A stretch of 64,000 nucleotides of DNA from a bacterium (GTDB taxonomy: Bacteria > Pseudomonadota > Alphaproteobacteria > Sphingomonadales > Sphingomonadaceae): NCBI GenBank assembly GCA_030824575.1, contig JAVBXL010000223.1, positions 62,001 through 126,000 of the forward strand, in the 5' to 3' direction. Every line of letters starts with the position of its first letter. Positions within the stretch are counted from its first letter, which is position 1. This document shows positions 1 through 64,000 of the stretch, one piece after another. The translations under genes were made by a program, and so were the position numbers. The notes beneath the pieces were generated by a model, which had not been told where the DNA came from, searched no databases, and worked only from the letters and a program-made list of their open reading frames with translations.

Positions 1-677
1 TGTTCATCGACGACGAGCAGATGAAGCTGGTGGACCAGTTGTCGGCCGGGGGCTTCATGGACGGGCGCTATATGGCCGTCACCTTCAACCTGCTGCGCGG
101 GCGTGACCTGATCTGGAACTATGTGGTCAACAATTATCTGCTGGGGCAGGATTATCCGCCCTTCGACCTGCTCTATTGGAATGGCGACACGACCAACCTG
201 CCGGCGCGCTGGCACAAGGATTATCTGACCCGGCTGTATCGCGACAACCTGTTGGTCGTGCCCGGCGCCATCAGCGTGGATGGGACGCCGATCGATCTCA
301 AGGCGATCCAGACCCCCGCCTATGTGCAAGCCGGGCGGGAGGATCATATCGCCCCGCTGGAAAGCGTATGGAAGCTGACGGAAAATCTGTCCGGGCCGGT
401 GCGGTTTCTGCTGGCGGGGTCGGGCCATATCGCCGGGGTCATCAATCCGCCCGCCGCGCAGAAATATCAATATTGGGTGGCGGATGAGGCGCAGCCGACG
501 CTGGAGGATTTCCTCGCGGTGGCGAAAGAAACCAAGGGCAGCTGGTGGCCCGACTGGCGCGCCTGGATCGCGCAGGGCAATTCGCGCATGGTGCCCGCAA
601 AGGGCGCCCGGCAACCGGGCAAGGGCCGCCTCAAGGCGATCGAAGATGCGCCCGGACGCTACGTAAAGGGGCGCTAA
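1..677 (+). CDS. phaC: Class I poly(3-hydroxyalkanoate) synthase, C-terminal part (5' truncated by window edge)
   Basis: Frame open from base 3 (FIDDEQMKL...); contains LLYWNGDTTNLPARWHKDYL, AGREDHIAPLESVW, GSGHIAGVINPP, typical of the PhaC C-terminus. Confidence 0.93.
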   Translation, partial: FIDDEQMKLVDQLSAGGFMDGRYMAVTFNLLRGRDLIWNYVVNNYLLGQDYPPFDLLYWNGDTTNLPARWHKDYLTRLYRDNLLVVPGAISVDGTPIDLKAIQTPAYVQAGREDHIAPLESVWKLTENLSGPVRFLLAGSGHIAGVINPPAAQKYQYWVADEAQPTLEDFLAVAKETKGSWWPDWRAWIAQGNSRMVPAKGARQPGKGRLKAIEDAPGRYVKGR

Positions 678-751
678 GGGCGCGCAACAGAGGGTTTATC
701 CGGGCTTTTCGGCCAGTGGTGCCGAAAAGCCGTCCAGCCGCCCATTTCAAT

Positions 752-816
752 TTTGTTGCAGTGCACAATAACTCTTGCCAGACGCCTTCGAAGCACTTAT
801 TGTGCACTGCAACAAA
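752..816. promoter_or_regulatory. 20-bp perfect inverted repeat upstream of phasin gene; candidate PhaR-type operator
   Basis: tttgttgcagtgcacaataa (752-771) and ttattgtgcactgcaacaaa (797-816) are exact reverse complements, 13 bp before the phasin ATG at 829. Confidence 0.6.
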
Positions 817-828
817 CGGAGGATGGTC

Positions 829-1695
829 ATGGCTGTTACACCAAAGGCCCCGAAGAGCGGCCCGCGCGCCAAACCCGGTTCGTCGACCCTGTCGGCGAGC
901 GAGGCGCTGAAGGCGGCGGAAGCGGCGATCGGCGGCCCGGCGGCAAAGAAGCCCGCGCCCAGGAAAGCCGTTTCGGCGGCGGTGAAGCCGATCGATACCA
1001 ATCCGCAGAAGGAGCCGGTGCCGACACCTGCTCCCACGCCGACACCGACACCCGCTCCGACGCCTTCGTCAACGGCAGAGCCTGCCGAGATCCCGACCGA
1101 AAAGGTCGATCCGATTGCAGTCGCCGCCGCTACGACCGCGGTGGACGCCGCGCCCGAACCCGAAATTACAGAGAGCCTGACCAAGGCCGAAACCATTGCG
1201 ACCCAGCCGCTGCCCGCAGAAGGAACCAAGACCATGAACGACGTCATCGAAACCGGTAAGAAGTTCGCCGAAGACACCAAGGCCAAGTTCGAAACGGCCT
1301 ATGCCGACATGAACGAGAAGGCCAAGGCCGGCGTCGAGAAGTCGACCAAGGCGATCGAAGAACTGAGCGACATCGCCAAGGGCAATGTCGAAGCGCTGGT
1401 CGAATCTGGTAAGATCGCTGCCAAGGCCATGGAAACCATGGGCCAGGAAGCCGTAGATTACAGCCGCAAGAATTTCGAAAAGGCGACCGCGTCGTTCAAG
1501 ACCTTCTCGACCGTCAAGACGCCGACAGAATTCTTCCAGCTGCAAAGCCAGATGTTTTCGAGCAGCTTCGACGAGTTCACGAAGGAAGCCGCCAAGAGCA
1601 GCGAAGCGATGATGAAGCTGGCCGGTGACATCGCCCAGCCGCTGACCGCTCGCGTGACGCTGGTGACCGACAAGGTGAAGTCGCTGGCCGCCTGA
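829..1695 (+). CDS. Phasin family protein with long Pro/Thr/Ala-rich N-terminal extension
   Basis: C-terminal half matches Phasin_2-like pattern (MNDVIETGKKFAEDTKAKFETAYADMNEKAKAGVEKSTKAIEELSD...); located after phaC; RBS ggagg before ATG 829. Confidence 0.88.
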   Translation: MAVTPKAPKSGPRAKPGSSTLSASEALKAAEAAIGGPAAKKPAPRKAVSAAVKPIDTNPQKEPVPTPAPTPTPTPAPTPSSTAEPAEIPTEKVDPIAVAAATTAVDAAPEPEITESLTKAETIATQPLPAEGTKTMNDVIETGKKFAEDTKAKFETAYADMNEKAKAGVEKSTKAIEELSDIAKGNVEALVESGKIAAKAMETMGQEAVDYSRKNFEKATASFKTFSTVKTPTEFFQLQSQMFSSSFDEFTKEAAKSSEAMMKLAGDIAQPLTARVTLVTDKVKSLAA

Positions 1696-1720
1696 TCGGC
1701 CACGCTTTTCCTATCATAGC

Positions 1721-1760
1721 AAAGGGGCGTCGCTTCCATCAGGGAAGCGGCGCCCCTTCG
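1721..1760 (+). terminator. Intrinsic-terminator-like hairpin after phasin gene
   Basis: aaggggcgtcgcttcc-atca-gggaagcggcgcccctt, long GC stem. Confidence 0.6.
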
Positions 1761-1848
1761 CGTTAACGCTGAAATATCGTCCCACCCGGCCGGATGGCCT
1801 CTTCGGCCCCTTGCCATGCGGCGGCAAATCGCCATATCCTTGGGCATC

Positions 1849-2226
1849 ATGAACAGCCTTACCACATCCCATGCAGGCCCCGTTACGATGGCCGGCCAGC
1901 ATCCGGACGATCAGGGCGAGGGTCCGGGCGGTCCCAGCGTCGGCATCGCCACCCGGACGCGCACCCGCACCAAAAAGCCTTCGCTCTACAAGGTGCTGAT
2001 GCTCAACGACGATTATACCCCGATGGAATTCGTCGTCCATGTGCTGCAAAGCTTCTTCCGCATGGACATGGAGGAAGCGACGCGGGTGATGCTGCATGTC
2101 CACCAGCGCGGCGTCGGCGTGTGCGGCATTTTCAGCTATGAAGTCGCCGAGACGAAGGTGAATCAGGTGATGGATTTCGCCCGGCAGAACCAGCATCCGT
2201 TGCAATGCACGCTGGAAAAAGCCTGA
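1849..2226 (+). CDS. clpS: ATP-dependent Clp protease adaptor ClpS
   Basis: [62 protein letters not shown] is diagnostic of ClpS. Confidence 0.95.
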
Positions 2227-2359
2227 CCGCGGACGGGCGTTAACCGGTCCTTGACCGATGTAGCGCTTATATTTCAGTAAATTACATTGTTGAAATACAA
2301 GGTTTTTTTAGACCTTGCCGGCATGATGGCCCTGCTGAAACGAAGTGGGGACTTCCATC

Positions 2360-2965
2360 ATGACCAGTATCAACAGCTACACTATGACTATGCCGCCATC
2401 GCCCCGCGCGATGATGGACCGCAAGATCGATGCCGCCGTCGAGACAGGATCGCTGTCGGCGGTCGATGGCGATGCGTTGGACACGGCGCTCAATTCGATC
2501 GATACCGCGCTCTCCGCTTCGGCGAGCGAAAGCAGCGCGCGGCTCGATCCGTCGGCGATGAAGGACCGGATCGATTCGCTGATCGAGGATCAGGTGTCGG
2601 CAGGGACGCTGACCGAGGATCAGGCGGCGGCTCTGCAAAGCTTCTTCGCTCAGGGACCGGGTGGCGCGACCGCGACGGCCGACGCCAGCAGCGAGGAGAG
2701 CATGAGCATCGAGGGCATGGGCGGCGTCGGCGGCCCCGGCCCGATGCGCGGTCCGCCGCCTGGCCCACCGCCGTCGGAATCGACCGAGGAGAGCAGCGAC
2801 AGCAGCACGACCAGCACTGATGCGACCAGCGCGACCGAGCAGCTGGATTCGATCATCGCCTTCCTCGAAAATCTGCGCAGCAGCCTGTCGCAGTCGCTGT
2901 ACGGCAGCGCGGCGAGCAGCACCGACAGCACGAACAGTGGGCTGGTGATCGATAGCCTGGCCTGA
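2360..2965 (+). CDS. Hypothetical protein, Ser/Asp-rich
   Basis: Start MTSINSYTMTMPPSPRAMMDRK; repeated acidic helical segments (MKDRIDSLIEDQVSAGTLTEDQAAALQSFFAQ) and a low-complexity Ser/Gly tail. Confidence 0.6.
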   Translation: MTSINSYTMTMPPSPRAMMDRKIDAAVETGSLSAVDGDALDTALNSIDTALSASASESSARLDPSAMKDRIDSLIEDQVSAGTLTEDQAAALQSFFAQGPGGATATADASSEESMSIEGMGGVGGPGPMRGPPPGPPPSESTEESSDSSTTSTDATSATEQLDSIIAFLENLRSSLSQSLYGSAASSTDSTNSGLVIDSLA

Positions 2966-3086
2966 ACCATCTTTCGCCTTCGCCTGGGGACTGGCGAAGA
3001 CCTGGCGGCGGCGCGGCATCGCCCGTCGCCGCCGGGCATGGTTTTCGCGGTTCCCTCGCGCGCCTGCCCATCCTACACCGGCAGGC

Positions 3087-4592
3087 GTGAGCGCGACGCC
3101 AAGAGCCGACATATATGACCTGGCCGTCATTGGCGGCGGGGTGAATGGCTGCGGCATCGCCCGCGACGCCGCCGGGCGCGGCGCGCATGTGCTGCTGTTG
3201 GAACAGGGCGACCTTGCCAGCGGCACATCGTCGGCATCCACCAAGCTGATCCATGGCGGCCTGCGCTATCTGGAGCATTACGAATTCGCCCTGGTGCGCG
3301 AATCGCTGGCCGAGCGCGAACGGCTATGGGCCATTGCGCCACACATCATTCATCCGATGCGTTTCGTCCTGCCTTGGACCAAAGGGCTGCGACCGCGCTG
3401 GATGCTGCGGCTGGGCCTGTTTCTCTACGACCATATCGGCGGCCGTCGCGCGTTGCCCGCGACGCAGGCGATCGACCTGCGTCGCCATCCGGCGGGCGCG
3501 GCGTTGAAAGCCGGATTCGGGCCGGGCTATTGCTATTCGGACGCATGGGTCGATGACGCCCGGCTGGTCGTGCTGAACGCGCGCGATGCCGCCGATCGGG
3601 GCGCGGACGTGCGCACCCGCACGGCCGTCGTCGGCCTGACGCACGCCGATGGCCATTGGCGTATCATGACGCAGTCGGGGCGCGGCGAAGAGGCTGTTCA
3701 CGCCCGCGCCGTGGTGAATGCCACCGGGCCGGCCGTGCTCGATCTGCTCGACCGCGCCGACCGGCCGAGCGACCGGCATATGCGGCTGGTGCGTGGGTCG
3801 CATATCGTCGTGCCGCGCCTGTTCGACCATGGCTTCGCCTATTTTTTCCAACTCCCTGATGGGCGCATCTTTTTCGCCATTCCCTATGAACGCGACTTCA
3901 CGCTGATCGGTACGACGGACCGCGATCATGACGGTGGCCTCGACCATGTGGTCGCAAGCGCAGAGGAGATCGCCTATCTGTGCGAGGCCGCGAATCGCTA
4001 TTTCGCCCGATCGATCACGCCGGCCGATGTCCTCTGGTCCTATGCCGGGGTACGGCCGCTGGTGGACGACGGATCGGCGAGGCCGGAAGCGGCGACGCGC
4101 GGCTATCGCCTGGAACTGGATGGGGAAGATGGCGCGCTAGTGCTGCTGAGCGTCTTTGGCGGCAAGATCACCACCTATCGCCATCTGGCGGCGGAGGCCG
4201 TGGATCTGCTCAAGCCGTATGTGCCAGCTTTGCAGGGAGACGACTGGACCGCCGAAGCACCCCTGCCCGGTGGCGACTTTCCAATGACCGGCCTTGCCGC
4301 GCTGAAGGCCGATCTGGGGCGTGACTATCCCTTTCTGGCGCCGGCCACGATCGACCGGATCGCACGCGCCTATGGCACGCAGGCGCGGGTCTGGTTGGGG
4401 GATGCCCGCGACGCGTCGGCGCTGGGGCTGGACTTCGGCCATGGCCTCACCGAAGCGGAGGCGGTGCATATGATGACACGTGAATGGGCGCAGACCAGTG
4501 AGGACATGCTCTGGCGGCGCAGCAAGCTGGGGCTGCGGCTGGACCGGGCGCAGGTCGATCGGCTGGAGCGCTGGCTGGAGGAGAGGTTATGA
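3087..4592 (+). CDS. glpD: Glycerol-3-phosphate dehydrogenase (FAD)
   Basis: YDLAVIGGGVNGCGIARDAAGRG..., SSASTKLIHGGLRYLEHYEF, GTTDRDHDG; followed by glpK; probable GTG start. Confidence 0.95.
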   Translation: MSATPRADIYDLAVIGGGVNGCGIARDAAGRGAHVLLLEQGDLASGTSSASTKLIHGGLRYLEHYEFALVRESLAERERLWAIAPHIIHPMRFVLPWTKGLRPRWMLRLGLFLYDHIGGRRALPATQAIDLRRHPAGAALKAGFGPGYCYSDAWVDDARLVVLNARDAADRGADVRTRTAVVGLTHADGHWRIMTQSGRGEEAVHARAVVNATGPAVLDLLDRADRPSDRHMRLVRGSHIVVPRLFDHGFAYFFQLPDGRIFFAIPYERDFTLIGTTDRDHDGGLDHVVASAEEIAYLCEAANRYFARSITPADVLWSYAGVRPLVDDGSARPEAATRGYRLELDGEDGALVLLSVFGGKITTYRHLAAEAVDLLKPYVPALQGDDWTAEAPLPGGDFPMTGLAALKADLGRDYPFLAPATIDRIARAYGTQARVWLGDARDASALGLDFGHGLTEAEAVHMMTREWAQTSEDMLWRRSKLGLRLDRAQVDRLERWLEERL

Positions 4593-6055
4593 GCGAGCGC
4601 CTGTTGCTGGTGCTGGACGCGGGCACGACATCGACCCGCGCCATGCTCTATGCCCCCAACGGCGCGCGGATCGCGATCGCACAGGCGGACCTGACCCAAT
4701 ATTATCCGCAGCCCGGCTGGGTCGAACATGACGCAGCGGAAATCTGGACTCGCACGCTGCAATGCGCGCGGCAGATGGTGGACCGGGCCGGGGGAGCCGA
4801 CCGGGTCGCCGCGATCGGCATCGCCAACCAGCGCGAGACGGTAGTCGCCTGGAACCGGCGGACGGGCGATCCGATCGGCCGGGCGATCGTGTGGCAGGAC
4901 CGGCGTACCGCGGACCATTGCGCGGCGTTGCGGGATGCCGGTCATGAGCCGCTGGTCCAGCAGCGCACCGGCCTCGTCCTCGACCCCTATTTCTCCGCGA
5001 CCAAGATGCGTTGGATGATCGACAATCGCCCCGATGTGGCGGCGGCCGGGGATGCCTTGGCTTTCGGTACGGTGGAAAGCTGGCTGGTGTGGAAGCTGAC
5101 CGGTGGGCTGCACATCAGCGACGCCAGCAATGCCAGCCGGACGCAGTTGATGGCGCTGGACGGGGCGGGATGGGACGTGGAGTTGTGCACCCTGTTCGGC
5201 GTCCCGCAGGCGGCCTTGCCGGAGATCGTCGACAATGCAGGCCATTTCGGCGCGACATTGCCCGATTGGCTGGGCGCGCCGATCCGGGTCTGCGGGCTGG
5301 CGGGCGATCAGCAGGCGGCGACCATCGGGCAAGGGTGCCTGACGCCGGGCGCGGTCAAGGCGACCCTGGGCACCGGTGCCTTCGTACTGGCCCCGGTGGG
5401 GGAAGCGGTGCCGGCGTCCGCCCATCGGCTGCTCGGCACGATATTGTATCAGATGGACGGGCGGCGCCATTATGCGCTGGAGGGATCGATCTTCGTCGCG
5501 GGCAGCCTGATCCAGTGGCTGCGCGACCGGATCGGCCTGATCGCAGCGGCCGCCGATACCGATGCGATCGCCCGTTCCGTGTCCGACAATGGCGGCGTCT
5601 TCCTGCTGCCCGCCCTGTCCGGCCTGGGCGCGCCGCACTGGCGGCCGGAGGCGACCGGCATGATCGTCGGGCTGACCCATGGCACCGGCCGGGCGCATAT
5701 CGTCCGGGCTGCGCTCGAATCGATGGCGCACCAGGTACATGACCTCGCCGCCGCCTTCGCCGCCGATGGCGCGCCCTGGCAGTCGCTGCGGATCGATGGC
5801 GGGATGAGCGCCAATGACTGGATCGCGCAGGACATGGCCGACATGCTGGACCTGACTGTCGAACGGCCGGGCGATGTGGAGACAACGGCGCGCGGCGCAG
5901 CCATGCTGGCGGGCGTTGGCGTCGGCCTGTTCCCCTCGCTGGCGGCGGCGATCGGGATGGCGGCGACACGGGTGCGATTCGCGCCCGATCTTGCCCCGCC
6001 GGTGCGGGCGCAAAGGCTGGCGGGGTGGCGGGCGTTGCTGGCGCAGGCGGCGTAG
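4589..6055 (+). CDS. glpK: Glycerol kinase
   Basis: LLVLDAGTTSTRAMLY, IGIANQRETVVAWNRRTGDPIGRAIVWQDRRT, LRIDGGMSANDWIAQDMADM; overlaps glpD stop. Confidence 0.96.
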   Translation: MSERLLLVLDAGTTSTRAMLYAPNGARIAIAQADLTQYYPQPGWVEHDAAEIWTRTLQCARQMVDRAGGADRVAAIGIANQRETVVAWNRRTGDPIGRAIVWQDRRTADHCAALRDAGHEPLVQQRTGLVLDPYFSATKMRWMIDNRPDVAAAGDALAFGTVESWLVWKLTGGLHISDASNASRTQLMALDGAGWDVELCTLFGVPQAALPEIVDNAGHFGATLPDWLGAPIRVCGLAGDQQAATIGQGCLTPGAVKATLGTGAFVLAPVGEAVPASAHRLLGTILYQMDGRRHYALEGSIFVAGSLIQWLRDRIGLIAAAADTDAIARSVSDNGGVFLLPALSGLGAPHWRPEATGMIVGLTHGTGRAHIVRAALESMAHQVHDLAAAFAADGAPWQSLRIDGGMSANDWIAQDMADMLDLTVERPGDVETTARGAAMLAGVGVGLFPSLAAAIGMAATRVRFAPDLAPPVRAQRLAGWRALLAQAA

Positions 6056-6165
6056 GCGGCGTAGGCGCCGTAGGGGACCGCTACGGATTAGTGGCTATTT
6101 TCCTCCATGGCGGCATAGCGATAGTGAGCAAATATTAACGATGAACGCCTAGCATCGCCCGCGAC

Positions 6166-7947
6166 ATGCCGCATACCGCCCTTCGCCAACCTTCCTTATG
6201 GACCGCACCGGTCGCGACCGGCTGCGTCTATTTCGCGGTGGCGTCGCTGGCCCTGATGCTGTCGCGATTCGAAGGGGGATTGGCGTTCATCTGGTGCGCC
6301 AATGCGTTTCTGATGGCGCAGCTGCTGACGTCGCCCACCGCCCATTGGCCCCGCGCGATCATCGCCTGCGGCGTCGCCAGCGCGGCTGCGACCGCCTCGG
6401 TAGGCATGGGGCCCGCGGCCGCCTTGCCCATGGCGGCGATCAATATCGCCGAATCGCTGATCGTGGCGGTCATGTGTCGCTGGTTCGTCATCGACCGGCT
6501 GGTGATCGGCGCCATCCGGCCGCTGATCGTCTTTGTCGTCGCCTTGTGCGGCGTGGCCAATATCGTCACCGGTCTGTCCGCGGCGCTGGTCGCCTCTACC
6601 CTGACGTCGGTGTCCTTCTGGCCCTCCTTCGTGCAATGGTATACCGGTCATGTTCTGGGTGGGCTGACCTGCGCGCCGATCCTGATCATGGCGTTTCAGG
6701 GCGAATTCCGGCGGTGGATGGATGAGGCATCGACCCGCGCCAAGCTGGAAGCGGTGCTGCTGCTCGGCCTGTTCGCGCTGACGACTGTCCATGTGTTCTT
6801 CTGGGCGCGCTATCCTTTGCTGTTCGCGCCGCTCCTGCCGCTGGTGCTGATCGCTTTTCGCGTCGGCCATATGGGATCGGCGGCGGCGGTCATCCTGCTG
6901 GCGGCGATCGGCGGCACCGCCACCATGGCGGGTATCGGTCCGCTGACCTGGGTTGAGGGTTCGACGGGCGACCGCATCCAGTTCTTCCAATTCTATCTCG
7001 CGCTCAGCTTTCTGCTGTGCATGCCCGTCGCGGTGGAGCTGGCGGCGCGCAAGCGGCTGTTCCAGATGTTGCAGCAGAGCGAGGCGCGCTATCGCGCCAT
7101 GGCCGAATATAGCGGCGACGTGGTGCTCAACATCAGCATCGATGGCGTCATCCAATATGCTTCCCTCTCCGCCGCCGAACAGATCGGCTGCGCGCCCGAA
7201 TTGCTGTTGGGGCAGGCCGCCGCCAATCTGGTCGATCCGCAGGATCGGGCCGTGGTGATCGCGACCCATCGGCGCGCGCTGGAGCAGCCAGGCACGGCGC
7301 ATAAGGTCGAATTCCGGCCACTGGTGACGACCGACGGGCTGGAATGGTGCGAAATGGTAAGCCGCGCCATGATCGACGAGCGCGGACTGCCAAGCGGGGT
7401 CGTCAGTATGATCCGCGACATGTCGCGGCACAAGGCGCGCCAACGCGCGCTGCAACAGGTGGCAGCGCGCGATTCGCTGACCGGGGCCGATAGCCGCCGG
7501 GCGTTTCTGGACAAGCTGGATCGCGAGATTGAGCGCGCGGCCATCGGCGCCCGATCGTCGCTGTTGCTGATCGACATCGACCATTTCAAATCGGTCAACG
7601 ACCGCTATGGCCATGGCGCGGGCGACAGGGTGCTGAGCGCCTTTGTCGAACGGTTGCGCCCTGGTCTGCGCGCGGGCGACAGCATCGGTCGGCTGGGCGG
7701 CGAGGAATTCGCGATCCTGCTGCTCGACAGCGACATCGACCGCTCCAGCATGATGTGTGAGCGGCTGCGCGCCATATTGGACGAGCCGATAGCGGTTGGC
7801 GCATCGTTGGCGATCAGCGTGACATTCAGCGCCGGGCTGGTCGCGATCGATGGCGCGTCCGACCGCTCGACGCTGCTGGAGGCGGCGGACAAGGCGCTCT
7901 ATCGCGCCAAGCATAGTGGCCGCAACTGCCTGCGCCTGGCGGCCTGA
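6166..7947 (+). CDS. Diguanylate cyclase with MASE1-like membrane sensor, PAS and GGDEF domains
   Basis: N-terminal multi-TM region, PAS-like segment (RYRAMAEYSGDVVLNISIDGVIQYASLSAAEQIG), RDSLTGADSRRAFLD and RLGGEEFAILL (GGEEF). Confidence 0.9.
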   Translation: MPHTALRQPSLWTAPVATGCVYFAVASLALMLSRFEGGLAFIWCANAFLMAQLLTSPTAHWPRAIIACGVASAAATASVGMGPAAALPMAAINIAESLIVAVMCRWFVIDRLVIGAIRPLIVFVVALCGVANIVTGLSAALVASTLTSVSFWPSFVQWYTGHVLGGLTCAPILIMAFQGEFRRWMDEASTRAKLEAVLLLGLFALTTVHVFFWARYPLLFAPLLPLVLIAFRVGHMGSAAAVILLAAIGGTATMAGIGPLTWVEGSTGDRIQFFQFYLALSFLLCMPVAVELAARKRLFQMLQQSEARYRAMAEYSGDVVLNISIDGVIQYASLSAAEQIGCAPELLLGQAAANLVDPQDRAVVIATHRRALEQPGTAHKVEFRPLVTTDGLEWCEMVSRAMIDERGLPSGVVSMIRDMSRHKARQRALQQVAARDSLTGADSRRAFLDKLDREIERAAIGARSSLLLIDIDHFKSVNDRYGHGAGDRVLSAFVERLRPGLRAGDSIGRLGGEEFAILLLDSDIDRSSMMCERLRAILDEPIAVGASLAISVTFSAGLVAIDGASDRSTLLEAADKALYRAKHSGRNCLRLAA

Positions 7948-7977
7948 ACCGCGGCGGGACGCTGCGGAAAAATCGCG

Positions 7978-7994
7978 ATGTTATGTTGTAACTT
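7978..7994. promoter_or_regulatory. GTTA-N5-TAAC palindrome (Zur/Fur-like candidate) before MerC-domain gene
   Basis: atGTTAtgttgTAACtt, 31 bp upstream of ATG 8024. Confidence 0.35.
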
Positions 7995-8023
7995 ACGGTC
8001 GCTTGGCCTATGTAATCGCGACC

Positions 8024-8401
8024 ATGAAGTTGACCTTGCGCCATGCCCTGCTTAGCGGCCGGATCGATCGTATCGCGATCGCGCTGTCGGGGCTGTGCGT
8101 CGCCCATTGCTTTGCGACGGCGGTGATATTGGGCCTGCTGGCATCGGCGGGGGGCATGTTCGACAGCCCCATATTCCATGAAGCCGGGCTGGTGCTGGCG
8201 ATCCTGCTGGGCGCTGTGGCGCTGGGCCATGGCGCGTTGGTCCATGGCTATATGATGCCCGCGGCGATCGGATCGCTGGGGCTGGGGGTGATGGCCGGTG
8301 CGCTCACCATGGACCACGGCCTGCAGGAAGGCGTCTATACGTTGATCGGCGTTGGCATACTGGCGCTGGGCCACGACCTCAACCATCGCGCCGGCCGCTA
8401 G
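8024..8401 (+). CDS. MerC-domain membrane protein
   Basis: RIDRIAIALSGLCVAHCFATAVILGLLAS (MerC CxxxC helix), four TM helices, C-terminal ALGHDLNHRAGR. Confidence 0.8.
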   Translation: MKLTLRHALLSGRIDRIAIALSGLCVAHCFATAVILGLLASAGGMFDSPIFHEAGLVLAILLGAVALGHGALVHGYMMPAAIGSLGLGVMAGALTMDHGLQEGVYTLIGVGILALGHDLNHRAGR

Positions 8402-8425
8402 AATCGGCCCCAACTTACGACGTTA

Positions 8426-8447
8426 GAGAGCCGAGTGGCTCCCTTTT
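8426..8447. terminator. Hairpin plus T tract between convergent merC-like gene and glpX
   Basis: GAGCC-gagt-GGCTC followed by ccctttt. Confidence 0.5.
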
Positions 8448-8451
8448 CCGT

Positions 8452-9438
<987 letters not shown>

Positions 9439-9578
9439 CTTCCCCTGCCTCTTCTTATGGATCGATCCGATAGGCGTCTGGCCCGTTCTTGTCGAGGCAG
9501 GACGGCTGGCAGCATGGGCCATTTCGCAACGATCAGCCGCGACATGATGCGGCCATGATTGGCTGCTTTTCTGGCATC

Positions 9579-10010
9579 ATGACGCGGTACTTTCTTCTCG
9601 CCCCGCTGGCGATGGCATCGTCAGCCCACGCGCAGAGGGCGGACGACGATGCGTTGATGGCCGCTTACCGGGCCAAGACGCAGGTCGTTCGTTCGTGCGA
9701 CCGCAGTGGCGATGCGATCGTGGTGTGTGGCACGCAGGCAGAGCGTAACGCGCGTGAGCGGCTGCCCCTGCCCCGCGCCAGCGATGAAGCGGCCGCCCCG
9801 TTGCGGGGAGAAGTGCCGCGCGCCTCCGCCGTCGCCGTACGGCAGGGCAGTTGCGGCGTGGTCGGGGGACAGGGCACCGGCTGCACCGGGGGCTTGCCGC
9901 TATTCCAGGCGATTGGGGTGCTGGCGAAGGGCGTGCGGGCGATCGTCGATCCCGATGCCGACCTGTCGCCACCGCCGCCCGAACGCATCCAGGGCGCCGG
10001 GCAGCATTAG
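9579..10010 (+). CDS. Hypothetical secreted protein
   Basis: Signal-peptide-like MTRYFLLAPLAMASSAHAQ; conserved-looking RSGDAIVVCGTQAERN motif. Confidence 0.6.
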   Translation: MTRYFLLAPLAMASSAHAQRADDDALMAAYRAKTQVVRSCDRSGDAIVVCGTQAERNARERLPLPRASDEAAAPLRGEVPRASAVAVRQGSCGVVGGQGTGCTGGLPLFQAIGVLAKGVRAIVDPDADLSPPPPERIQGAGQH

Positions 10011-10014
10011 GCGA

Positions 10015-11319
10015 TCAGTCGAGAATATGCATGACGATCGGCGTGTCGAGCAGGCTGTCGGACCCCGCCAGTCGCTCCAGCGTCTCCCGCACGCAGCGCT
10101 CTTCGCCGGCATGGGTGACGATGGCGACCAGCACGCCGTCGGCCTGGTTGGCACCGCGCTGGATCATGCTTTCGATCGATACGCCCGCGTCGCGGGTGGC
10201 GGCGGCGATTTCGGCCAGCACGCCGGGGCGATCCTGCACCTTGAAACGCAGATAGCTGCGGCCGATGCGTGCGCCGGCGTCCGCTGTGTTCTGCGGCGTG
10301 AGGGCGGCGACCGGCATGGCGAAGGCGTCGCCATATTCGTCGCGGGCAACGTCGATCAGGTCGGCCACGACGGCAGAAGCGGTCGGGCCGTCGCCCGCGC
10401 CCCGGCCCTGGAAGAAGAGGCGGCCGACGAAATTGCCCTCCGCCACCACAGCATTCAGCGATCCATCGACATGGGCGAGCGGATGATCGAGCGGCACCAG
10501 CATCGGGTGGACGCGCTGGAACAGGCCATCTGCGCCGTTCTGGGCCATGCCGACCAGCCGGATGCGGAAGCCTAGCGCCGCCGCTTCGGCGATGTCGGCG
10601 GCGATGACGTGACGGATGCCGGTGGTGGCGACAGCATCGAAATCCAGTTCGGTGCCGAAGGCGAGACTGGCGAGGATGGTCAGCTTGTGCGCGGCGTCGA
10701 TGCCGTCGATGTCGAAGCTGGGATCAGCCTCCGCATAGCCCAGATCCTGGGCTTCCTTCAGCACCTCGTCGAAGCCCCGGCCTTCCTTCTCCATCGTGGT
10801 CAGGATGTAATTGCAGGTGCCGTTGAGGATGCCGTAGACGCGGGCAATCTCGTTGGCGGCGGCGCCTTCGCGCATCCCCTTGATGACCGGGATGCCGCCT
10901 GCGACCGCGGCTTCATATTTCAGCGCCGTGCCGCCGGTTTCCGCAAGCCGGGCGAGGTCCAGGCCATGATGGGCCAGCATCGCCTTGTTGGCGGTGACGA
11001 AAGGCTTGCCCAAGGTCAGGCACTGGCGCGCCAGGGTAAGCGCGGGGCCATCCGCGCCGCCGATCAGTTCGACCACGACATCGACATCGTCGCGCGTGGC
11101 GAGCGTCGTCATGTCGTCCACCCATTCATAGGGCGACAGATCGACGCCACGATCCTTGTTCCGATCGCGTGCGGAGATGGCGACGATCTGGATCGGGCAT
11201 CCGGCGCGGCGCGCAATCAGATCGCCATTGGTGTTGAGCAGCCGAATCACCCCGCCGCCCACCGTGCCGAGGCCGACAAGCGCAACGCGCAGCGGGGCAT
11301 GGCGGTGCAGATTGGTCAT
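10015..11319 (-). CDS. hom: Homoserine dehydrogenase
   Basis: LRVALVGLGTVGGGVIRLL, VTANKAMLAHHG, YEAAVAGGIPVIKGMREG, GILNGTCNYILTTME, ACT-like C-terminus. Confidence 0.96.
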   Translation of the reverse strand: MTNLHRHAPLRVALVGLGTVGGGVIRLLNTNGDLIARRAGCPIQIVAISARDRNKDRGVDLSPYEWVDDMTTLATRDDVDVVVELIGGADGPALTLARQCLTLGKPFVTANKAMLAHHGLDLARLAETGGTALKYEAAVAGGIPVIKGMREGAAANEIARVYGILNGTCNYILTTMEKEGRGFDEVLKEAQDLGYAEADPSFDIDGIDAAHKLTILASLAFGTELDFDAVATTGIRHVIAADIAEAAALGFRIRLVGMAQNGADGLFQRVHPMLVPLDHPLAHVDGSLNAVVAEGNFVGRLFFQGRGAGDGPTASAVVADLIDVARDEYGDAFAMPVAALTPQNTADAGARIGRSYLRFKVQDRPGVLAEIAAATRDAGVSIESMIQRGANQADGVLVAIVTHAGEERCVRETLERLAGSDSLLDTPIVMHILD

Positions 11320-11420
11320 GGCGGCGTATCTTCCTTGTGCGGCTGATGAACGCGGCGCTGATAGCCGCCCGCGCGGAACTGTCCAAGGAAAAGCGCGGCG
11401 TCGCGCGCGCCTCCCCCGAA

Positions 11421-12293
11421 TCAGGGCACGGCTCGTGTCCGTCCGCACGGGCCGAGCGCGGCGATGACCACGGCATAGTCAGCGCGCGCGGCCTCTGCAT
11501 CCTGAACCGACAGGGTGCGCACGGCGCGGGCGGGCAGGGTGGCGGGCAATGTGCAGGCCAGCCGATACCAGAGCAGGGTGCCCGGCTCCGGCGCGCGGGC
11601 CGCTTCGTCCATGATCTCGCCCAGCGCGACCGCCCAATGGGGCGCCTGGCCCGGACGGCGGAGGATCGACAGGGATACCGGATCGCCCTTTTCCGTGCGC
11701 AGAAAAATCTGCGTTTCGCCTTCGCCCGCAACCGTGCCGGCGACATGGAATGCGTCGCCCAGGCCCAGAATCCGCGGCGGCGTGTTGGGCGCGACCAGTG
11801 CGGACAGCACCGCCTTGACCCGGTCAATTTCAGCCGGGGTGGCGGGAATTTGCGCGTCGGGCGCGATCAGCTGGATTTCGCCGGGCCGCCCGCCCGGACG
11901 CGCGAAGAGGATCAGTTGCGCCTTTTTGAGCTTGGGCATCTTGCCCCGCGCGTCGAGGGGGGCGTCGTAGAGATAAGTTACAAGGGGGGCGATTCCCGCT
12001 TCGCCGCGAATCAGCCCCGTCACATCGGCCTCGACATACAGCCTTTTATGGCCTGCGGGGACCGAACCGGCCTGCTCCGCCTTCAAAGCGATGATGTTGC
12101 GAATACGCACATTGGCCACTAGCGGCGCTTTGTCCGCCAGGTCCACAATGTCAGCATAGGACAAGCCAGGGGGGGCGGATGATGGTTGCGTTACCAGCTT
12201 TCCATTCTGGGCAAAGGCGGGGAAAACCGCGGGAGGTGCGGCGAAAATGAGGCAGGACAATCCCAGGCGGATCAGGCGGGTGGCGGATTTCAT
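11421..12293 (-). CDS. Hypothetical secreted protein
   Basis: Signal-peptide-like N-terminus MKSATRLIRLGLSCLIFAAPPAVFPAFAQ; long ORF between hom and tonB. Confidence 0.65.
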   Translation of the reverse strand: MKSATRLIRLGLSCLIFAAPPAVFPAFAQNGKLVTQPSSAPPGLSYADIVDLADKAPLVANVRIRNIIALKAEQAGSVPAGHKRLYVEADVTGLIRGEAGIAPLVTYLYDAPLDARGKMPKLKKAQLILFARPGGRPGEIQLIAPDAQIPATPAEIDRVKAVLSALVAPNTPPRILGLGDAFHVAGTVAGEGETQIFLRTEKGDPVSLSILRRPGQAPHWAVALGEIMDEAARAPEPGTLLWYRLACTLPATLPARAVRTLSVQDAEAARADYAVVIAALGPCGRTRAVP

Positions 12294-12547
12294 CGTCAGC
12301 TTCGTCCTATGTTTTTGGCCAGTGGCAAGGATGTCACAGGCAAGTCATTCCGATATGAAATGGTAACCGCAAATGAACATATCGATAAAGCGTTTGCGTG
12401 CCACGATGCGTCGCGATAGGAGTTTGCGCGGTAGCAAATGAACGGACAGGGGCCAAAGGCGACCGGGGCAGCCCGATCGGCTGGGGTCGTTTTTGGCTGA
12501 TTTTGTATAAACCACTGGTAAGATGAGTTAAGGAGTGTCGTTGCCGA

Positions 12548-13210
12548 ATGGCCTATGCTGACCACTCGCAAGGATCGAGTCGGACTGTCTCGATCGTCAT
12601 CGTCGCCCTGATTCACGCTGTTCTTGGCTATGCCTTCGTCACCGGTCTTGGCATGAAATATGTCAAAAAGGCGGCAGAACAGCTGAACGTGATCGACGTG
12701 AAGGAGGAACCGCCACCACCGGACGAGGAGCCGCCACCGCCGCCGCCAGATCAGCCGATCGAGCCGCCGCCGGTTGTCGCGCCCCCGCCGATCGTGCAGA
12801 CCCCGGCGCCAGCGCCGACCATGACCGTCGTTCGGACACCCCCGCCGGTGTTCAATCCGGTTCCGGTCGCCGCACCGCCGCCGCCTCCGGCTGCACCGCC
12901 GCCCCCGCCTCAGGCTGCGACCCGCGCTTCGCCGCGTAGTCAGCCTGGTTCATGGCTAAGCGATGCGGACTATCCGAGCCGCGCGCAGCGTGAAGAGCGT
13001 TCGGGTACGGCTGGCTTCCGGTTGGAAATCGGCGCGGATGGTCGTGTGACCAACTGCACCATCACCTCTTCGACCGGCCATGCCGACCTCGACGAGGCGA
13101 CCTGCCGCCTGCTGCCGAAGCGTGCGCGCTTCAAGCCGGCCAAGGGGTCTGATGGTGCGGAAATGCCCGACACGTACAATGGGCGTATCACCTGGCGTCT
13201 GCCGGAATAA
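12548..13210 (+). CDS. tonB: Energy transducer TonB
   Basis: N-terminal TM, Pro-rich linker (EEPPPPDEEPPPPPPDQPIEPPP), TonB C-terminal domain; followed by exbB/exbD. Confidence 0.92.
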   Translation: MAYADHSQGSSRTVSIVIVALIHAVLGYAFVTGLGMKYVKKAAEQLNVIDVKEEPPPPDEEPPPPPPDQPIEPPPVVAPPPIVQTPAPAPTMTVVRTPPPVFNPVPVAAPPPPPAAPPPPPQAATRASPRSQPGSWLSDADYPSRAQREERSGTAGFRLEIGADGRVTNCTITSSTGHADLDEATCRLLPKRARFKPAKGSDGAEMPDTYNGRITWRLPE

Positions 13211-13276
13211 TCCTGATCGGGAAGGCGTGCGCCCGGCGCCGCCTGTCCCTAGCTTGATCTCATTGAGAGGGAAGTC

Positions 13277-14038
13277 TTGAACATGTTGATGTATCTCGCA
13301 GCTGCGGCTCCAAAGCCGGAAAACCCCTACGGTCTTGTGGAAGCCCTGGAACAGGGCGGTGTCATTGCCTGGACTGTTTTCATCATCTTGTGCGGCATGT
13401 CGGTCGGCACTTTCTACATTCTGTTCACCAAGCTGATCGAACAGCAGAAGGTGATCAACCAGGGCAAGAAGGTCCGTGCGACCTTCTGGCGCGCCGGTTC
13501 GCTGAAGGAAGCGTCGGCCAAGCTGGAAAAGAACTCGGCCTATAAGCAGATCGTCGATGACGGCATCAAGGCTCAGGAAGAGCATGGCAAGCTGAAGGAT
13601 CCGGTCGAAGCGCATGACTGGCTGCACGGCTCGCTTGCCCGTTCGGAAGCCGGCATCAACTCGTCGCTCGGTGGCGGCCTCGCCTTCCTCGCGACCGTCG
13701 GTTCGACTTCGCCGTTCATCGGTCTGTTCGGTACGGTTATCGGCATCTACCGCGCGCTCATCAAGATCGGCGCTGCCGGTCAGGCTTCGATCGACGCCGT
13801 TGCCGGCCCGGTCGGTGAAGCCCTGATCATGACCGCGCTGGGTCTGGCCGTCGCCGTTCCTGCGGTGCTCGCTTACAACTTCCTGCAGCGTCGTAACAAG
13901 AACATCGCCGAACAGCTTAACGGTTTCACCGTCGATCTGCTGGCCTATCTGGTTTCCGACGGCGCGGTGAAGCCTTCCGTTGGTCCGGCACCGGCAGCTC
14001 CGGTTGCCAAGCCTGCTGTCGCGCCGACCAAGGCCTGA
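13277..14038 (+). CDS. exbB: MotA/TolQ/ExbB proton channel family protein
   Basis: GLAFLATVGSTSPFIGLFGTVIGIYRALIKIG...GPVGEALIMTALGLAVAVPAVLAYN. Confidence 0.95.
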   Translation: MNMLMYLAAAAPKPENPYGLVEALEQGGVIAWTVFIILCGMSVGTFYILFTKLIEQQKVINQGKKVRATFWRAGSLKEASAKLEKNSAYKQIVDDGIKAQEEHGKLKDPVEAHDWLHGSLARSEAGINSSLGGGLAFLATVGSTSPFIGLFGTVIGIYRALIKIGAAGQASIDAVAGPVGEALIMTALGLAVAVPAVLAYNFLQRRNKNIAEQLNGFTVDLLAYLVSDGAVKPSVGPAPAAPVAKPAVAPTKA

Positions 14039-14153
14039 TTGCCTTAATATTCCGGTTCGGGGACCGGGTGGCGGCTGCGACCGCCCGGTTTCCCCGCCGG
14101 ACGTGGGCCTCGCTTAACGGGGCGCCATCGACATCAAGGTTAGGATTGTATCA

Positions 14154-14642
14154 ATGGCAATGAGTGTTGGCCCCGGCGGCGGTGACGACAAGCCCTTGTC
14201 CGACATCAACACGACGCCGCTCGTCGACGTCATGCTGGTGTTGCTCATCATCTTTCTCATCGCGGTTCCGGTCGTCGTCCAGTCGGTCGATCTTCAGCTT
14301 CCCAAGGTGGCTTTCGAGCCGACCACGACGAAGCCGGAAAATGTGTTGCTTTCCGTTACGCAAGCCTCCGATGGCAGTTGTGCCGTTTTCTGGGGCATGG
14401 CGCCGGTCAACTCCAGCGAGTTGCTGGATCGCGCGGTCGCTAAGCTGGAAGCGGACATCAAGAAATTAGGCGGCGTTGAGAATATGACGCCCGAGGATAT
14501 GCCCGAAGTGCATATCCGCGGCGACATCAATACCCCCTATCGCTGCATCGGTGGCACCATCTACACGATGCAGCGCGCTGGTTTCCCCAAGGTGGGCTTC
14601 ATCTCCGAGCCGGAACCCGGCTCGACGACGACCCGCCTCTGA
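14154..14642 (+). CDS. exbD: Biopolymer transporter ExbD
   Basis: LSDINTTPLVDVMLVLLIIFLIAVPVVVQSVDLQLP. Confidence 0.95.
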   Translation: MAMSVGPGGGDDKPLSDINTTPLVDVMLVLLIIFLIAVPVVVQSVDLQLPKVAFEPTTTKPENVLLSVTQASDGSCAVFWGMAPVNSSELLDRAVAKLEADIKKLGGVENMTPEDMPEVHIRGDINTPYRCIGGTIYTMQRAGFPKVGFISEPEPGSTTTRL

Positions 14643-14666
14643 CCGGCTGATTAAGGAGATTTCGCT

Positions 14667-15089
14667 ATGTCCATGAGCATGGGTTCCGATGATGGCGAAC
14701 CGATGATGGAAATGAACACGACGCCGTTGATCGACGTCATGCTCGTTCTCCTCATCATGTTCATCATCACCATTCCGATCCAGACCCACGCGGTCAAGAT
14801 CGACCTGCCGCAGAACGCGCCGCCGACTGACAGCGTGATTGACCCGATCAAGAACAAGGTCGCCATCGACCCTGCCGGGATCATCACCTGGAATGGTTCG
14901 GCGATCGATCTGCTGACCCTGCGTCAGTATTTGCAGCAGTCGCTGCGTCTGCCTGTGGAGCCGGAACTGCAGTTCCAGCCGAATGCGCAGACCCGCTATG
15001 TGACCGTTGATGAAGTGCTGGCGGAGATCAAGCGTGCCGGCGTGACCAAGCTTGGCTTCGTCGGCAACGAGCAATATGGCAATTTCTGA
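14667..15089 (+). CDS. exbD: Second ExbD-family protein
   Basis: MMEMNTTPLIDVMLVLLIMFIITIPIQTHAVKIDLP. Confidence 0.95.
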   Translation: MSMSMGSDDGEPMMEMNTTPLIDVMLVLLIMFIITIPIQTHAVKIDLPQNAPPTDSVIDPIKNKVAIDPAGIITWNGSAIDLLTLRQYLQQSLRLPVEPELQFQPNAQTRYVTVDEVLAEIKRAGVTKLGFVGNEQYGNF

Positions 15090-15180
15090 CCGCTGACATC
15101 CCTCAGCGTCCATCCGCGCAAGACTTCCCGGTTTCGCGGATTGGCCATGCTGGACCAGGCATCAGATGATTGCAGCTATT

Positions 15181-15210
15181 CAAGGGTCGCCTTCGGGCGG
15201 CCCTTTTTTT
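15181..15210 (+). terminator. Intrinsic terminator of tonB-exb operon
   Basis: aagggtcgcc-ttc-gggcggccc followed by a ttttttt tract. Confidence 0.85.
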
Positions 15211-15444
15211 GCCTGTTGCCGACGCAAGGCGGCGGCCGGTCGGGTGGGCGCGAGGAAGAGCGGCGGGCAGCTTCGCGCCATGCTCCGACACGGGACAGCC
15301 AAAGCGATCCGTCGAGGGTAGCAGATGGCGGTCTGGTCGAAATAAAATCGATCCGGCGACTTTTACGGCAGCCAGGAAGGGGCGGCTTAACCCTTTGCTT
15401 ACCCCGATCGCCGATGGTGCGTCAGAGGTAATCCGGTATCGATC

Positions 15445-15756
15445 ATGGGCGCGGAACGTAAAACAGAGTATGACCGAAAGGCGCGGGCGGCCGAACGGCG
15501 CCATGTGCAGATCGGGGTCAAGGTCCGGCGGCCGGGGGAAACCTGGTTCACCAGCCGGATCACTGACGTATCGATCACCGGATTTCGCCTGCAAAGCTTC
15601 ATGAAGCTGACCGTTGGCAGCGACCTTTGGGTGATGCTGCCGGGATTCGAAGGACGGCGCGCCCGCGTGCTGTGGACTCGAGGTCCGGAATCAGGCTGCG
15701 CCTTCGAACGGCCGCTTCACCCTGCGATCCTCGACCATATCGTCCGCCTGAACTAA
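15445..15756 (+). CDS. PilZ-domain protein
   Basis: KARAAERRHVQIGVKVRRPGETWFTSRITDVSITGFRLQSF...WVMLPGFEGRRARVLW. Confidence 0.8.
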   Translation: MGAERKTEYDRKARAAERRHVQIGVKVRRPGETWFTSRITDVSITGFRLQSFMKLTVGSDLWVMLPGFEGRRARVLWTRGPESGCAFERPLHPAILDHIVRLN

Positions 15757-15779
15757 CCGCCCGGCTTTCGTCGCCGCAC

Positions 15780-17567
15780 TCAGGCTACAGGACCATCTTG
15801 GAACTGCAGACTGGCCAGTCTCGCGTAAAGGCCGTTCTGGGCAACCAGCGCGGCATGATTGCCCTGCTCGACAATATGCCCCTCATCCATCACGAGGATG
15901 CGATCCGCGGCGCGCACCGTCGCCAGCCGATGGGCAATGACGATGGTCGTGCGCCCCTGCATCAGCCGACCGAGCGCATCCTGCACCAACCGTTCGGATT
16001 CGGCGTCGAGCGCAGAGGTGGCCTCATCCAGCAGCAGGATCGGCGCGTCGCGCAGCAGGGCGCGGGCGATCGACAGGCGCTGGCGCTGGCCGCCGGACAG
16101 GCGCGCCCCGCCTTCGCCCATCTGGCTGTCCAGCCCCTGTGGCAGCGCGCGCAAAAACGCTTCGGCATTGGCGGCGCGGGCGGCTTCCCAGATCTGTTCG
16201 TCGGTGGCGTCCCAGCGGCCGTAGCGCAGATTGTCACGCGCCGATGCGGCAAAGATCACGCTGTCCTGCGGCACGATCGCCATCATGGCGCGCAGCGCGG
16301 CGGGATCGGCGTCGGGCAAGGCGACGCCGTTGAGGCGAATGGTGCCCGAAGCCGGATCGTAGAAGCGCAGCGCGAGCTGGATGAGAGTCGATTTGCCCGC
16401 GCCGGATGGACCGACGACGGCGACCGTCTCGCCCGGCGCGACAGCGAAGGAGACACCACGCAGCGCCGCCTGATCGGGGCGGGTCGGATAATGGAAATGC
16501 ACATCCTCGAAAAGCAGATGCGCGCCCTGATCGCCGCTGGGCAGCAGGGTCGGATGCGCCGGGGGCAGGATGTCAGGTTTGGCGATCATCAGTTCATGCA
16601 GGCGGCTGGCCGCGCCCGCCCCACGGAGCAGGTCGCCCCAGCTTTCGGACAGCGATCCGAACGCCCCGGCGACCAGCCCGCCGGTCAGGACGAAGGCGGC
16701 GATGCTGCCGCCCGACAGGCGGCCGGCGGCGACGTCGAGCGCGCCCTGCCACATGACGGCGGTGATCGATCCGAAGACCAGCCCGATCACCACCGCGGTC
16801 ATGATCGCGCGCAGGCCGATTCGTCGCCGCGCGGTGGCGAAGCCGCTTTCAACGGTCGCGTCAAAACGAGCGGCCTCTCGCCCTTCCTGCCCGAAGGCCT
16901 GGACGATCTTCATTGCGCCCAGCACTTCGCTGGTGACGCTGCCAATATCAGCCAGCCGGTCCTGGCTGGCGCGCGACAGGCCGCGGACCCGGCGGCCAAG
17001 GCCGATCAGTACCAGCAGGATGACCGGAATGCCGAGCAACAGCATCGCCGCAAGCTTGGGCGCGAGCGCGAAAAGGTAGATCAGCCCGCCAATGCCGGTG
17101 ACGAGGTTGCGTAGCGCGACCGACACGGTCGATCCGACCACCTGTTCGACGATCGCAGTGTCGGCGGTCATGCGGGACGCGATTTCGGACGGCCGGTTTT
17201 CCTCGAAGAAGCGAGGGGCCTGGCGCAGCAAATTGGCCTGGGTGGCGCTGCGGATATCGGCAACGACACGCTCGCCCAGCCAGGACACGAAATAGAAGCG
17301 CAGCGCGCTGGCGATCGCCAGAATGATGACGATCAGCAGGAGATATTCGAACCAACGGCTGATGTCGCCGCCGCCCATGAACCCCTTGTCGATGACCAGC
17401 CGGAAGCCGCTGGGGATGCCCAGCGTCGCCGCTGACGAAACGATCAGCGCCGCGAGCGCGCCGGCGATGCGGCCCGGATAGCGACGGGCGAAACCCCACA
17501 GCATCGCCAGGCTGCCAAGGGCGGGGCGCGCGTCGGCGCGGGCGGTGGGTTGCGGGGCATCCTCCAT
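15780..17567 (-). CDS. ABC exporter (fused TMD-NBD, MsbA/HlyB-like)
   Basis: Walker A GPSGAGKST, signature LSGGQRQRLSIARALLRDAPILLLDEATSALD, N-terminal six-TM region. Confidence 0.95.
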   Translation of the reverse strand: MEDAPQPTARADARPALGSLAMLWGFARRYPGRIAGALAALIVSSAATLGIPSGFRLVIDKGFMGGGDISRWFEYLLLIVIILAIASALRFYFVSWLGERVVADIRSATQANLLRQAPRFFEENRPSEIASRMTADTAIVEQVVGSTVSVALRNLVTGIGGLIYLFALAPKLAAMLLLGIPVILLVLIGLGRRVRGLSRASQDRLADIGSVTSEVLGAMKIVQAFGQEGREAARFDATVESGFATARRRIGLRAIMTAVVIGLVFGSITAVMWQGALDVAAGRLSGGSIAAFVLTGGLVAGAFGSLSESWGDLLRGAGAASRLHELMIAKPDILPPAHPTLLPSGDQGAHLLFEDVHFHYPTRPDQAALRGVSFAVAPGETVAVVGPSGAGKSTLIQLALRFYDPASGTIRLNGVALPDADPAALRAMMAIVPQDSVIFAASARDNLRYGRWDATDEQIWEAARAANAEAFLRALPQGLDSQMGEGGARLSGGQRQRLSIARALLRDAPILLLDEATSALDAESERLVQDALGRLMQGRTTIVIAHRLATVRAADRILVMDEGHIVEQGNHAALVAQNGLYARLASLQFQDGPVA

Positions 17568-17582
17568 AGATGCGGCGCTTAG

Positions 17583-17627
17583 AGCGATTTCACGGGATAG
17601 GAAATATCCGACCGCCCTGAAATCGCT
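17583..17627. repeat. Nested intergenic inverted repeat
   Basis: AGCGATTTCA (17583-17592)/TGAAATCGCT (17618-17627) with inner GGATA-ggaaa-TATCC. Confidence 0.6.
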
Positions 17628-17684
17628 TTACGCCGAGAAAATTGCGCGGCTGAAGACGCTACCATGCGTCGCCTGGCACGCGCT

Positions 17685-19049
17685 TCAGCTATCGCCCGCA
17701 ATCGCCCCCGCCCATTGCATCACGCGACGGGTGTCGGCCTTGCCGGTCAGGGCATAGGCCATCGCGCCGGCTTCCCAGTAAGCGACGACCTCGCCCTGCT
17801 GTCGGGCGATCAGCGGCGTGCCCTCCGCCGGGGTTTCCGCGCGATCAGCAAAGAGGGAGAGCGCCTCGCCCTGCGGCGTCAGCAGCGACATGGCGATGGC
17901 CGGGCTGTCGGTGGTCGGGAAGAGCTGGACATCGGTCACGCGCCAGCCTGTAGGCAAAGCGGGCAGGATGATGCCGGTGGAGCGTTCGATCTCCCGCGCG
18001 TCAAACGTCGCGCTCTCTACCTGGGAGGCCATGGTCTGGCGCAGCAGGCCAGTGCGGCGGGAGGCGGCGGCTTCGTCAAGGAAAGTGCTGGCCTGGGCGG
18101 TCTGGGGGAACTCGCCCAGTGCCCCGCGGGCGATCCAGCCAGTGGCGAGCAGCGCGGCGATGACGGCCGCGCGCCCGACATGACGCCAGCTACGGCTGGC
18201 GTCATGGTCATTGGCGACCGGCAGGCGGGTGTCGCGGCGGCGGCCGACCAGCGTCCCCTTGGCCCCGTCCTTGACCAGGCGGAAATCGATATGCGGCCAG
18301 CGTTGCCGCCAGCGCCGCGCCACCAGCCGTTCGCCGGGGCGGGCGGCATCGTCCAGCAGGACCACGCCGTCGGGCGACAGGCGCGCGAACAGGCTGTCGG
18401 CCGCGCCGCGCACCAGCGGGTGAACGCTCCAGGGCGGACCGTCTATGATGATGAGGTCGATTTGATCGGGCAGCGTGTCGATCGCGTACCAGCGGCCCGG
18501 CCAGTCGGCGCTCTCATGGGTCAAGGGCGCGTGGCGGATATCCACATCGAGCGCGTGGTCGGCGAGCCATTGGCGGGTCGCATCGACAAAGCCGCCATGC
18601 TGGTCGAAACTGTGCAGCCGCCCGCCGCCATGTAATTGCAGCGCGCGGGCGGAGATGAGGGAGGAGGCGCCCGCCCCCAGTTCCACCACATGCACAGGGC
18701 GCAGCCGGGCGATTTCGCGCACGATATGGCGCAGGAAGCCGACATCGGCCTTCCAACTGCCCAGATGCGGCAGCGCGTCATGCGGCAATCCCAATTCGTC
18801 CAGCAGCGCCCGCTTGTCTGCCGGGCGACCGCCCGACAGGCTGGCGAGCAGCCAGGGCCAGCCGATCGCACCGAAACCGATGCGCCACACCATGTCCGAC
18901 AGGCGGCGGGCCATGTCGCTGTCTCCATGGCCCGCTTCGGTCAGGGGGAGAAGGCCGGTGAGGTCACGGGATGTCACTGTAAAAACATGCTCCTTATGGG
19001 ATCGCCGGACTATGCCGCTCATCCTGTTTCGCGCATATGACAGCGTCAC
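17685..19049 (-). CDS. Class I SAM-dependent methyltransferase domain fused to a TM helix and an anti-sigma-factor-like C-terminal domain
   Basis: N-terminal half: VHVVELGAGASSLISARAL...IDLIIIDGPPW; TM: VGRAAVIAALLATGWIARGAL; C-terminal half: IILPALPTGWRVTDVQLFPTTDSPAIAMSLLTPQGEALSLFADRAE...VVAYWEAGAMAYALTG. Start may be internal (ATG near 18914). Confidence 0.65.
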   Translation of the reverse strand: MTLSYARNRMSGIVRRSHKEHVFTVTSRDLTGLLPLTEAGHGDSDMARRLSDMVWRIGFGAIGWPWLLASLSGGRPADKRALLDELGLPHDALPHLGSWKADVGFLRHIVREIARLRPVHVVELGAGASSLISARALQLHGGGRLHSFDQHGGFVDATRQWLADHALDVDIRHAPLTHESADWPGRWYAIDTLPDQIDLIIIDGPPWSVHPLVRGAADSLFARLSPDGVVLLDDAARPGERLVARRWRQRWPHIDFRLVKDGAKGTLVGRRRDTRLPVANDHDASRSWRHVGRAAVIAALLATGWIARGALGEFPQTAQASTFLDEAAASRRTGLLRQTMASQVESATFDAREIERSTGIILPALPTGWRVTDVQLFPTTDSPAIAMSLLTPQGEALSLFADRAETPAEGTPLIARQQGEVVAYWEAGAMAYALTGKADTRRVMQWAGAIAGDS

Positions 19050-19080
19050 AGATCGTCAATGGATGACGCAGGGAAGGCCG

Positions 19081-20058
19081 ATGACCCGTATAATTTCCGC
19101 GACAGTCGAACGGTGGCCGGTGGCGGGCGCCTTCGTCATCAGCCGCGGGGCCAAGACCCATGTCGATGTCATCGTCTGCACCGTGAGCGACGGTATGCAC
19201 GAAGGGCGCGGCGAGGGGACGGCCATCTATTATGAGGGCGAAAGCGCGGACGGCTGCGTCGCGGCGCTCCATGCCTATGCCGGGCCGCTGGAGCGGGCGG
19301 CTTTGTTGACCCATATGCCGCGCGGCGCGGCGCGCAACGCGCTGGACTGCGCGTTGTGGGATCTGGAGGCCAAGCAGGCCGGCGCGCCGGTGTGGCAACT
19401 GGCCGGCCTGGATGCGCCCGCGCCCTTGCCAAGCGCCTTCACCATCAGCCTGGGCGAGGCGGCGAAGATGGAGGCGGATGCCAGGGCCGCAGCGGCGCGC
19501 GGCTTTGCCCTGCTGAAATGCAAGCTGACCGGCGAGGGCGACCGGGCGCGCATCGCGGCGGTGCGGGCGGGCGCGCCGGACGCCCGGCTGATCGTCGACG
19601 CCAATGAAAGCTGGCACGACATGGACATTGCGGCGGAAGCGGCGGCGCTGGCGGCGCTGGGCGTCGAGATGGTCGAACAGCCGGTGATCCATGGGCAGGA
19701 AGCGCGGTTGGCGAGGGTACGCGCGCCATTGCCGCTCTGCGCCGACGAAAGTTGCCATACGCGCGCCGATCTCGACCGGCTGGGCGATTTCGACGCGGTC
19801 AATATCAAGCTGGACAAGGCAGGCGGGCTGACCGAGGCGCTGGCGCTGGCGCAGGACGCGCGGGCGCGCGGTTTTCGCATCATGGTCGGCTGTATGCTCG
19901 GCACGTCGCTGGGCATCGCGCCCGCCGCTCTGGTGGCGCAGGGGGCGGACTGGATCGACCTGGACGGCGCGCTGCTGCTGGCGGAGGACCGGCAGGGCGG
20001 GTTGGCGCTGCGGGATGGGCTGTTGCAGCCGGGTTCGTTGTGGGGCGGTGGTCGATAA
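19081..20058 (+). CDS. Enolase-superfamily dipeptide (L-Ala-D/L-Glu-type) epimerase
   Basis: GFALLKCKLTGEGD, LIVDANESWHDMDIA, MVEQPVI, CADESCHTRADLDRL, NIKLDKAGGLTEAL. Confidence 0.88.
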   Translation: MTRIISATVERWPVAGAFVISRGAKTHVDVIVCTVSDGMHEGRGEGTAIYYEGESADGCVAALHAYAGPLERAALLTHMPRGAARNALDCALWDLEAKQAGAPVWQLAGLDAPAPLPSAFTISLGEAAKMEADARAAAARGFALLKCKLTGEGDRARIAAVRAGAPDARLIVDANESWHDMDIAAEAAALAALGVEMVEQPVIHGQEARLARVRAPLPLCADESCHTRADLDRLGDFDAVNIKLDKAGGLTEALALAQDARARGFRIMVGCMLGTSLGIAPAALVAQGADWIDLDGALLLAEDRQGGLALRDGLLQPGSLWGGGR

Positions 20059-20188
20059 CCGAGCGGCAGACTGGCCTGCGGATGGCGCGGAAGGGTGGAA
20101 AGCGGACAGTCAGTTTTTGGGGAGATGACCGGCGATAGCTGACCTTACGCGGTAAAAAATCATTCGGCATAATCGCCCAATTGCAGAC

Positions 20189-20482
20189 CTAGCTAGGACG
20201 GTAGAGTTCAAGCGTGCAAAAGATTAGCCCGCAAACTGTTCCGACAACTCCGGCGATGCGAAGGCGCTTCGGATCACGCAACCAAGGGTAGGCTTGGTAG
20301 CTGCGCTGTTCCTCAAAGAACTCGTCGTCACCCTTAGCAATCCGGGTTTCAACGGTCTGCGCTCGCTTGTGTGGCCACAGGGCCAGCGAGAGGCAGCTTA
20401 GCGTCATAACGATACCGTAGATCAGCAAAATAACGCCCCCTTCAGACGCACGAACCTTACATGGCCAACGGCAGCTAACCAA
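20189..20482 (-). CDS. Hypothetical small membrane protein
   Basis: Two predicted TM helices (VILLIYGIVMTLSCLSLALW; IAGVVGTVCGLIFCTLELY). Confidence 0.55.
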   Translation of the reverse strand: MVSCRWPCKVRASEGGVILLIYGIVMTLSCLSLALWPHKRAQTVETRIAKGDDEFFEEQRSYQAYPWLRDPKRLRIAGVVGTVCGLIFCTLELYRPS

Positions 20483-20624
20483 CGGATTTTGTCATTCAGT
20501 CTTCGACCTACCATGAGAATGAGCGGCCAGTCTGGGGATGCTTATGATCACGACCGAACGGCAATTTCTGGCCGCTTGCGGTAACTCGACTCGCTCCACC
20601 CAATACCGCCTATCCGGTCCACCC

Positions 20625-21788
20625 TCAGCCTTGCTCCCCGACCGACCGCACCGGCTGCACTTCCGCATAAGGCATGATTGCCTTCCCGTCCGGCCCCGCG
20701 GTGATGCTGGTCTGCGTCGGATAGGCGAACTCGATCCCTTCGGCGTTGAAGCGTTTCCAGATGGCGAGGCCGATGCGGTGCCGCATTTCGAAATAGTCGT
20801 GATGGTCGGGATCGGGCACGTCGAAATTGAGCTGATAGTCCAGGCTGCTGGCACCAAAGGCGATGATTCCGGCATTGACGAAGATCAGTCCTTCGGCTTC
20901 TACAATCTCTTCAAGGATGGCCGGGATCGCTTCCGCCTTCGCCTCGTCGGTCTGGTAGATGATGCCGATGGCGTAGGTGACGCGGCGCTGGGTCAGCGTT
21001 TGCAGGCTGGTGATTTCCTTTTGCAGCAGATTGGCGTTGGACACGACCTTGCGCTCGCCGGACATGGCGCGCAGGCGGGTGCTTTTGAGGCCGATCCGCT
21101 CGACCCGCGCGGTCGTCTGATCGAACTGGATGATCTCGCCGCGGCGGAACGGCTTGTCGAAGATGATCGAGAGCGCGGCGAACAGGTCGGAGAAGATGCC
21201 TTGTGCGGCGAGGCCGATGGCGATGCCGCCAATGCCCAGACCCGCGACCAGGCCAGTGACGTTGACGCCCAGATTGTCGAGCACCACGATCGTCGCGATC
21301 GCGAACAGGGCGAAGCTGACCAGCACGCGGATGAGGCCCATGGCGTTGGCCAGCGTCTCGCCTCCGCCATCCTCCGCCAGCGTCTTGCGCTCGATGAGGC
21401 CCAGGATGATTTCCCGCGCCCACAGTGCGGCCTGCAGCACGGTGGCGATGGTGAAGAGGAAGCCGATGGTCTTGGCCAGCGCGGGCGGCGCGTCGGCATA
21501 GCCCACGACCAGCCGGGCGGCGACCAGCACCATGAAATAATGGGTGGTGCGCGCCGCCGCGCGGCCCAGAACATTGGTATAGCCCAGCGGATCGCCGCGA
21601 TGGCCCTTGTGCCTCTTGCCCAGTTCGCGCAGCGCGGTCAGCGCCAGATAGATGAGGACGGCCGCGCCGATCGCGATCAGGATCTGGACATAATGGACCT
21701 GGAACCAGGCGATTGTGGAGTCCCACATTGCACGCAGATTGGGTGCCTGCACCGTAATGGCGGGGGCGGGGTCTTTTGTATCGGCCAT
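20625..21788 (-). CDS. MscS-family mechanosensitive ion channel
   Basis: LGVNVTGLVAGLGIGGIAIGLAAQGIFSDLFAALSIIFDKPFRRGEIIQ. Confidence 0.93.
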   Translation of the reverse strand: MADTKDPAPAITVQAPNLRAMWDSTIAWFQVHYVQILIAIGAAVLIYLALTALRELGKRHKGHRGDPLGYTNVLGRAAARTTHYFMVLVAARLVVGYADAPPALAKTIGFLFTIATVLQAALWAREIILGLIERKTLAEDGGGETLANAMGLIRVLVSFALFAIATIVVLDNLGVNVTGLVAGLGIGGIAIGLAAQGIFSDLFAALSIIFDKPFRRGEIIQFDQTTARVERIGLKSTRLRAMSGERKVVSNANLLQKEITSLQTLTQRRVTYAIGIIYQTDEAKAEAIPAILEEIVEAEGLIFVNAGIIAFGASSLDYQLNFDVPDPDHHDYFEMRHRIGLAIWKRFNAEGIEFAYPTQTSITAGPDGKAIMPYAEVQPVRSVGEQG

Positions 21789-21815
21789 GCTATTCCGTTT
21801 TAATAGTTTAGCGGA

Positions 21816-22823
21816 TCAAGCCGCCACTGCTAACGGCGTGCAATCCGCGATCCCGTCGAGAAATGCAATCAGGCCGCGCTCTCCGCGCGATAGATAGCGC
21901 GTCTGACGCGGCAGGCGAAGCCCTTCCCGCCAGGCATCCTGCCCGTCCTTGCACAGCGCCAGCAAAGCGGGATGGACATAACTTTTACGGCTGATCGCCG
22001 GCGTGTTGCCCAGCGCCTGCGCCACCGGTTCGAGCAATTGCTTCAAGGAGACATGCCCCGCCGCCAGCGTTTCGAAGGCGATGGTGGACGCGCCCCAGGT
22101 GCGGAAATGCTTGGCGGTGAAGGGGCCGCCCATGGCGTCGGCGATATAGGCGTTGACGTCGCTCGACGTGATCGGCCGGGCGTCGCCATCCTCGTCCAGA
22201 TATTGGAACAGATGCTGGCCGGGCAAATCCTGCACCTGTCGCACGAAGCGGAGGAGGCGGGTGTCGGTGATGGTGAGTTGCTGCTCCTTGCCCGATTTGG
22301 CGCGGTAACGCAGCGTCAGCGACTTGCCGGACAGGTCGACATGGCGGCGGCGCAGCGTGGTCGCGCCGAAACTTTTGTTGGTCGTCGCATAATGTTCGTT
22401 GCCCACGCGCAACTTGCCCAGGTCGAGCAGGCGGACGACGGCGGCGATCGTGCGGTCCTTGCGCAGGCCGCGGCGCGACAGATCGGCCTCCAGCCGCGCG
22501 CGCAGTTTGGGCAGGGCGCGGCCGAAATCCGGGCAACCGGCATATTTCTCCGCGTCCCGTGCGGCTCGGAAATCAGGATGATAGCGATATTGTTTCCGGC
22601 CGCGATCGTCATAGCCGGTCGCCTGGATATGGCCCAGGCCCGACGGGCAATACCAGCAATCGACATAAGCGGGCGGCAGGGCGATCGCGTTCAGCCGGTC
22701 GATTTCGTCCCGGTCGGTGATGCGGTTACCATCGACGTCATAATAGGCCCAGCCGCGTTTGAGCCTGCGCCGGGTGATGCCAGGCGTGGCGTCATCGGTG
22801 GCGGTGATCGGGGGTTGGGCCAT
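21816..22823 (-). CDS. Type IB DNA topoisomerase
   Basis: LRKDRTIAAVVRLLDLGKLRVGNEHYATTNKSFGATTLRRRHVDL...FRTWGASTIAFETLA...KSYVHPALLAL. Confidence 0.93.
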   Translation of the reverse strand: MAQPPITATDDATPGITRRRLKRGWAYYDVDGNRITDRDEIDRLNAIALPPAYVDCWYCPSGLGHIQATGYDDRGRKQYRYHPDFRAARDAEKYAGCPDFGRALPKLRARLEADLSRRGLRKDRTIAAVVRLLDLGKLRVGNEHYATTNKSFGATTLRRRHVDLSGKSLTLRYRAKSGKEQQLTITDTRLLRFVRQVQDLPGQHLFQYLDEDGDARPITSSDVNAYIADAMGGPFTAKHFRTWGASTIAFETLAAGHVSLKQLLEPVAQALGNTPAISRKSYVHPALLALCKDGQDAWREGLRLPRQTRYLSRGERGLIAFLDGIADCTPLAVAA

Positions 22824-22944
22824 CTATCCTGCTCGTTATCTTATTGTTGATGAAGCCCGAAAACCCGCTGTTCGTCGCTTTCGTTCCGCAACTTCTCCCG
22901 CCGCTGCCCGTTAGGACAAGCCAGCCCCCAAGAAGGAAAATTCC

Positions 22945-23499
22945 ATGCCCGCCATCGCAGAAAGCCGCATCCTGATCATCGCGACCGACGGGTTCGAACA
23001 GTCCGAACTGTTCGATCCGCGCCAGGCCCTGATCGACGCGGGGGCGGAGGTCGTACTCGCTTCGCCCGATACGAAGCCCATTCAAGGCATGAAGCATGAC
23101 GAGAAGGGTGATACGATCACGCCCGAAATCACGCTGGAGGCGGTGAAGATCGCGGAATATGATGGCCTGATCCTGCCGGGCGGGGTGGCCAATCCCGATA
23201 CGCTGCGGATGAACGAGAAGGCGGTGGCGCTCATCCGCGCCTTCGTCGAATCAGGCAAGCCCGTGGCGGCCATCTGCCATGCGCCTTGGCTGCTTGTGGA
23301 GGCGGACGTGGTGCGCGGGAAGACGGTCACCAGCTGGCCGTCGGTGCGCACCGACCTCGCCAATGCCGGTGGTCAGGTAGTCGACCAGCCGGTGGCGATC
23401 GACGGCAACATCATCACCAGCCGCAATCCCGACGACATTCCCGCCTTTGTCGATGCGTTCAAGGCAGCGGTGAGCGAATCGCAGACGGTCGCAGCCTGA
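22945..23499 (+). CDS. DJ-1/PfpI family protein (type 1 glutamine amidotransferase-like)
   Basis: YDGLILPGGVANPDTLRMNEKAVALIRAFVESGKPVAAICHAPWLLVEA. Confidence 0.94.
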   Translation: MPAIAESRILIIATDGFEQSELFDPRQALIDAGAEVVLASPDTKPIQGMKHDEKGDTITPEITLEAVKIAEYDGLILPGGVANPDTLRMNEKAVALIRAFVESGKPVAAICHAPWLLVEADVVRGKTVTSWPSVRTDLANAGGQVVDQPVAIDGNIITSRNPDDIPAFVDAFKAAVSESQTVAA

Positions 23500-24166
23500 G
23501 CGGCGGGATACCCAGACGCCAGGGCGTGACCGTGCGGCGGAGCAGCGAGAGATAAGCCAGCGTCCATGCCGCGCAGACGGTAAGCGTCGGCGCAGCAAAA
23601 GCCACGGTGCCGGGAACGAAGACGGCGGCGGCGGCAGCGGCGATGCTGCCGCCCAGCACGACCGCCAGGGCGCGCGGCTCCCCATCGGGGCCGCGCAGCC
23701 AGACCATCGCGGCAGTCACGCCGGTTAGGAAGCTGAGTATCAGGTGCAGCGTGGCCGGACCCGGCAGGCCGAGCGCGGCGATCAGCAGCGTGAGGATCGC
23801 CGCCGCTGATGCCAGCGGAACCCGGCCGAGCAGCCGGGTGGTCAGCGGATAGGCGAGCAGTTCACAGGCCAGCGCGGTCAGCAGGATAGCGATAGCCAGG
23901 TCGGCATGACCGGCGATCAGGGCGACCACCGCGGCCGCGCCCCAGCGGATGAGGCGGGTGGGTGCCATCAGGATATGGCTGACCCACTCCCGCGCGCCAG
24001 GCCGCGGAGTGAAACGGCGATCGGCAAGTCGCAACTGGAAACCGCCGACCAGCAGCAAGGCGTCGATGCCCCAGGGCAGCAGGCCCGGCGCCTGCCATGA
24101 ACAGGCGAGCAACAGGCCAAGCAGCAGGCCGTGGGCGAGCCCCAACAGGCGCAAATCCCCTCTCAT
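23459..24166 (-). CDS. Hypothetical multi-TM membrane protein
   Basis: Start MRGDLRLLGLAHG overlaps the upstream stop (ATGA at 24163-24166); many hydrophobic helices; the annotated upstream extension overlaps the O-ligase gene. Confidence 0.6.
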   Translation of the reverse strand: MRGDLRLLGLAHGLLLGLLLACSWQAPGLLPWGIDALLLVGGFQLRLADRRFTPRPGAREWVSHILMAPTRLIRWGAAAVVALIAGHADLAIAILLTALACELLAYPLTTRLLGRVPLASAAAILTLLIAALGLPGPATLHLILSFLTGVTAAMVWLRGPDGEPRALAVVLGGSIAAAAAAVFVPGTVAFAAPTLTVCAAWTLAYLSLLRRTVTPWRLGIPPLRLRPSAIRSPLP

Positions 24167-25527
24167 GCCGGAAGGCCGTGCCGCGCGGCGAGCGTGGCGG
24201 CCAGATCGCGCTTCGCCGCGTCCTTGCGCAGGCGGGTGACATAGGTGTCCAGACCGATCTGAAGCGCGAGCATCATGAAGATGAAGGGTTGATAGGCGAT
24301 GCCCACAAACAGCGATCCGATCATATAGATGACATGGCCCTGTTGCAGGGCCGATGCGAAGGGCGAGATCCAAGCTTCGTCCGGGCCGTCTCTTTTGCGA
24401 TAGGTGCGGCGGATCATTTCGGTGCGGATGAAGCAGATGCCATGGATCAGTGCCCAGATGAAGAAACCGAAATAGCCCTGTTCGCCCAGCATCTCGAAAT
24501 AGGCGCTGTGATAGGCGCGGCCCTTGTCGGTGACGATGCGCCGTTCGATTCGCGCGCCGCCGCTGTCGACCACGGTGCTCTGGGCGAAATAGGTGAAGCT
24601 GTTCTGGAGATAATTGTCGAAGCCGCCGCCGCCCGGATGCTGCTTCACATAATCAAGCGTCCACATCCACACCGCGACGCGGGTGGCGGCGCTCTCGTCG
24701 CCCTGGTGATTCTCGATCGTCTCCATCCGCTGGGTGAAGCTGGCGGGAAGGAAGGGAATGGAGGCCAGCGCCGCCACGGCCAGCAGCGGGCCATAGACGA
24801 ATTTGCGCTTCGACCGCACCAGCATCATGCCGGCCAAAATGACGATGCAGACGAGGCCGGTGCGCGCTTCCGTGCCGATCGGCATCAGCATGCAGGCCAG
24901 GCACAGGGCGTAGCAGAAGCTCTTCACCTTCCAGTCCGGCGGGAAGATGGTGCCATGCTGCGAGAGCCAGAGGATCAGCGGCATCAGCGAGATGGCGACG
25001 CAGCTGATGATGGAGCCTTCATACAGGCCGCTATTATTTTCGACCATCAGGTTCAGGACGCCATAGCCGCCGCCCGACAGCGCGGTCTTCATGCCGCCAT
25101 TGATGATGATGGTGCTGGCGCAGAGAATCATGAACACGGTCAGCGCCTCGATCCGCAACCGCGTGCGCAGCGCCAGCGGCAGGAAGATGCCGGCGATGAT
25201 CGCCTTCCACACCCAATTCCATTTGGTGAGCGCTTCGGCCGGGAAATCGGCGGTCAGGGTGGTATAGCCGCAATAGGCGACCAGTATGAGCATCAGCCCC
25301 TGTCGCACCGAGAATCGGCAATCCTTCTTGTCGTCCATCACCAGCCAGGCGCCGACCATCGCGGCGAACGCCATGGCGGAAATGGGGATGGTGTTGAGCA
25401 AGAAATAGGACAGGCGCTGGGGCGAGACGATGTCGATATAGGCATAGACCGCGACCAGCAGGAACGGCCGTTTCAGGCCCATCAGGCCGAAGATTCCCAA
25501 GAAGGCGATGAAGAACAGGTCACGCAT
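24163..25527 (-). CDS. Putative O-glycosylation ligase, exosortase A-system-associated (Wzy/WaaL-like)
   Basis: MRDLFFIAFLGIFGLMGLKRPFLLVAVYAYIDIVSPQRLSYFLL..., MPIGTEARTGLV, AYHSAYFEMLGEQGYFGF. Confidence 0.85.
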   Translation of the reverse strand: MRDLFFIAFLGIFGLMGLKRPFLLVAVYAYIDIVSPQRLSYFLLNTIPISAMAFAAMVGAWLVMDDKKDCRFSVRQGLMLILVAYCGYTTLTADFPAEALTKWNWVWKAIIAGIFLPLALRTRLRIEALTVFMILCASTIIINGGMKTALSGGGYGVLNLMVENNSGLYEGSIISCVAISLMPLILWLSQHGTIFPPDWKVKSFCYALCLACMLMPIGTEARTGLVCIVILAGMMLVRSKRKFVYGPLLAVAALASIPFLPASFTQRMETIENHQGDESAATRVAVWMWTLDYVKQHPGGGGFDNYLQNSFTYFAQSTVVDSGGARIERRIVTDKGRAYHSAYFEMLGEQGYFGFFIWALIHGICFIRTEMIRRTYRKRDGPDEAWISPFASALQQGHVIYMIGSLFVGIAYQPFIFMMLALQIGLDTYVTRLRKDAAKRDLAATLAARHGLPA

Positions 25528-25762
25528 CGGCGTGCGGCTCCGACGCCGAAGGAAGCGAAGGCGGCGGGTCGCGATCCAGGTCAGCGCGCGGCAACAGCCG
25601 CCATGCGGCGAGCAGGATCACGCCATGGCTGATCAGCAGGGAGAGGGCGTCGATCATCGCGCGTCGATCATAGAGGGGGGAGTGATTCCGTTCGGCACGA
25701 TTCCCCCATAGCGAGACAGAGTTGACGGGCCGTTAAACCTTTTTCGGCAAACAGATCGGGCT

Positions 25763-26989
25763 ATGACTCGCATTCTCCATGTTCTGGACCACAGTCTGCC
25801 GCTGCACAGCGGCTACACCTTTCGCACCCGTGCGATCCTGCGTGCGCAGATGGCCAGGGGGTGGGAGGTGCGCGGCATCACTGGCCACCGCCACGCGGCG
25901 CAGGGCGCGCAGGAGGAAGTGGTCGACGGCCTGACATTCCACCGCACGCCGGGCGAACCGGCCAGCGGCAATCCGCTGATTCGCGAATGGCGTGACATTT
26001 CGGCCCACGCCGATGCGATCGACGCGCTGGTGCGGGCATGGCGGCCGGACGTCATCCACGCCCATTCGCCGGTATTGAACGCCATCGCGGCGCAGCGCGT
26101 GGCCAAGCGCCATGGCCTACCGATGATCTACGAAATCCGTGCCTTTTGGGAGGATGCGGCGGTCGGCAACGGCACTGGAGCCGAGGGCAATCCGCGCTAT
26201 TGGCTGACGCGCCAGCTAGAAACCCATGCGGTGCGCGCGGCGGATGCCGTGGCGGTGATCTGCGAAGGGCTGCGCAGCGACCTGATCGCGCGCGGCGTGG
26301 ATGCGGACAAGATCGTAGTGTCGCCCAATGGCGTCGATATGGACCAGTTCGGCACGCCGGTCGATCGCGACCCGGCGCTGACCGCAAAACTGGGCCTCGA
26401 AGGGGCCGACGTGGTCGGCTTCATCGGCAGCTTCTACGATTATGAGGGGCTGGACGACCTGATCGCCGCGATGCCACGACTCGTGCGCGCCCGGCCCAGG
26501 GCCAAGCTGCTGCTGGTCGGTGGCGGCCCGCGCGAGCAGGCGTTGCGGGACCAGGCGCTGGCGTCGCCCTTTGCCGACCATATCGTCTTTGTCGGGCGGG
26601 TGCCGCATGACCAGGTCGAACATTATTATGCGCAGGTCGATATATTGGCTTACCCGCGCAAGGCGATGCGCCTGACCGATCTGGTGACGCCCCTGAAGCC
26701 TTTGGAGGCGATGGCGCAGGGGCGCTTGGTGGCGGCGTCCAGTGTCGGCGGGCATCGCGAACTGATCGAGGATGGCGTTACTGGCACATTGTTCGCGCCC
26801 GACGATCCAGCCGCGATCGCCGCGGCGCTGGCGGAGATGTTCGCGAATCGCGGCGATTGGGATGAACGCCGCGCCGTCGCCCTCGCTTTTGTGGAGCGTG
26901 AGCGTAACTGGTCGTCAAACATTGTGCGTTATGAACCCGTTTACCAGCGGCTGCTGGCGCGTCCCGCACGGACGCGCGCGGCCGCATGA
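25763..26989 (+). CDS. Glycosyltransferase (GT4), exosortase A-system-associated type
   Basis: MTRILHVLDHSLPLHSGYTFRTRAILRAQMARGWEVRGITG is characteristic; GT4 core VGGGPREQAL, PLKPLEAMAQG. Confidence 0.87.
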   Translation: MTRILHVLDHSLPLHSGYTFRTRAILRAQMARGWEVRGITGHRHAAQGAQEEVVDGLTFHRTPGEPASGNPLIREWRDISAHADAIDALVRAWRPDVIHAHSPVLNAIAAQRVAKRHGLPMIYEIRAFWEDAAVGNGTGAEGNPRYWLTRQLETHAVRAADAVAVICEGLRSDLIARGVDADKIVVSPNGVDMDQFGTPVDRDPALTAKLGLEGADVVGFIGSFYDYEGLDDLIAAMPRLVRARPRAKLLLVGGGPREQALRDQALASPFADHIVFVGRVPHDQVEHYYAQVDILAYPRKAMRLTDLVTPLKPLEAMAQGRLVAASSVGGHRELIEDGVTGTLFAPDDPAAIAAALAEMFANRGDWDERRAVALAFVERERNWSSNIVRYEPVYQRLLARPARTRAAA

Positions 26990-27007
26990 GCAAAGGTTGA
27001 ACATAAG

Positions 27008-28027
27008 GTGGCGGCGGGAGTCATCAGCAGGCGGGGCATGGCGATCGCCGCACTGGCCGGTCTGGCGGCTGCGCTGCTGGTGTTGTGGATGCCGGTCGGC
27101 CTGGTCGAGATGATCGTGGCGTCCAGTGGCCTCAGTGAAGCGCTGCCGGCCGCGGCGCCGCCGCTGGGATTGAAGGCGCGGCTGATGATGGCGGGTTTTG
27201 CGGGCGTCATGGCGATTGGCCTAGTCGGCCTGGCCCGCCGCGATGCGGATGCGCCGGAACAAGATAGGCCGGAACAAGATAATGGGAAAGGACGCGCCCA
27301 TCGCGTCCAGGGAGCACATAAAATGGGTTTCGCATTCTCCAAGCTGACCGCGCTGGCGCGGGGCCGTGCTGCACCGGGTATCGAACCGGACGCGCCGATC
27401 CTGCGGCGCGCCGACGCCCATCCTGACGCGCCGTCCCGCCCGCCGATCTTCGCCAGCCGGGATTTCGACGGGATCGATATCTTCCCGCGCGCCGAATCGG
27501 GGCGTCGTTCGCTGGTGGCGCATCGCGATCCGGAGCGCGAGGCGGTCGTGCCGCTCGGCAAGCTGGCCATGCCCAGCGCGCCCATGCCGCTGGCGGAGGC
27601 GGAACTGCCGCAACCGGCCTTTCTGCGCCCGGCCGGTCCCTTTGCCGCGCCGACCCTGGTCGAAGACGATAGCGAGGATGATGGCGCGGACGAAGACTAT
27701 GTCGCGTTCGAACCATTGCCGGTCGCGGCTGAATGGGCCGCTCCTGCGACGCCTGCCTTCGTCGCCCAGCCTGCCGACGCGATCCGCCCTGCGCCTTTGC
27801 CGATGCCCTCCACCCATGGCCTGTCGATCAGCGAACTGACCGAGCGGCTGGAACGCGGGTTGACGCACCGGTCGCGGAAAATGTCCTCGGCCGGGGCCGG
27901 TGACGGCGTGATCGCCGACATGCCGGTCGCATCGGCCGTGCCGGTGCGCGCGGCGGTGGAACAGGATGCCGACGAAGCGCTGCGCGCGGCGCTTGGTGCG
28001 CTGCGTTCCATGACCGGGCGACGGTAA
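27008..28027 (+). CDS. Hypothetical membrane-anchored protein with long disordered region
   Basis: Two N-terminal TM segments, low-complexity acidic/Pro middle, helical C-terminus ISELTERLERGLTHRSRK. Confidence 0.6.
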   Translation: MAAGVISRRGMAIAALAGLAAALLVLWMPVGLVEMIVASSGLSEALPAAAPPLGLKARLMMAGFAGVMAIGLVGLARRDADAPEQDRPEQDNGKGRAHRVQGAHKMGFAFSKLTALARGRAAPGIEPDAPILRRADAHPDAPSRPPIFASRDFDGIDIFPRAESGRRSLVAHRDPEREAVVPLGKLAMPSAPMPLAEAELPQPAFLRPAGPFAAPTLVEDDSEDDGADEDYVAFEPLPVAAEWAAPATPAFVAQPADAIRPAPLPMPSTHGLSISELTERLERGLTHRSRKMSSAGAGDGVIADMPVASAVPVRAAVEQDADEALRAALGALRSMTGRR

Positions 28028-28047
28028 GCCGCCGCCCGGCACAGGTC

Positions 28048-28419
28048 TTACCAGTCTTCGATCGTCAGGGCCGACAGTTCCAGCCAGACGCTTTCCATGT
28101 CCGCATCGCCATCATCGACGCTGATGTCGGCGACGAAATGGTCCGGCAGCATCCATTCGGCATCGGCCAGGCCAGCCATGAAGGCGCTGCCGCGTTCGGG
28201 GAAGTCATCCCCGCTCAGGCGCAGCCGCACCATATGACGCTGCCCTTGGAACAGGGCGCTGGCCCAGGGGCGGCTGACCGCCCGTTCGACAATGGCGGGC
28301 TGGCCCGCGCGTGCCAACAGCTGCGCGAGCAAAGGTGGCAGCGGGCTGGCCCTTTTTCTTCCTATTCCTTTATTTCGGATGAGGTTGGCCGGGCCGAACC
28401 CATGATCCAGACTTGTCAT
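28048..28419 (-). CDS. Hypothetical protein, downstream gene of a translationally coupled pair
   Basis: ATG overlaps TGA of the upstream 61-aa gene (caATGAca); AGGAG upstream. Confidence 0.65.
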   Translation of the reverse strand: MTSLDHGFGPANLIRNKGIGRKRASPLPPLLAQLLARAGQPAIVERAVSRPWASALFQGQRHMVRLRLSGDDFPERGSAFMAGLADAEWMLPDHFVADISVDDGDADMESVWLELSALTIEDW

Positions 28420-28601
28420 TGGCTGATGCTCCTGCGATAAGTGTTCATGAAATGTTCTACTCTCCTCCTTATGCGATCGCCGGGTTGCCGACCCAGGCGC
28501 AGATCGAAAACCAGGCGCGGATCACGCGCGCAGCGGCGTCCGAAGGTGGTTGGCCGCATCTTAAATTCGCGAAGAAATTGCTCGATCACACGCAGCAACA
28601 T
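28416..28601 (-). CDS. Small basic hypothetical protein (61 aa), possible DNA-binding
   Basis: MLLRVIEQFLREFKMRPTTFGRRCARDPRLVFDLRLGRQPGDRIRRRVEHFMNTYRRSISQ; strong ggggag RBS; coupled to next gene. Confidence 0.6.
   Translation of the reverse strand: MLLRVIEQFLREFKMRPTTFGRRCARDPRLVFDLRLGRQPGDRIRRRVEHFMNTYRRSISQ
28443..28457. promoter_or_regulatory. GTTC-N7-GTTC motif (alphaproteobacterial LexA/SOS-box-like)
   Basis: GTTCatgaaatGTTC, 24 bp upstream of the 28419 start. Confidence 0.4.
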
Positions 28602-28646
28602 AGGTCTTCTTCTCCCCAGTCAGCGCGACTCGCCCGCTGCAAGTCG

Positions 28647-28700
28647 ATAGGTTTATTCCTATCTCTAACGCAATTTCCTACTTGTCTAGGAAAATTCCTA
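28647..28700. promoter_or_regulatory. Array of three TTCCTA-containing operator-like palindromes
   Basis: ATAGG-tttatt-CCTAT (28647-28662), TTTCCTA-cttgtc-TAGGAAA (28674-28693), TAGGAA-aa-TTCCTA (28687-28700); TTCCTA recurs at 19-20 bp spacing. Confidence 0.65.
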
Positions 28701-28710
28701 TCATTATGGA

Positions 28711-29385
28711 TTGGATATGGATGAATCGGAACATGCCCGGATTGCGCTCGATCGGCTGATTGCCGACCGAGGGGAGAATTATGCCGATCTGTCCCGGCTG
28801 ATCGGTCGCAATCCCGCCTATATTCAGCAGTTCATCAAGCGTGGCACGCCGCGCAAGCTGGACGAGGAGGATCGGCGCGTGCTGGCGCGCTATTTCGGCG
28901 TGCCCGAACAGATGCTGGGCGGCGCGACGGCGCCGGTCGCGGCCCCCGCCCGGATGCGCGGGATGCCCGCGGTGGTCGCGGTGCCGCGGCTGGCGCTGGG
29001 CGCGTCGGCGGGCCTTGGGTCGCTGGACGAGGATGAGCAGGCGGCCGGCGTGATGGCGTTCGACGCGCGCTGGCTGCGCCATCTGGGCGTGCGGCCGCAG
29101 CGTGTGTCGATCATCCGGGTCGATGGCGAATCGATGGCGCCGACCCTGAACGACGGCGACGACATCATGGTCGATCATGACGATGATGCGGGCCGCCTGC
29201 GCGACGGCGTCTATGTGCTGCGGCTGGACGGCGTGCTGATGGTCAAGCGCGTCGCCATGGGGCCGCGGCGCGGCTGGTTCAGCGTAGTGAGCGACAATCC
29301 CCATTATCCCGACTGGGCGGACATCGACCCGGCGCTGGTGGATATTGTCGGCCGGGTCGTCTGGAGCGGCAGGCGCTTGCATTAG
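28711..29385 (+). CDS. S24-family (LexA/CI-like) HTH transcriptional regulator
   Basis: N-terminal HTH (NYADLSRLIGRNPAYIQQFIKRGTPRKL) and S24 peptidase domain (VDGESMAPTLNDGDDIMVD...DGVYVLRLDGVLMVKRV); TTG 28711 or ATG 28717 start. Confidence 0.9.
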   Translation: MDMDESEHARIALDRLIADRGENYADLSRLIGRNPAYIQQFIKRGTPRKLDEEDRRVLARYFGVPEQMLGGATAPVAAPARMRGMPAVVAVPRLALGASAGLGSLDEDEQAAGVMAFDARWLRHLGVRPQRVSIIRVDGESMAPTLNDGDDIMVDHDDDAGRLRDGVYVLRLDGVLMVKRVAMGPRRGWFSVVSDNPHYPDWADIDPALVDIVGRVVWSGRRLH

Positions 29386-29481
29386 CGGCGTCCGCCTCCC
29401 AATCCGTGAAGTGGATGTTTTCCGACTGTGTCGGGATAGACGGGACGGGCATGGCGTTATCGCTGCGCAAGAGGCGACGGC

Positions 29482-30423
29482 GTGGCTGCGCCAGAGGAGT
29501 GTCGATTGAACGATAATGGCGCAGTAATCCGCAAGGGACAGGAATGGCGCGGTGCGCCGATGGCACTGGCGACGGTGGTGTCGACCTGGGGGTCGGCCCC
29601 GCGGCCGCGCGGCAGCCATATGATCGTCCATGCCGATGGCCGGTTCGAAGGCAGTATTTCGGGCGGTTGCGTGGAAAGCGACGTGTTGCAACGCGCGGCG
29701 GAGGTGATCGGTGGGCGCGCCGCCCATGTCGAACGCTATGGCGTGGCCGATGGCGACGCCTGGGAAGTCGGGTTGCCGTGCGGCGGCGAAATCGCGGTGC
29801 TGGTCCAGCCGGTGAGCGAGGCGGGCTTCGCGCCCGGATTGTTCGACCGGATCGCCGCGGAAAGCACGAGGGGCCGGGCGCTGACGCTGGCAACCGATTT
29901 GGAGAGCGGGGTGACGCGCGAGTCGGCCGGGGCGGGCGATTTCCTCAATCGCTACGATCCACCGCGCCGCCTGCTGATCGTCGGCGCGGTGCAGATCGCC
30001 CAGAGCCTTGTGCCGTTGGCGCAGGCGATCGGGGTGACGCCGGTGGTGATCGATCCGCGCGGGCGTTTCCTGACGATCGAGCGCTTCCCCGGCGTGGAAT
30101 TGGACGACCGCTGGCCCGACGAGGCGATTGCGGCGCGCTTCCCAGGCGAATCGACTGCGGTCGTGACATTGAGCCATGACATCAAGATCGACGACCCCGC
30201 GCTGGTGGCGGCATTGCGCGCGCCCACCGGCTATGTCGCGGCGCTGGGATCGCGCAAGAGCCATGCGGCGCGGCGGGAGCGACTGGGGGCGATGGGCTTC
30301 GGGGCCGACGACCTGGCCCGCATCGACGGGCCGGCGGGGCTGGATATCGGCGCGATCGGTGCGGCGGAAATCGCGCTGTCGATCACGGCCGGGATGGTCG
30401 CGGGGTTCAACGCGCGACGTTGA
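29482..30423 (+). CDS. XdhC/CoxI family protein
   Basis: MALATVVSTWGSAPRPRGSHMIVHADGRFEGSISGGCVESDV...AALGSRKSHAARRERL. Confidence 0.9.
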   Translation: MAAPEECRLNDNGAVIRKGQEWRGAPMALATVVSTWGSAPRPRGSHMIVHADGRFEGSISGGCVESDVLQRAAEVIGGRAAHVERYGVADGDAWEVGLPCGGEIAVLVQPVSEAGFAPGLFDRIAAESTRGRALTLATDLESGVTRESAGAGDFLNRYDPPRRLLIVGAVQIAQSLVPLAQAIGVTPVVIDPRGRFLTIERFPGVELDDRWPDEAIAARFPGESTAVVTLSHDIKIDDPALVAALRAPTGYVAALGSRKSHAARRERLGAMGFGADDLARIDGPAGLDIGAIGAAEIALSITAGMVAGFNARR

Positions 30424-30664
30424 CGCTAATGCGTGCCCCCTGCCGCAAGGGATGGGCAGGGGACACATCCCTCACGCTGTCGGGCACAAAGGATGGCGCG
30501 CCCTAGCAAAGCGACGGGATGGATCAATACCCCGAACGACGTATTCGTGAAATTTCTTGTCGCCAAGCACTGTTATATAATCGTAATATTACAGACACTG
30601 TAATGTTTGGCAGGCAGCGACGCGCGCGAGAGCCGTTATCCACTTTGTTTCGGCAGGATATTTT

Positions 30665-30850
30665 TTAGCAGCAGCGACCGCCATTCTTGCCGCCGTAGCG
30701 TGCCTCCTGCCGGTCGCGAAAAAATTGCGTGCGGTCCATGGCCGGCCGGTCGGGATGATGCGCGGCCATGTGGCGCAGATAGGCGTCATAGTCGGGCAGG
30801 CCGACCATGAGTCGCGCGGTCTGGCGCAGCGTGACGAACAGCCCGATCAT
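30665..30850 (-). CDS. YbdD/YjiX family small protein
   Basis: ARLMVGLPDYDAYLRHMAAHHPDRPAMDRTQFFRDRQEARYGGKNGGRCC, downstream of cstA. Confidence 0.88.
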   Translation of the reverse strand: MIGLFVTLRQTARLMVGLPDYDAYLRHMAAHHPDRPAMDRTQFFRDRQEARYGGKNGGRCC

Positions 30851-32895
30851 TCGGCCGGCACCAGTTGAGAGGGGATTTCGCGCGCCGTGGGTGCGGCAGT
30901 CCGCCGGGCGGAGACACAGGTGCGAATGGTGAAGAAGAGCAGCGCCAGCACCACCGCCAGGAACAGCGCCACGAGCGCGGCGTCGATCCGGTCATTGAAG
31001 ATGATGCGCTGCATTTCCGCCATCGACTTAGCGGGGGCCAGCACCGTGCCGGCATCCGCTGCTGCACTGAACTTGGCTGCATGAGCGAGGAAGCCGACCT
31101 TGGCATCGGCCGAGAAGAGCTTGAGCCAACCGGCCGACAATGTGCAGATCAACAGCCAGACGGTGGGCAGCACCGTCACCCAGGCATAGCGGTCGCGCTT
31201 CATGCGGAACAAGACGGCGGTAGCGAGCATCAGGGCGATGGCGGCTAGCATCTGATTGGAGATACCGAACACCGGCCAGAGCGTGTTCACCCCGCCCAGC
31301 GGATCGGTGACGCCCTGATAGAGGAAGAAGCCCCAGGCCGCGACGGTCAGCGCCGTGGCGACGATGCCGGGAATGTGGCTCTTTGTATCCTTGAAGCTGG
31401 GCACGGCGAGCGCGATCAGATCCTGCAACATGAAGCGCCCGGCGCGCGTGCCTGCGTCCACCGCGGTCAGTATGAAGAGCGCCTCGAACAGGATCGCGAA
31501 ATGATACCAGAAGGCCTTCATCGCCGGGCCGCCGACGACATGGCTGAAGATTTCCGCCATCGCCACCGCCAGCGTCGGCGCGCCACCCGCGCGACTGATG
31601 ATGCTATGTTCGCCCACATCCTTCGCGGTCTGGGTGATGAGGTCAGGCGAGATCGGGAAGCCCATGGCGGTGACGGCGGCTGACGCGCTGGCGGCGTCCG
31701 TCCCGATCAACGCCGCGGGGCTGTTCATCGTGAAATAGATGCCGGGGTCCAGGATCGATGCGCCGACCAGCGCCATGATCGCCACGAACGCCTCCATCAG
31801 CATCGCGCCATAGCCGATCATCGGCGCATGGGCTTCGCTGGCGATCAGCTTGGGCGTGGTGCCGCTGGCGATCAGCGCGTGGAAGCCCGACACGGCGCCG
31901 CAAGCGATGGTGATGAACAGGAAGGGGAAAAGGCCGCCCGACCAGACCGGACCGTTGCCACCGACGAATTGCGTCAGCGCGGGCATCTTCAAGGGCGGGG
32001 CCATGATGACGATGCCGATCGCCAGCGCCGCGATCGCGCCGATCTTGAGGAAGGTGGACAGGTAATCGCGCGGCGCGAGCAACAGCCAGACCGGCAGGAC
32101 GGAGGCGATCGCGCCATAGCCAATCAATATCCAGCATAGCTGGACCGGGGTGAAGGTGAAGATCGGCCCCCAGACCGGCGAAAGCGATACCGCCTGGCCA
32201 CAGACGATCGCCGCCAGCAGGCCGAGGAGGCCCAGCAGCGACACTTCACCGATGCGGCCCGGCCTGATCCAGCGGGTATAGGCGCCCATCGCCATGGCCA
32301 GCGGCACAGTGGCGGCGACGGTGAACATGCCCCAGGGGCTTTCTGCCAGCGCCTTCACCACGATCAGCGCCAGCACGGCCAGGATGATGACCATGATCAT
32401 GAAGGCGCCGAACAGTGCGATGGTGCCCGCGACCTGCCCCATTTCCATGCGGATCAGTTCGCCCAGCGACTTGCCGTCGCGGCGCATGGAGATGAACAGG
32501 ATCATGAAATCCTGCACCGCACCCGCCAGCATGACGCCGACGATGATCCAGAGCGTGCCGGGGAGATAGCCCATCTGCGCCGCCAGCACCGGCCCGACGA
32601 GCGGCCCCGCACCCGCGATCGCTGCGAAATGATGGCCGAACAGGACGGACTTGTCGGTCGCGACATAGTCCAGGCCATCGGCGCGGCGGATGGCCGGGGT
32701 GGGCCGCGCTGGGTCCAGCCGCATGACATGGCGGGCGATGAAAAGGGCGTAATAACGATAGGCGACCAGGAAGCAGCTGACGGCGGCGACCACGATCCAC
32801 AGCGCGTTGACCGCTTCACCGCGCGACACCGCGACGATGGTAAGGGCAACCGCGCCGATGATGGCGATCAAAATCCAGGGAATGTGCCGGGTCAT
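30847..32895 (-). CDS. cstA: Carbon starvation protein CstA (pyruvate/peptide transporter family)
   Basis: FGHHFAAIAGAGPLVGPVLAAQMGYLPGTLWIIVGVMLAGAVQDF; overlaps ybdD-like gene. Confidence 0.95.
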   Translation of the reverse strand: MTRHIPWILIAIIGAVALTIVAVSRGEAVNALWIVVAAVSCFLVAYRYYALFIARHVMRLDPARPTPAIRRADGLDYVATDKSVLFGHHFAAIAGAGPLVGPVLAAQMGYLPGTLWIIVGVMLAGAVQDFMILFISMRRDGKSLGELIRMEMGQVAGTIALFGAFMIMVIILAVLALIVVKALAESPWGMFTVAATVPLAMAMGAYTRWIRPGRIGEVSLLGLLGLLAAIVCGQAVSLSPVWGPIFTFTPVQLCWILIGYGAIASVLPVWLLLAPRDYLSTFLKIGAIAALAIGIVIMAPPLKMPALTQFVGGNGPVWSGGLFPFLFITIACGAVSGFHALIASGTTPKLIASEAHAPMIGYGAMLMEAFVAIMALVGASILDPGIYFTMNSPAALIGTDAASASAAVTAMGFPISPDLITQTAKDVGEHSIISRAGGAPTLAVAMAEIFSHVVGGPAMKAFWYHFAILFEALFILTAVDAGTRAGRFMLQDLIALAVPSFKDTKSHIPGIVATALTVAAWGFFLYQGVTDPLGGVNTLWPVFGISNQMLAAIALMLATAVLFRMKRDRYAWVTVLPTVWLLICTLSAGWLKLFSADAKVGFLAHAAKFSAAADAGTVLAPAKSMAEMQRIIFNDRIDAALVALFLAVVLALLFFTIRTCVSARRTAAPTAREIPSQLVPAE

Positions 32896-33099
32896 GCCGC
32901 CTCGCGTCGATGGGTAGCCTGGCCCGAAATCCCCGCCGTCCTGCGGGTGCAGGAGCATGGCGGAGCAGGTGGCAGGCCTGATTTCCACGCTACCCTAAGC
33001 CGCTATGCTTGAAAGACAACCGCCTACCTTAGACGGAGGGCGCTTCGGCGGAACGGGGAATGGTGGTGGTGCGGAACGGCCTTATGCGCAGATTGCGGT

Positions 33100-33501
33100 C
33101 TAGCGGCGGCGGAACGGCCAGTCGGTCACGCCGCTGGCCCAGAGCGCCCACCAGATGATGACCGGCTGTAGCGCCAGCCGCGGGCCATGATACCACCAAC
33201 TCAGATGCGCGCCTCCCAGCGGAATGTCGTTGAGCGCGTGGTTGATATTGGCCGGCCAGACGCACAGAGCGTAAAGTGCGAGGCCGATGCCCGCCGCGGG
33301 GCGCAGGCGCGGGATCATCAGCCCGATCGCGCCAGCCAGTTCGGCCACGCCGGTCATCGCCACCACCAGTTCGGGCATGGGCACCCAATGTGGCGTGATC
33401 GCCAGAAAGCCACCCGGCCGCGACAGATGGGCGACGCCGGCAAAGGCGTAGACGGCGGCCAGGACCAGCCTCGCGACCGTCCGGCCGCGCGTCGCGGTCA
33501 A
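33100..33501 (-). CDS. DoxX-like membrane protein
   Basis: LAAVYAFAGVAHLSRPGGFLAITPHWVPMPELVVAMTGVAELAGAIGLMIP; start overlaps upstream stop. Confidence 0.75.
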   Translation of the reverse strand: MTATRGRTVARLVLAAVYAFAGVAHLSRPGGFLAITPHWVPMPELVVAMTGVAELAGAIGLMIPRLRPAAGIGLALYALCVWPANINHALNDIPLGGAHLSWWYHGPRLALQPVIIWWALWASGVTDWPFRRR

Positions 33502-33944
33502 TGCGTCACGTCGATTTCAAGCTCGCCTTCATCCTGCCCGTCCCAATAATGGGCGCGCTCGGCATGGACCTTTATCATCACCAGCCCCGGCGTATCGGCA
33601 CCATCCTCGAACCAGACTTCCAGATCGGGGTTCCAATGTTCCTCGAATTGCGCACGGTCGCGGATCAGGTCGGCGCGGCCCTCCAGCGCAATGAAAAGCG
33701 GGCGCTGGCCGAACAGGCCGCTCTTGCCATGGAAGGACAGGCTGACCCGTGGGTCGCGCTCGATATCGCGCACCATCAGCGTATCTTCGGTGGTGAAATA
33801 ATAGCTGTCGCCGCCATGGGCTACATCCTGGTTGTTGCTCATCGGACGAGCGCCGATATGGCCATCCTCCGTATGGGTGGACAGCATGGCGAAATCGATA
33901 TGCTGCATCTTTTCGGCCAGGCTGGCGATCGTGTGCTGCACCAT
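33498..33944 (-). CDS. Pyridoxamine 5'-phosphate oxidase-like (general stress protein 26-type) protein
   Basis: FAMLSTHTEDGHIGARPMSNNQ...DIERDPRVSLSF. Confidence 0.88.
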   Translation of the reverse strand: MVQHTIASLAEKMQHIDFAMLSTHTEDGHIGARPMSNNQDVAHGGDSYYFTTEDTLMVRDIERDPRVSLSFHGKSGLFGQRPLFIALEGRADLIRDRAQFEEHWNPDLEVWFEDGADTPGLVMIKVHAERAHYWDGQDEGELEIDVTH

Positions 33945-34072
33945 GGGACTCTCCTCTACTCGATCCGCTGTTAACGCAGGACAGGCCGAGTCGGGTTCCA
34001 TCGATCGGATTCGACTCTCGATCGATAAGAACATATCATGAACATTATCGACATGATTCGGGAGTCATCGTC

Positions 34073-34624
34073 ATGGAAAGCCGCACCTCGCCGCTTTACC
34101 GCCCTTTTTTCGCGCTGAAGCCGCCGCCGGTCGTCGCGCGGCAGATCGATCATTTCGCCGCGACCCTGGCGCCGGGCGCGGACCGTATCCTGCCCGAACA
34201 TCAGCATGTCACGCTCGGCATCACGACCGACTGGCCGGACTATCCCTATGAACTGATCAAGGCGCTACGCCGGGCGGCAGCGGGGATCACGGCGGAGCCG
34301 TTCGACCTGATGTTGGACGGCGTGCATGTTGGCGGCCAGTCGGCCGCCTTGCGGCCGTCGCGCAGCATTGCCGGGTTGAAGACAGTGCAGCAGCAGGTCG
34401 CCGCTGCGATGGCGCGGGCCGGGGCGACGCCGCGTCCGGGCTGACGCTTCAGTCCGCACCAGACATTGTTCTACAGCGACGCGCGGCCCAGCCAGCAGCG
34501 CATCGAAGGGTTTGGCTGGCATGTGGACGAGGTGGTGTTGGTGTGCAGCCATGTCGGCCGCACCCGGCATGAGATTATGGGAAGTTGGCCGCTCAAGGGC
34601 GAAGCGCAATATCGGCTGTTTTGA
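34073..34624 (+). pseudogene. 2'-5' RNA ligase (2H phosphoesterase) family gene interrupted by a single in-frame TGA
   Basis: First HxTx (HVTLG) before TGA at 34442-34444; the same frame continues RFSPHQTLFYSDARPSQQRIEGFGWHVDEVVLVCSHVGRTRHEIMGSWPLKGEAQYRLF* and carries the second HxT motif. Confidence 0.85.
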
Positions 34625-34667
34625 TGCGCCGGGAATGGGTAGTTTCCTGCCATTCCCAAAATCCAAA

Positions 34668-34767
34668 CATCCGTTCGCCCTGAGCCTGTCGAAGGACTTC
34701 ACTTCTTTTAAAATTCGAGGGATTTAAAGAAAAAACAGGGCTTCGACAGGCTCAGCCCGAACGGATG
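34668..34767. repeat. REP-like intergenic inverted repeat, copy 1
   Basis: catccgttcgccctgagcctgtcgaag (34668-34694) vs cttcgacaggctcagcccgaacggatg (34741-34767), 25/27 paired. Confidence 0.85.
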
Positions 34768-34802
34768 TTGGATGTCTGTAATGGTCGATCCCGGTCCATC
34801 CG

Positions 34803-35105
34803 CTAACGCTTGCGCACGAACTCCGCGCGCAGCACCAGGCCCTTGATCCCGTCATAGCGGCAGTCGATTTCCTGGGCGTCGCCGGTCAGGCGGATCGACT
34901 TGATGAGCGTGCCGCGTTTGAGCGTCTGGCCCGCGCCCTTGACGGTCAGATCCTTGATCAGCGTCACCTGGTCGCCATCGGCCAACAGGTTGCCCACCGA
35001 ATCGCGGACCTCGACGGCGTCAGTAGCGTCGCTTGCCACAGGGGCGTCCGCCGCGCTGATCCATTCGCCGCTGGCTTCGTCATAGACATAATCGTCGTCG
35101 GCCAT
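34803..35105 (-). CDS. PhnA/YjdM C-terminal-domain protein
   Basis: VRDSVGNLLADGDQVTLIKDLTVKGAGQTLKRGTLIKSIRLTGDAQEIDCRYDGIKGLVLRAEFVRK. Confidence 0.87.
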   Translation of the reverse strand: MADDDYVYDEASGEWISAADAPVASDATDAVEVRDSVGNLLADGDQVTLIKDLTVKGAGQTLKRGTLIKSIRLTGDAQEIDCRYDGIKGLVLRAEFVRKR

Positions 35106-35111
35106 GGTCAT

Positions 35112-35756
35112 CTATCCCTGGGTTACGCTTTGCAGCACGGCGGCACGCAATTCGGGGATGCCCATGCCCTTTTCGCTCGACGTGACGATGATGTCGGGAT
35201 GGGCGGCGGGGCGTTTGCGGATCGCGTCGGCGGTGGCCTGGGTCACGGCGGCCAGGTCGCTCGCCTTGATCTTGTCCGCCTTGGTCAGGACAATGCGATA
35301 GCTGACCGCCGCCCCGTCCAGCATGTCGAGCATGTCATTATCCACATCCTTGACGCCGTGGCGGCTGTCGATCAGGACCAGCGCCCGTTTCAGCGAGGCG
35401 CGCCCGCGCAGATAGTCGTTCACCAGGAACTTCCATTTGCGCACGACATCCTTGGGTGCCTTGGCATAGCCATAGCCCGGCATATCGACCAGCCGGAACT
35501 GAAGCGGCACGCCCACGTCGAAGAAATTGAGTTCCTGCGTCCGCCCCGGTGTGTTGGACGTGCGGGCCAGGCCATTGCGGTTGGTCAGCGCATTAAGCAG
35601 CGAGGATTTGCCGACATTGGAGCGGCCCGCAAACGCCACTTCGTTGACATCCATGTCGGGCAGGAAGTCCAGCGTGGGCGCGGATTTGAGGAAGGCGATC
35701 GGCCCGCTGAAGAGCTTGCGCGCTTCCTCGATCAGGTCAGTATTTTCTTCTGTCAC
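35112..35756 (-). CDS. engB: Ribosome biogenesis GTP-binding protein YihA/EngB
   Basis: [55 protein letters not shown]. Confidence 0.96.
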
Positions 35757-35764
35757 GTTCTTCT

Positions 35765-35880
35765 CCGTTCGCCCTGAGTAACCGCTGAGCTTGTCGAAGC
35801 GGTGTATCGAAGGGCCGAAGGCGCGCGATGCTTCGATACGGGCCTTCGACTTCGCTCAGTCCCAACTCAGCACGAACGGG
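35765..35880. repeat. REP-like intergenic inverted repeat, copy 2
   Basis: ccgttcgccctgag...ctgagcttgtcgaagc...gccttcgacttcgctcag...ctcagcacgaacggg. Confidence 0.75.
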
Positions 35881-35896
35881 GACTTGGTAGGGTTAT

Positions 35897-37600
35897 TTAC
35901 TTCGTCGCCGTCGCCGTGCTTAGCACCGGATGGCGGCGATACAGCCACCATTGTTGCGCCATCGACAGGCAGTTGTTGGTGATCCAGTAGACCAGCAGGC
36001 CCGCCGCGAAGGGCGCCATGATGAACATCATCATCCACGGCATGATCGAGAAGATCTGCTGCTGCATCGGGTCCATCTGGGCGGGGTTCAGCTTGAACTG
36101 GAAATACATGCTGATGCCCAGCAGCAGCGCCAGCACGCCGATCGCCAGGAAGGACGGCGGGGTGAAGGGCAGCAGGCCGAACAGGTTGAAGATATGCAGC
36201 GGATCGGGCGCGGACAGATCCTTGATCCACAGCACGAACGGCTGATGGCGCATTTCGATCGTCAGCATCAGTACCTTGTAGAGCGCGAAGAAGATCGGAA
36301 TCTGGATGAAGATGGGTAGGCAGCCCGCCAGCGGGTTGACCTTTTCCGTCTTGTAAAGCGCCATCATCTCCTGCTGGAGACGGGGCTTGTCGTCCTTATA
36401 TTTCTCCTGCAGCGCCTTCATCTTGGGCTGCACGGCGCGCATCGCCGCCATGCTGGCGAACTGGCGCTGGGCGACCGGGAACATCAGGCCGCGCACCACG
36501 AAGGTCAGGCAGATGATGGCGAAGCCGAAATTGCCAAGTGTTTCGAACAGCCAGTGGAGCAGCGCGAAGATCGGCTGTTCGAACCAGTAGAACCAGCCCC
36601 AGTCAATCGCCCGGTCGAACAGCTTCACGCCGTCGCGCTCATAGGCCTGGAGCGTCTTGACTTCCTTGGCACCCACATAGAGGCGAATGGTCTGCGTCGC
36701 GGCCTTGCCGGGTGCCAGCATGGTTGACCCCAGCGCGGCGTCTGCCTGATATTGCGCACCGGTGCCTTTACGGAACTGGCCCGCGAAATCGGCGTCCGCG
36801 CCGGGGACGAGGGCGGAGAGCCAATATTTGTCGGTGAAGCCGATCCAGCCGCCCTTGGACTGGAAGCTCTGGGTCGATGGACCCTTGTCCAGATCCTTGT
36901 AGTTCACGTCATAATTGGCCGCGCCGTTGAACACGCCCATCGGGCCGACATGGATAGTCCAGGTGTCGGGGTCCTTGGGGATGCCGGTGCGGCTGATATA
37001 GCTGTAGGGCTTGACGCCGACGGCGCCCGCGCCGCTGTTCGACACTTTCTGCGCGGCGGAGATCATATAATTTTGATCGACGCTCAGGCGGATTTCGAAG
37101 GTCTGGCCAGCGCCATTGTTCCAGGTCAGCGTCACCGGGCTGGTCGGGGTCAGCGCGCTGCCCTGCGCGGTCCAGACCGTGTCCTTGTTGGGCGTCTTCA
37201 ACCCTTCGCCCTGCCAGCCGAAGCCAGCGAAATAGGCGTCCTGCGTGCCGCTGGGACTATACAGGCGGACGGCGGGCGAATCCTTGGCGATCGTCTCGCG
37301 ATAGGTCGGCAGCACGATATCGTCGATGCGCGCGCCGCGCAGATTGATCGATCCGGTCAGCTTGGGCGTGCGGATCGGCACGCGCGGGCTTTCCTTCAAT
37401 ACGATGGCGCGGTCGCGAATCGTGACGGGGCCGTCCGCCGTATCGGTGCCTGGGGCGGCGACCGGCGTGGTCTTGCCGCCTTCGATTCTGGTCGCGGGCG
37501 GATTGGCCGCCGGGAAAAAATAATGCGAGACATAGGGCCAGCCGAACAGGATCGCTGCGGTCAGCAGCACCGCCAGAATGATATTCTTCTTGTCGTCCAC
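35897..37600 (-). CDS. yidC: Membrane protein insertase YidC
   Basis: N-terminal MDDKKNIILAVLLTAAILFGWPYV, C-terminal MFPVAQRQFASMAAMRAVQPKMKALQEKYKDDKPRLQQEMMALYKTEKVNPLAGCLPIFIQIPIFFALYKVL. Confidence 0.97.
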   Translation of the reverse strand: MDDKKNIILAVLLTAAILFGWPYVSHYFFPAANPPATRIEGGKTTPVAAPGTDTADGPVTIRDRAIVLKESPRVPIRTPKLTGSINLRGARIDDIVLPTYRETIAKDSPAVRLYSPSGTQDAYFAGFGWQGEGLKTPNKDTVWTAQGSALTPTSPVTLTWNNGAGQTFEIRLSVDQNYMISAAQKVSNSGAGAVGVKPYSYISRTGIPKDPDTWTIHVGPMGVFNGAANYDVNYKDLDKGPSTQSFQSKGGWIGFTDKYWLSALVPGADADFAGQFRKGTGAQYQADAALGSTMLAPGKAATQTIRLYVGAKEVKTLQAYERDGVKLFDRAIDWGWFYWFEQPIFALLHWLFETLGNFGFAIICLTFVVRGLMFPVAQRQFASMAAMRAVQPKMKALQEKYKDDKPRLQQEMMALYKTEKVNPLAGCLPIFIQIPIFFALYKVLMLTIEMRHQPFVLWIKDLSAPDPLHIFNLFGLLPFTPPSFLAIGVLALLLGISMYFQFKLNPAQMDPMQQQIFSIMPWMMMFIMAPFAAGLLVYWITNNCLSMAQQWWLYRRHPVLSTATATK

Positions 37601-37630
37601 GTTGTTCGGCTCCGCCGTCTTATGTCTGTG

Positions 37631-37843
37631 TCAGGGGACCGGGTCGTAGCCCGACCCGCCCCATGGGTGGCATCGCATTAGCCGCTTGAACCCCAACCAG
37701 CTACCCTTGATCGCGCCATATTTGCCGATCGCCTGAATCGTATATTCGGAGCAGGACGGGGCGTAGCGGCAGGTGGGGGGCAGGATGCGCGAAGGGCCAA
37801 GTTGCCAGAAGCGCGCGAGCAGGATGAGCAGGCGGGCGATCAT
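37631..37843 (-). CDS. yidD: Membrane protein insertion efficiency factor YidD
   Basis: CRYAPSCSEYTIQAIGKYGAIKGSWLGFKRLMRCHPWGGSGYDPVP. Confidence 0.97.
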   Translation of the reverse strand: MIARLLILLARFWQLGPSRILPPTCRYAPSCSEYTIQAIGKYGAIKGSWLGFKRLMRCHPWGGSGYDPVP

Positions 37844-38253
37844 GGCTTTTCGCCGGTGCGCGCCGCTTGCGGGTCGCTCTTTTGGGCGGGCTTGCCCTTG
37901 CGAGGGCGGGGCGGGCCGCGCGGCGGATCGATCGGGCGCGTCATGATCTTGCCCAGCGCCTTGCCCAGTTCGGCGTGCAACAGCACAAAATCGCGTTCGA
38001 TCCCGCCTTCGCGGCCAATCAGCACATGATCCGCGCCGGCAATGCCATGGGCTGGCAGCAATGCGCGCGCTAGAACGCGAAAGCGGCGCTTCATCCGGTT
38101 ACGGATGACGGCGCCGCCAATCTTCTTCGTGACCGTGATGCCGATACGCATCGCCGGATCGCCGTCGCCGCGTTCGCGTACCAGCAGGACGAATCCCGGC
38201 ATGGGCGCGCGGCGTCCCCGATTCGCCGCCAGAAAATCCGCACGCCTGCGCAT
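37840..38253 (-). CDS. rnpA: Ribonuclease P protein component
   Basis: RRRADFLAANRGRRAPMPGFVLLV...RIGITVTKKIGGAVIRNRMKRRFRVLARALLP; the longer ORF in the track overlaps rpmH out of frame. Confidence 0.92.
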   Translation of the reverse strand: MRRRADFLAANRGRRAPMPGFVLLVRERGDGDPAMRIGITVTKKIGGAVIRNRMKRRFRVLARALLPAHGIAGADHVLIGREGGIERDFVLLHAELGKALGKIMTRPIDPPRGPPRPRKGKPAQKSDPQAARTGEKP

Positions 38254-38285
38254 AATGGCAGGCGCAGCGGACGGCGGCGCGTCGA

Positions 38286-38420
38286 TCAGGCGCTCAGGCT
38301 CTTGCGGCCACGCGAACGGCGTGCGCGAATCACATTGCGGCCGCCTGGGGTCGCCATGCGGGCGCGGAAACCGTGACGGCGCTTCCGAACCAGATTGCTC
38401 GGCTGAAAAGTGCGCTTCAT
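38286..38420 (-). CDS. rpmH: 50S ribosomal protein L34 (not in the supplied ORF track)
   Basis: Manual translation gives [44 protein letters not shown]. Confidence 0.98.
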
Positions 38421-38460
38421 CGTTCATTCCTCAAAAAACAACTAGAGAATCGGGCGTGAC

Positions 38461-38486
38461 AAAAAAGGGCCGCCAAAACAGCGGCC
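38461..38486 (-). terminator. Hairpin with T tract upstream of rpmH
   Basis: On minus strand GGCCGC-tgttttg-GCGGCC followed by cTTTTTT. Confidence 0.7.
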
Positions 38487-38555
38487 ACCAGTCAGGGGGC
38501 GTCCGATAGGCAAAAGGGCGGGGGAAGTCAATGGCGGGTGGCCGCAATCTATAGG

Positions 38556-38633
38556 CCCGTTCGCTTCGAGCGAAGTCGAGAAGCGGCAAGCGCCATGCTG
38601 ATGTTTCTCGACTTCGCTGGAAACGAACGGATG
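38556..38633. repeat. REP-like intergenic inverted repeat, copy 3
   Basis: cccgttcgcttcgagcgaagtcgagaag...tttctcgacttcgctggaaacgaacggatg. Confidence 0.75.
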
Positions 38634-38647
38634 TCGCTTATATTGCC

Positions 38648-39415
38648 TTACTTCCCCCGCGTGGTCGCCACGGCCGCCTTGAGCGCGTCATAGCCGACCG
38701 CGCCGCCCAGCACCTGACCGCCGATGACGAAGGTCGGGGTGCCGCTGGCCTGCAATTTCTGGGCAAGAGCGATGTTGGACTGGATCTCGGCATCATATTT
38801 GGTCGATGCGATCGCCGAATCGGCTTCGGATTTGGTAATGCCCGCCTTGGCCGCTGCCGCGACGATCGTGTCGCGCGTGACCTTGCCCGCGCCATAAAGC
38901 GCCTTGTGGTAGGCCATATATTGGCCGCGCTCGGCCGCCAGCAGTGATACCTTGGCTGCGGCGCTGCTTTCGTCCGACAGGATGGGCAGTTCGCGATAGA
39001 CGACCTTCACCTTCGCGTCACCCGCGACCAGCTTGGCGAGGTCGGGCAGCGAAGCGCGGCAATAGCCGCAGGCATAGTCGAAAAATTCGACCACGGTGAC
39101 ATCGGCATTGGCCGCGCCTTCCCATGCCCCGGCATAGGGCGTTTCTAGCGCGCTCCGGCTGGCGTCGATGGTGCCCGACATGCGCTGCGCCTGTAATTTT
39201 TCGACGGCCTGCGGGATGATTTCGGGATGCTCCAGAATATAGTCGTGAACGATCTTTTCGATCGCCGCCTTATCGGTAGCATTGACGCTGGCGGGTGCCT
39301 GCACGGCGAGCGCGGTGCCGGCGGCAGCCGCGATGAGGGCGAAAGCGCCAAGGGTCATCTGGATCGTCCTGTTGGAAAGGGCCGCGCGAAAGCTCGGCCG
39401 GGTCTGGTCTGTCAT
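38648..39415 (-). CDS. DsbA-family thioredoxin-fold protein
   Basis: VVEFFDYACGYCRASLPDLAKL (CGYC), GTPTFVIGGQVLGGAVGYDAL. Confidence 0.92.
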   Translation of the reverse strand: MTDQTRPSFRAALSNRTIQMTLGAFALIAAAAGTALAVQAPASVNATDKAAIEKIVHDYILEHPEIIPQAVEKLQAQRMSGTIDASRSALETPYAGAWEGAANADVTVVEFFDYACGYCRASLPDLAKLVAGDAKVKVVYRELPILSDESSAAAKVSLLAAERGQYMAYHKALYGAGKVTRDTIVAAAAKAGITKSEADSAIASTKYDAEIQSNIALAQKLQASGTPTFVIGGQVLGGAVGYDALKAAVATTRGK

Positions 39416-39417
39416 CT

Positions 39418-40767
39418 TTATCTTTTCTTCCGCTGCTGCTCGATCGCGGCGCGGGATGTCATCGCGATATCCTGCGCCCGCAGATAGTCAACCGTGCCGG
39501 GCTTCAACCCCTGCATCGCGCCGTCGGCGCTGCGCAGCGCCATGGGATGCTCGCCCATCATGGCGTAGCGTTCCGCCGTCGCCAGCGCGGCGCGGGGCGT
39601 GTCGCCGCGCCGTTCGTAGACGACGCCCAGTTGATACCAGGCGAAGGGATTTTCCCGGTCGCGTTGCACGGCCAGGCGCAGCACCTGCTCGGCCTCGGCA
39701 AAATTGGCCTCATCCTCGGTCGCGATCAGCGCGTGGGAGAGCAGGACGGCGATCAGCGGCTGGTTGGTGATCTTCACGGCTTCGCGCAAGGGCGCGACAG
39801 CGTCCTTGGGGCGGCCGCTTTCCAGCAGGATCTGGCCCTTCAACTCAAGAAAATAGGGGTCGTCCGGCGCAGCCGCGAGCAGGGCGTCGGCTTCCTCCAG
39901 CGCTTTTTGCGGATAGGCGCTTTTATGCCAGGCATAGGCGCGGGCATAATGGGCCGGCATCGACTGGTCGGTTTCGGGATATTTTTGCAAGGTCTGGGTG
40001 GGTTCGGACACAAAGCCGATCAGCTTGGCCTTGATCCGCTCGAACCGCGCCTCCAGCGCCGGATCGACCGGGCGCTCCCAGGCCGGATCGACCGTATAGA
40101 CTTCGCGCAACACGTTGATGCGCTCGCCCGACAGGGGATGGGTGCGCCCGTAACTATTGTCCTGCGGGATGGCGAGGCGATATTCCTGATTTTGCAGCTT
40201 CTTGAAAAATTCCAGGCTGCCCTTGCCGCTCAGGCCCGCCTTCGACAGATAGCGCGCGCCGGCGAGATCGGCCGAGCTTTCCTGCCCGCGCGAAAAAGCC
40301 AGGAATTTGGTCATCGCCGCCTGCTGGCCCAAGCCCATGATCCCCATGCCCGCTTCCGCGCCGCCCGCCGCGATCGCCGCCGCGCCCAGCACCAGGCTGA
40401 GCAGGGTGACGCTGGTGGCGTCCTTGATCCCCTCGCCCGAGCGGATGACATGGCCGCCCTCGATATGGCCCAGTTCGTGCGCCACCACGCCCTGCAACTG
40501 GTTCACATTGTCGGCCTGCGCGATCAGGCCGCTATGCACCCAGACATATTGGCCGCCGGCGACGAAGGCGTTGATCTCCGGGTCGTTGATGACCATGACC
40601 TGGACGTTTTTCGGCTCCATGCCGGCCGCCTTGACCAACTGGCCCGACATGTCGGCCATGAAGGCTTCGGTTTCGGCATCGCGCAATATCTGCTGCGCGA
40701 GCGCCGGGCGTGCCATGCAGGCGAGCGCGGCGATCGCCAGCGCGCAGATTTTGAGCCGCGGCCGCAT
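39418..40767 (-). CDS. M48-family metalloprotease with TPR region (BepA-like)
   Basis: VVAHELGHIEGGHVIR (HExxH), signal peptide, C-terminal TPR repeats. Confidence 0.92.
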   Translation of the reverse strand: MRPRLKICALAIAALACMARPALAQQILRDAETEAFMADMSGQLVKAAGMEPKNVQVMVINDPEINAFVAGGQYVWVHSGLIAQADNVNQLQGVVAHELGHIEGGHVIRSGEGIKDATSVTLLSLVLGAAAIAAGGAEAGMGIMGLGQQAAMTKFLAFSRGQESSADLAGARYLSKAGLSGKGSLEFFKKLQNQEYRLAIPQDNSYGRTHPLSGERINVLREVYTVDPAWERPVDPALEARFERIKAKLIGFVSEPTQTLQKYPETDQSMPAHYARAYAWHKSAYPQKALEEADALLAAAPDDPYFLELKGQILLESGRPKDAVAPLREAVKITNQPLIAVLLSHALIATEDEANFAEAEQVLRLAVQRDRENPFAWYQLGVVYERRGDTPRAALATAERYAMMGEHPMALRSADGAMQGLKPGTVDYLRAQDIAMTSRAAIEQQRKKR

Positions 40768-40932
40768 CAGGGGTACGTCTTAGGCAGGGAGAGGCAGACC
40801 GTCACGGCGGCGTCGTGCCAAGGCCGGGCTGAACCTGCCGTGAAGCGGTAAGGCGCAACGAAAAGCGCCGCTGCGCACCGGTCGGAACCGGATGGGCAGC
40901 GGCGCTTGTTCATAACAGCCTGACGTCCGGCC

Positions 40933-43728
40933 TTATTGGCCGAAGGTACGCTGCCACCAGCCACGGCGCGGTTCGCCATCTTCGCCCACGCCATCGTCGC
41001 CATTGGCGGCGTCAGCGGTTTCGGCGACTGGCGCTTGCGGCGCGGCGGCTTCGGCAGGGGTTTCGACCGCGGGGGCAGCGGCTTCGGCCTCTGCATCGGC
41101 GACGACGGCCTTCTTGCGGCGGGGACGCTTGGGCTTGGCCGGTGCTTCCTCTGCAACGGGTGCCTCGACGACCGGTGCGGTTTCCTCGGCGGCGTCATCC
41201 GCTTCCGCGGCGTCGGCGACGGGCTTCTTGCGACGGGTGCGCTTGGGTTTGGCCGGGGCCTCTTCTGCAACGGCTTCGGCCGGCGCGGTTTCGGCGGCAG
41301 CTTCCGCCACAGGCTCGGCCACGGCTTCGGCTACCGGCGCGGCATCCGCCTTGGGCTTACGGGCACGGGGACGACGACGGGTTTTGGGCGCGTCCTCGGC
41401 TGGCGCGTCCTCGACGACTGGTTCGGTAGCTGGGGCTTCTGCCACCGGCTCGGCGACTTCGGCGACGGGCTCGTCCGATTCGCTGGTTTCGGCTTCAAGC
41501 GTCGCAGCGTCTTCGCCACCTTCGCGGCGGCGACGGCCACCCCGGCGACCGCGACGACCGCGGCGACGTGCACCACCGTCTTCGTCATCACCGGCAGCAG
41601 CCGCTTGCGCCGGTGCGTCGGTTGCGTCGTCGGCGGTGACGACGGCCTCGCCCTCGTCTTCATCTTCGGATTCCGCATCGGCATTGTCGCCGGCGTCTTC
41701 CTCGGTGCCTTCACCGGTGCGATTGTCATCGCGCGCGCCGCCACGACGGCGACGGCGACGACGGCGACGGCGGCCGCCGTCACGATCTTCGTCCTCGCGG
41801 TCGCCACGTTCGCCGCGGTTGCCGCGTTCTTCACGCTCGGTTTCGGGTTCGGCTTCGGCCTCCTCGACCTCTTCCTCTTCCTCCTCGTCGATGACGTCCA
41901 GATCGTCATCCTCTTCCGGCAGCGGCGCGTAGCTTACGACACGCTCAGGCCGCGGGCCGCTGGCCTCGACCGACATGCGCGCGCCTTCAACTTCGCCATC
42001 GGGCAGGACTTCGATCGTCACGCCATAGCGCTGCTCGATTTCGTCCAGTTCGCGGCGCTTGTTGTTGAGGACGTAGAAGGCCGCTTCCTGGCTGGCGCGC
42101 AGGGTGATGAGGTTGCCGCGACCGCGCGCCGCTTCCTCTTCCAGCATGCGCAGCGCGCCCAGGCCCGCCGACGATGCGGTGCGAACGAGGCCGGTGCCTT
42201 CGCAATGCGGGCACTGGCGGGTGGAGGCTTCCAGAACGCCGGTGCGCAGGCGCTGGCGGCTCATTTCCATCAGGCCGAAGCCGGAGATACGACCGACCTG
42301 AATGCGGGCGCGATCGTCGCGCAGCGCTTCCTTCATCGCCTTCTCGACCTTACGGATGTTGGAGTTCACCTCCATGTCGATAAAGTCGATGACGACCAGG
42401 CCCGCCATGTCGCGCAGGCGAAGCTGGCGCGCGATTTCGCGGGCGGCTTCCAGGTTGGTCGCCACGGCCGTCTGTTCGATGCCATGTTCGCGGGTCGACC
42501 GGCCGGAGTTGATGTCGATCGACACCAGAGCCTCGGTCGGGTTGATGACCAGATAGCCACCGGACTTGAGCTGGACGACCGGATTGTACATCGCCGCCAG
42601 CTGTTCCTCGACGCTGGCGCGCTGGAACAGCGACACCGGGTCGGCATATTGCTTCACGCGGCGCACATGGCTGGGCATCAGCAGACGCATGAAGTCCTTG
42701 GCGGCGCGATAGCCATGCTCGCCCTCGACGATGACCTCTTCGATATCCTTGTTGTAGATATCGCGGATCGCCCGCTTGATGAGGTCGCTGTCATTATGGA
42801 TCAGCGCAGGCGCAGCGGCGCTCAGCGTCTTTTCGCGAATCTCGTCCCACAGGCGGGCAAGATAGTCGAAGTCGCGCTTGATTTCCGGCTTGGTGCGCTG
42901 GAGGCCCGCAGTGCGCACGATGCAGCCCATGGACGAGGGCAGCGCCATTTCGGCGATGATCGTCTTCAACCGCTTGCGGTCGGCCGCATTGCTGATCTTG
43001 CGCGAAATGCCACCACCATGGCTGGTGTTGGGCATCAGCACGCAATAGCGGCCAGCCAGCGACAAATAGGTGGTCAGCGCGGCACCCTTGTTGCCGCGTT
43101 CTTCCTTGACGACCTGGACCAGCAGCACCTGGCGGCGCTTGATGACGTCCTGAATCTTGTACCGGCGGCGCAGCGCCATGCGCTTGCGGCGCAGTTCGTC
43201 GGCGGCCTCATCGCCGCCGCGGCCACGACCGCGCCCGCCCGAACGGCCACCACGCTCGCCACTGGCGCCGTCGTTGCCGCCTTCGCCTTCGGCCTGTTCG
43301 GCGTCTTCGCCCGACTCTTCATCGTCATGATGATGGCTCGCCTCGACATATTCGACGCCGCCTTCGGGCGCGATGGGGTCGTGGTCCAGATCATGGTCGT
43401 CATCGTCGAAATCGGCGCGCAGCGCGGCCTCTTCCTCGGCATGGGCGCGTTCTTCGCGCAGCAACGCCTCGCGGTCTTCACGCGGGATCTGGTAATAATC
43501 GGGGTGGATTTCGCTGAAAGCGAGGAAGCCGTGGCGGTTGCCGCCATAATCGACAAAAGCCGCCTGGAGCGAAGGCTCTACGCGGGTGACCTTGGCCAGA
43601 TAGATATTGCCCTTGAGCTGCTTGTGCTCAGCGGACTCGAAGTCGAATTCCTCGATCCGGTTACCCTTGACGACCGCGACCCGGGTCTCTTCCCGGTGGC
43701 GCGCGTCGATCAGCATACGCATTGTCAT
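40933..43728 (-). CDS. rne: Ribonuclease E/G family
   Basis: MTMRMLIDARHREETRVAVVKGNRIEEFDFE, GNIYLAKVTRVEPSLQAAFVDYG, DINSGRSTREHGIEQTA, RQCPHCEGTG; Arg-rich and Ala/Glu/Lys-rich C-terminal scaffold. Confidence 0.96.
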   Translation of the reverse strand: MTMRMLIDARHREETRVAVVKGNRIEEFDFESAEHKQLKGNIYLAKVTRVEPSLQAAFVDYGGNRHGFLAFSEIHPDYYQIPREDREALLREERAHAEEEAALRADFDDDDHDLDHDPIAPEGGVEYVEASHHHDDEESGEDAEQAEGEGGNDGASGERGGRSGGRGRGRGGDEAADELRRKRMALRRRYKIQDVIKRRQVLLVQVVKEERGNKGAALTTYLSLAGRYCVLMPNTSHGGGISRKISNAADRKRLKTIIAEMALPSSMGCIVRTAGLQRTKPEIKRDFDYLARLWDEIREKTLSAAAPALIHNDSDLIKRAIRDIYNKDIEEVIVEGEHGYRAAKDFMRLLMPSHVRRVKQYADPVSLFQRASVEEQLAAMYNPVVQLKSGGYLVINPTEALVSIDINSGRSTREHGIEQTAVATNLEAAREIARQLRLRDMAGLVVIDFIDMEVNSNIRKVEKAMKEALRDDRARIQVGRISGFGLMEMSRQRLRTGVLEASTRQCPHCEGTGLVRTASSAGLGALRMLEEEAARGRGNLITLRASQEAAFYVLNNKRRELDEIEQRYGVTIEVLPDGEVEGARMSVEASGPRPERVVSYAPLPEEDDDLDVIDEEEEEEVEEAEAEPETEREERGNRGERGDREDEDRDGGRRRRRRRRRRGGARDDNRTGEGTEEDAGDNADAESEDEDEGEAVVTADDATDAPAQAAAAGDDEDGGARRRGRRGRRGGRRRREGGEDAATLEAETSESDEPVAEVAEPVAEAPATEPVVEDAPAEDAPKTRRRPRARKPKADAAPVAEAVAEPVAEAAAETAPAEAVAEEAPAKPKRTRRKKPVADAAEADDAAEETAPVVEAPVAEEAPAKPKRPRRKKAVVADAEAEAAAPAVETPAEAAAPQAPVAETADAANGDDGVGEDGEPRRGWWQRTFGQ

Positions 43729-44202
43729 TTACATGTCTCCGGCGTGGACGGGCTGCGGCACAGGGCCGCGCCGCCACGCGATAGTGAAGGGACGGCCGGG
43801 CGCGCTCCGTTAAGGGCGCGGATGTCGGCATCGTCCAGGTTTGAAGGAAATTATGTGCGTCTGCTGCGTCGGCAGGGCCGGACAAATCGCCGGGCCGGAC
43901 CATCCACGCCGCATCGCCCGTGACCGGGGCAAGCGTGGAATGGAAATCATGCCTCATGCAGCGTCAACCTGTTTGCGACACTGCGGGGGGCAAATGCTGC
44001 CTCCGCCGGTGCCTATCTCATTGCCCCGCAAGGCTGCCCTGATATCGGCAAGTCTTTCGGGAATATGAATGGGTAGCAGTCAAATACCGACGGGGCAACG
44101 GCCGCCTTAAATATAATGCCATGTCCGCCGGTGTGGCTATCGATGCCCTATTCATCGTGAAGGACGGGTTAACCCTCTCATTTTACCGGGCCACAAGGAG
44201 CA

Positions 44203-45531
44203 ATGCTTAATCCAGAATTTAGCGTGGGGACGCTGAACGGATTAGCCCAAATGAAATTTGGCTGGACGGCCGACGGCAGCGCGTCGCACAAGCGGCGCAT
44301 GCTCCAAAGCATTGCCCTGGCAGGCACGATATTGATGGCGGTCCCCGGCAGCGCCGGTGGCATATCCGGCGTGGACGTGCGGGACGACAGGGTCGTCGTG
44401 CGCTTCGACGACCGTGTAAACGGCGCTTCCGCCTTTCTGCTGGACGCGCCGCGCCGTATTGCGCTCGACATCGACGGCGCGCACATGGGCCGGGGGCGGT
44501 TCACGCCGGGCAACGGTGCCATCGCCGCGGTGCGCCAGGGACAGCTCAACGGCGACACCGCCCGCGTGGTGCTCGACCTGTCGGGTCCAGCGACGCTGGG
44601 CAATGCGCGGCTGGCGCAGGACGGCAAGTCGCTCAGCTTCTCGCTTCAGGGCGTAAGCGACAGCCGGTTCCGCGCCGAAGTGGGGAAGGGGCGCACCCGC
44701 TTCGATGCGCCCGCCGACATGGCGGCCTATCCGCAAAAGCGCATCCATTCGATCACCGTGCCGATCCCCGCTGCGTCGCGCGGCGTGTCGCTGCCGCAGG
44801 TGGAGGGCACGAATAACGGCGCCCGGCCGCTGGTGGTGATCGATGCGGGCCATGGCGGCCATGATCCCGGCGCGATCAACAAGGAGAATGGCAAGCGCGA
44901 GAAGGACGTCACGCTGGCGATCGCCCAGGCGATTCGCGATCAGCTGGTTAAATCCGGCCGGGTGCGCGTGGCGCTGACCCGCGACGACGATAAATATCTG
45001 GTGTTGCAGGAACGCTATGGCATCGCCCGCAAACTGGGGGCGGACCTGTTCATTTCCGTCCATGCTGACGCGGCGGAAAATACGCAGGCGCACGGCGCGA
45101 CCGTCTATACCCTGTCCGAAACCGCGTCAGACCGGGAAGCCGCGCGCCTCGCAGCGCGAGAGAATAAGGCCGACATCATCAACGGCGTAAACCTTGGCGG
45201 CCAGTCGGGCGACGTATCGTCGATCCTGATCGACCTGACCCAACGCGAATCGATGAACATCTCGGCCAATTTCGCGCGGCTGCTGCAACGGGAGGCGGCG
45301 CCCTATGTGCCATTCCGCAGCGCCTATCACCGCTTTGCGTCGCTGATGGTGCTCAAGGCCCCGGATACGCCGTCGGTCCTGTTCGAAACCGGTTATATCA
45401 GCAATGCCGACGATGCGGCCTTCCTCTCCTCGCGCGAGGGGCAGGGCAAGATCGCCCGCGGCGTCGCCCGCGCGATCGAGGTGCATTTCGCCCGCAAGCT
45501 GGCGATGCGGGACGGGGCCGCGGGGGGATAG
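44203..45531 (+). CDS. N-acetylmuramoyl-L-alanine amidase (AmiC-like, AMIN + Amidase_3)
   Basis: VVIDAGHGGHDPGAINKENGKREKDVTLAIA, LFISVHADAA, LFETGYISNADDAAFL. Confidence 0.95.
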   Translation: MLNPEFSVGTLNGLAQMKFGWTADGSASHKRRMLQSIALAGTILMAVPGSAGGISGVDVRDDRVVVRFDDRVNGASAFLLDAPRRIALDIDGAHMGRGRFTPGNGAIAAVRQGQLNGDTARVVLDLSGPATLGNARLAQDGKSLSFSLQGVSDSRFRAEVGKGRTRFDAPADMAAYPQKRIHSITVPIPAASRGVSLPQVEGTNNGARPLVVIDAGHGGHDPGAINKENGKREKDVTLAIAQAIRDQLVKSGRVRVALTRDDDKYLVLQERYGIARKLGADLFISVHADAAENTQAHGATVYTLSETASDREAARLAARENKADIINGVNLGGQSGDVSSILIDLTQRESMNISANFARLLQREAAPYVPFRSAYHRFASLMVLKAPDTPSVLFETGYISNADDAAFLSSREGQGKIARGVARAIEVHFARKLAMRDGAAGG

Positions 45532-45721
45532 GCTGTCCTATTGGTGGCGACTTTGCTATTATGGCTCAGCCTTTCGGATAGGATCAGGGCGGCGCAACAA
45601 AATGTCGGAATCGGCGGGAAATGTGCGAAGCTAAGGGGATGGTCGCCGCGCGCGGGCGATACAGATGCGGCGGATCGCGTCATGCCCACTGGTCTTGGCG
45701 ATAATTTGACCCTAGAGCCTC

Positions 45722-48265
45722 TTGCCTATGGAAGAGGCCCGTTCCGAACCCGCCCCGTCGTCCTTCGCCTATCGCCTGCGCCGCGACGCGGGGGGCTTTT
45801 TCGGCCGTCTGCGTCCCTTGTGGCAGCGTCGCTGGGTGCGATGGATGTCGATCCTGCTGGGCGGCTTCGCCCTGTTCTGCGCCTTGTTCTGGCTGATCTT
45901 CGCGCGCGGCCTGCCTGACGCTGCGACGCTGCTGGAATATGAGCCGCCGCTGCCGACCATCGTGCGCGACATCAATGGCCAGCCCGTCCACAGCTATGCT
46001 CGCGAACGCCGCGTCCAGCTGCAATATAGCGATTATCCCCCGCTGTTGATCCGCGCCTATCTGGCGGCGGAGGACAAGACCTTCTTCGAACATCATGGCG
46101 TCGATATTCCGGGCTTCGCCGGCGCGGTAGTCGATTATGCCAGCAAGCTGGGGTCGGGCCAGCGCGCGCGCGGCGGCTCCACCATCACCCAGCAGGTGGC
46201 CAAGAACCTGCTGATCGGCGACGAATATTCGCCCACGCGCAAGGTGAAGGAGATGATCCTCGCCTACCGCATGGAAAATGTGCTGAGCAAGCAGCAGATA
46301 CTCGAACTCTATCTCAACCAGATTTTCCTGGGCCGGAATGCCTATGGCGTGCAGGCCGCCGCGCGCGCCTATTTCGACAAGGATGTCGCCGACCTCCAGC
46401 TGCACGAAATGGCCTATCTGTCGATCCTGCCCAAGGGGCCGGCCAATTACCGTCCCGAAAGCGAAACCGGCCACGCCCGCGCGATCGACCGGCGCAACTG
46501 GTCCCTGGGCGAGATGGAGAAGAACGGCTGGATTACCCCGGCGCAGCGCGCGGCGGCTGTGGCCATGCCGCTGGGCACCGTCGCCGCCCATGGCTCCAGC
46601 TTCGATGCGCGCGCAGGCGGCTATTATATGGAGGAAGTGCGCCGCCGCCTGATCGGGCTGTTCGGCGAAAAGGCCGATGATGGCCCCAACAGCGTCTATG
46701 CCGGTGGCCTGTGGGTGCGCAGCCCCTATGATCCGGTGGTGCAGGACAGCGTCGCCACCGCGCTGCGCAACGGCCTGCTGCGCTTCGATGCCGGGCGCGG
46801 CTGGTCCGGTCCGGTCGGCCACATCAATATCGAAAATGGCTGGGAGCGCGAACTGGCGGCCAGCTATATCTCCGTCGATTATGCCGAATGGCGCGTCGCC
46901 GTCATCATCAGCCGGACCGCGTCCGACGCGCAGCTCGGCTTTGCCGACGGCGGCACCGGCACGCTGCCCGCCGGATCGGCGCAGATGCCGTATCGCAAGG
47001 TCGGCGGGCCTGCCTTTTCCGCAATGAAGCCCGGCGACCTGATCGTCGTCGCGCGCAACGGGGCAAGCTGGGCGCTGCGCTCCATTCCCGAAGTGTCGGG
47101 CGGCATGGTGGCGGAGGAAGTGCATTCGGGCCGCATCCGCGCGATGCAGGGCGGCTTCGATTCGCGGCTTTCCTCCTACAACCGCGCGACGCAGGCGATG
47201 CGTCAGCCCGGCTCCACTATTAAGCCGTTCGTCTATGCGGCCGCGCTCGACAATGGCATGACCCCGGCGTCGATCATCGTCGATGGGCCGTTGTGTGTCT
47301 ATCAGGGCGCGGGCCTCGGCCAGAAATGCTTCCGCAACTTCTCCGGCGGGTCCGCCGGGCCGCAGACGATGCGCTGGGGCGTGGAGCAGTCGCGCAACCT
47401 GATGACCGTACGCGCCGCCAGCCAGACCGGCATGGACCGCGTCGTGCGCACCATCAAGAATCTGGGGATCGGCGATTATCAGCCCTATCTCTCCTTCGCG
47501 CTGGGCGCGGGCGAGACGACGGTGGAAAAGATGGTCAACGCCTATGCCACGCTCGCCAACCAGGGGCGGCAATTCCCGTCCAAGGTGATGGATTATGTGC
47601 AGGACCGGCGCGGCAAGGTGATCTGGCCAGAGCGCTGGCGCCCCTGCGACGGCTGCAACATGGCGAACTGGGACGGCAAGCCGATGCCCCGCTTCGGCAT
47701 GGAGGGCAAGCAGGTCATGAACCCGATGACCGCTTATCAGGTCGTCCACATCACCGAAGGCGTGGTCCAGCGCGGCACCGCCACCGTGCTGGCCGATTTG
47801 CAGCGGCCGCTGTTCGGCAAGACCGGCACCACTAACGGCCCGACCAACGTCTGGTTCGTGGGCGGATCGCCCGACATCGTCGCGGGCGTCTATATCGGCT
47901 ACGACCAGCCGCGCAGCCTGGGCGGTTGGGCGCAGGGTGGCCGCATCGCCGCGCCGATCTGGAAAGCGGCGATGGCGCCGATCCTTGAAACCATGCCCAA
48001 AACCCCCTTCGTCGCGCCGGCCGGCATTCGCATGGTCGCGATCGACCGTCGTTCGGGCAAGCGCGTCTATGGTGCCTGGCCCGGCACCGACGCCAAGCCC
48101 GCGATCATCTGGGAAGCGTTCAAACCCGAATCCGAACCGCGCCGCACCATCCGCAAGGAAGAAGCCGAAGCCCAGGCCAAGGTCGCCGCCGCCAGAGCGG
48201 TGACGAGCCGCACCCGCCAGCGCAGCGACGCCGACTTCCTCGAAGGGCAGGGCGGGATCTACTGA
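45722..48265 (+). CDS. mrcA: Penicillin-binding protein 1A
   Basis: Transglycosylase AAEDKTFFEHHGVD, GGSTITQQVAKNLL; transpeptidase PGSTIKPFVYAAALD, GKTGTTN. Confidence 0.96.
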   Translation: MPMEEARSEPAPSSFAYRLRRDAGGFFGRLRPLWQRRWVRWMSILLGGFALFCALFWLIFARGLPDAATLLEYEPPLPTIVRDINGQPVHSYARERRVQLQYSDYPPLLIRAYLAAEDKTFFEHHGVDIPGFAGAVVDYASKLGSGQRARGGSTITQQVAKNLLIGDEYSPTRKVKEMILAYRMENVLSKQQILELYLNQIFLGRNAYGVQAAARAYFDKDVADLQLHEMAYLSILPKGPANYRPESETGHARAIDRRNWSLGEMEKNGWITPAQRAAAVAMPLGTVAAHGSSFDARAGGYYMEEVRRRLIGLFGEKADDGPNSVYAGGLWVRSPYDPVVQDSVATALRNGLLRFDAGRGWSGPVGHINIENGWERELAASYISVDYAEWRVAVIISRTASDAQLGFADGGTGTLPAGSAQMPYRKVGGPAFSAMKPGDLIVVARNGASWALRSIPEVSGGMVAEEVHSGRIRAMQGGFDSRLSSYNRATQAMRQPGSTIKPFVYAAALDNGMTPASIIVDGPLCVYQGAGLGQKCFRNFSGGSAGPQTMRWGVEQSRNLMTVRAASQTGMDRVVRTIKNLGIGDYQPYLSFALGAGETTVEKMVNAYATLANQGRQFPSKVMDYVQDRRGKVIWPERWRPCDGCNMANWDGKPMPRFGMEGKQVMNPMTAYQVVHITEGVVQRGTATVLADLQRPLFGKTGTTNGPTNVWFVGGSPDIVAGVYIGYDQPRSLGGWAQGGRIAAPIWKAAMAPILETMPKTPFVAPAGIRMVAIDRRSGKRVYGAWPGTDAKPAIIWEAFKPESEPRRTIRKEEAEAQAKVAAARAVTSRTRQRSDADFLEGQGGIY

Positions 48266-48363
48266 GGCGCTACCGGGCCTATGCTCTTCCCAAATCTGCC
48301 GCCCTCGGATAGGGGCAGTCGCTTGATGCGTTAACGCGCCAGCCAAATATCCGGAGACTCCCC

Positions 48364-49491
48364 ATGCGCGCCGAAGCGCAGCAATATATCGACCGTATCG
48401 ACGCCGCGCTGGAATTGCTGCGCCGCTTCCTCGACTGGGACCGCGCGCTGCGTCGGCTGGACGAGTTGAATGCGCGCGTCGAAGACCCGACCCTGTGGGA
48501 CAATGCCAAGCTGGCGCAGGAGGTGATGCGTGAGCGCACCCGGCTGGAAAGCGCGATCGGCGCGACCCGCGCGATCGAGGGCGGCAAGACCGACAATGCC
48601 GAACTGATCGAAATGGCCGAGGCCGAGGGCGACGAGGAGATGGTGGCCGAGGCCATCGCGTCGTTGAAGGCGCTGGCCGACCAGGCGGACGAGGACAAGA
48701 TCAAGGCGCTGCTGGCGGGCGAGGCCGATGCCAGCGACACCTATCTGGAAATCCATGCCGGGGCGGGTGGCACCGAAAGCCAGGACTGGGCCGAAATCCT
48801 CTCGCGCATGTATCGCCGCTGGGCCGAACGGCGCGGCTACAAGGTGGACCTGGTCGATTATCAGGCAGGGGAAACCGCGGGCATCAAGTCCGCGACCTTC
48901 CTGATCAAGGGCGAGAACGCCTATGGCTATGCCAAGACCGAGAGCGGCGTTCACCGCCTGGTCCGCATCAGCCCCTATGACAGCGCGGCGCGGCGCCACA
49001 CCAGCTTCTCGTCGGTGTGGGTCTATCCGGTGATCGACGACAATATCGATATCGAGGTCAAGGAATCCGACCTCAAGATCGACACCTATCGCGCATCGGG
49101 CGCGGGCGGGCAGCACGTCAACACCACCGACTCCGCGGTCCGCATCACCCACGTCCCGTCCGGCATCATCGTGGCGTCGCAAAATGATCGGTCGCAGCAC
49201 AAGAACCGCGCGACTGCGATGAATATGCTCAAAGCGCGCCTGTACGAGGCGGAACTACGCAAGCGCGAGGAAGTGGCAAACAGCGATTATCAGGCCAAGA
49301 CCGAGATCGGCTGGGGCCACCAGATCCGTTCCTATGTGCTGCAACCCTATCAGCTGGTGAAGGATCTGCGCACCGGCGTCACCTCCACCGCGCCCGACGA
49401 TGTGCTGGACGGCGCGCTCGACCCGTTCATGGCCGCCGCTCTGTCACAGAAGGTGACGGGCGAGAAGGTCGATGTGGAGGATGTGGACTGA
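48364..49491 (+). CDS. prfB: Peptide chain release factor 2 (no programmed frameshift)
   Basis: AGAGGTESQDWAEIL, SGAGGQHVNTTDSAVRITHVPSGI, SPYDSAARRHTSFSSV; a single uninterrupted frame. Confidence 0.97.
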   Translation: MRAEAQQYIDRIDAALELLRRFLDWDRALRRLDELNARVEDPTLWDNAKLAQEVMRERTRLESAIGATRAIEGGKTDNAELIEMAEAEGDEEMVAEAIASLKALADQADEDKIKALLAGEADASDTYLEIHAGAGGTESQDWAEILSRMYRRWAERRGYKVDLVDYQAGETAGIKSATFLIKGENAYGYAKTESGVHRLVRISPYDSAARRHTSFSSVWVYPVIDDNIDIEVKESDLKIDTYRASGAGGQHVNTTDSAVRITHVPSGIIVASQNDRSQHKNRATAMNMLKARLYEAELRKREEVANSDYQAKTEIGWGHQIRSYVLQPYQLVKDLRTGVTSTAPDDVLDGALDPFMAAALSQKVTGEKVDVEDVD

Positions 49492-50210
49492 TGATCCGGG
49501 CGGTTCTGGCGGGCGTATTTGTCCTGCTGGCCGCCTGCGACCAGATGGGCGGGGGCAAGGAGACGCATCGCGCTGCCGCCGCCGAGGCGTTTCCGCAGGC
49601 CGACCGGCCGGTCGCACCGATCGTCTCCACCCGCTGGTCGAGCGAGGAAGCGCGCGACCGGGTCAATGAAGCGGAGGACATCATGGACCGGGCGGGCATC
49701 CGCCCCGGCATGACCGTCGCGGATATCGGCGCAGGCGAGGGCTATTATACCGTGCGCCTTGCCAAGCGGGTCGGGGCCAAGGGCCGCGTCCTTGCCGAGG
49801 ATATCATGCCCGAGGTGATCGAAGCGCTATCGCGCCGCATCACGCGCGAAAAATGGGATAATGTCAGCCTGAAGCTGGGCGCGCCGGAAGACCCCAGGCT
49901 ACCCGAAAACAGCTTCGACCGGATCATGATGGTCCATATGTATCATGAGATCGCCGAGCCTTATGCCTTTCTCTGGCATCTGAGCCCCGCGCTCAAGAAG
50001 GATGGCGAACTGATCGTGGTCGATGCCGACCGGCCGACCGACCAGCATGGCACCCCGCCGCGCCTGTTGGCCTGCGAGCTGGCGGCCATGGGATTTCGCC
50101 TGGAACAGGTGGTGCCCAAACCGACGGCAGGCGGCTATCTGGCGCGGTTCCGGCGTATTGCCGCGCGGCCCGATCCCGCCAGCATCGTCCCATGCGCCTT
50201 TCAGGATTGA
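49491..50210 (+). CDS. Class I SAM-dependent methyltransferase, lipoprotein-like N-terminus
   Basis: MIRAVLAGVFVLLAACDQ (lipobox-like), GMTVADIGAGEGYYTVRLAKRVG, NSFDRIMMVHMYHEI. Confidence 0.85.
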   Translation: MIRAVLAGVFVLLAACDQMGGGKETHRAAAAEAFPQADRPVAPIVSTRWSSEEARDRVNEAEDIMDRAGIRPGMTVADIGAGEGYYTVRLAKRVGAKGRVLAEDIMPEVIEALSRRITREKWDNVSLKLGAPEDPRLPENSFDRIMMVHMYHEIAEPYAFLWHLSPALKKDGELIVVDADRPTDQHGTPPRLLACELAAMGFRLEQVVPKPTAGGYLARFRRIAARPDPASIVPCAFQD

Positions 50211-50309
50211 TCTCGGGCGTGGGCAGCCAGGGTTAATGTCTGCCTAATATTGCTTGTTGATAAGCCGGCATGTCTCGATGGCGTAGGGGTCATGCAGGGA
50301 GGCTGCGGC

Positions 50310-50633
50310 ATGACCGAACGGGGGTCTTTCACGGCACAGGAGATGCGACAGCGCGGGGCGGCGCGGCACAAGCTGTTCGAGCCGTTCGACCTGTGTCAGG
50401 CGGGGCAGTCGGTCCGCGCCCATATGCTCGACCTGTCGGTGTCGGGCGCATTGCTGCATGCCGAACGGCCGCCGCGGATCGGCGCGGGCGTCATTCTCGC
50501 CTTTCCGGGTCTGGAAGTCGCGGCGCATGTCGTGTGGGTGCGGGCCAAGCGTTTTGGCGTGCGGTTCGACATGCTGCTGCCCGATACGGCGTTACGCGCG
50601 ATGCTGGATGGCGGCGACGCGGCTTGCCCATAG
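50310..50633 (+). CDS. PilZ-domain-like protein
   Basis: VRAHMLDLSVSGALLHAERPPRIGAGVILAFPGLEVAAHVVWVRAKRFGVRF. Confidence 0.75.
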   Translation: MTERGSFTAQEMRQRGAARHKLFEPFDLCQAGQSVRAHMLDLSVSGALLHAERPPRIGAGVILAFPGLEVAAHVVWVRAKRFGVRFDMLLPDTALRAMLDGGDAACP

Positions 50634-50660
50634 GGCATCGGCTGCTGTAGGCAGGCCGCG

Positions 50661-50912
50661 ATGCATTTCGACGATCAGCTCCAGCGCTATTTCGGGACGA
50701 CCGAGATCGACAGCCTGCCCCCATCTGCGGTGGAGGCGGGGATCGAGCGGATGCGCGTCGATCTGGGGCTGGAACAGGATCGCGGTCGGCGGTTCGCGCT
50801 GTGGTCGCTGCTGTTCCTGCTCGGCGATGCCCCCGACCTGGACGTGGCGTTCAAGGATGCGGCGGACCGGGATGCGGCGCGCACCTTCATGGAATTGACC
50901 GAACAGGGCTGA
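50661..50912 (+). CDS. Small hypothetical protein
   Basis: 83-aa ORF MHFDDQLQRYFGTTEIDSLPPSAVEAGIERM..., plausible codon use and gene spacing. Confidence 0.6.
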   Translation: MHFDDQLQRYFGTTEIDSLPPSAVEAGIERMRVDLGLEQDRGRRFALWSLLFLLGDAPDLDVAFKDAADRDAARTFMELTEQG

Positions 50913-51018
50913 CCTTGCTCGCCTCATAGGTCGATGAGTTTTGATGAAGCGCGCGCTGTCCCCTTTCCTTCCGCCTTCCGCCGGGTAAGACGCCACCGTT
51001 CAGTTTCGAGAGGATCGC

Positions 51019-52068
51019 ATGGAGTATCGCACGCTTGGCCGCACGGACCTGAAGGTCAGCCTGATCTGCCTGGGCACCATGACCTGGGGGTCGCAAAATA
51101 GCGAAGCGGAGGCGCATGCCCAGCTGGATTATGCGATCGGGCAGGGCGTGAATTTCATCGATACGGCTGAAGCCTATCCGGTGACGCCGGTCAGCGCCGA
51201 CACGCAATTTCTGACCGAAACCTATATCGGCAACTGGATCGCCGGGCGCGGCAGGCGCAATGACATCATCCTGGCGACCAAGGTGGCGGGGCCGTCGCGC
51301 GACCCGATCCGCACATTTCGCGGCGGCGACAACCGGCTGGATCGCCGGAACATCCATCAGGCGGTCGATGACAGTTTGAGGCGGTTGCGGACCGACTATA
51401 TCGATCTCTATCAGGTGCATTGGCCCGACCGGCCGGTGCCGTCCTTTGGCTCGCGCGGCCTCACCTCGCTGGCCGACGGTCCCGACACGGTGTCGATCGA
51501 GGAGACGCTGGAGGCGCTGGCCGAACTGGTCCAGGCCGGCAAGATCCGTCATGTCGGTGTATCGAACGAAACGCCCTGGGGGCTGGGCGAATATCTGCGG
51601 CTGGCGCGCGATCGGGGGTTGCCGCGGGTGGCTTCCATCCAGAACGCCTACAGCTTGCTCAATCGCATCTTCGAGATCGGCTTGGCGGAATATGCGCTGC
51701 GTGAGGATGTGGGGCTGCTCGCCTATTCGCCGCTGGCGGGCGGCAACCTGACCGGCAAATATCTGGGCGGTGTCATTCCGCCGGGTTCACGCCGCGACGT
51801 GTCGCGCCAGTTCGTGCGCTACGACCTGCCCAACCAGCCGCTCGCCAGCGCGCGCTATGTAGCGATCGCTCATGCCTTTGGACTGGACCCGGCGCAGCTG
51901 GCCTTGGCGTTCGTCAATGCTCAGCCTTTCGTGACCGCGACGATCATCGGCGCAACCAGCCTGGATCAGCTAAAGGCGGACATAGCGAGCGTGGACATCA
52001 CTTTGTCCGCAGAACAGCTGGCGGCGATAGAGGCGGTGCATCGCGCCATACCCGATCCCTGCCCCTGA
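51019..52068 (+). CDS. Aldo/keto reductase (Tas-like)
   Basis: MEYRTLGRTDLKVSLICLGTMTWG, NFIDTAEAYPV, DYIDLYQVHWPDRPVPSFG, HVGVSNETPWG. Confidence 0.94.
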   Translation: MEYRTLGRTDLKVSLICLGTMTWGSQNSEAEAHAQLDYAIGQGVNFIDTAEAYPVTPVSADTQFLTETYIGNWIAGRGRRNDIILATKVAGPSRDPIRTFRGGDNRLDRRNIHQAVDDSLRRLRTDYIDLYQVHWPDRPVPSFGSRGLTSLADGPDTVSIEETLEALAELVQAGKIRHVGVSNETPWGLGEYLRLARDRGLPRVASIQNAYSLLNRIFEIGLAEYALREDVGLLAYSPLAGGNLTGKYLGGVIPPGSRRDVSRQFVRYDLPNQPLASARYVAIAHAFGLDPAQLALAFVNAQPFVTATIIGATSLDQLKADIASVDITLSAEQLAAIEAVHRAIPDPCP

Positions 52069-52081
52069 CGGAAAGCGCCCA

Positions 52082-52375
52082 TCAGGCGGCGCGGGGTGAA
52101 TGGGATTGATGGTCCGAAAGGATGGGCATGTCCACCATCACGGCGATATCCTGCCACCAGTCGTCGACGCCAGGACTAAGGATCGCCAGACTGCCATGGC
52201 GGGGCCGCGCATGCCAGGTGGATGCGATGCGCAGGTAGCGCCATTGCGGATCGCAGTTGATGGGGATGTTGCGAAAGCGGCTCTGCACGCCGGTCGTTAC
52301 GGGATCGATGGGGCGTAATTCGCTGGGCACTTCACGCCAGCTGCCATCGGGGAATCGCACAGAAATCGCCATCAC
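52082..52375 (-). CDS. Small hypothetical protein
   Basis: 97-aa ORF MMAISVRFPDGSWREVPSELRPIDPVT..., no recognised domain. Confidence 0.5.
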   Translation of the reverse strand: MMAISVRFPDGSWREVPSELRPIDPVTTGVQSRFRNIPINCDPQWRYLRIASTWHARPRHGSLAILSPGVDDWWQDIAVMVDMPILSDHQSHSPRAA

Positions 52376-52488
52376 ATGCCTCCATCCCCGCCGTCACTCT
52401 TCTATAAACGCGCTTCAAGCCTTTGAGTTCATTGCAGCTTATCGCAAAACCGTTGGCCGCGCATATGCGGTAAAACGGCCACATAAAA

Positions 52489-52535
52489 TGCGATTTCGTC
52501 GCAATATCATCCCAAGCAATTGCGAATATGTCGCA
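52489..52535. promoter_or_regulatory. Two TGCGA-N5-TCGCA palindromes (alphaproteobacterial Fur-box-like)
   Basis: TGCGAtttcgTCGCA (52489-52503) and TGCGAatatgTCGCA (52521-52535), upstream of receptor ATG 52580. Confidence 0.55.
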
Positions 52536-52579
52536 TTATCGTTATTGGCCCCTTCGATGAATCGAAAAGGGGTTGAAGA

Positions 52580-54646
52580 ATGAAAGTAAAATGGATCGCG
52601 CTTGGCGGCGCTGCGGCAATGGCGCTATGTCATCCGGCCGTTCACGCGGCAGAAGACGCCGTGGCGGCGGATGCGGAACAGGCGCAGGACAGCATCATCG
52701 TCACAGCCGCCACCACCGGATCAAAGACCGATACGGCGCTGGTCGAACTGCCCCAGCCGATCAAGGTCATTACCTCGGAACAATATCTGTCGCAGGGCGC
52801 GATCAGCATTTCCGACACGGTCAAATATGCCGCCGGCGTGCTGGCCAACCCCTATGGCCGCGACACCCGCGTCGATGGTTTCAACGTGCGCGGTCTGGAC
52901 GCATTGCAGTTCCGCGACGGTATGCGCGACATCTTCAGCTATTATGCCAGCATCACGTCGGACCCCTATAATTTCTCGCGCGTGGAAATCCTGCGCGGTC
53001 CGGCTTCCGTGCTGTTCGGCCAGGGGTCGATCGGCGGCCTGGTCAACCTCGTGTCCAAGACGCCCGAATTCCGCACCGGCGGCGAGGTGAACCTCGTTTA
53101 CGGCAGCTATGACCGCAAGGAGGTCATGGGCGACGTCAATGTCGCGCTGGCCGATAATATGGCGGTGCGTTTCGTGGGCCGTGCTCGCGACGCGGACACC
53201 TATGTCGATCATGTGCCCGATGATCGCGTGATGTTCGCGCCGTCGATCCGCTGGCAACCCACGCCCGATACCGACATCGTGCTGACCGGCCTCTATCAGG
53301 AGGATGATACGGGATCGACATCTCAATTCCTGCCGATCATTGGTACTTTCCGCCCCAATACCGCCTATCCGCAGGGCAAGCTGGATCAATATGCGTTCGT
53401 CGGCAAGCCTGGCTGGGACCGCTATAATGGTCGCTCGCTGCAAGGCGGCGGCTCCATCACCCACGCCTTCTCCGACGCTATCAAGATCAATCTGAAGGCG
53501 CGCTACATCGACAGCGACCTTGAATATAAAACCCATTATGCCAACAGCTACGCCAATCCCCAAAATCCGTTCGAAGCGGACGGACGCACCATCGGCCTTT
53601 ATGCCGACGCCAGCGATGCGAAGATGAACGTCTTCTCGACCGACAATAATCTTCAGTTCACGTTCAATACCGGCTCTAATATCGAGCATAAGCTGTTGGT
53701 CGGCATCGACTATAGCTGGAACAAAGTCGGCAAGCGCACTGCCAGCGGTTACGATATCATCGACCTTTACGATATCGATACCGACGCGCTACCCACCTAT
53801 GATCCTGTCGGCCCCTATATCTATGAATCGCAGAAGCAACTTGGCGTGTACGTCCAGGACCAGATCCGCCTGTACGACCGCGTCTCGGTCGTGCTGGGCG
53901 CACGCCGCGACCGCGTGACCGGCTCTTCGGGCCAGAAGGACAATGCCACCACCTTCCGCGCCGGCATCATCGGCGAGATCGGCGCAGGCATCTCGCCCTT
54001 CTTCAGCTATACCGAAAGCTTCCTGCCGGTCGCGGGTAACCTCCAGCTGCCCGGCGGTATTCCCGGCGCTCCCTATCGCCCGCAGACCGGCACGCAATAT
54101 GAGGCGGGCGTGAAGTGGCAGCCGGACGTCAACACCCTGATCACGGCCACGGTGTTCAAGATCAAGGAACGCAACCGCGTCCTCTACGGCGCCAACAATT
54201 CCACGACCCAGTCGGGCGTGTTGGACACCAAGGGGTTCGAGATCGAGGCCAGCCGCACCCTGCCGGGCAATTTCGAGCTACTGGCCAATTATGGCTATGC
54301 CAAGCTCAAGTCGGAAGTGAACACCAGCCTAGACTATATGCCGCGCCATACGGCGTCCTTCTGGACCACAAAGACCTTCGGTCTGGTGGACGAGGCCCAG
54401 CTGCGCCTGGGCGGCGGCGTCGTCTACAGCGGCAAGAGCGTGTCGACCAGCGCCATCTGGTCTATCGTCACCCCGGCCCGCACCACGGTCGATGCGCTGG
54501 CGGAGATCAACTGGAATAGCTGGCGCTTTGCGCTGAACGCGACCAACCTGCTCAACAACGAATATTATGCGTCCTGCCTGGCGCGGGGCGACTGTTTCGT
54601 CGGCGCGCCGCGCAACGTGATGGGTACGGTCGGTTTCCGGTTCTGA
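52580..54646 (+). CDS. TonB-dependent siderophore-type receptor
   Basis: Plug LPQPIKVITSEQYLSQGAISISDTVKYAAGVL...VEILRGPASVLFGQGSIGGLVNLVSKTP; C-terminal Phe (GTVGFRF). Confidence 0.95.
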   Translation: MKVKWIALGGAAAMALCHPAVHAAEDAVAADAEQAQDSIIVTAATTGSKTDTALVELPQPIKVITSEQYLSQGAISISDTVKYAAGVLANPYGRDTRVDGFNVRGLDALQFRDGMRDIFSYYASITSDPYNFSRVEILRGPASVLFGQGSIGGLVNLVSKTPEFRTGGEVNLVYGSYDRKEVMGDVNVALADNMAVRFVGRARDADTYVDHVPDDRVMFAPSIRWQPTPDTDIVLTGLYQEDDTGSTSQFLPIIGTFRPNTAYPQGKLDQYAFVGKPGWDRYNGRSLQGGGSITHAFSDAIKINLKARYIDSDLEYKTHYANSYANPQNPFEADGRTIGLYADASDAKMNVFSTDNNLQFTFNTGSNIEHKLLVGIDYSWNKVGKRTASGYDIIDLYDIDTDALPTYDPVGPYIYESQKQLGVYVQDQIRLYDRVSVVLGARRDRVTGSSGQKDNATTFRAGIIGEIGAGISPFFSYTESFLPVAGNLQLPGGIPGAPYRPQTGTQYEAGVKWQPDVNTLITATVFKIKERNRVLYGANNSTTQSGVLDTKGFEIEASRTLPGNFELLANYGYAKLKSEVNTSLDYMPRHTASFWTTKTFGLVDEAQLRLGGGVVYSGKSVSTSAIWSIVTPARTTVDALAEINWNSWRFALNATNLLNNEYYASCLARGDCFVGAPRNVMGTVGFRF

Positions 54647-54668
54647 CGATCATAAGAGGAGAGCGAGC

Positions 54669-55301
54669 ATGAAGAGAGTATCCATGGCCCTGTTGGCGCT
54701 GGTGGCCCTGTCGTCCACGGCGCAGGCGCATGAGGTGTGGGTGGAGCGTGACGGCACCGGGCCGGCGCGCATCTATCTGGGCGAACCGGGCGATGCGATG
54801 CCGGAGGGTGGCGACCCTGAGTTCGAGAAGCTTAAAAGCCCCAAGCTGGTGCCGGGATCGAGCGCCGCGCAGGTCCGCAAGACCGGCTATATCGAGGTCG
54901 CCGCGCCCGCCGGAGACGTGCGCGTCATCGACGACAGCGTTTTCGCGCCCTGGGGCGAAGAGGGCAAGAAGGAGGGCGTGATCTATTATGCCCGCGCCGG
55001 CCGCGCGGAAGTCAAGGCGGGGCTGCCGCTGGAGATCGTGCCCACCGCCGCCAACGCCGATAGCTTCACGCTGGTTCGCGACGGCAAGCCGGTGCCCGCC
55101 ACCAAGCTGACCGTCATTTCGCCCGACAAATGGACCAAGGCGTTCACGACCGATGCGCAGGGCCGCGTCACGCTGCCGATCAAGGACAAAGGCCGCTATA
55201 TCCTGAGCGCGACGCAGGAGGAAAAGGGCGATCTTAGCCTTGCCGGGCAGAAGGTTGCGACCCTCTACCACATGGCGACGCTGACCTTCTTGAACGATTG
55301 A
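54669..55301 (+). CDS. DUF4198-like periplasmic protein
   Basis: Signal peptide; AHEVWVERDGTGPARIYLGEPGD; VTLPIKDKGRYILSATQEEKGDL. Confidence 0.72.
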   Translation: MKRVSMALLALVALSSTAQAHEVWVERDGTGPARIYLGEPGDAMPEGGDPEFEKLKSPKLVPGSSAAQVRKTGYIEVAAPAGDVRVIDDSVFAPWGEEGKKEGVIYYARAGRAEVKAGLPLEIVPTAANADSFTLVRDGKPVPATKLTVISPDKWTKAFTTDAQGRVTLPIKDKGRYILSATQEEKGDLSLAGQKVATLYHMATLTFLND

Positions 55302-55312
55302 ACAACAATGTG

Positions 55313-55363
55313 ACGGTGCGTGTCATGGATATGACATGGCACCGTCGCGCAATCCACATTGCG
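55313..55363. promoter_or_regulatory. Adjacent inverted repeats between DUF4198-like gene and second TonB receptor
   Basis: gacggtgcgTGTCATggatATGACAtggcaccgtc and GCAAT-ccac-ATTGC. Confidence 0.45.
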
Positions 55364-55423
55364 GTGCAACATGACGCGGATAGGCCGCCCCCGAATTAAG
55401 GTCCAAAGGGGGATTATCCGACC

Positions 55424-57742
55424 ATGCGTATCACCACCGCTCTGCTGATGGCGTCGACCGCCATCATCGCCCAATCCGCCTATGCCCAGGATGTTGCGCC
55501 CGCCGCCGATGCCGCCGCCGTCGATGGCGCTGACATCATCGTGTTTGGCCGCGGCGAAACCCGCCAGGTGCAGGAAATCAAGGCGCGCGACATCGTCGTG
55601 CTGACGCCGGGCACCAATCCACTCAAAGCCATCGAAAAGCTGCCCAGCGTTAATTTCCAGTCCGCCGACCCGTTTGGCAATTATGAATGGTCGCAGCGCC
55701 TCTCAATCCGCAGCTTCGATCAGACCCGGCTCGGCTTCACGCTCGACGGCATCCCGCTGGGCGACATGAACTATGGCAATCATAATGGCCTGCATGTCAC
55801 CCGCGCGATCAGCAGCGAGAATATCGGCAGCGTGCGCGTCAGCCAGGGTGCCGGTTCGCTCGGCACCCAGGCGACCGGCAATCTGGGCGGCACGGTCGAA
55901 ACCTTCTCGATGGACCCGACCGGTGAATTCGGCGCGCAGGGCAATTTGACCTATGGCAGCGACGACACCTGGCGCGCCTTCGGCCGCGTCAACCTGGGCA
56001 GCGCAGACGGCATCCGCGGCTATGTGTCCTACGGCTATGGCTCTACCGACAAATATAAGGGCGAGGGCGTTCAGGACCAGCATATGGGCAACGCCAAGGT
56101 CGTGATCCCGGTCGGCGACGCCAAGATCGACGGCTGGCTCAGCTATTCCGACCGCCGCGAGCAGGATTATCAGGATATGTCGATGGGCATGATCCGTCGC
56201 CTGGGCTGGGACTGGGACAACACCTACCCCGACTATGCCCGCGCGATCGATTATGCCGACCGCCTGAACGATGTTGATCTGGTCAGCAACAGCGGCGGGT
56301 CGCCCTTCCCTGATGGCCTTTACGACTATAGCGGCGCGACCGTCGCTACCGGCCAGACCTATCCGGGGAATGTCACCAGCGCCGACGACGCCTATTATGA
56401 CGCGGCTGGCCTGCGCAAGGACTGGCTGGGCGCGGTCGGCCTGACCACGCCGCTGGGCGACAGCGCGACCTTCAAAATTAAGGGCTATTACCACAATAAC
56501 AGCGGCATGGGCCTGTGGGCCACCCCCTATACTCGCAGCCCCAACGGCGTGCCGATGTCGGTGCGCACCACCGAATATGACATGGACCGGATCGGCGTGT
56601 TCGGCAGCGTCGACTATACGCTTGGCATCCAGAACCTCAGCGTCGGCGCTTGGTATGAGAATAACCAGTTCCATCAGGCCCGCCGCTTCTATGCCTTCGG
56701 CAGCCGGACCGCGCCGGGCCTGTCGTTCCGCGACTATCCCAAAAACCCCTTCTTCACCCAGTGGGAATTCGATTTCACCACCGACACCTTCCAATATCAT
56801 GTCCAGGACAAGATTGACCTCGGCATGGTGACGATCAACCTGGGGTGGAAGGGCTTCAAGGTCACGAACAAGGCCGAAGCGATCGTCGCATCAACCTTCC
56901 CCGAAGGAAAGATCAAGGCGGAGGACTGGTTCCAGCCTCATGCCGGGTTCGCGGTGGAACTCAGCCCGGAAGCGGAAATCTTCGGCGGCTTCACGCAGGT
57001 CACCCGCGCCTTCGCGTCGGCCACCACCACCGGGCCCTTCTCGACCAACCAAGTCGGTTTCAATGCGATCAAGGATGATCTGAAGCCCGAAACGTCCGAC
57101 ACGTTCGAACTGGGCCTGCGCTACAACACGCCAGTCTTCAACGGCACGCTGGGCGCCTATCTGGTCAACTTCAAGAACCGCCTGCTTGCGGTGCAGGTGG
57201 GCAGCCCGATCGAGGGTCTGGCTTCTGCGCTCCAGAATGTCGGCGGCGTGCGCGCGGTCGGGGTCGAGGCGGCGGGCGACCTGCGCCTTGGCCATGGCTT
57301 TGGCGTCTATGCCAGTTACAGCTACACCGACGCGACCTATCGCGACAATGTGTTCAGTAGTGTCGCAAACGCGGATGGCACATTCCCGCTGGTCGCCCCG
57401 ATCAAGGGCAAGACCGTGGTCGACAGCCCCAAACATATGCTGCGCGGGGAGGTTAATTACGATCAGGGTCCGGTCTTCGGCCGGATCGGCGTCAACTATA
57501 TGTCGCGCCGCTATTACAGCTACACCAACGACGCCTCGGTCCCCAGCCGCGTCATCGTGGACGCCTCGCTCGGCTATCGCTTCACCGACAAGATCGAGTT
57601 GCAGCTCAATGCGACCAACCTGTTCGACAAGAAATATGTCGGCACGATCGGGTCGGGCGGCTTTGTGAACAGCGGCGACGCACAGACATTGCTGGTCGGC
57701 GCGCCGCAGCAATTCTTCATCACTGCCAAGGCCGGGTTCTAA
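55424..57742 (+). CDS. TonB-dependent receptor
   Basis: Plug (LKAIEKLPSVNFQSADPFGNYEWSQRLSIRSFDQTRLGFTLDGIPLGDMNYGNHNG), beta-barrel, C-terminal Phe (FFITAKAGF). Confidence 0.94.
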   Translation: MRITTALLMASTAIIAQSAYAQDVAPAADAAAVDGADIIVFGRGETRQVQEIKARDIVVLTPGTNPLKAIEKLPSVNFQSADPFGNYEWSQRLSIRSFDQTRLGFTLDGIPLGDMNYGNHNGLHVTRAISSENIGSVRVSQGAGSLGTQATGNLGGTVETFSMDPTGEFGAQGNLTYGSDDTWRAFGRVNLGSADGIRGYVSYGYGSTDKYKGEGVQDQHMGNAKVVIPVGDAKIDGWLSYSDRREQDYQDMSMGMIRRLGWDWDNTYPDYARAIDYADRLNDVDLVSNSGGSPFPDGLYDYSGATVATGQTYPGNVTSADDAYYDAAGLRKDWLGAVGLTTPLGDSATFKIKGYYHNNSGMGLWATPYTRSPNGVPMSVRTTEYDMDRIGVFGSVDYTLGIQNLSVGAWYENNQFHQARRFYAFGSRTAPGLSFRDYPKNPFFTQWEFDFTTDTFQYHVQDKIDLGMVTINLGWKGFKVTNKAEAIVASTFPEGKIKAEDWFQPHAGFAVELSPEAEIFGGFTQVTRAFASATTTGPFSTNQVGFNAIKDDLKPETSDTFELGLRYNTPVFNGTLGAYLVNFKNRLLAVQVGSPIEGLASALQNVGGVRAVGVEAAGDLRLGHGFGVYASYSYTDATYRDNVFSSVANADGTFPLVAPIKGKTVVDSPKHMLRGEVNYDQGPVFGRIGVNYMSRRYYSYTNDASVPSRVIVDASLGYRFTDKIELQLNATNLFDKKYVGTIGSGGFVNSGDAQTLLVGAPQQFFITAKAGF

Positions 57743-57746
57743 CATC

Positions 57747-59087
57747 ATGAAGAAGGCCGCGCTTTTCCCGCTCCTCCTCGCCGCTTTCGTTCCGACGGCA
57801 GCGCTGGCGGAGCCGCTGCTCCTCATCTCGATCGACGGGCTGCGGCCCGGCGACGTGTTGGAGGCGGACAAGCGCGGCCTTTCACTGCCCAATCTGCGCC
57901 GCTTCCTGACGCAGGGCGCCCATGCGTCGGGCGTCACCGGCGTCGCGCCGACATTGACCTATCCCAGCCACACGACCCTGATGACCGGGGTGTCGCCCGC
58001 GACACATGGCATCGTCGCCAATAACAGTTTCGATCCGACCGGCATCAACCAGGGCGGCTGGTATTGGTATGCCCAGGATATCAAGGTGCCGACTTTGTGG
58101 GAGGCGGCCACGAAGGCGGGGCTTTCGACGGGCAATGTCCATTGGCCCGTCAGCGTCGCGGCCAAGGGCGTGACCTGGAACCTGCCGCAAATCTGGCGCA
58201 CCGGCCATGCCGATGATGCAAAGCTGCTGGATGCGCTGGCCACGGTGGGGCTGAAGGCCGAACTGGAAGCGAAAGTCGGCCAGCCCTATGCGATGGGGAT
58301 CGACGAGAGCCTGCCCGGCGACCAGTCGCGCGGTCGGTTCGCTACCGCGCTGATCGCCGCGCATCAGCCGCAATTCCTGACCGTCTATCTGACCGCGCTG
58401 GACCATGAACAACATGCGATGGGACCGGACACGCCGCAGGCCAGGGCCGTGCTGGAAAGGATCGACGCCATCGTCGGCGATCTGGTCGCTGCCGAGCGCA
58501 AGGCGCATCCCGACGCGGCGATCGCGCTGGTCAGCGATCATGGGTTCGAAGCGACCCAGACCGGCCTCAACCTCTTCCGCGCCTTCATCGACGAAGGGCT
58601 CATCACGCTGGACAAGGACGGCAAGGTCGCGTCCTGGCAGGCGATGCCCTGGATAGCGGGCGGGTCGGCCGCGATCATGCTGGCGCGCCCGGATGACGCC
58701 GCCATCGCCGATCGGACGAAGACGCTGCTCGACCGACTCGCCGCCAATCCGGCCAACGGCATTGCGTCGGTGCTGGACAAGGCGGCGATCGCCAAAACCG
58801 GCGGCAATCCGCAGGCGTCTTATTATGTCAATCTGAAGCCCGGCTTCGTCACCGACATCTTCCGCGGCGCGAGCGCGCCCCTGATCGCGCGCACGCCGGT
58901 CAAGGGGATGCACGGCTATCTGCCCGGTCCCGCCCATCTGGATGCGACTTTCATGGTGATGGGCAAGGGGATCGCCGCGGGCAAGGACCTGGGCCGGATC
59001 GACATGCGCGCCATCGCGCCGACGCTGGCGACGATCATGGGCGGGACGCTGCCCGACGGGCAAGCGCTGCCGATCGACCTGCGGTAA
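57747..59087 (+). CDS. Alkaline phosphatase-family (nucleotide pyrophosphatase/phosphodiesterase, NPP-like) enzyme
   Basis: LLISIDGLRPGDVLEADKRGLSLPNLRRFLTQGAHASGVTGVAPTLTYPSHTTLMTGVSPATHGI; IALVSDHGFEAT; signal peptide. Confidence 0.9.
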   Translation: MKKAALFPLLLAAFVPTAALAEPLLLISIDGLRPGDVLEADKRGLSLPNLRRFLTQGAHASGVTGVAPTLTYPSHTTLMTGVSPATHGIVANNSFDPTGINQGGWYWYAQDIKVPTLWEAATKAGLSTGNVHWPVSVAAKGVTWNLPQIWRTGHADDAKLLDALATVGLKAELEAKVGQPYAMGIDESLPGDQSRGRFATALIAAHQPQFLTVYLTALDHEQHAMGPDTPQARAVLERIDAIVGDLVAAERKAHPDAAIALVSDHGFEATQTGLNLFRAFIDEGLITLDKDGKVASWQAMPWIAGGSAAIMLARPDDAAIADRTKTLLDRLAANPANGIASVLDKAAIAKTGGNPQASYYVNLKPGFVTDIFRGASAPLIARTPVKGMHGYLPGPAHLDATFMVMGKGIAAGKDLGRIDMRAIAPTLATIMGGTLPDGQALPIDLR

Positions 59088-59187
59088 CAAATCTGCGCAC
59101 AAAACGTCACCGGACTGACCGATGGCCTTCATGCCGTTGCAACCGCGCCGTAAGCGGCGCGTCACTTGCCCGCTGTAATCTGGCACC

Positions 59188-60219
59188 ATGACAGCGACAC
59201 ATCCCCGCCAGATCCGCATCCCGGCTGCCGACAAGGCGCGGTTGCATATCCTCTTCCTCGCCAAGCACGCCCGCGCCGGCGGCCGGCCTGATGCGCAGGA
59301 TGGCAATCATGCCGTCTATCATCATGAAATGCGCACGACGCTGGAGGCGATCGGCCTGCATATCGATGTCGCCGACGGCTATGACGCGCTGTTCGATCGG
59401 CCCGACGCCGATTTCGTCGTCACCCTGCTCAACCGCGGCGGTTTTCAGAATAGCGAAATGCTGGCCCCGCTGCTGCTCAGCCGCCGCGCCGTCCCCTATC
59501 TGGGCGCCAGCCCGATCGTGCGCGGCCTGTCCGACGACAAATATCTCAGCAAACTGATCGCGCGGACGCGCGGCGTGCCGACGATGCGGGCGCAACTGTT
59601 CCGCCGTGGCGGCCTGTTCGATGCCCCCGCCTTCCACGCCGACCGGCTGGTGGTGAAGCCCAATGCCTCGTCCGCCTCCTGGGGCGTCAAGATGGTCGAT
59701 AGCTGGGCGGATGCCCATGCCCATGCGGACAGCCTGTTCGCGCTCGGCCATGACGTGCTGGTCGAAGAATGGGCACCGCTGCTGGACGTCGCGGTGCCGG
59801 TGATCGGCGGCGGTGGGGGCCAACCCTGGATCTTGCCGCCCATGATGTATGTCCCCGCCGATCCGCATCGCGAACGCAGCTATGAGGAGAAGCGCGGCCT
59901 GATCGGCGCCGGCGACGACCCGCTGATCCTGGTCGAGGATGCCGATCTGCGCGCCCGACTGGAGGCGATGACCGCCGCGCTGTTGCCCGAACTCTGGCCG
60001 TTCGATTATGGCCGCTTCGAATTTCGCTATGATCCCGCCAGCGGGCAGCTGCTGTTCATGGAAGTGAACCTGTCCTGCAACCTGTGGTCGAAGAAGACGA
60101 TCGCCCGCTCCGCCGCCTCGATCGGCCTCGATCATGCGGCGCTGGTCGAAACGATCGTCGGCCATAGCCTGGCGCGGCAGGGGTTGCTGAGCGACGCGAT
60201 CGTGCGGGTGGCGGCATGA
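59188..60219 (+). CDS. ATP-grasp enzyme, D-Ala-D-Ala-ligase-like
   Basis: LVVKPNASSASWGVKMVDSWADAHA, LVEEWAPLLDVAVPVIG, YGRFEFRYDPASGQLLFMEVNLSCNLWSKKTIARSAASIG. Confidence 0.78.
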   Translation: MTATHPRQIRIPAADKARLHILFLAKHARAGGRPDAQDGNHAVYHHEMRTTLEAIGLHIDVADGYDALFDRPDADFVVTLLNRGGFQNSEMLAPLLLSRRAVPYLGASPIVRGLSDDKYLSKLIARTRGVPTMRAQLFRRGGLFDAPAFHADRLVVKPNASSASWGVKMVDSWADAHAHADSLFALGHDVLVEEWAPLLDVAVPVIGGGGGQPWILPPMMYVPADPHRERSYEEKRGLIGAGDDPLILVEDADLRARLEAMTAALLPELWPFDYGRFEFRYDPASGQLLFMEVNLSCNLWSKKTIARSAASIGLDHAALVETIVGHSLARQGLLSDAIVRVAA

Positions 60220-61028
60220 GGACCGGCGGCACCACCGCGATCCTGCTCGCCGGCCGGCGCGACGGCGCGACCGATCCGCTGGCGCAGGCCGCCGGCGTCA
60301 CGCATAAATGCCTGGTCCCGGTCGCGGGCCAGCCGATGCTGCTGCATGTGATCGAGGCTCTGGTCGCCAATCGCCGGATCGGGCACGTGCGCGTCGTGAT
60401 CGAAGACCCGGCGCTGCTGGCCGGCCTGCCGCCGCTGCGCGGGTTGCTTCATAGCGGCCGGGTGATCGGTGTAGGGGCGCAGCCCAATCTGGTGGACAGC
60501 GTGCTGGCGGGCGCGGATGGCGCGGCTTTCCCGCTGCTCGTCACCACCGCGGACAATGTGATGCTGACTCCGCAAGCGGTGGACGAGATGCTGGACGGAT
60601 GCATGGCGCAGGGGGCGGACGCCGCCGTCGCCTTCACCCGCCGCGTGTCGGTGCTGGCCGCGCATCCGGCAGGACAGCGTAAATTCTACAATTTCGCCGA
60701 CGATAGCTATTCCAACTGCAACACCTATTGGCTGCGCGATCGGGCGGCGCTGAAAGTCGCCGAGACGTTCCGGTCGGGCGGCCAGTTCGTCAAGCATCCC
60801 GGACGCATCATCGGCGCTTTCGGCCTGCTCAACCTGCTGCGCTTCCGTTTCGGCATCGGCACGCTGGATCAGGCCTTCGCCCGCTTTTCGCGCCGTTTCC
60901 GCCTGACCATCAGCCCCGTGATCCTCACCGACGGCGCGGTGGCGGTCGACGTGGACAATGCCCGCTCGCACGGTGTGGCGGAAGAGATGCTGGCCGGGCG
61001 CAGCACGCTGGCCGTGGCGGCGGAATAA
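60216..61028 (+). CDS. MobA-like / sugar NTP-transferase family nucleotidyltransferase
   Basis: TTAILLAGRRDGATDPLAQAAGVTHKCLVPVAGQPMLLHVIEAL; FPLLVTTADNVML; start overlaps previous stop. Confidence 0.8.
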   Translation: MRTGGTTAILLAGRRDGATDPLAQAAGVTHKCLVPVAGQPMLLHVIEALVANRRIGHVRVVIEDPALLAGLPPLRGLLHSGRVIGVGAQPNLVDSVLAGADGAAFPLLVTTADNVMLTPQAVDEMLDGCMAQGADAAVAFTRRVSVLAAHPAGQRKFYNFADDSYSNCNTYWLRDRAALKVAETFRSGGQFVKHPGRIIGAFGLLNLLRFRFGIGTLDQAFARFSRRFRLTISPVILTDGAVAVDVDNARSHGVAEEMLAGRSTLAVAAE

Positions 61029-61031
61029 CGC

Positions 61032-62117
61032 TTGTTCACGCTGCGCGCGCTGCCGGTCCGGCGGGACGGCGGCAACAGCCTGATCGCCGCCTATCATGAC
61101 GGGCTGGCGCGCCATTGGTCGCCCGCGCGACGGCTGACGGGGCATGGCCTGTCGGTGATCGGCTTCGGCGGCTGGTCGGCCGCCGAGCGGCTTTATCTGG
61201 ACGAAGCCGTGCGCGCGCAGGGCCTCAGCATGAAGGATCGCAAGGGCCTGCATCGCCTGCTCAACCCCGGCGCCTTTCCGTTATCGGATAACACATTGAA
61301 AAATAAGCAGTTATTTGCGAAAACCGCGACTGGCCTGCCGCTCCCCGACGCCTGCGATCCCGATACTATGGACCTGGACGCCTGGCTGGCCGGGCAGGAC
61401 GACATTATCGCCAAGCCCAGCTATCGTTCCAAGGGGCAGGGGGTGGCGCGGTTCGTCCGCCAAGGCGACCATTGGCGCAACGGCGATTTTTCCCGTAATA
61501 CTGTCCAACTCGCTGTCTCTTTGCGCGCGCTCTGGCGCAAGGGCGGCGTCATCCAGCAACGCCTGCCGACCCATAAGGCGCTGGTCGACCTTTCGCCCGG
61601 CGCGCTGCCGACATTGCGCATCGTCACCTGCCTGAACGAGGCCGGCGCGCCGGAAATCTGCGATACGGCGCTGCGCCTGTCGGCTGGCGGACCCCGGCCG
61701 GTCGATAATTTCAACGCAGGCAATCTGGCGCTCGCGGTCGATGGAGAGGGACGTTGCGGCGCGGCCTGGCGCAGCGGCGGCAAGCGCGCGCCATCCCGCC
61801 ACAGCCGCCATCCCGTAACCGGCATGGCAATCGAAGGCGCGATGATCCCCGACCATGAGGCAGCGTGCGCGCTGGCGCTCCAGGCGCATGAGCGGTTCAG
61901 GCAGGGCTTCACCCTGATCGGCTGGGACATCGGCTTGACGACGCAGGGGCCGGTGCTGATCGAGGGCAATTGGAACCCCGGCACCGACATCCTGCAACTG
62001 GTGAATGGCCGGGGCGTGGCGGACAGTCGGCTGGGTGCGCTCTATCGTCACGCGCTCGATCGATTGACCGACGCGGACTGGCGCGCAGCGCAGGCGGTGC
62101 AGCGGGACCGGCGGTGA
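61032..62117 (+). CDS. Sugar-transfer-associated ATP-grasp protein
   Basis: DDIIAKPSYRSKGQGVARF...GGVIQQRLPTHKALVDLSPGALPTLRIVTCLN...LIGWDIGLTTQGPVLIEGNWNPGTDILQL; TTG start. Confidence 0.8.
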   Translation: MFTLRALPVRRDGGNSLIAAYHDGLARHWSPARRLTGHGLSVIGFGGWSAAERLYLDEAVRAQGLSMKDRKGLHRLLNPGAFPLSDNTLKNKQLFAKTATGLPLPDACDPDTMDLDAWLAGQDDIIAKPSYRSKGQGVARFVRQGDHWRNGDFSRNTVQLAVSLRALWRKGGVIQQRLPTHKALVDLSPGALPTLRIVTCLNEAGAPEICDTALRLSAGGPRPVDNFNAGNLALAVDGEGRCGAAWRSGGKRAPSRHSRHPVTGMAIEGAMIPDHEAACALALQAHERFRQGFTLIGWDIGLTTQGPVLIEGNWNPGTDILQLVNGRGVADSRLGALYRHALDRLTDADWRAAQAVQRDRR

Positions 62118-63214
62118 AGATCGCCCTCTATGTCCACGCGCTCGCGGCGACCGGCGTCGTCCGCAACGTGCGCCTGCTCGCCGGTGACTTCCACGCGCGC
62201 GGTCATGATGTGACGCTGGTGACGGCGCTGCCCGGCGGAGAAAGGGTGGCGGGGGTGCAGCATCATGCGCTGTTGGCGCGGGCGGGGGGATCGCGGACGT
62301 TGCAGAAATGGCGAGCGATTCCCTGGCTCCACGCCTATCTGTGCGGCGCGCGACCCGATATAATGTTGTCGGCCGGCAATCACGGCCATCTGACCGCGAT
62401 GCTGGGCAGTCGCGGGATAGCGGGCCTTCGCCGCATCTATCGGATCAGCAACGACCTGCGCCGCGCCGCGCCGGGCACGCGGGGGAGCCTGGCGGGTTCA
62501 CTGGTCCGGTCGCTGGCCATGCGCCTGCTTGCGGCGGATGCCGACCGGCTGGTGCTGGTATCGCCGACGCTGGTGGTCGGCACCTTCGCCCGCGCGCTCG
62601 CCAAAGGCCGGGCGCACGTCATCGAAAATGCGATCGATCCCGCTGTCGCGCGCGCCCGCGCAGCCGGGCCGTCGCCCCATGGCTGCTATGACGATGGCGT
62701 GCCGGTGATCCTCGCGATCGGCCGGCTGGCGCCGCAGAAGAATTTCGGAATCCTGCTGGCGGCCTTTGCACTGCTGCGCAGCGACGGCATAGCCGCCCGG
62801 CTCGTCATCTTGGGCGAAAGCCGCGACGGCGCGCAACAGGCGCTGCGCGATCAGGCCGATGCGCTCGGCATAGGCGCGGACCTGCTGCTGCCCGGCACGG
62901 TCGACAATGTCTTCCCCTGGCTCGCGCGCGCCGGCGCGTTCGTCCTGCCGTCCTGGTGGGAGGGGTCGGCCAATGTGCTGCTGGAGGCGATGGCGCTGGA
63001 CGTGCCGGTCGTCGCCTCGCGCAGCGCGGGCAATGCGGCCTCGCTCTTGGAACAGGGGCGTCATGGGTTGCTGGTCGATCCATCGGACCCGGCCGCCATG
63101 GCGCAGGCGATGGCGCAGCAGATCGATATGATGCGCGCCATCCGGCCGGGCGATCGGATCGACGCCTATCGGCTGGACGCGATGCTGGACGCCTGGGCGC
63201 AGGCGATCGGCTAG
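62114..63214 (+). CDS. GT4-like glycosyltransferase
   Basis: GTG start overlaps previous stop; VILAIGRLAPQKNFGILLAAFALLR, FVLPSWWEGSANVLLEAMALDVPVVAS. Confidence 0.9.
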   Translation: MKIALYVHALAATGVVRNVRLLAGDFHARGHDVTLVTALPGGERVAGVQHHALLARAGGSRTLQKWRAIPWLHAYLCGARPDIMLSAGNHGHLTAMLGSRGIAGLRRIYRISNDLRRAAPGTRGSLAGSLVRSLAMRLLAADADRLVLVSPTLVVGTFARALAKGRAHVIENAIDPAVARARAAGPSPHGCYDDGVPVILAIGRLAPQKNFGILLAAFALLRSDGIAARLVILGESRDGAQQALRDQADALGIGADLLLPGTVDNVFPWLARAGAFVLPSWWEGSANVLLEAMALDVPVVASRSAGNAASLLEQGRHGLLVDPSDPAAMAQAMAQQIDMMRAIRPGDRIDAYRLDAMLDAWAQAIG

Positions 63215-63268
63215 GCCCGGTCGTGCGACCGTTGCGCATCCGAATGGATCGCCGTGTGTTGTGCCGGC

Positions 63269-63437
63269 ATGGCAGACAGTTTCGCACTCGTGCCCCATTT
63301 GCTGGCGCTGACTATCGCCTATGGCCTAGCCCTGCCTGGGCGGCGGCGCGATCCTGCAGCAGAAGAACAGCGTGCGGGGCACGGCGACGGCGGCGAGCCT
63401 GTGGGTGCCGGCACCGCTCAAGCCAGCGGAGGATGAG
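63269..63437 (+). pseudogene. MgtC/SapB-family remnant (internal deletion and frameshifts)
   Basis: MADSFALVPHLLALTIAYGLALP in one frame, then LGGGAILQQKNSVRGTATAASLWV (63336-63407) in the +1 frame; the middle of the family is missing. Confidence 0.75.
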
Positions 63438-63464
63438 CGCGATGAGGGCAGCGGCACCCGACGT

Positions 63465-64000
63465 TTATCCGGCACGGCGGCGGGCGAGGAAGAAGGTCGC
63501 CATCGCGCGCGAAGCATCGGGGCCTTTGGGATCGGTGTGGCTGCCGCCGGGTTGGCCGCCCGACCAGGCATGGCCGCTGCCATGTACGGTCCATTCCTCC
63601 AGCATCACCGGCTCGCGACCATAGCGATAGAAGCTGCGCGTGAACGCCCGACCGCCGGGTGCGACGCCCTCTTCCGACTGGACGCTGAGCGCGCGCGTGC
63701 TTGACCGCTGCAACTGGCTGACAAAGCCGCCGGCGTTGGACGGGTGGACCACCCGGTCGCTGTCGCCATGGAACAGGATCATGGGTAATGGCGGTGTGGT
63801 CTTGCCGATGGTCGGGGTCGCCTGTCCGCGCATCGCCGCGAGCGCTTCGCCGACCGAGCCGATCGTGCCCATCGGCACGCCCGAATGAACGCCGACCGCG
63901 ACGTAAAGCTGCGGGTAGGCGGCGGCGATGATCGCGGCCGCCGCTCCGCCGGCCGATATGCCCGCAATATAGACGCGGCCGTCATGACCCTTGCACCGGT
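63465..64000 (-). CDS. PHB depolymerase-family esterase, C-terminal part (5' end beyond window)
   Basis: Open frame to window edge: CKGHDGRVYIAGISAGGAAAAIIAAAYPQLYVAVGVHSG (GxSxG), PMILFHGDSDRVVHPSNA, VHGSGHAWSGGQPGGSHTDPKGPDASRAMATFFLAR. Confidence 0.9.
   Translation of the reverse strand, partial: RCKGHDGRVYIAGISAGGAAAAIIAAAYPQLYVAVGVHSGVPMGTIGSVGEALAAMRGQATPTIGKTTPPLPMILFHGDSDRVVHPSNAGGFVSQLQRSSTRALSVQSEEGVAPGGRAFTRSFYRYGREPVMLEEWTVHGSGHAWSGGQPGGSHTDPKGPDASRAMATFFLARRRAG

Follow-up and report, generated by a model that had tools for sequence, protein, structure and literature searches.

Operon layout

Do four tightly packed genes in a Sphingobium genome, encoding two ATP-grasp ligases, a nucleotidyltransferase and a glycosyltransferase, act together, and if so, what do they make? 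In the window (the whole stretch of 64,000 nucleotides that we analysed) all four lie on the forward strand. Gene A (59188..60219, 343 aa, ATG start) encodes a Ddl-superfamily ATP-grasp ligase. Gene B (60216..61028, 270 aa, ATG), for a MobA-like nucleotidyltransferase, overlaps A by 4 nt (ATGA). Gene C (61032..62117, 361 aa, TTG), for an ATPgrasp_ST (PF14397) ligase, follows after a 3-nt gap, and gene D (62114..63214, 366 aa, GTG), for a GT4-family (GT-B) glycosyltransferase, overlaps the stop of C by 4 nt (GTGA). The open reading frame listing gives an upstream TTG at 61970 for D, the conserved start being the GTG at 62114. The TTG start of C and the gap before it are kept in most Sphingobium loci. 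The domain calls of the four products (4/4) pass the curated Pfam cut-offs, so that open frames and Pfam agree on the layout and domain families originally described. Purifying selection acts on each of the four, with dN/dS of 0.12-0.44 in comparisons with Sphingobium relatives.

The operon probably begins in the 100-bp gap before A (59088..59187, forward strand), since the gene before it varies from one Sphingobium lineage to another and A-B-C-D remains whole; a search of this gap for a sigma-70-like promoter found none. The phosphodiesterase gene at 57747-59087 was rejected as an operon member, given that other genes take its place in other Sphingobium lineages. By Pfam, the flanking genes encode TonB receptors, the phosphodiesterase, an aldo/keto reductase, a methyltransferase, an esterase, transglutaminases, a peptidase M3 and a histidine kinase. 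Among these neighbours in this genome there was neither a flippase nor a Wzy, nor a priming transferase. We also discarded plasmid carriage of the operon, as A had no match in the PLSDB plasmid collection.

Joint gain and loss of the genes

Of 37 Sphingobium genomes, 20 carry A, 19 carry C and 18 carry D. C occurs in 19/20 and D in 18/20 of the genomes with A, and neither is found in any of the 17 without it (Fisher 1e-9 and 1e-8, in counts where related genomes are not independent observations). At the level of the order, A was found in 90 of 301 sampled genomes, usually with B adjoining, and 14 of the 16 strong matches to C lay in genomes carrying A, with six unlinked to A. The 4-nt overlap between C and D is kept in all 23 loci where both stand in tandem, Erythrobacter among them. 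A second arrangement of the same genes, D | C-A-B, appears at L135 and G031, in another alphaproteobacterial family and a divergent congener. The form found most widely is A-B by itself, often amid housekeeping genes, and this pair is the oldest core of the module. The operon's position near rne-amiC-mrcA-prfB is stable, and in several genera A adjoins mrcA and amiC. Gene calls in relatives were made with a simple script, which makes neighbour lists approximate; for A, B, C, D, the flippase and the PLP-like gene (see below), linkage was read from tblastn or HMM coordinates.

The distance matrices of A, B, C and D correlate (rho 0.67-0.81), showing co-inheritance, but we discounted this as evidence because any chromosomal genes could show it. 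The joint gain and loss of A, C and D across the 37 Sphingobium genomes makes a real module, rather than chance, well supported. That the genes are mere neighbours with separate functions is scarcely credible: each family does occur without the others in some genomes, but joint presence, conserved overlaps, a second gene order and co-occurrence when unlinked all contradict it. Conserved gene order and overlaps, joint gain and loss, and the presence of C alongside A even when unlinked strongly support the co-transcription and joint function proposed in the original prediction. That prediction had named a lack of synteny in relatives as one result that would refute it, and the comparison with relatives did not do so.

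Catalytic residues and specificity

PF07478 is the sole Pfam domain of A (32.7 bits, cut-off 24). Aligned by HMM to solved Ddl enzymes, A keeps the equivalents of the two ATP-binding lysines, of the Mg-binding Glu270 and Asn272, and of Arg255 (E. coli DdlB numbering), and its residues K118, K157, R276, E292 and N294 are invariant in 31 relatives. The likeness to Ddl covers the fold and the catalytic residues, whereas the N-terminal substrate region is divergent and the D-Ala pocket residues Tyr216 and Ser281 are absent from A in this alignment. The position of Tyr216 is taken by Arg236, also invariant in the 31 relatives, and that of Ser281 by Lys303, found in at least 90% of relatives. With these positive replacements, one of the two substrates of A is likely to bear a phosphate or some other additional negative charge, a reading of the alignment rather than of a ligand-bound structure. 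A falls far under the NCBIfam Ddl cut-offs (54.3 bits against 243; 53.1 against 245.65), and a housekeeping Ddl with a strong match (136.7 bits) is encoded elsewhere in the genome (G000:C155). Judged by sequence, A is distinct from this enzyme, and the low NCBIfam score, the changed pocket and the separate Ddl led us to reject a housekeeping role for it. Mycosporine MysD was set aside as the nearest Ddl-like precedent, no supporting genes being seen.

B matches PF12804 (38.1 bits, cut-off 27), with K31, D113, D245 and D247 invariant among relatives. Its AF2 model (pLDDT 90) finds 2dpw (TTHA0179) as best PDB match, then GlmU, KdsB and IspD; a profile search also places 2dpw first, with KdsB and IspD next. 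Since the closest profiles after 2dpw are those of cytidylyltransferases, CTP is the likely nucleotide and B is probably a cytidylyltransferase. TTHA0179 of Thermus, the closest solved relative, is recorded just as a hypothetical protein and offers no substrate for B; a literature search found no paper on it.

C matches PF14397 over model positions 7-271 of 278 (124.4 bits, cut-off 31.4) and, below threshold, PF14398; K128, D299, E311 and N313 are invariant among relatives. The nearest solved folds to its AF2 model (pLDDT 93) are LysX/ArgX, RimK and Ddl. It differs from the RimK, LysX and ArgX ligases in having its own N-terminal part and in belonging to PF14397, and its sequence has diverged too far to be matched with confidence to any sequence in the PDB. 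D matches PF13692 (112 bits, cut-off 27), PF00534 (93.1 bits, cut-off 26.4) and PF13439; these GT-B domains, together with an E-x7-E motif read from the sequence in WWEGSANVLLEAM, place it among the GT4 retaining glycosyltransferases.

Genes linked to the operon in relatives

In eight loci (L056, L057, L061, L068, L080, L148, L155 and L157; L061, L080 and L155 by tblastn) a Wzx-type flippase gene (PF01943) adjoins A, B or C, a linkage that is not an unbiased sample, as the flippase queries were drawn from these same loci. The absence of adjoining Wzx and Wzy genes noted in the original prediction holds for this genome but fails for Wzx in several relatives. Pfam scans of flanking genes showed no Wzy polymerase or priming sugar-phosphate transferase. 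A gene for a PLP-like enzyme, of an unnamed family that has no Pfam model, stands next to A in divergent orientation, 25-297 bp away, in 35/35 genomes carrying both, and an ELM1-like gene (PF06258) stands directly 5' of A-B-C in L059 and, by tblastn, in L134. These linkages of flippase, PLP-like family and ELM1-like protein with the gene set are new.

In L055, a CDP-OH_P_transf gene near A-B is accompanied by a B paralogue, an HAD phosphatase and an NTP_transferase. A gene of the same CDP-alcohol transferase family lies just downstream of the unlinked C in L161, the sole new partner among the mostly housekeeping neighbours of unlinked C genes. In L156, A is preceded by a B paralogue. The cluster of L055 (FMN dehydrogenase, NTP_transferase, an unknown 389-aa protein, CDP-alcohol transferase and HAD) was rejected as a general context, being complete in L055 only. 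Parts of it recur in L057, L080, L156 and L161.

Comparison with known systems

The open-access papers searched described no characterised pathway with the A-B-C-D set, in line with the original prediction. In the O-methyl phosphoramidate pathway of Campylobacter, an ATP-grasp enzyme feeds a cytidylyltransferase for capsule modification, an arrangement like that proposed for A and B. The glutamine kinase of that pathway has phosphohistidine-type domains, whereas A carries PF07478 alone. Capsule amidation in Campylobacter jejuni (Cj1435, Cj1437, Cj1438) offers another likeness, and a precedent for the pathway proposed below, namely ATP-grasp amide formation beside a glycosyltransferase in glycan assembly: the C-terminal ATP-grasp of Cj1438 amidates capsule glucuronic acid with (S)-serinol-phosphate or ethanolamine-phosphate (PMC11800379). 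This TupA-like domain shares one protein with a GT2, whereas the operon has two separate ATP-grasps, Ddl-like and PF14397, together with a nucleotidyltransferase and a GT4 encoded by its own gene; a Pfam scan gave no match to a TupA model for A or C. Papers on jumbo phages and class-I aminoacyl-tRNA synthetases that name ATP-grasp with sphingomonads were set aside as unrelated to the operon.

A proposed pathway and its alternatives

Our preferred reading, held tentatively and with slightly less than even confidence, is that A-B-C-D form one biosynthetic module making an aminoacyl- or peptidyl-decorated exported surface glycoconjugate. A would join a carboxylate and an amine by an amide bond, and B would use an NTP, most likely CTP, to activate the phosphate ester so formed. 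C, as a RimK/LysX-like ATP-grasp, would form a second carboxylate-amine bond, with either the activated unit or the carboxylate of a sugar as its target, and D would add a sugar during assembly on a carrier. The product would be exported by a Wzx-type flippase, linked in relatives and, in this genome, perhaps encoded away from the operon. The substrates, step order, nucleotide, carrier and surface destination are those that we infer. The surface-glycan part of the original prediction is backed by the flippase genes in relatives, the GT4 and the ELM1-like genes. Its specific step, in which a sugar-like moiety would be activated, amino acids attached and the product transferred, is a proposal only, as A-B often stand alone among housekeeping genes and the genes were not seen accompanied by a Wzy or a priming transferase. 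Against the surface model speak the lack of a flippase, Wzy or priming transferase next to the operon in this genome, and the many genomes with A-B only, in such settings: the core may make something used elsewhere. In a bolder and rather improbable version, alphaproteobacteria would have a second envelope pathway resembling that of peptidoglycan. Ddl-like and RimK-like ligases, nucleotidyltransferase, glycosyltransferase and MOP-type flippase would jointly produce a lipid-linked glycan unit, aminoacyl or peptidyl, of a kind undescribed so far, and in one clade the PLP enzyme would provide an unusual amine.

Somewhat unlikely, but deserving weight, is a lipid product: a phospho-amide headgroup, NDP-activated by A and B, would be attached to a membrane lipid by a CDP-alcohol phosphotransferase, and C and D would extend it to an aminoacyl glycophospholipid rather than a polymer. 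The CDP-alcohol transferases of L055 and L161, the companions in L055 and the B paralogue in L156 favour this. Yet the transferase link is confined to two loci, with none adjoining the operon here, and a simple phospholipid headgroup is not usually partnered by a MOP-type flippase. ATP-grasp enzymes are also found in small-molecule pathways, and this, with the wide spread of A-B alone and the patchy presence in Sphingobium (20/37), would suit a soluble dipeptide- or amide-type compound (osmolyte, signal or glycosylated natural product), secreted or stored. We think this unlikely: polysaccharide-family flippases and ELM1-like proteins recur beside the operon, no conserved efflux pump, acyltransferase or peptidase adjoins it, and the fixed place near rne-amiC-mrcA-prfB is atypical for a mobile natural-product cluster. 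Finally, the superfamily of A and its neighbours mrcA and amiC might point to a second D-Ala-D-Ala ligase in an operon modifying peptidoglycan precursors. This is very unlikely given the NCBIfam scores, the separate Ddl, the altered pocket and a gene set without Mur ligase or MurG, and shared ancestry of the locus accounts for the position near mrcA.

Significance

The A-B-C-D pathway is real and uncharacterised, and recurs in other alphaproteobacteria; its most likely product is a sugar compound with amide decoration, destined for the cell surface. Gene A occurs in about one third of the order's sampled genomes, usually next to B, and no function seems to have been assigned to these proteins. 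Our analysis defines a recurring set of two ATP-grasp ligases, a nucleotidyltransferase, a GT4, a flippase and a PLP-like family without Pfam model, and lists genomes with and without the gene set that can be used for surface-glycan mass spectrometry. While the module itself is well supported, its chemistry is put forward as inference; the value lies in a testable pathway rather than a solved one, with a product that is predicted. If the surface-glycoconjugate model is true, it would add a bacterial route for placing amide-linked groups on surface glycans.

Four adjoining genes with a shared distribution

The original prediction proposed a four-gene operon comprising two ATP-grasp enzymes, a nucleotidyltransferase and a glycosyltransferase, and its coordinates and domain guesses proved correct. 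Four open frames lie on the forward strand: A, a Ddl-superfamily ATP-grasp ligase (59188-60219; PF07478), B, a MobA-like nucleotidyltransferase (60216-61028; PF12804), C, an ATPgrasp_ST ligase with a TTG start (61032-62117; PF14397), and D, a glycosyltransferase (62114-63214; GT4-type Pfam families), all with matches above curated cut-offs. In the window, A and B share an ATGA overlap, C and D a GTGA overlap, and B and C are spaced by 3 nt. In most Sphingobium loci C likewise begins with TTG, 3 nt after B, and the 4-nt C/D overlap is kept in all 23 loci with tandem C and D, Erythrobacter litoralis (L068) among them. Between pairs of Sphingobium species, dN/dS was 0.12-0.44 for all four genes.

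The presence pattern of A, C and D across 37 Sphingobium genomes is all-or-none: 20 genomes carry A, 19 of them with C and 18 with D, and the A-negative genomes had neither C (0/17) nor D (0/17), and the sole A-positive genome without C is 60% complete. Fisher values for joint presence with A were 1e-9 and 1e-8, which overstate independence because these genomes are related. Strong C matches occurred in 16 of the 301 genomes sampled from the order; 14 of these carry A, and in six C is unlinked to A. This co-occurrence is good evidence for a joint function beyond mere neighbourhood, and we hold it almost certain that the four genes serve one pathway. Two copies of C, one split over two frames (G012:C14:326674-327690) and one with an internal TGA (G031:C33:145838-146827), may be decaying or mis-sequenced.

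Just 5' of the operon, 52580-59087 encodes two TonB-dependent receptors, a DUF4198 protein and a type I phosphodiesterase. This block is shared by just a subset of Sphingobium lineages and has the look of an independent uptake locus.

A broad A-B core, with C in several clades

An alignment-based search placed A in 90/301 genomes and 34/80 genera of the order; elsewhere in the phylum it occurs in few genomes, mostly alphaproteobacteria, and PLSDB held none on plasmids. In a tree of 61 A proteins, A-B forms a broad core, accompanied by C in several separate clades: Sphingobium, Croceicoccus with Erythrobacter (L056, L068), Chelatococcus with a relative (L059, L134), Erythrobacteraceae (L069, L070, L075, L078), and L135 with L155. 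Sphingobium and L068 carry the four genes as A-B-C-D. The arrangement D | C-A-B is seen in L135, which belongs to a different family of the same class, and also in G031, a divergent congener.

A conserved rne-amiC-mrcA-prfB block lies near the A locus in the window (41944-49491) and in L069-L078, L137-L141, L148-L153, L158 and L159. In the window the locus lies 10 kb beyond prfB; Erythrobacteraceae carry it on the rne side of the block, and genome G300 has it between mrcA and amiC. This site is apparently where the A-B pair stood ancestrally in the order. Some genomes of the order (L123, L126 and L131) have A flanked by two B-type nucleotidyltransferase genes. In L132 (8974-15221) and L133 (7487-10175), a distant A relative precedes between one and three genes encoding ~575-aa proteins with weak asparagine-synthase-like (GATase_7) matches.

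Partner genes in relatives

Wzx-type flippase genes adjoin A, B or C in eight loci, identified by Pfam in L056, L057, L068, L148 and L157 and by tblastn in L061, L080 and L155. Flippase queries gave no match in the outer flanks of the loci, a biased test since the queries came from the same loci. A second partner is a family of ~490-530 aa with an invariant lysine within a GSKF motif (L057, 11963-13456, reverse strand; L148, 12837-14321, forward strand). The family lacks any Pfam match and any significant PDB or NCBIfam match; its conserved motifs, which resemble those of fold-type I PLP enzymes, suggest a PLP enzyme. The gene is adjacent to and divergent from A in 35/35 order-level genomes having both, occurs without A in one further genome, and is absent from the window's genome. 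An ELM1-like gene precedes A-B-C in L059 and L134, and CDP-alcohol phosphotransferase genes lie near A-B in L055 and downstream of an unlinked C in L161. None of these four partner types adjoins the operon in the window's genome.

Predicted activities and proposed pathway

A retains the Ddl catalytic residues K118, K157, R276, E292 and N294, and is not the housekeeping enzyme, as a strong separate Ddl is encoded elsewhere in the genome. Arg236 and Lys303 replace Tyr216 and Ser281 (E. coli Ddl numbering), from which we infer that the substrate bears additional negative charge. Among solved structures, the good-quality B model (pLDDT 90) is closest to TTHA0179, which has no recorded function, then to sugar and cytidylyl transferases; the sequence profile of B points to KdsB and IspD. 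The C model, also of good quality (pLDDT 93), resembles LysX, RimK and Ddl, and D contains a GT4 motif.

We propose that A would form an amide bond to a phosphorylated partner, B would activate the phosphate of that product with CTP or another NTP, C would form a second amide, D would transfer a sugar, and a flippase would export the finished product. Amide formation with phosphorylated amines has a precedent in capsule assembly, Campylobacter Cj1438C (PMC11800379). This whole scheme is tentative, its chances somewhat short of even. The chief alternatives are that the genes build a lipid headgroup or a soluble small molecule; we think both unlikely, the second very slightly more so.

No paper found among the open-access literature describes the A-B-C-D set; subscription journals lay outside the search, so novelty is unproven. 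The parts of the module fall in known superfamilies; the gene combination, the family of A and that of the PLP-like enzyme look undescribed.
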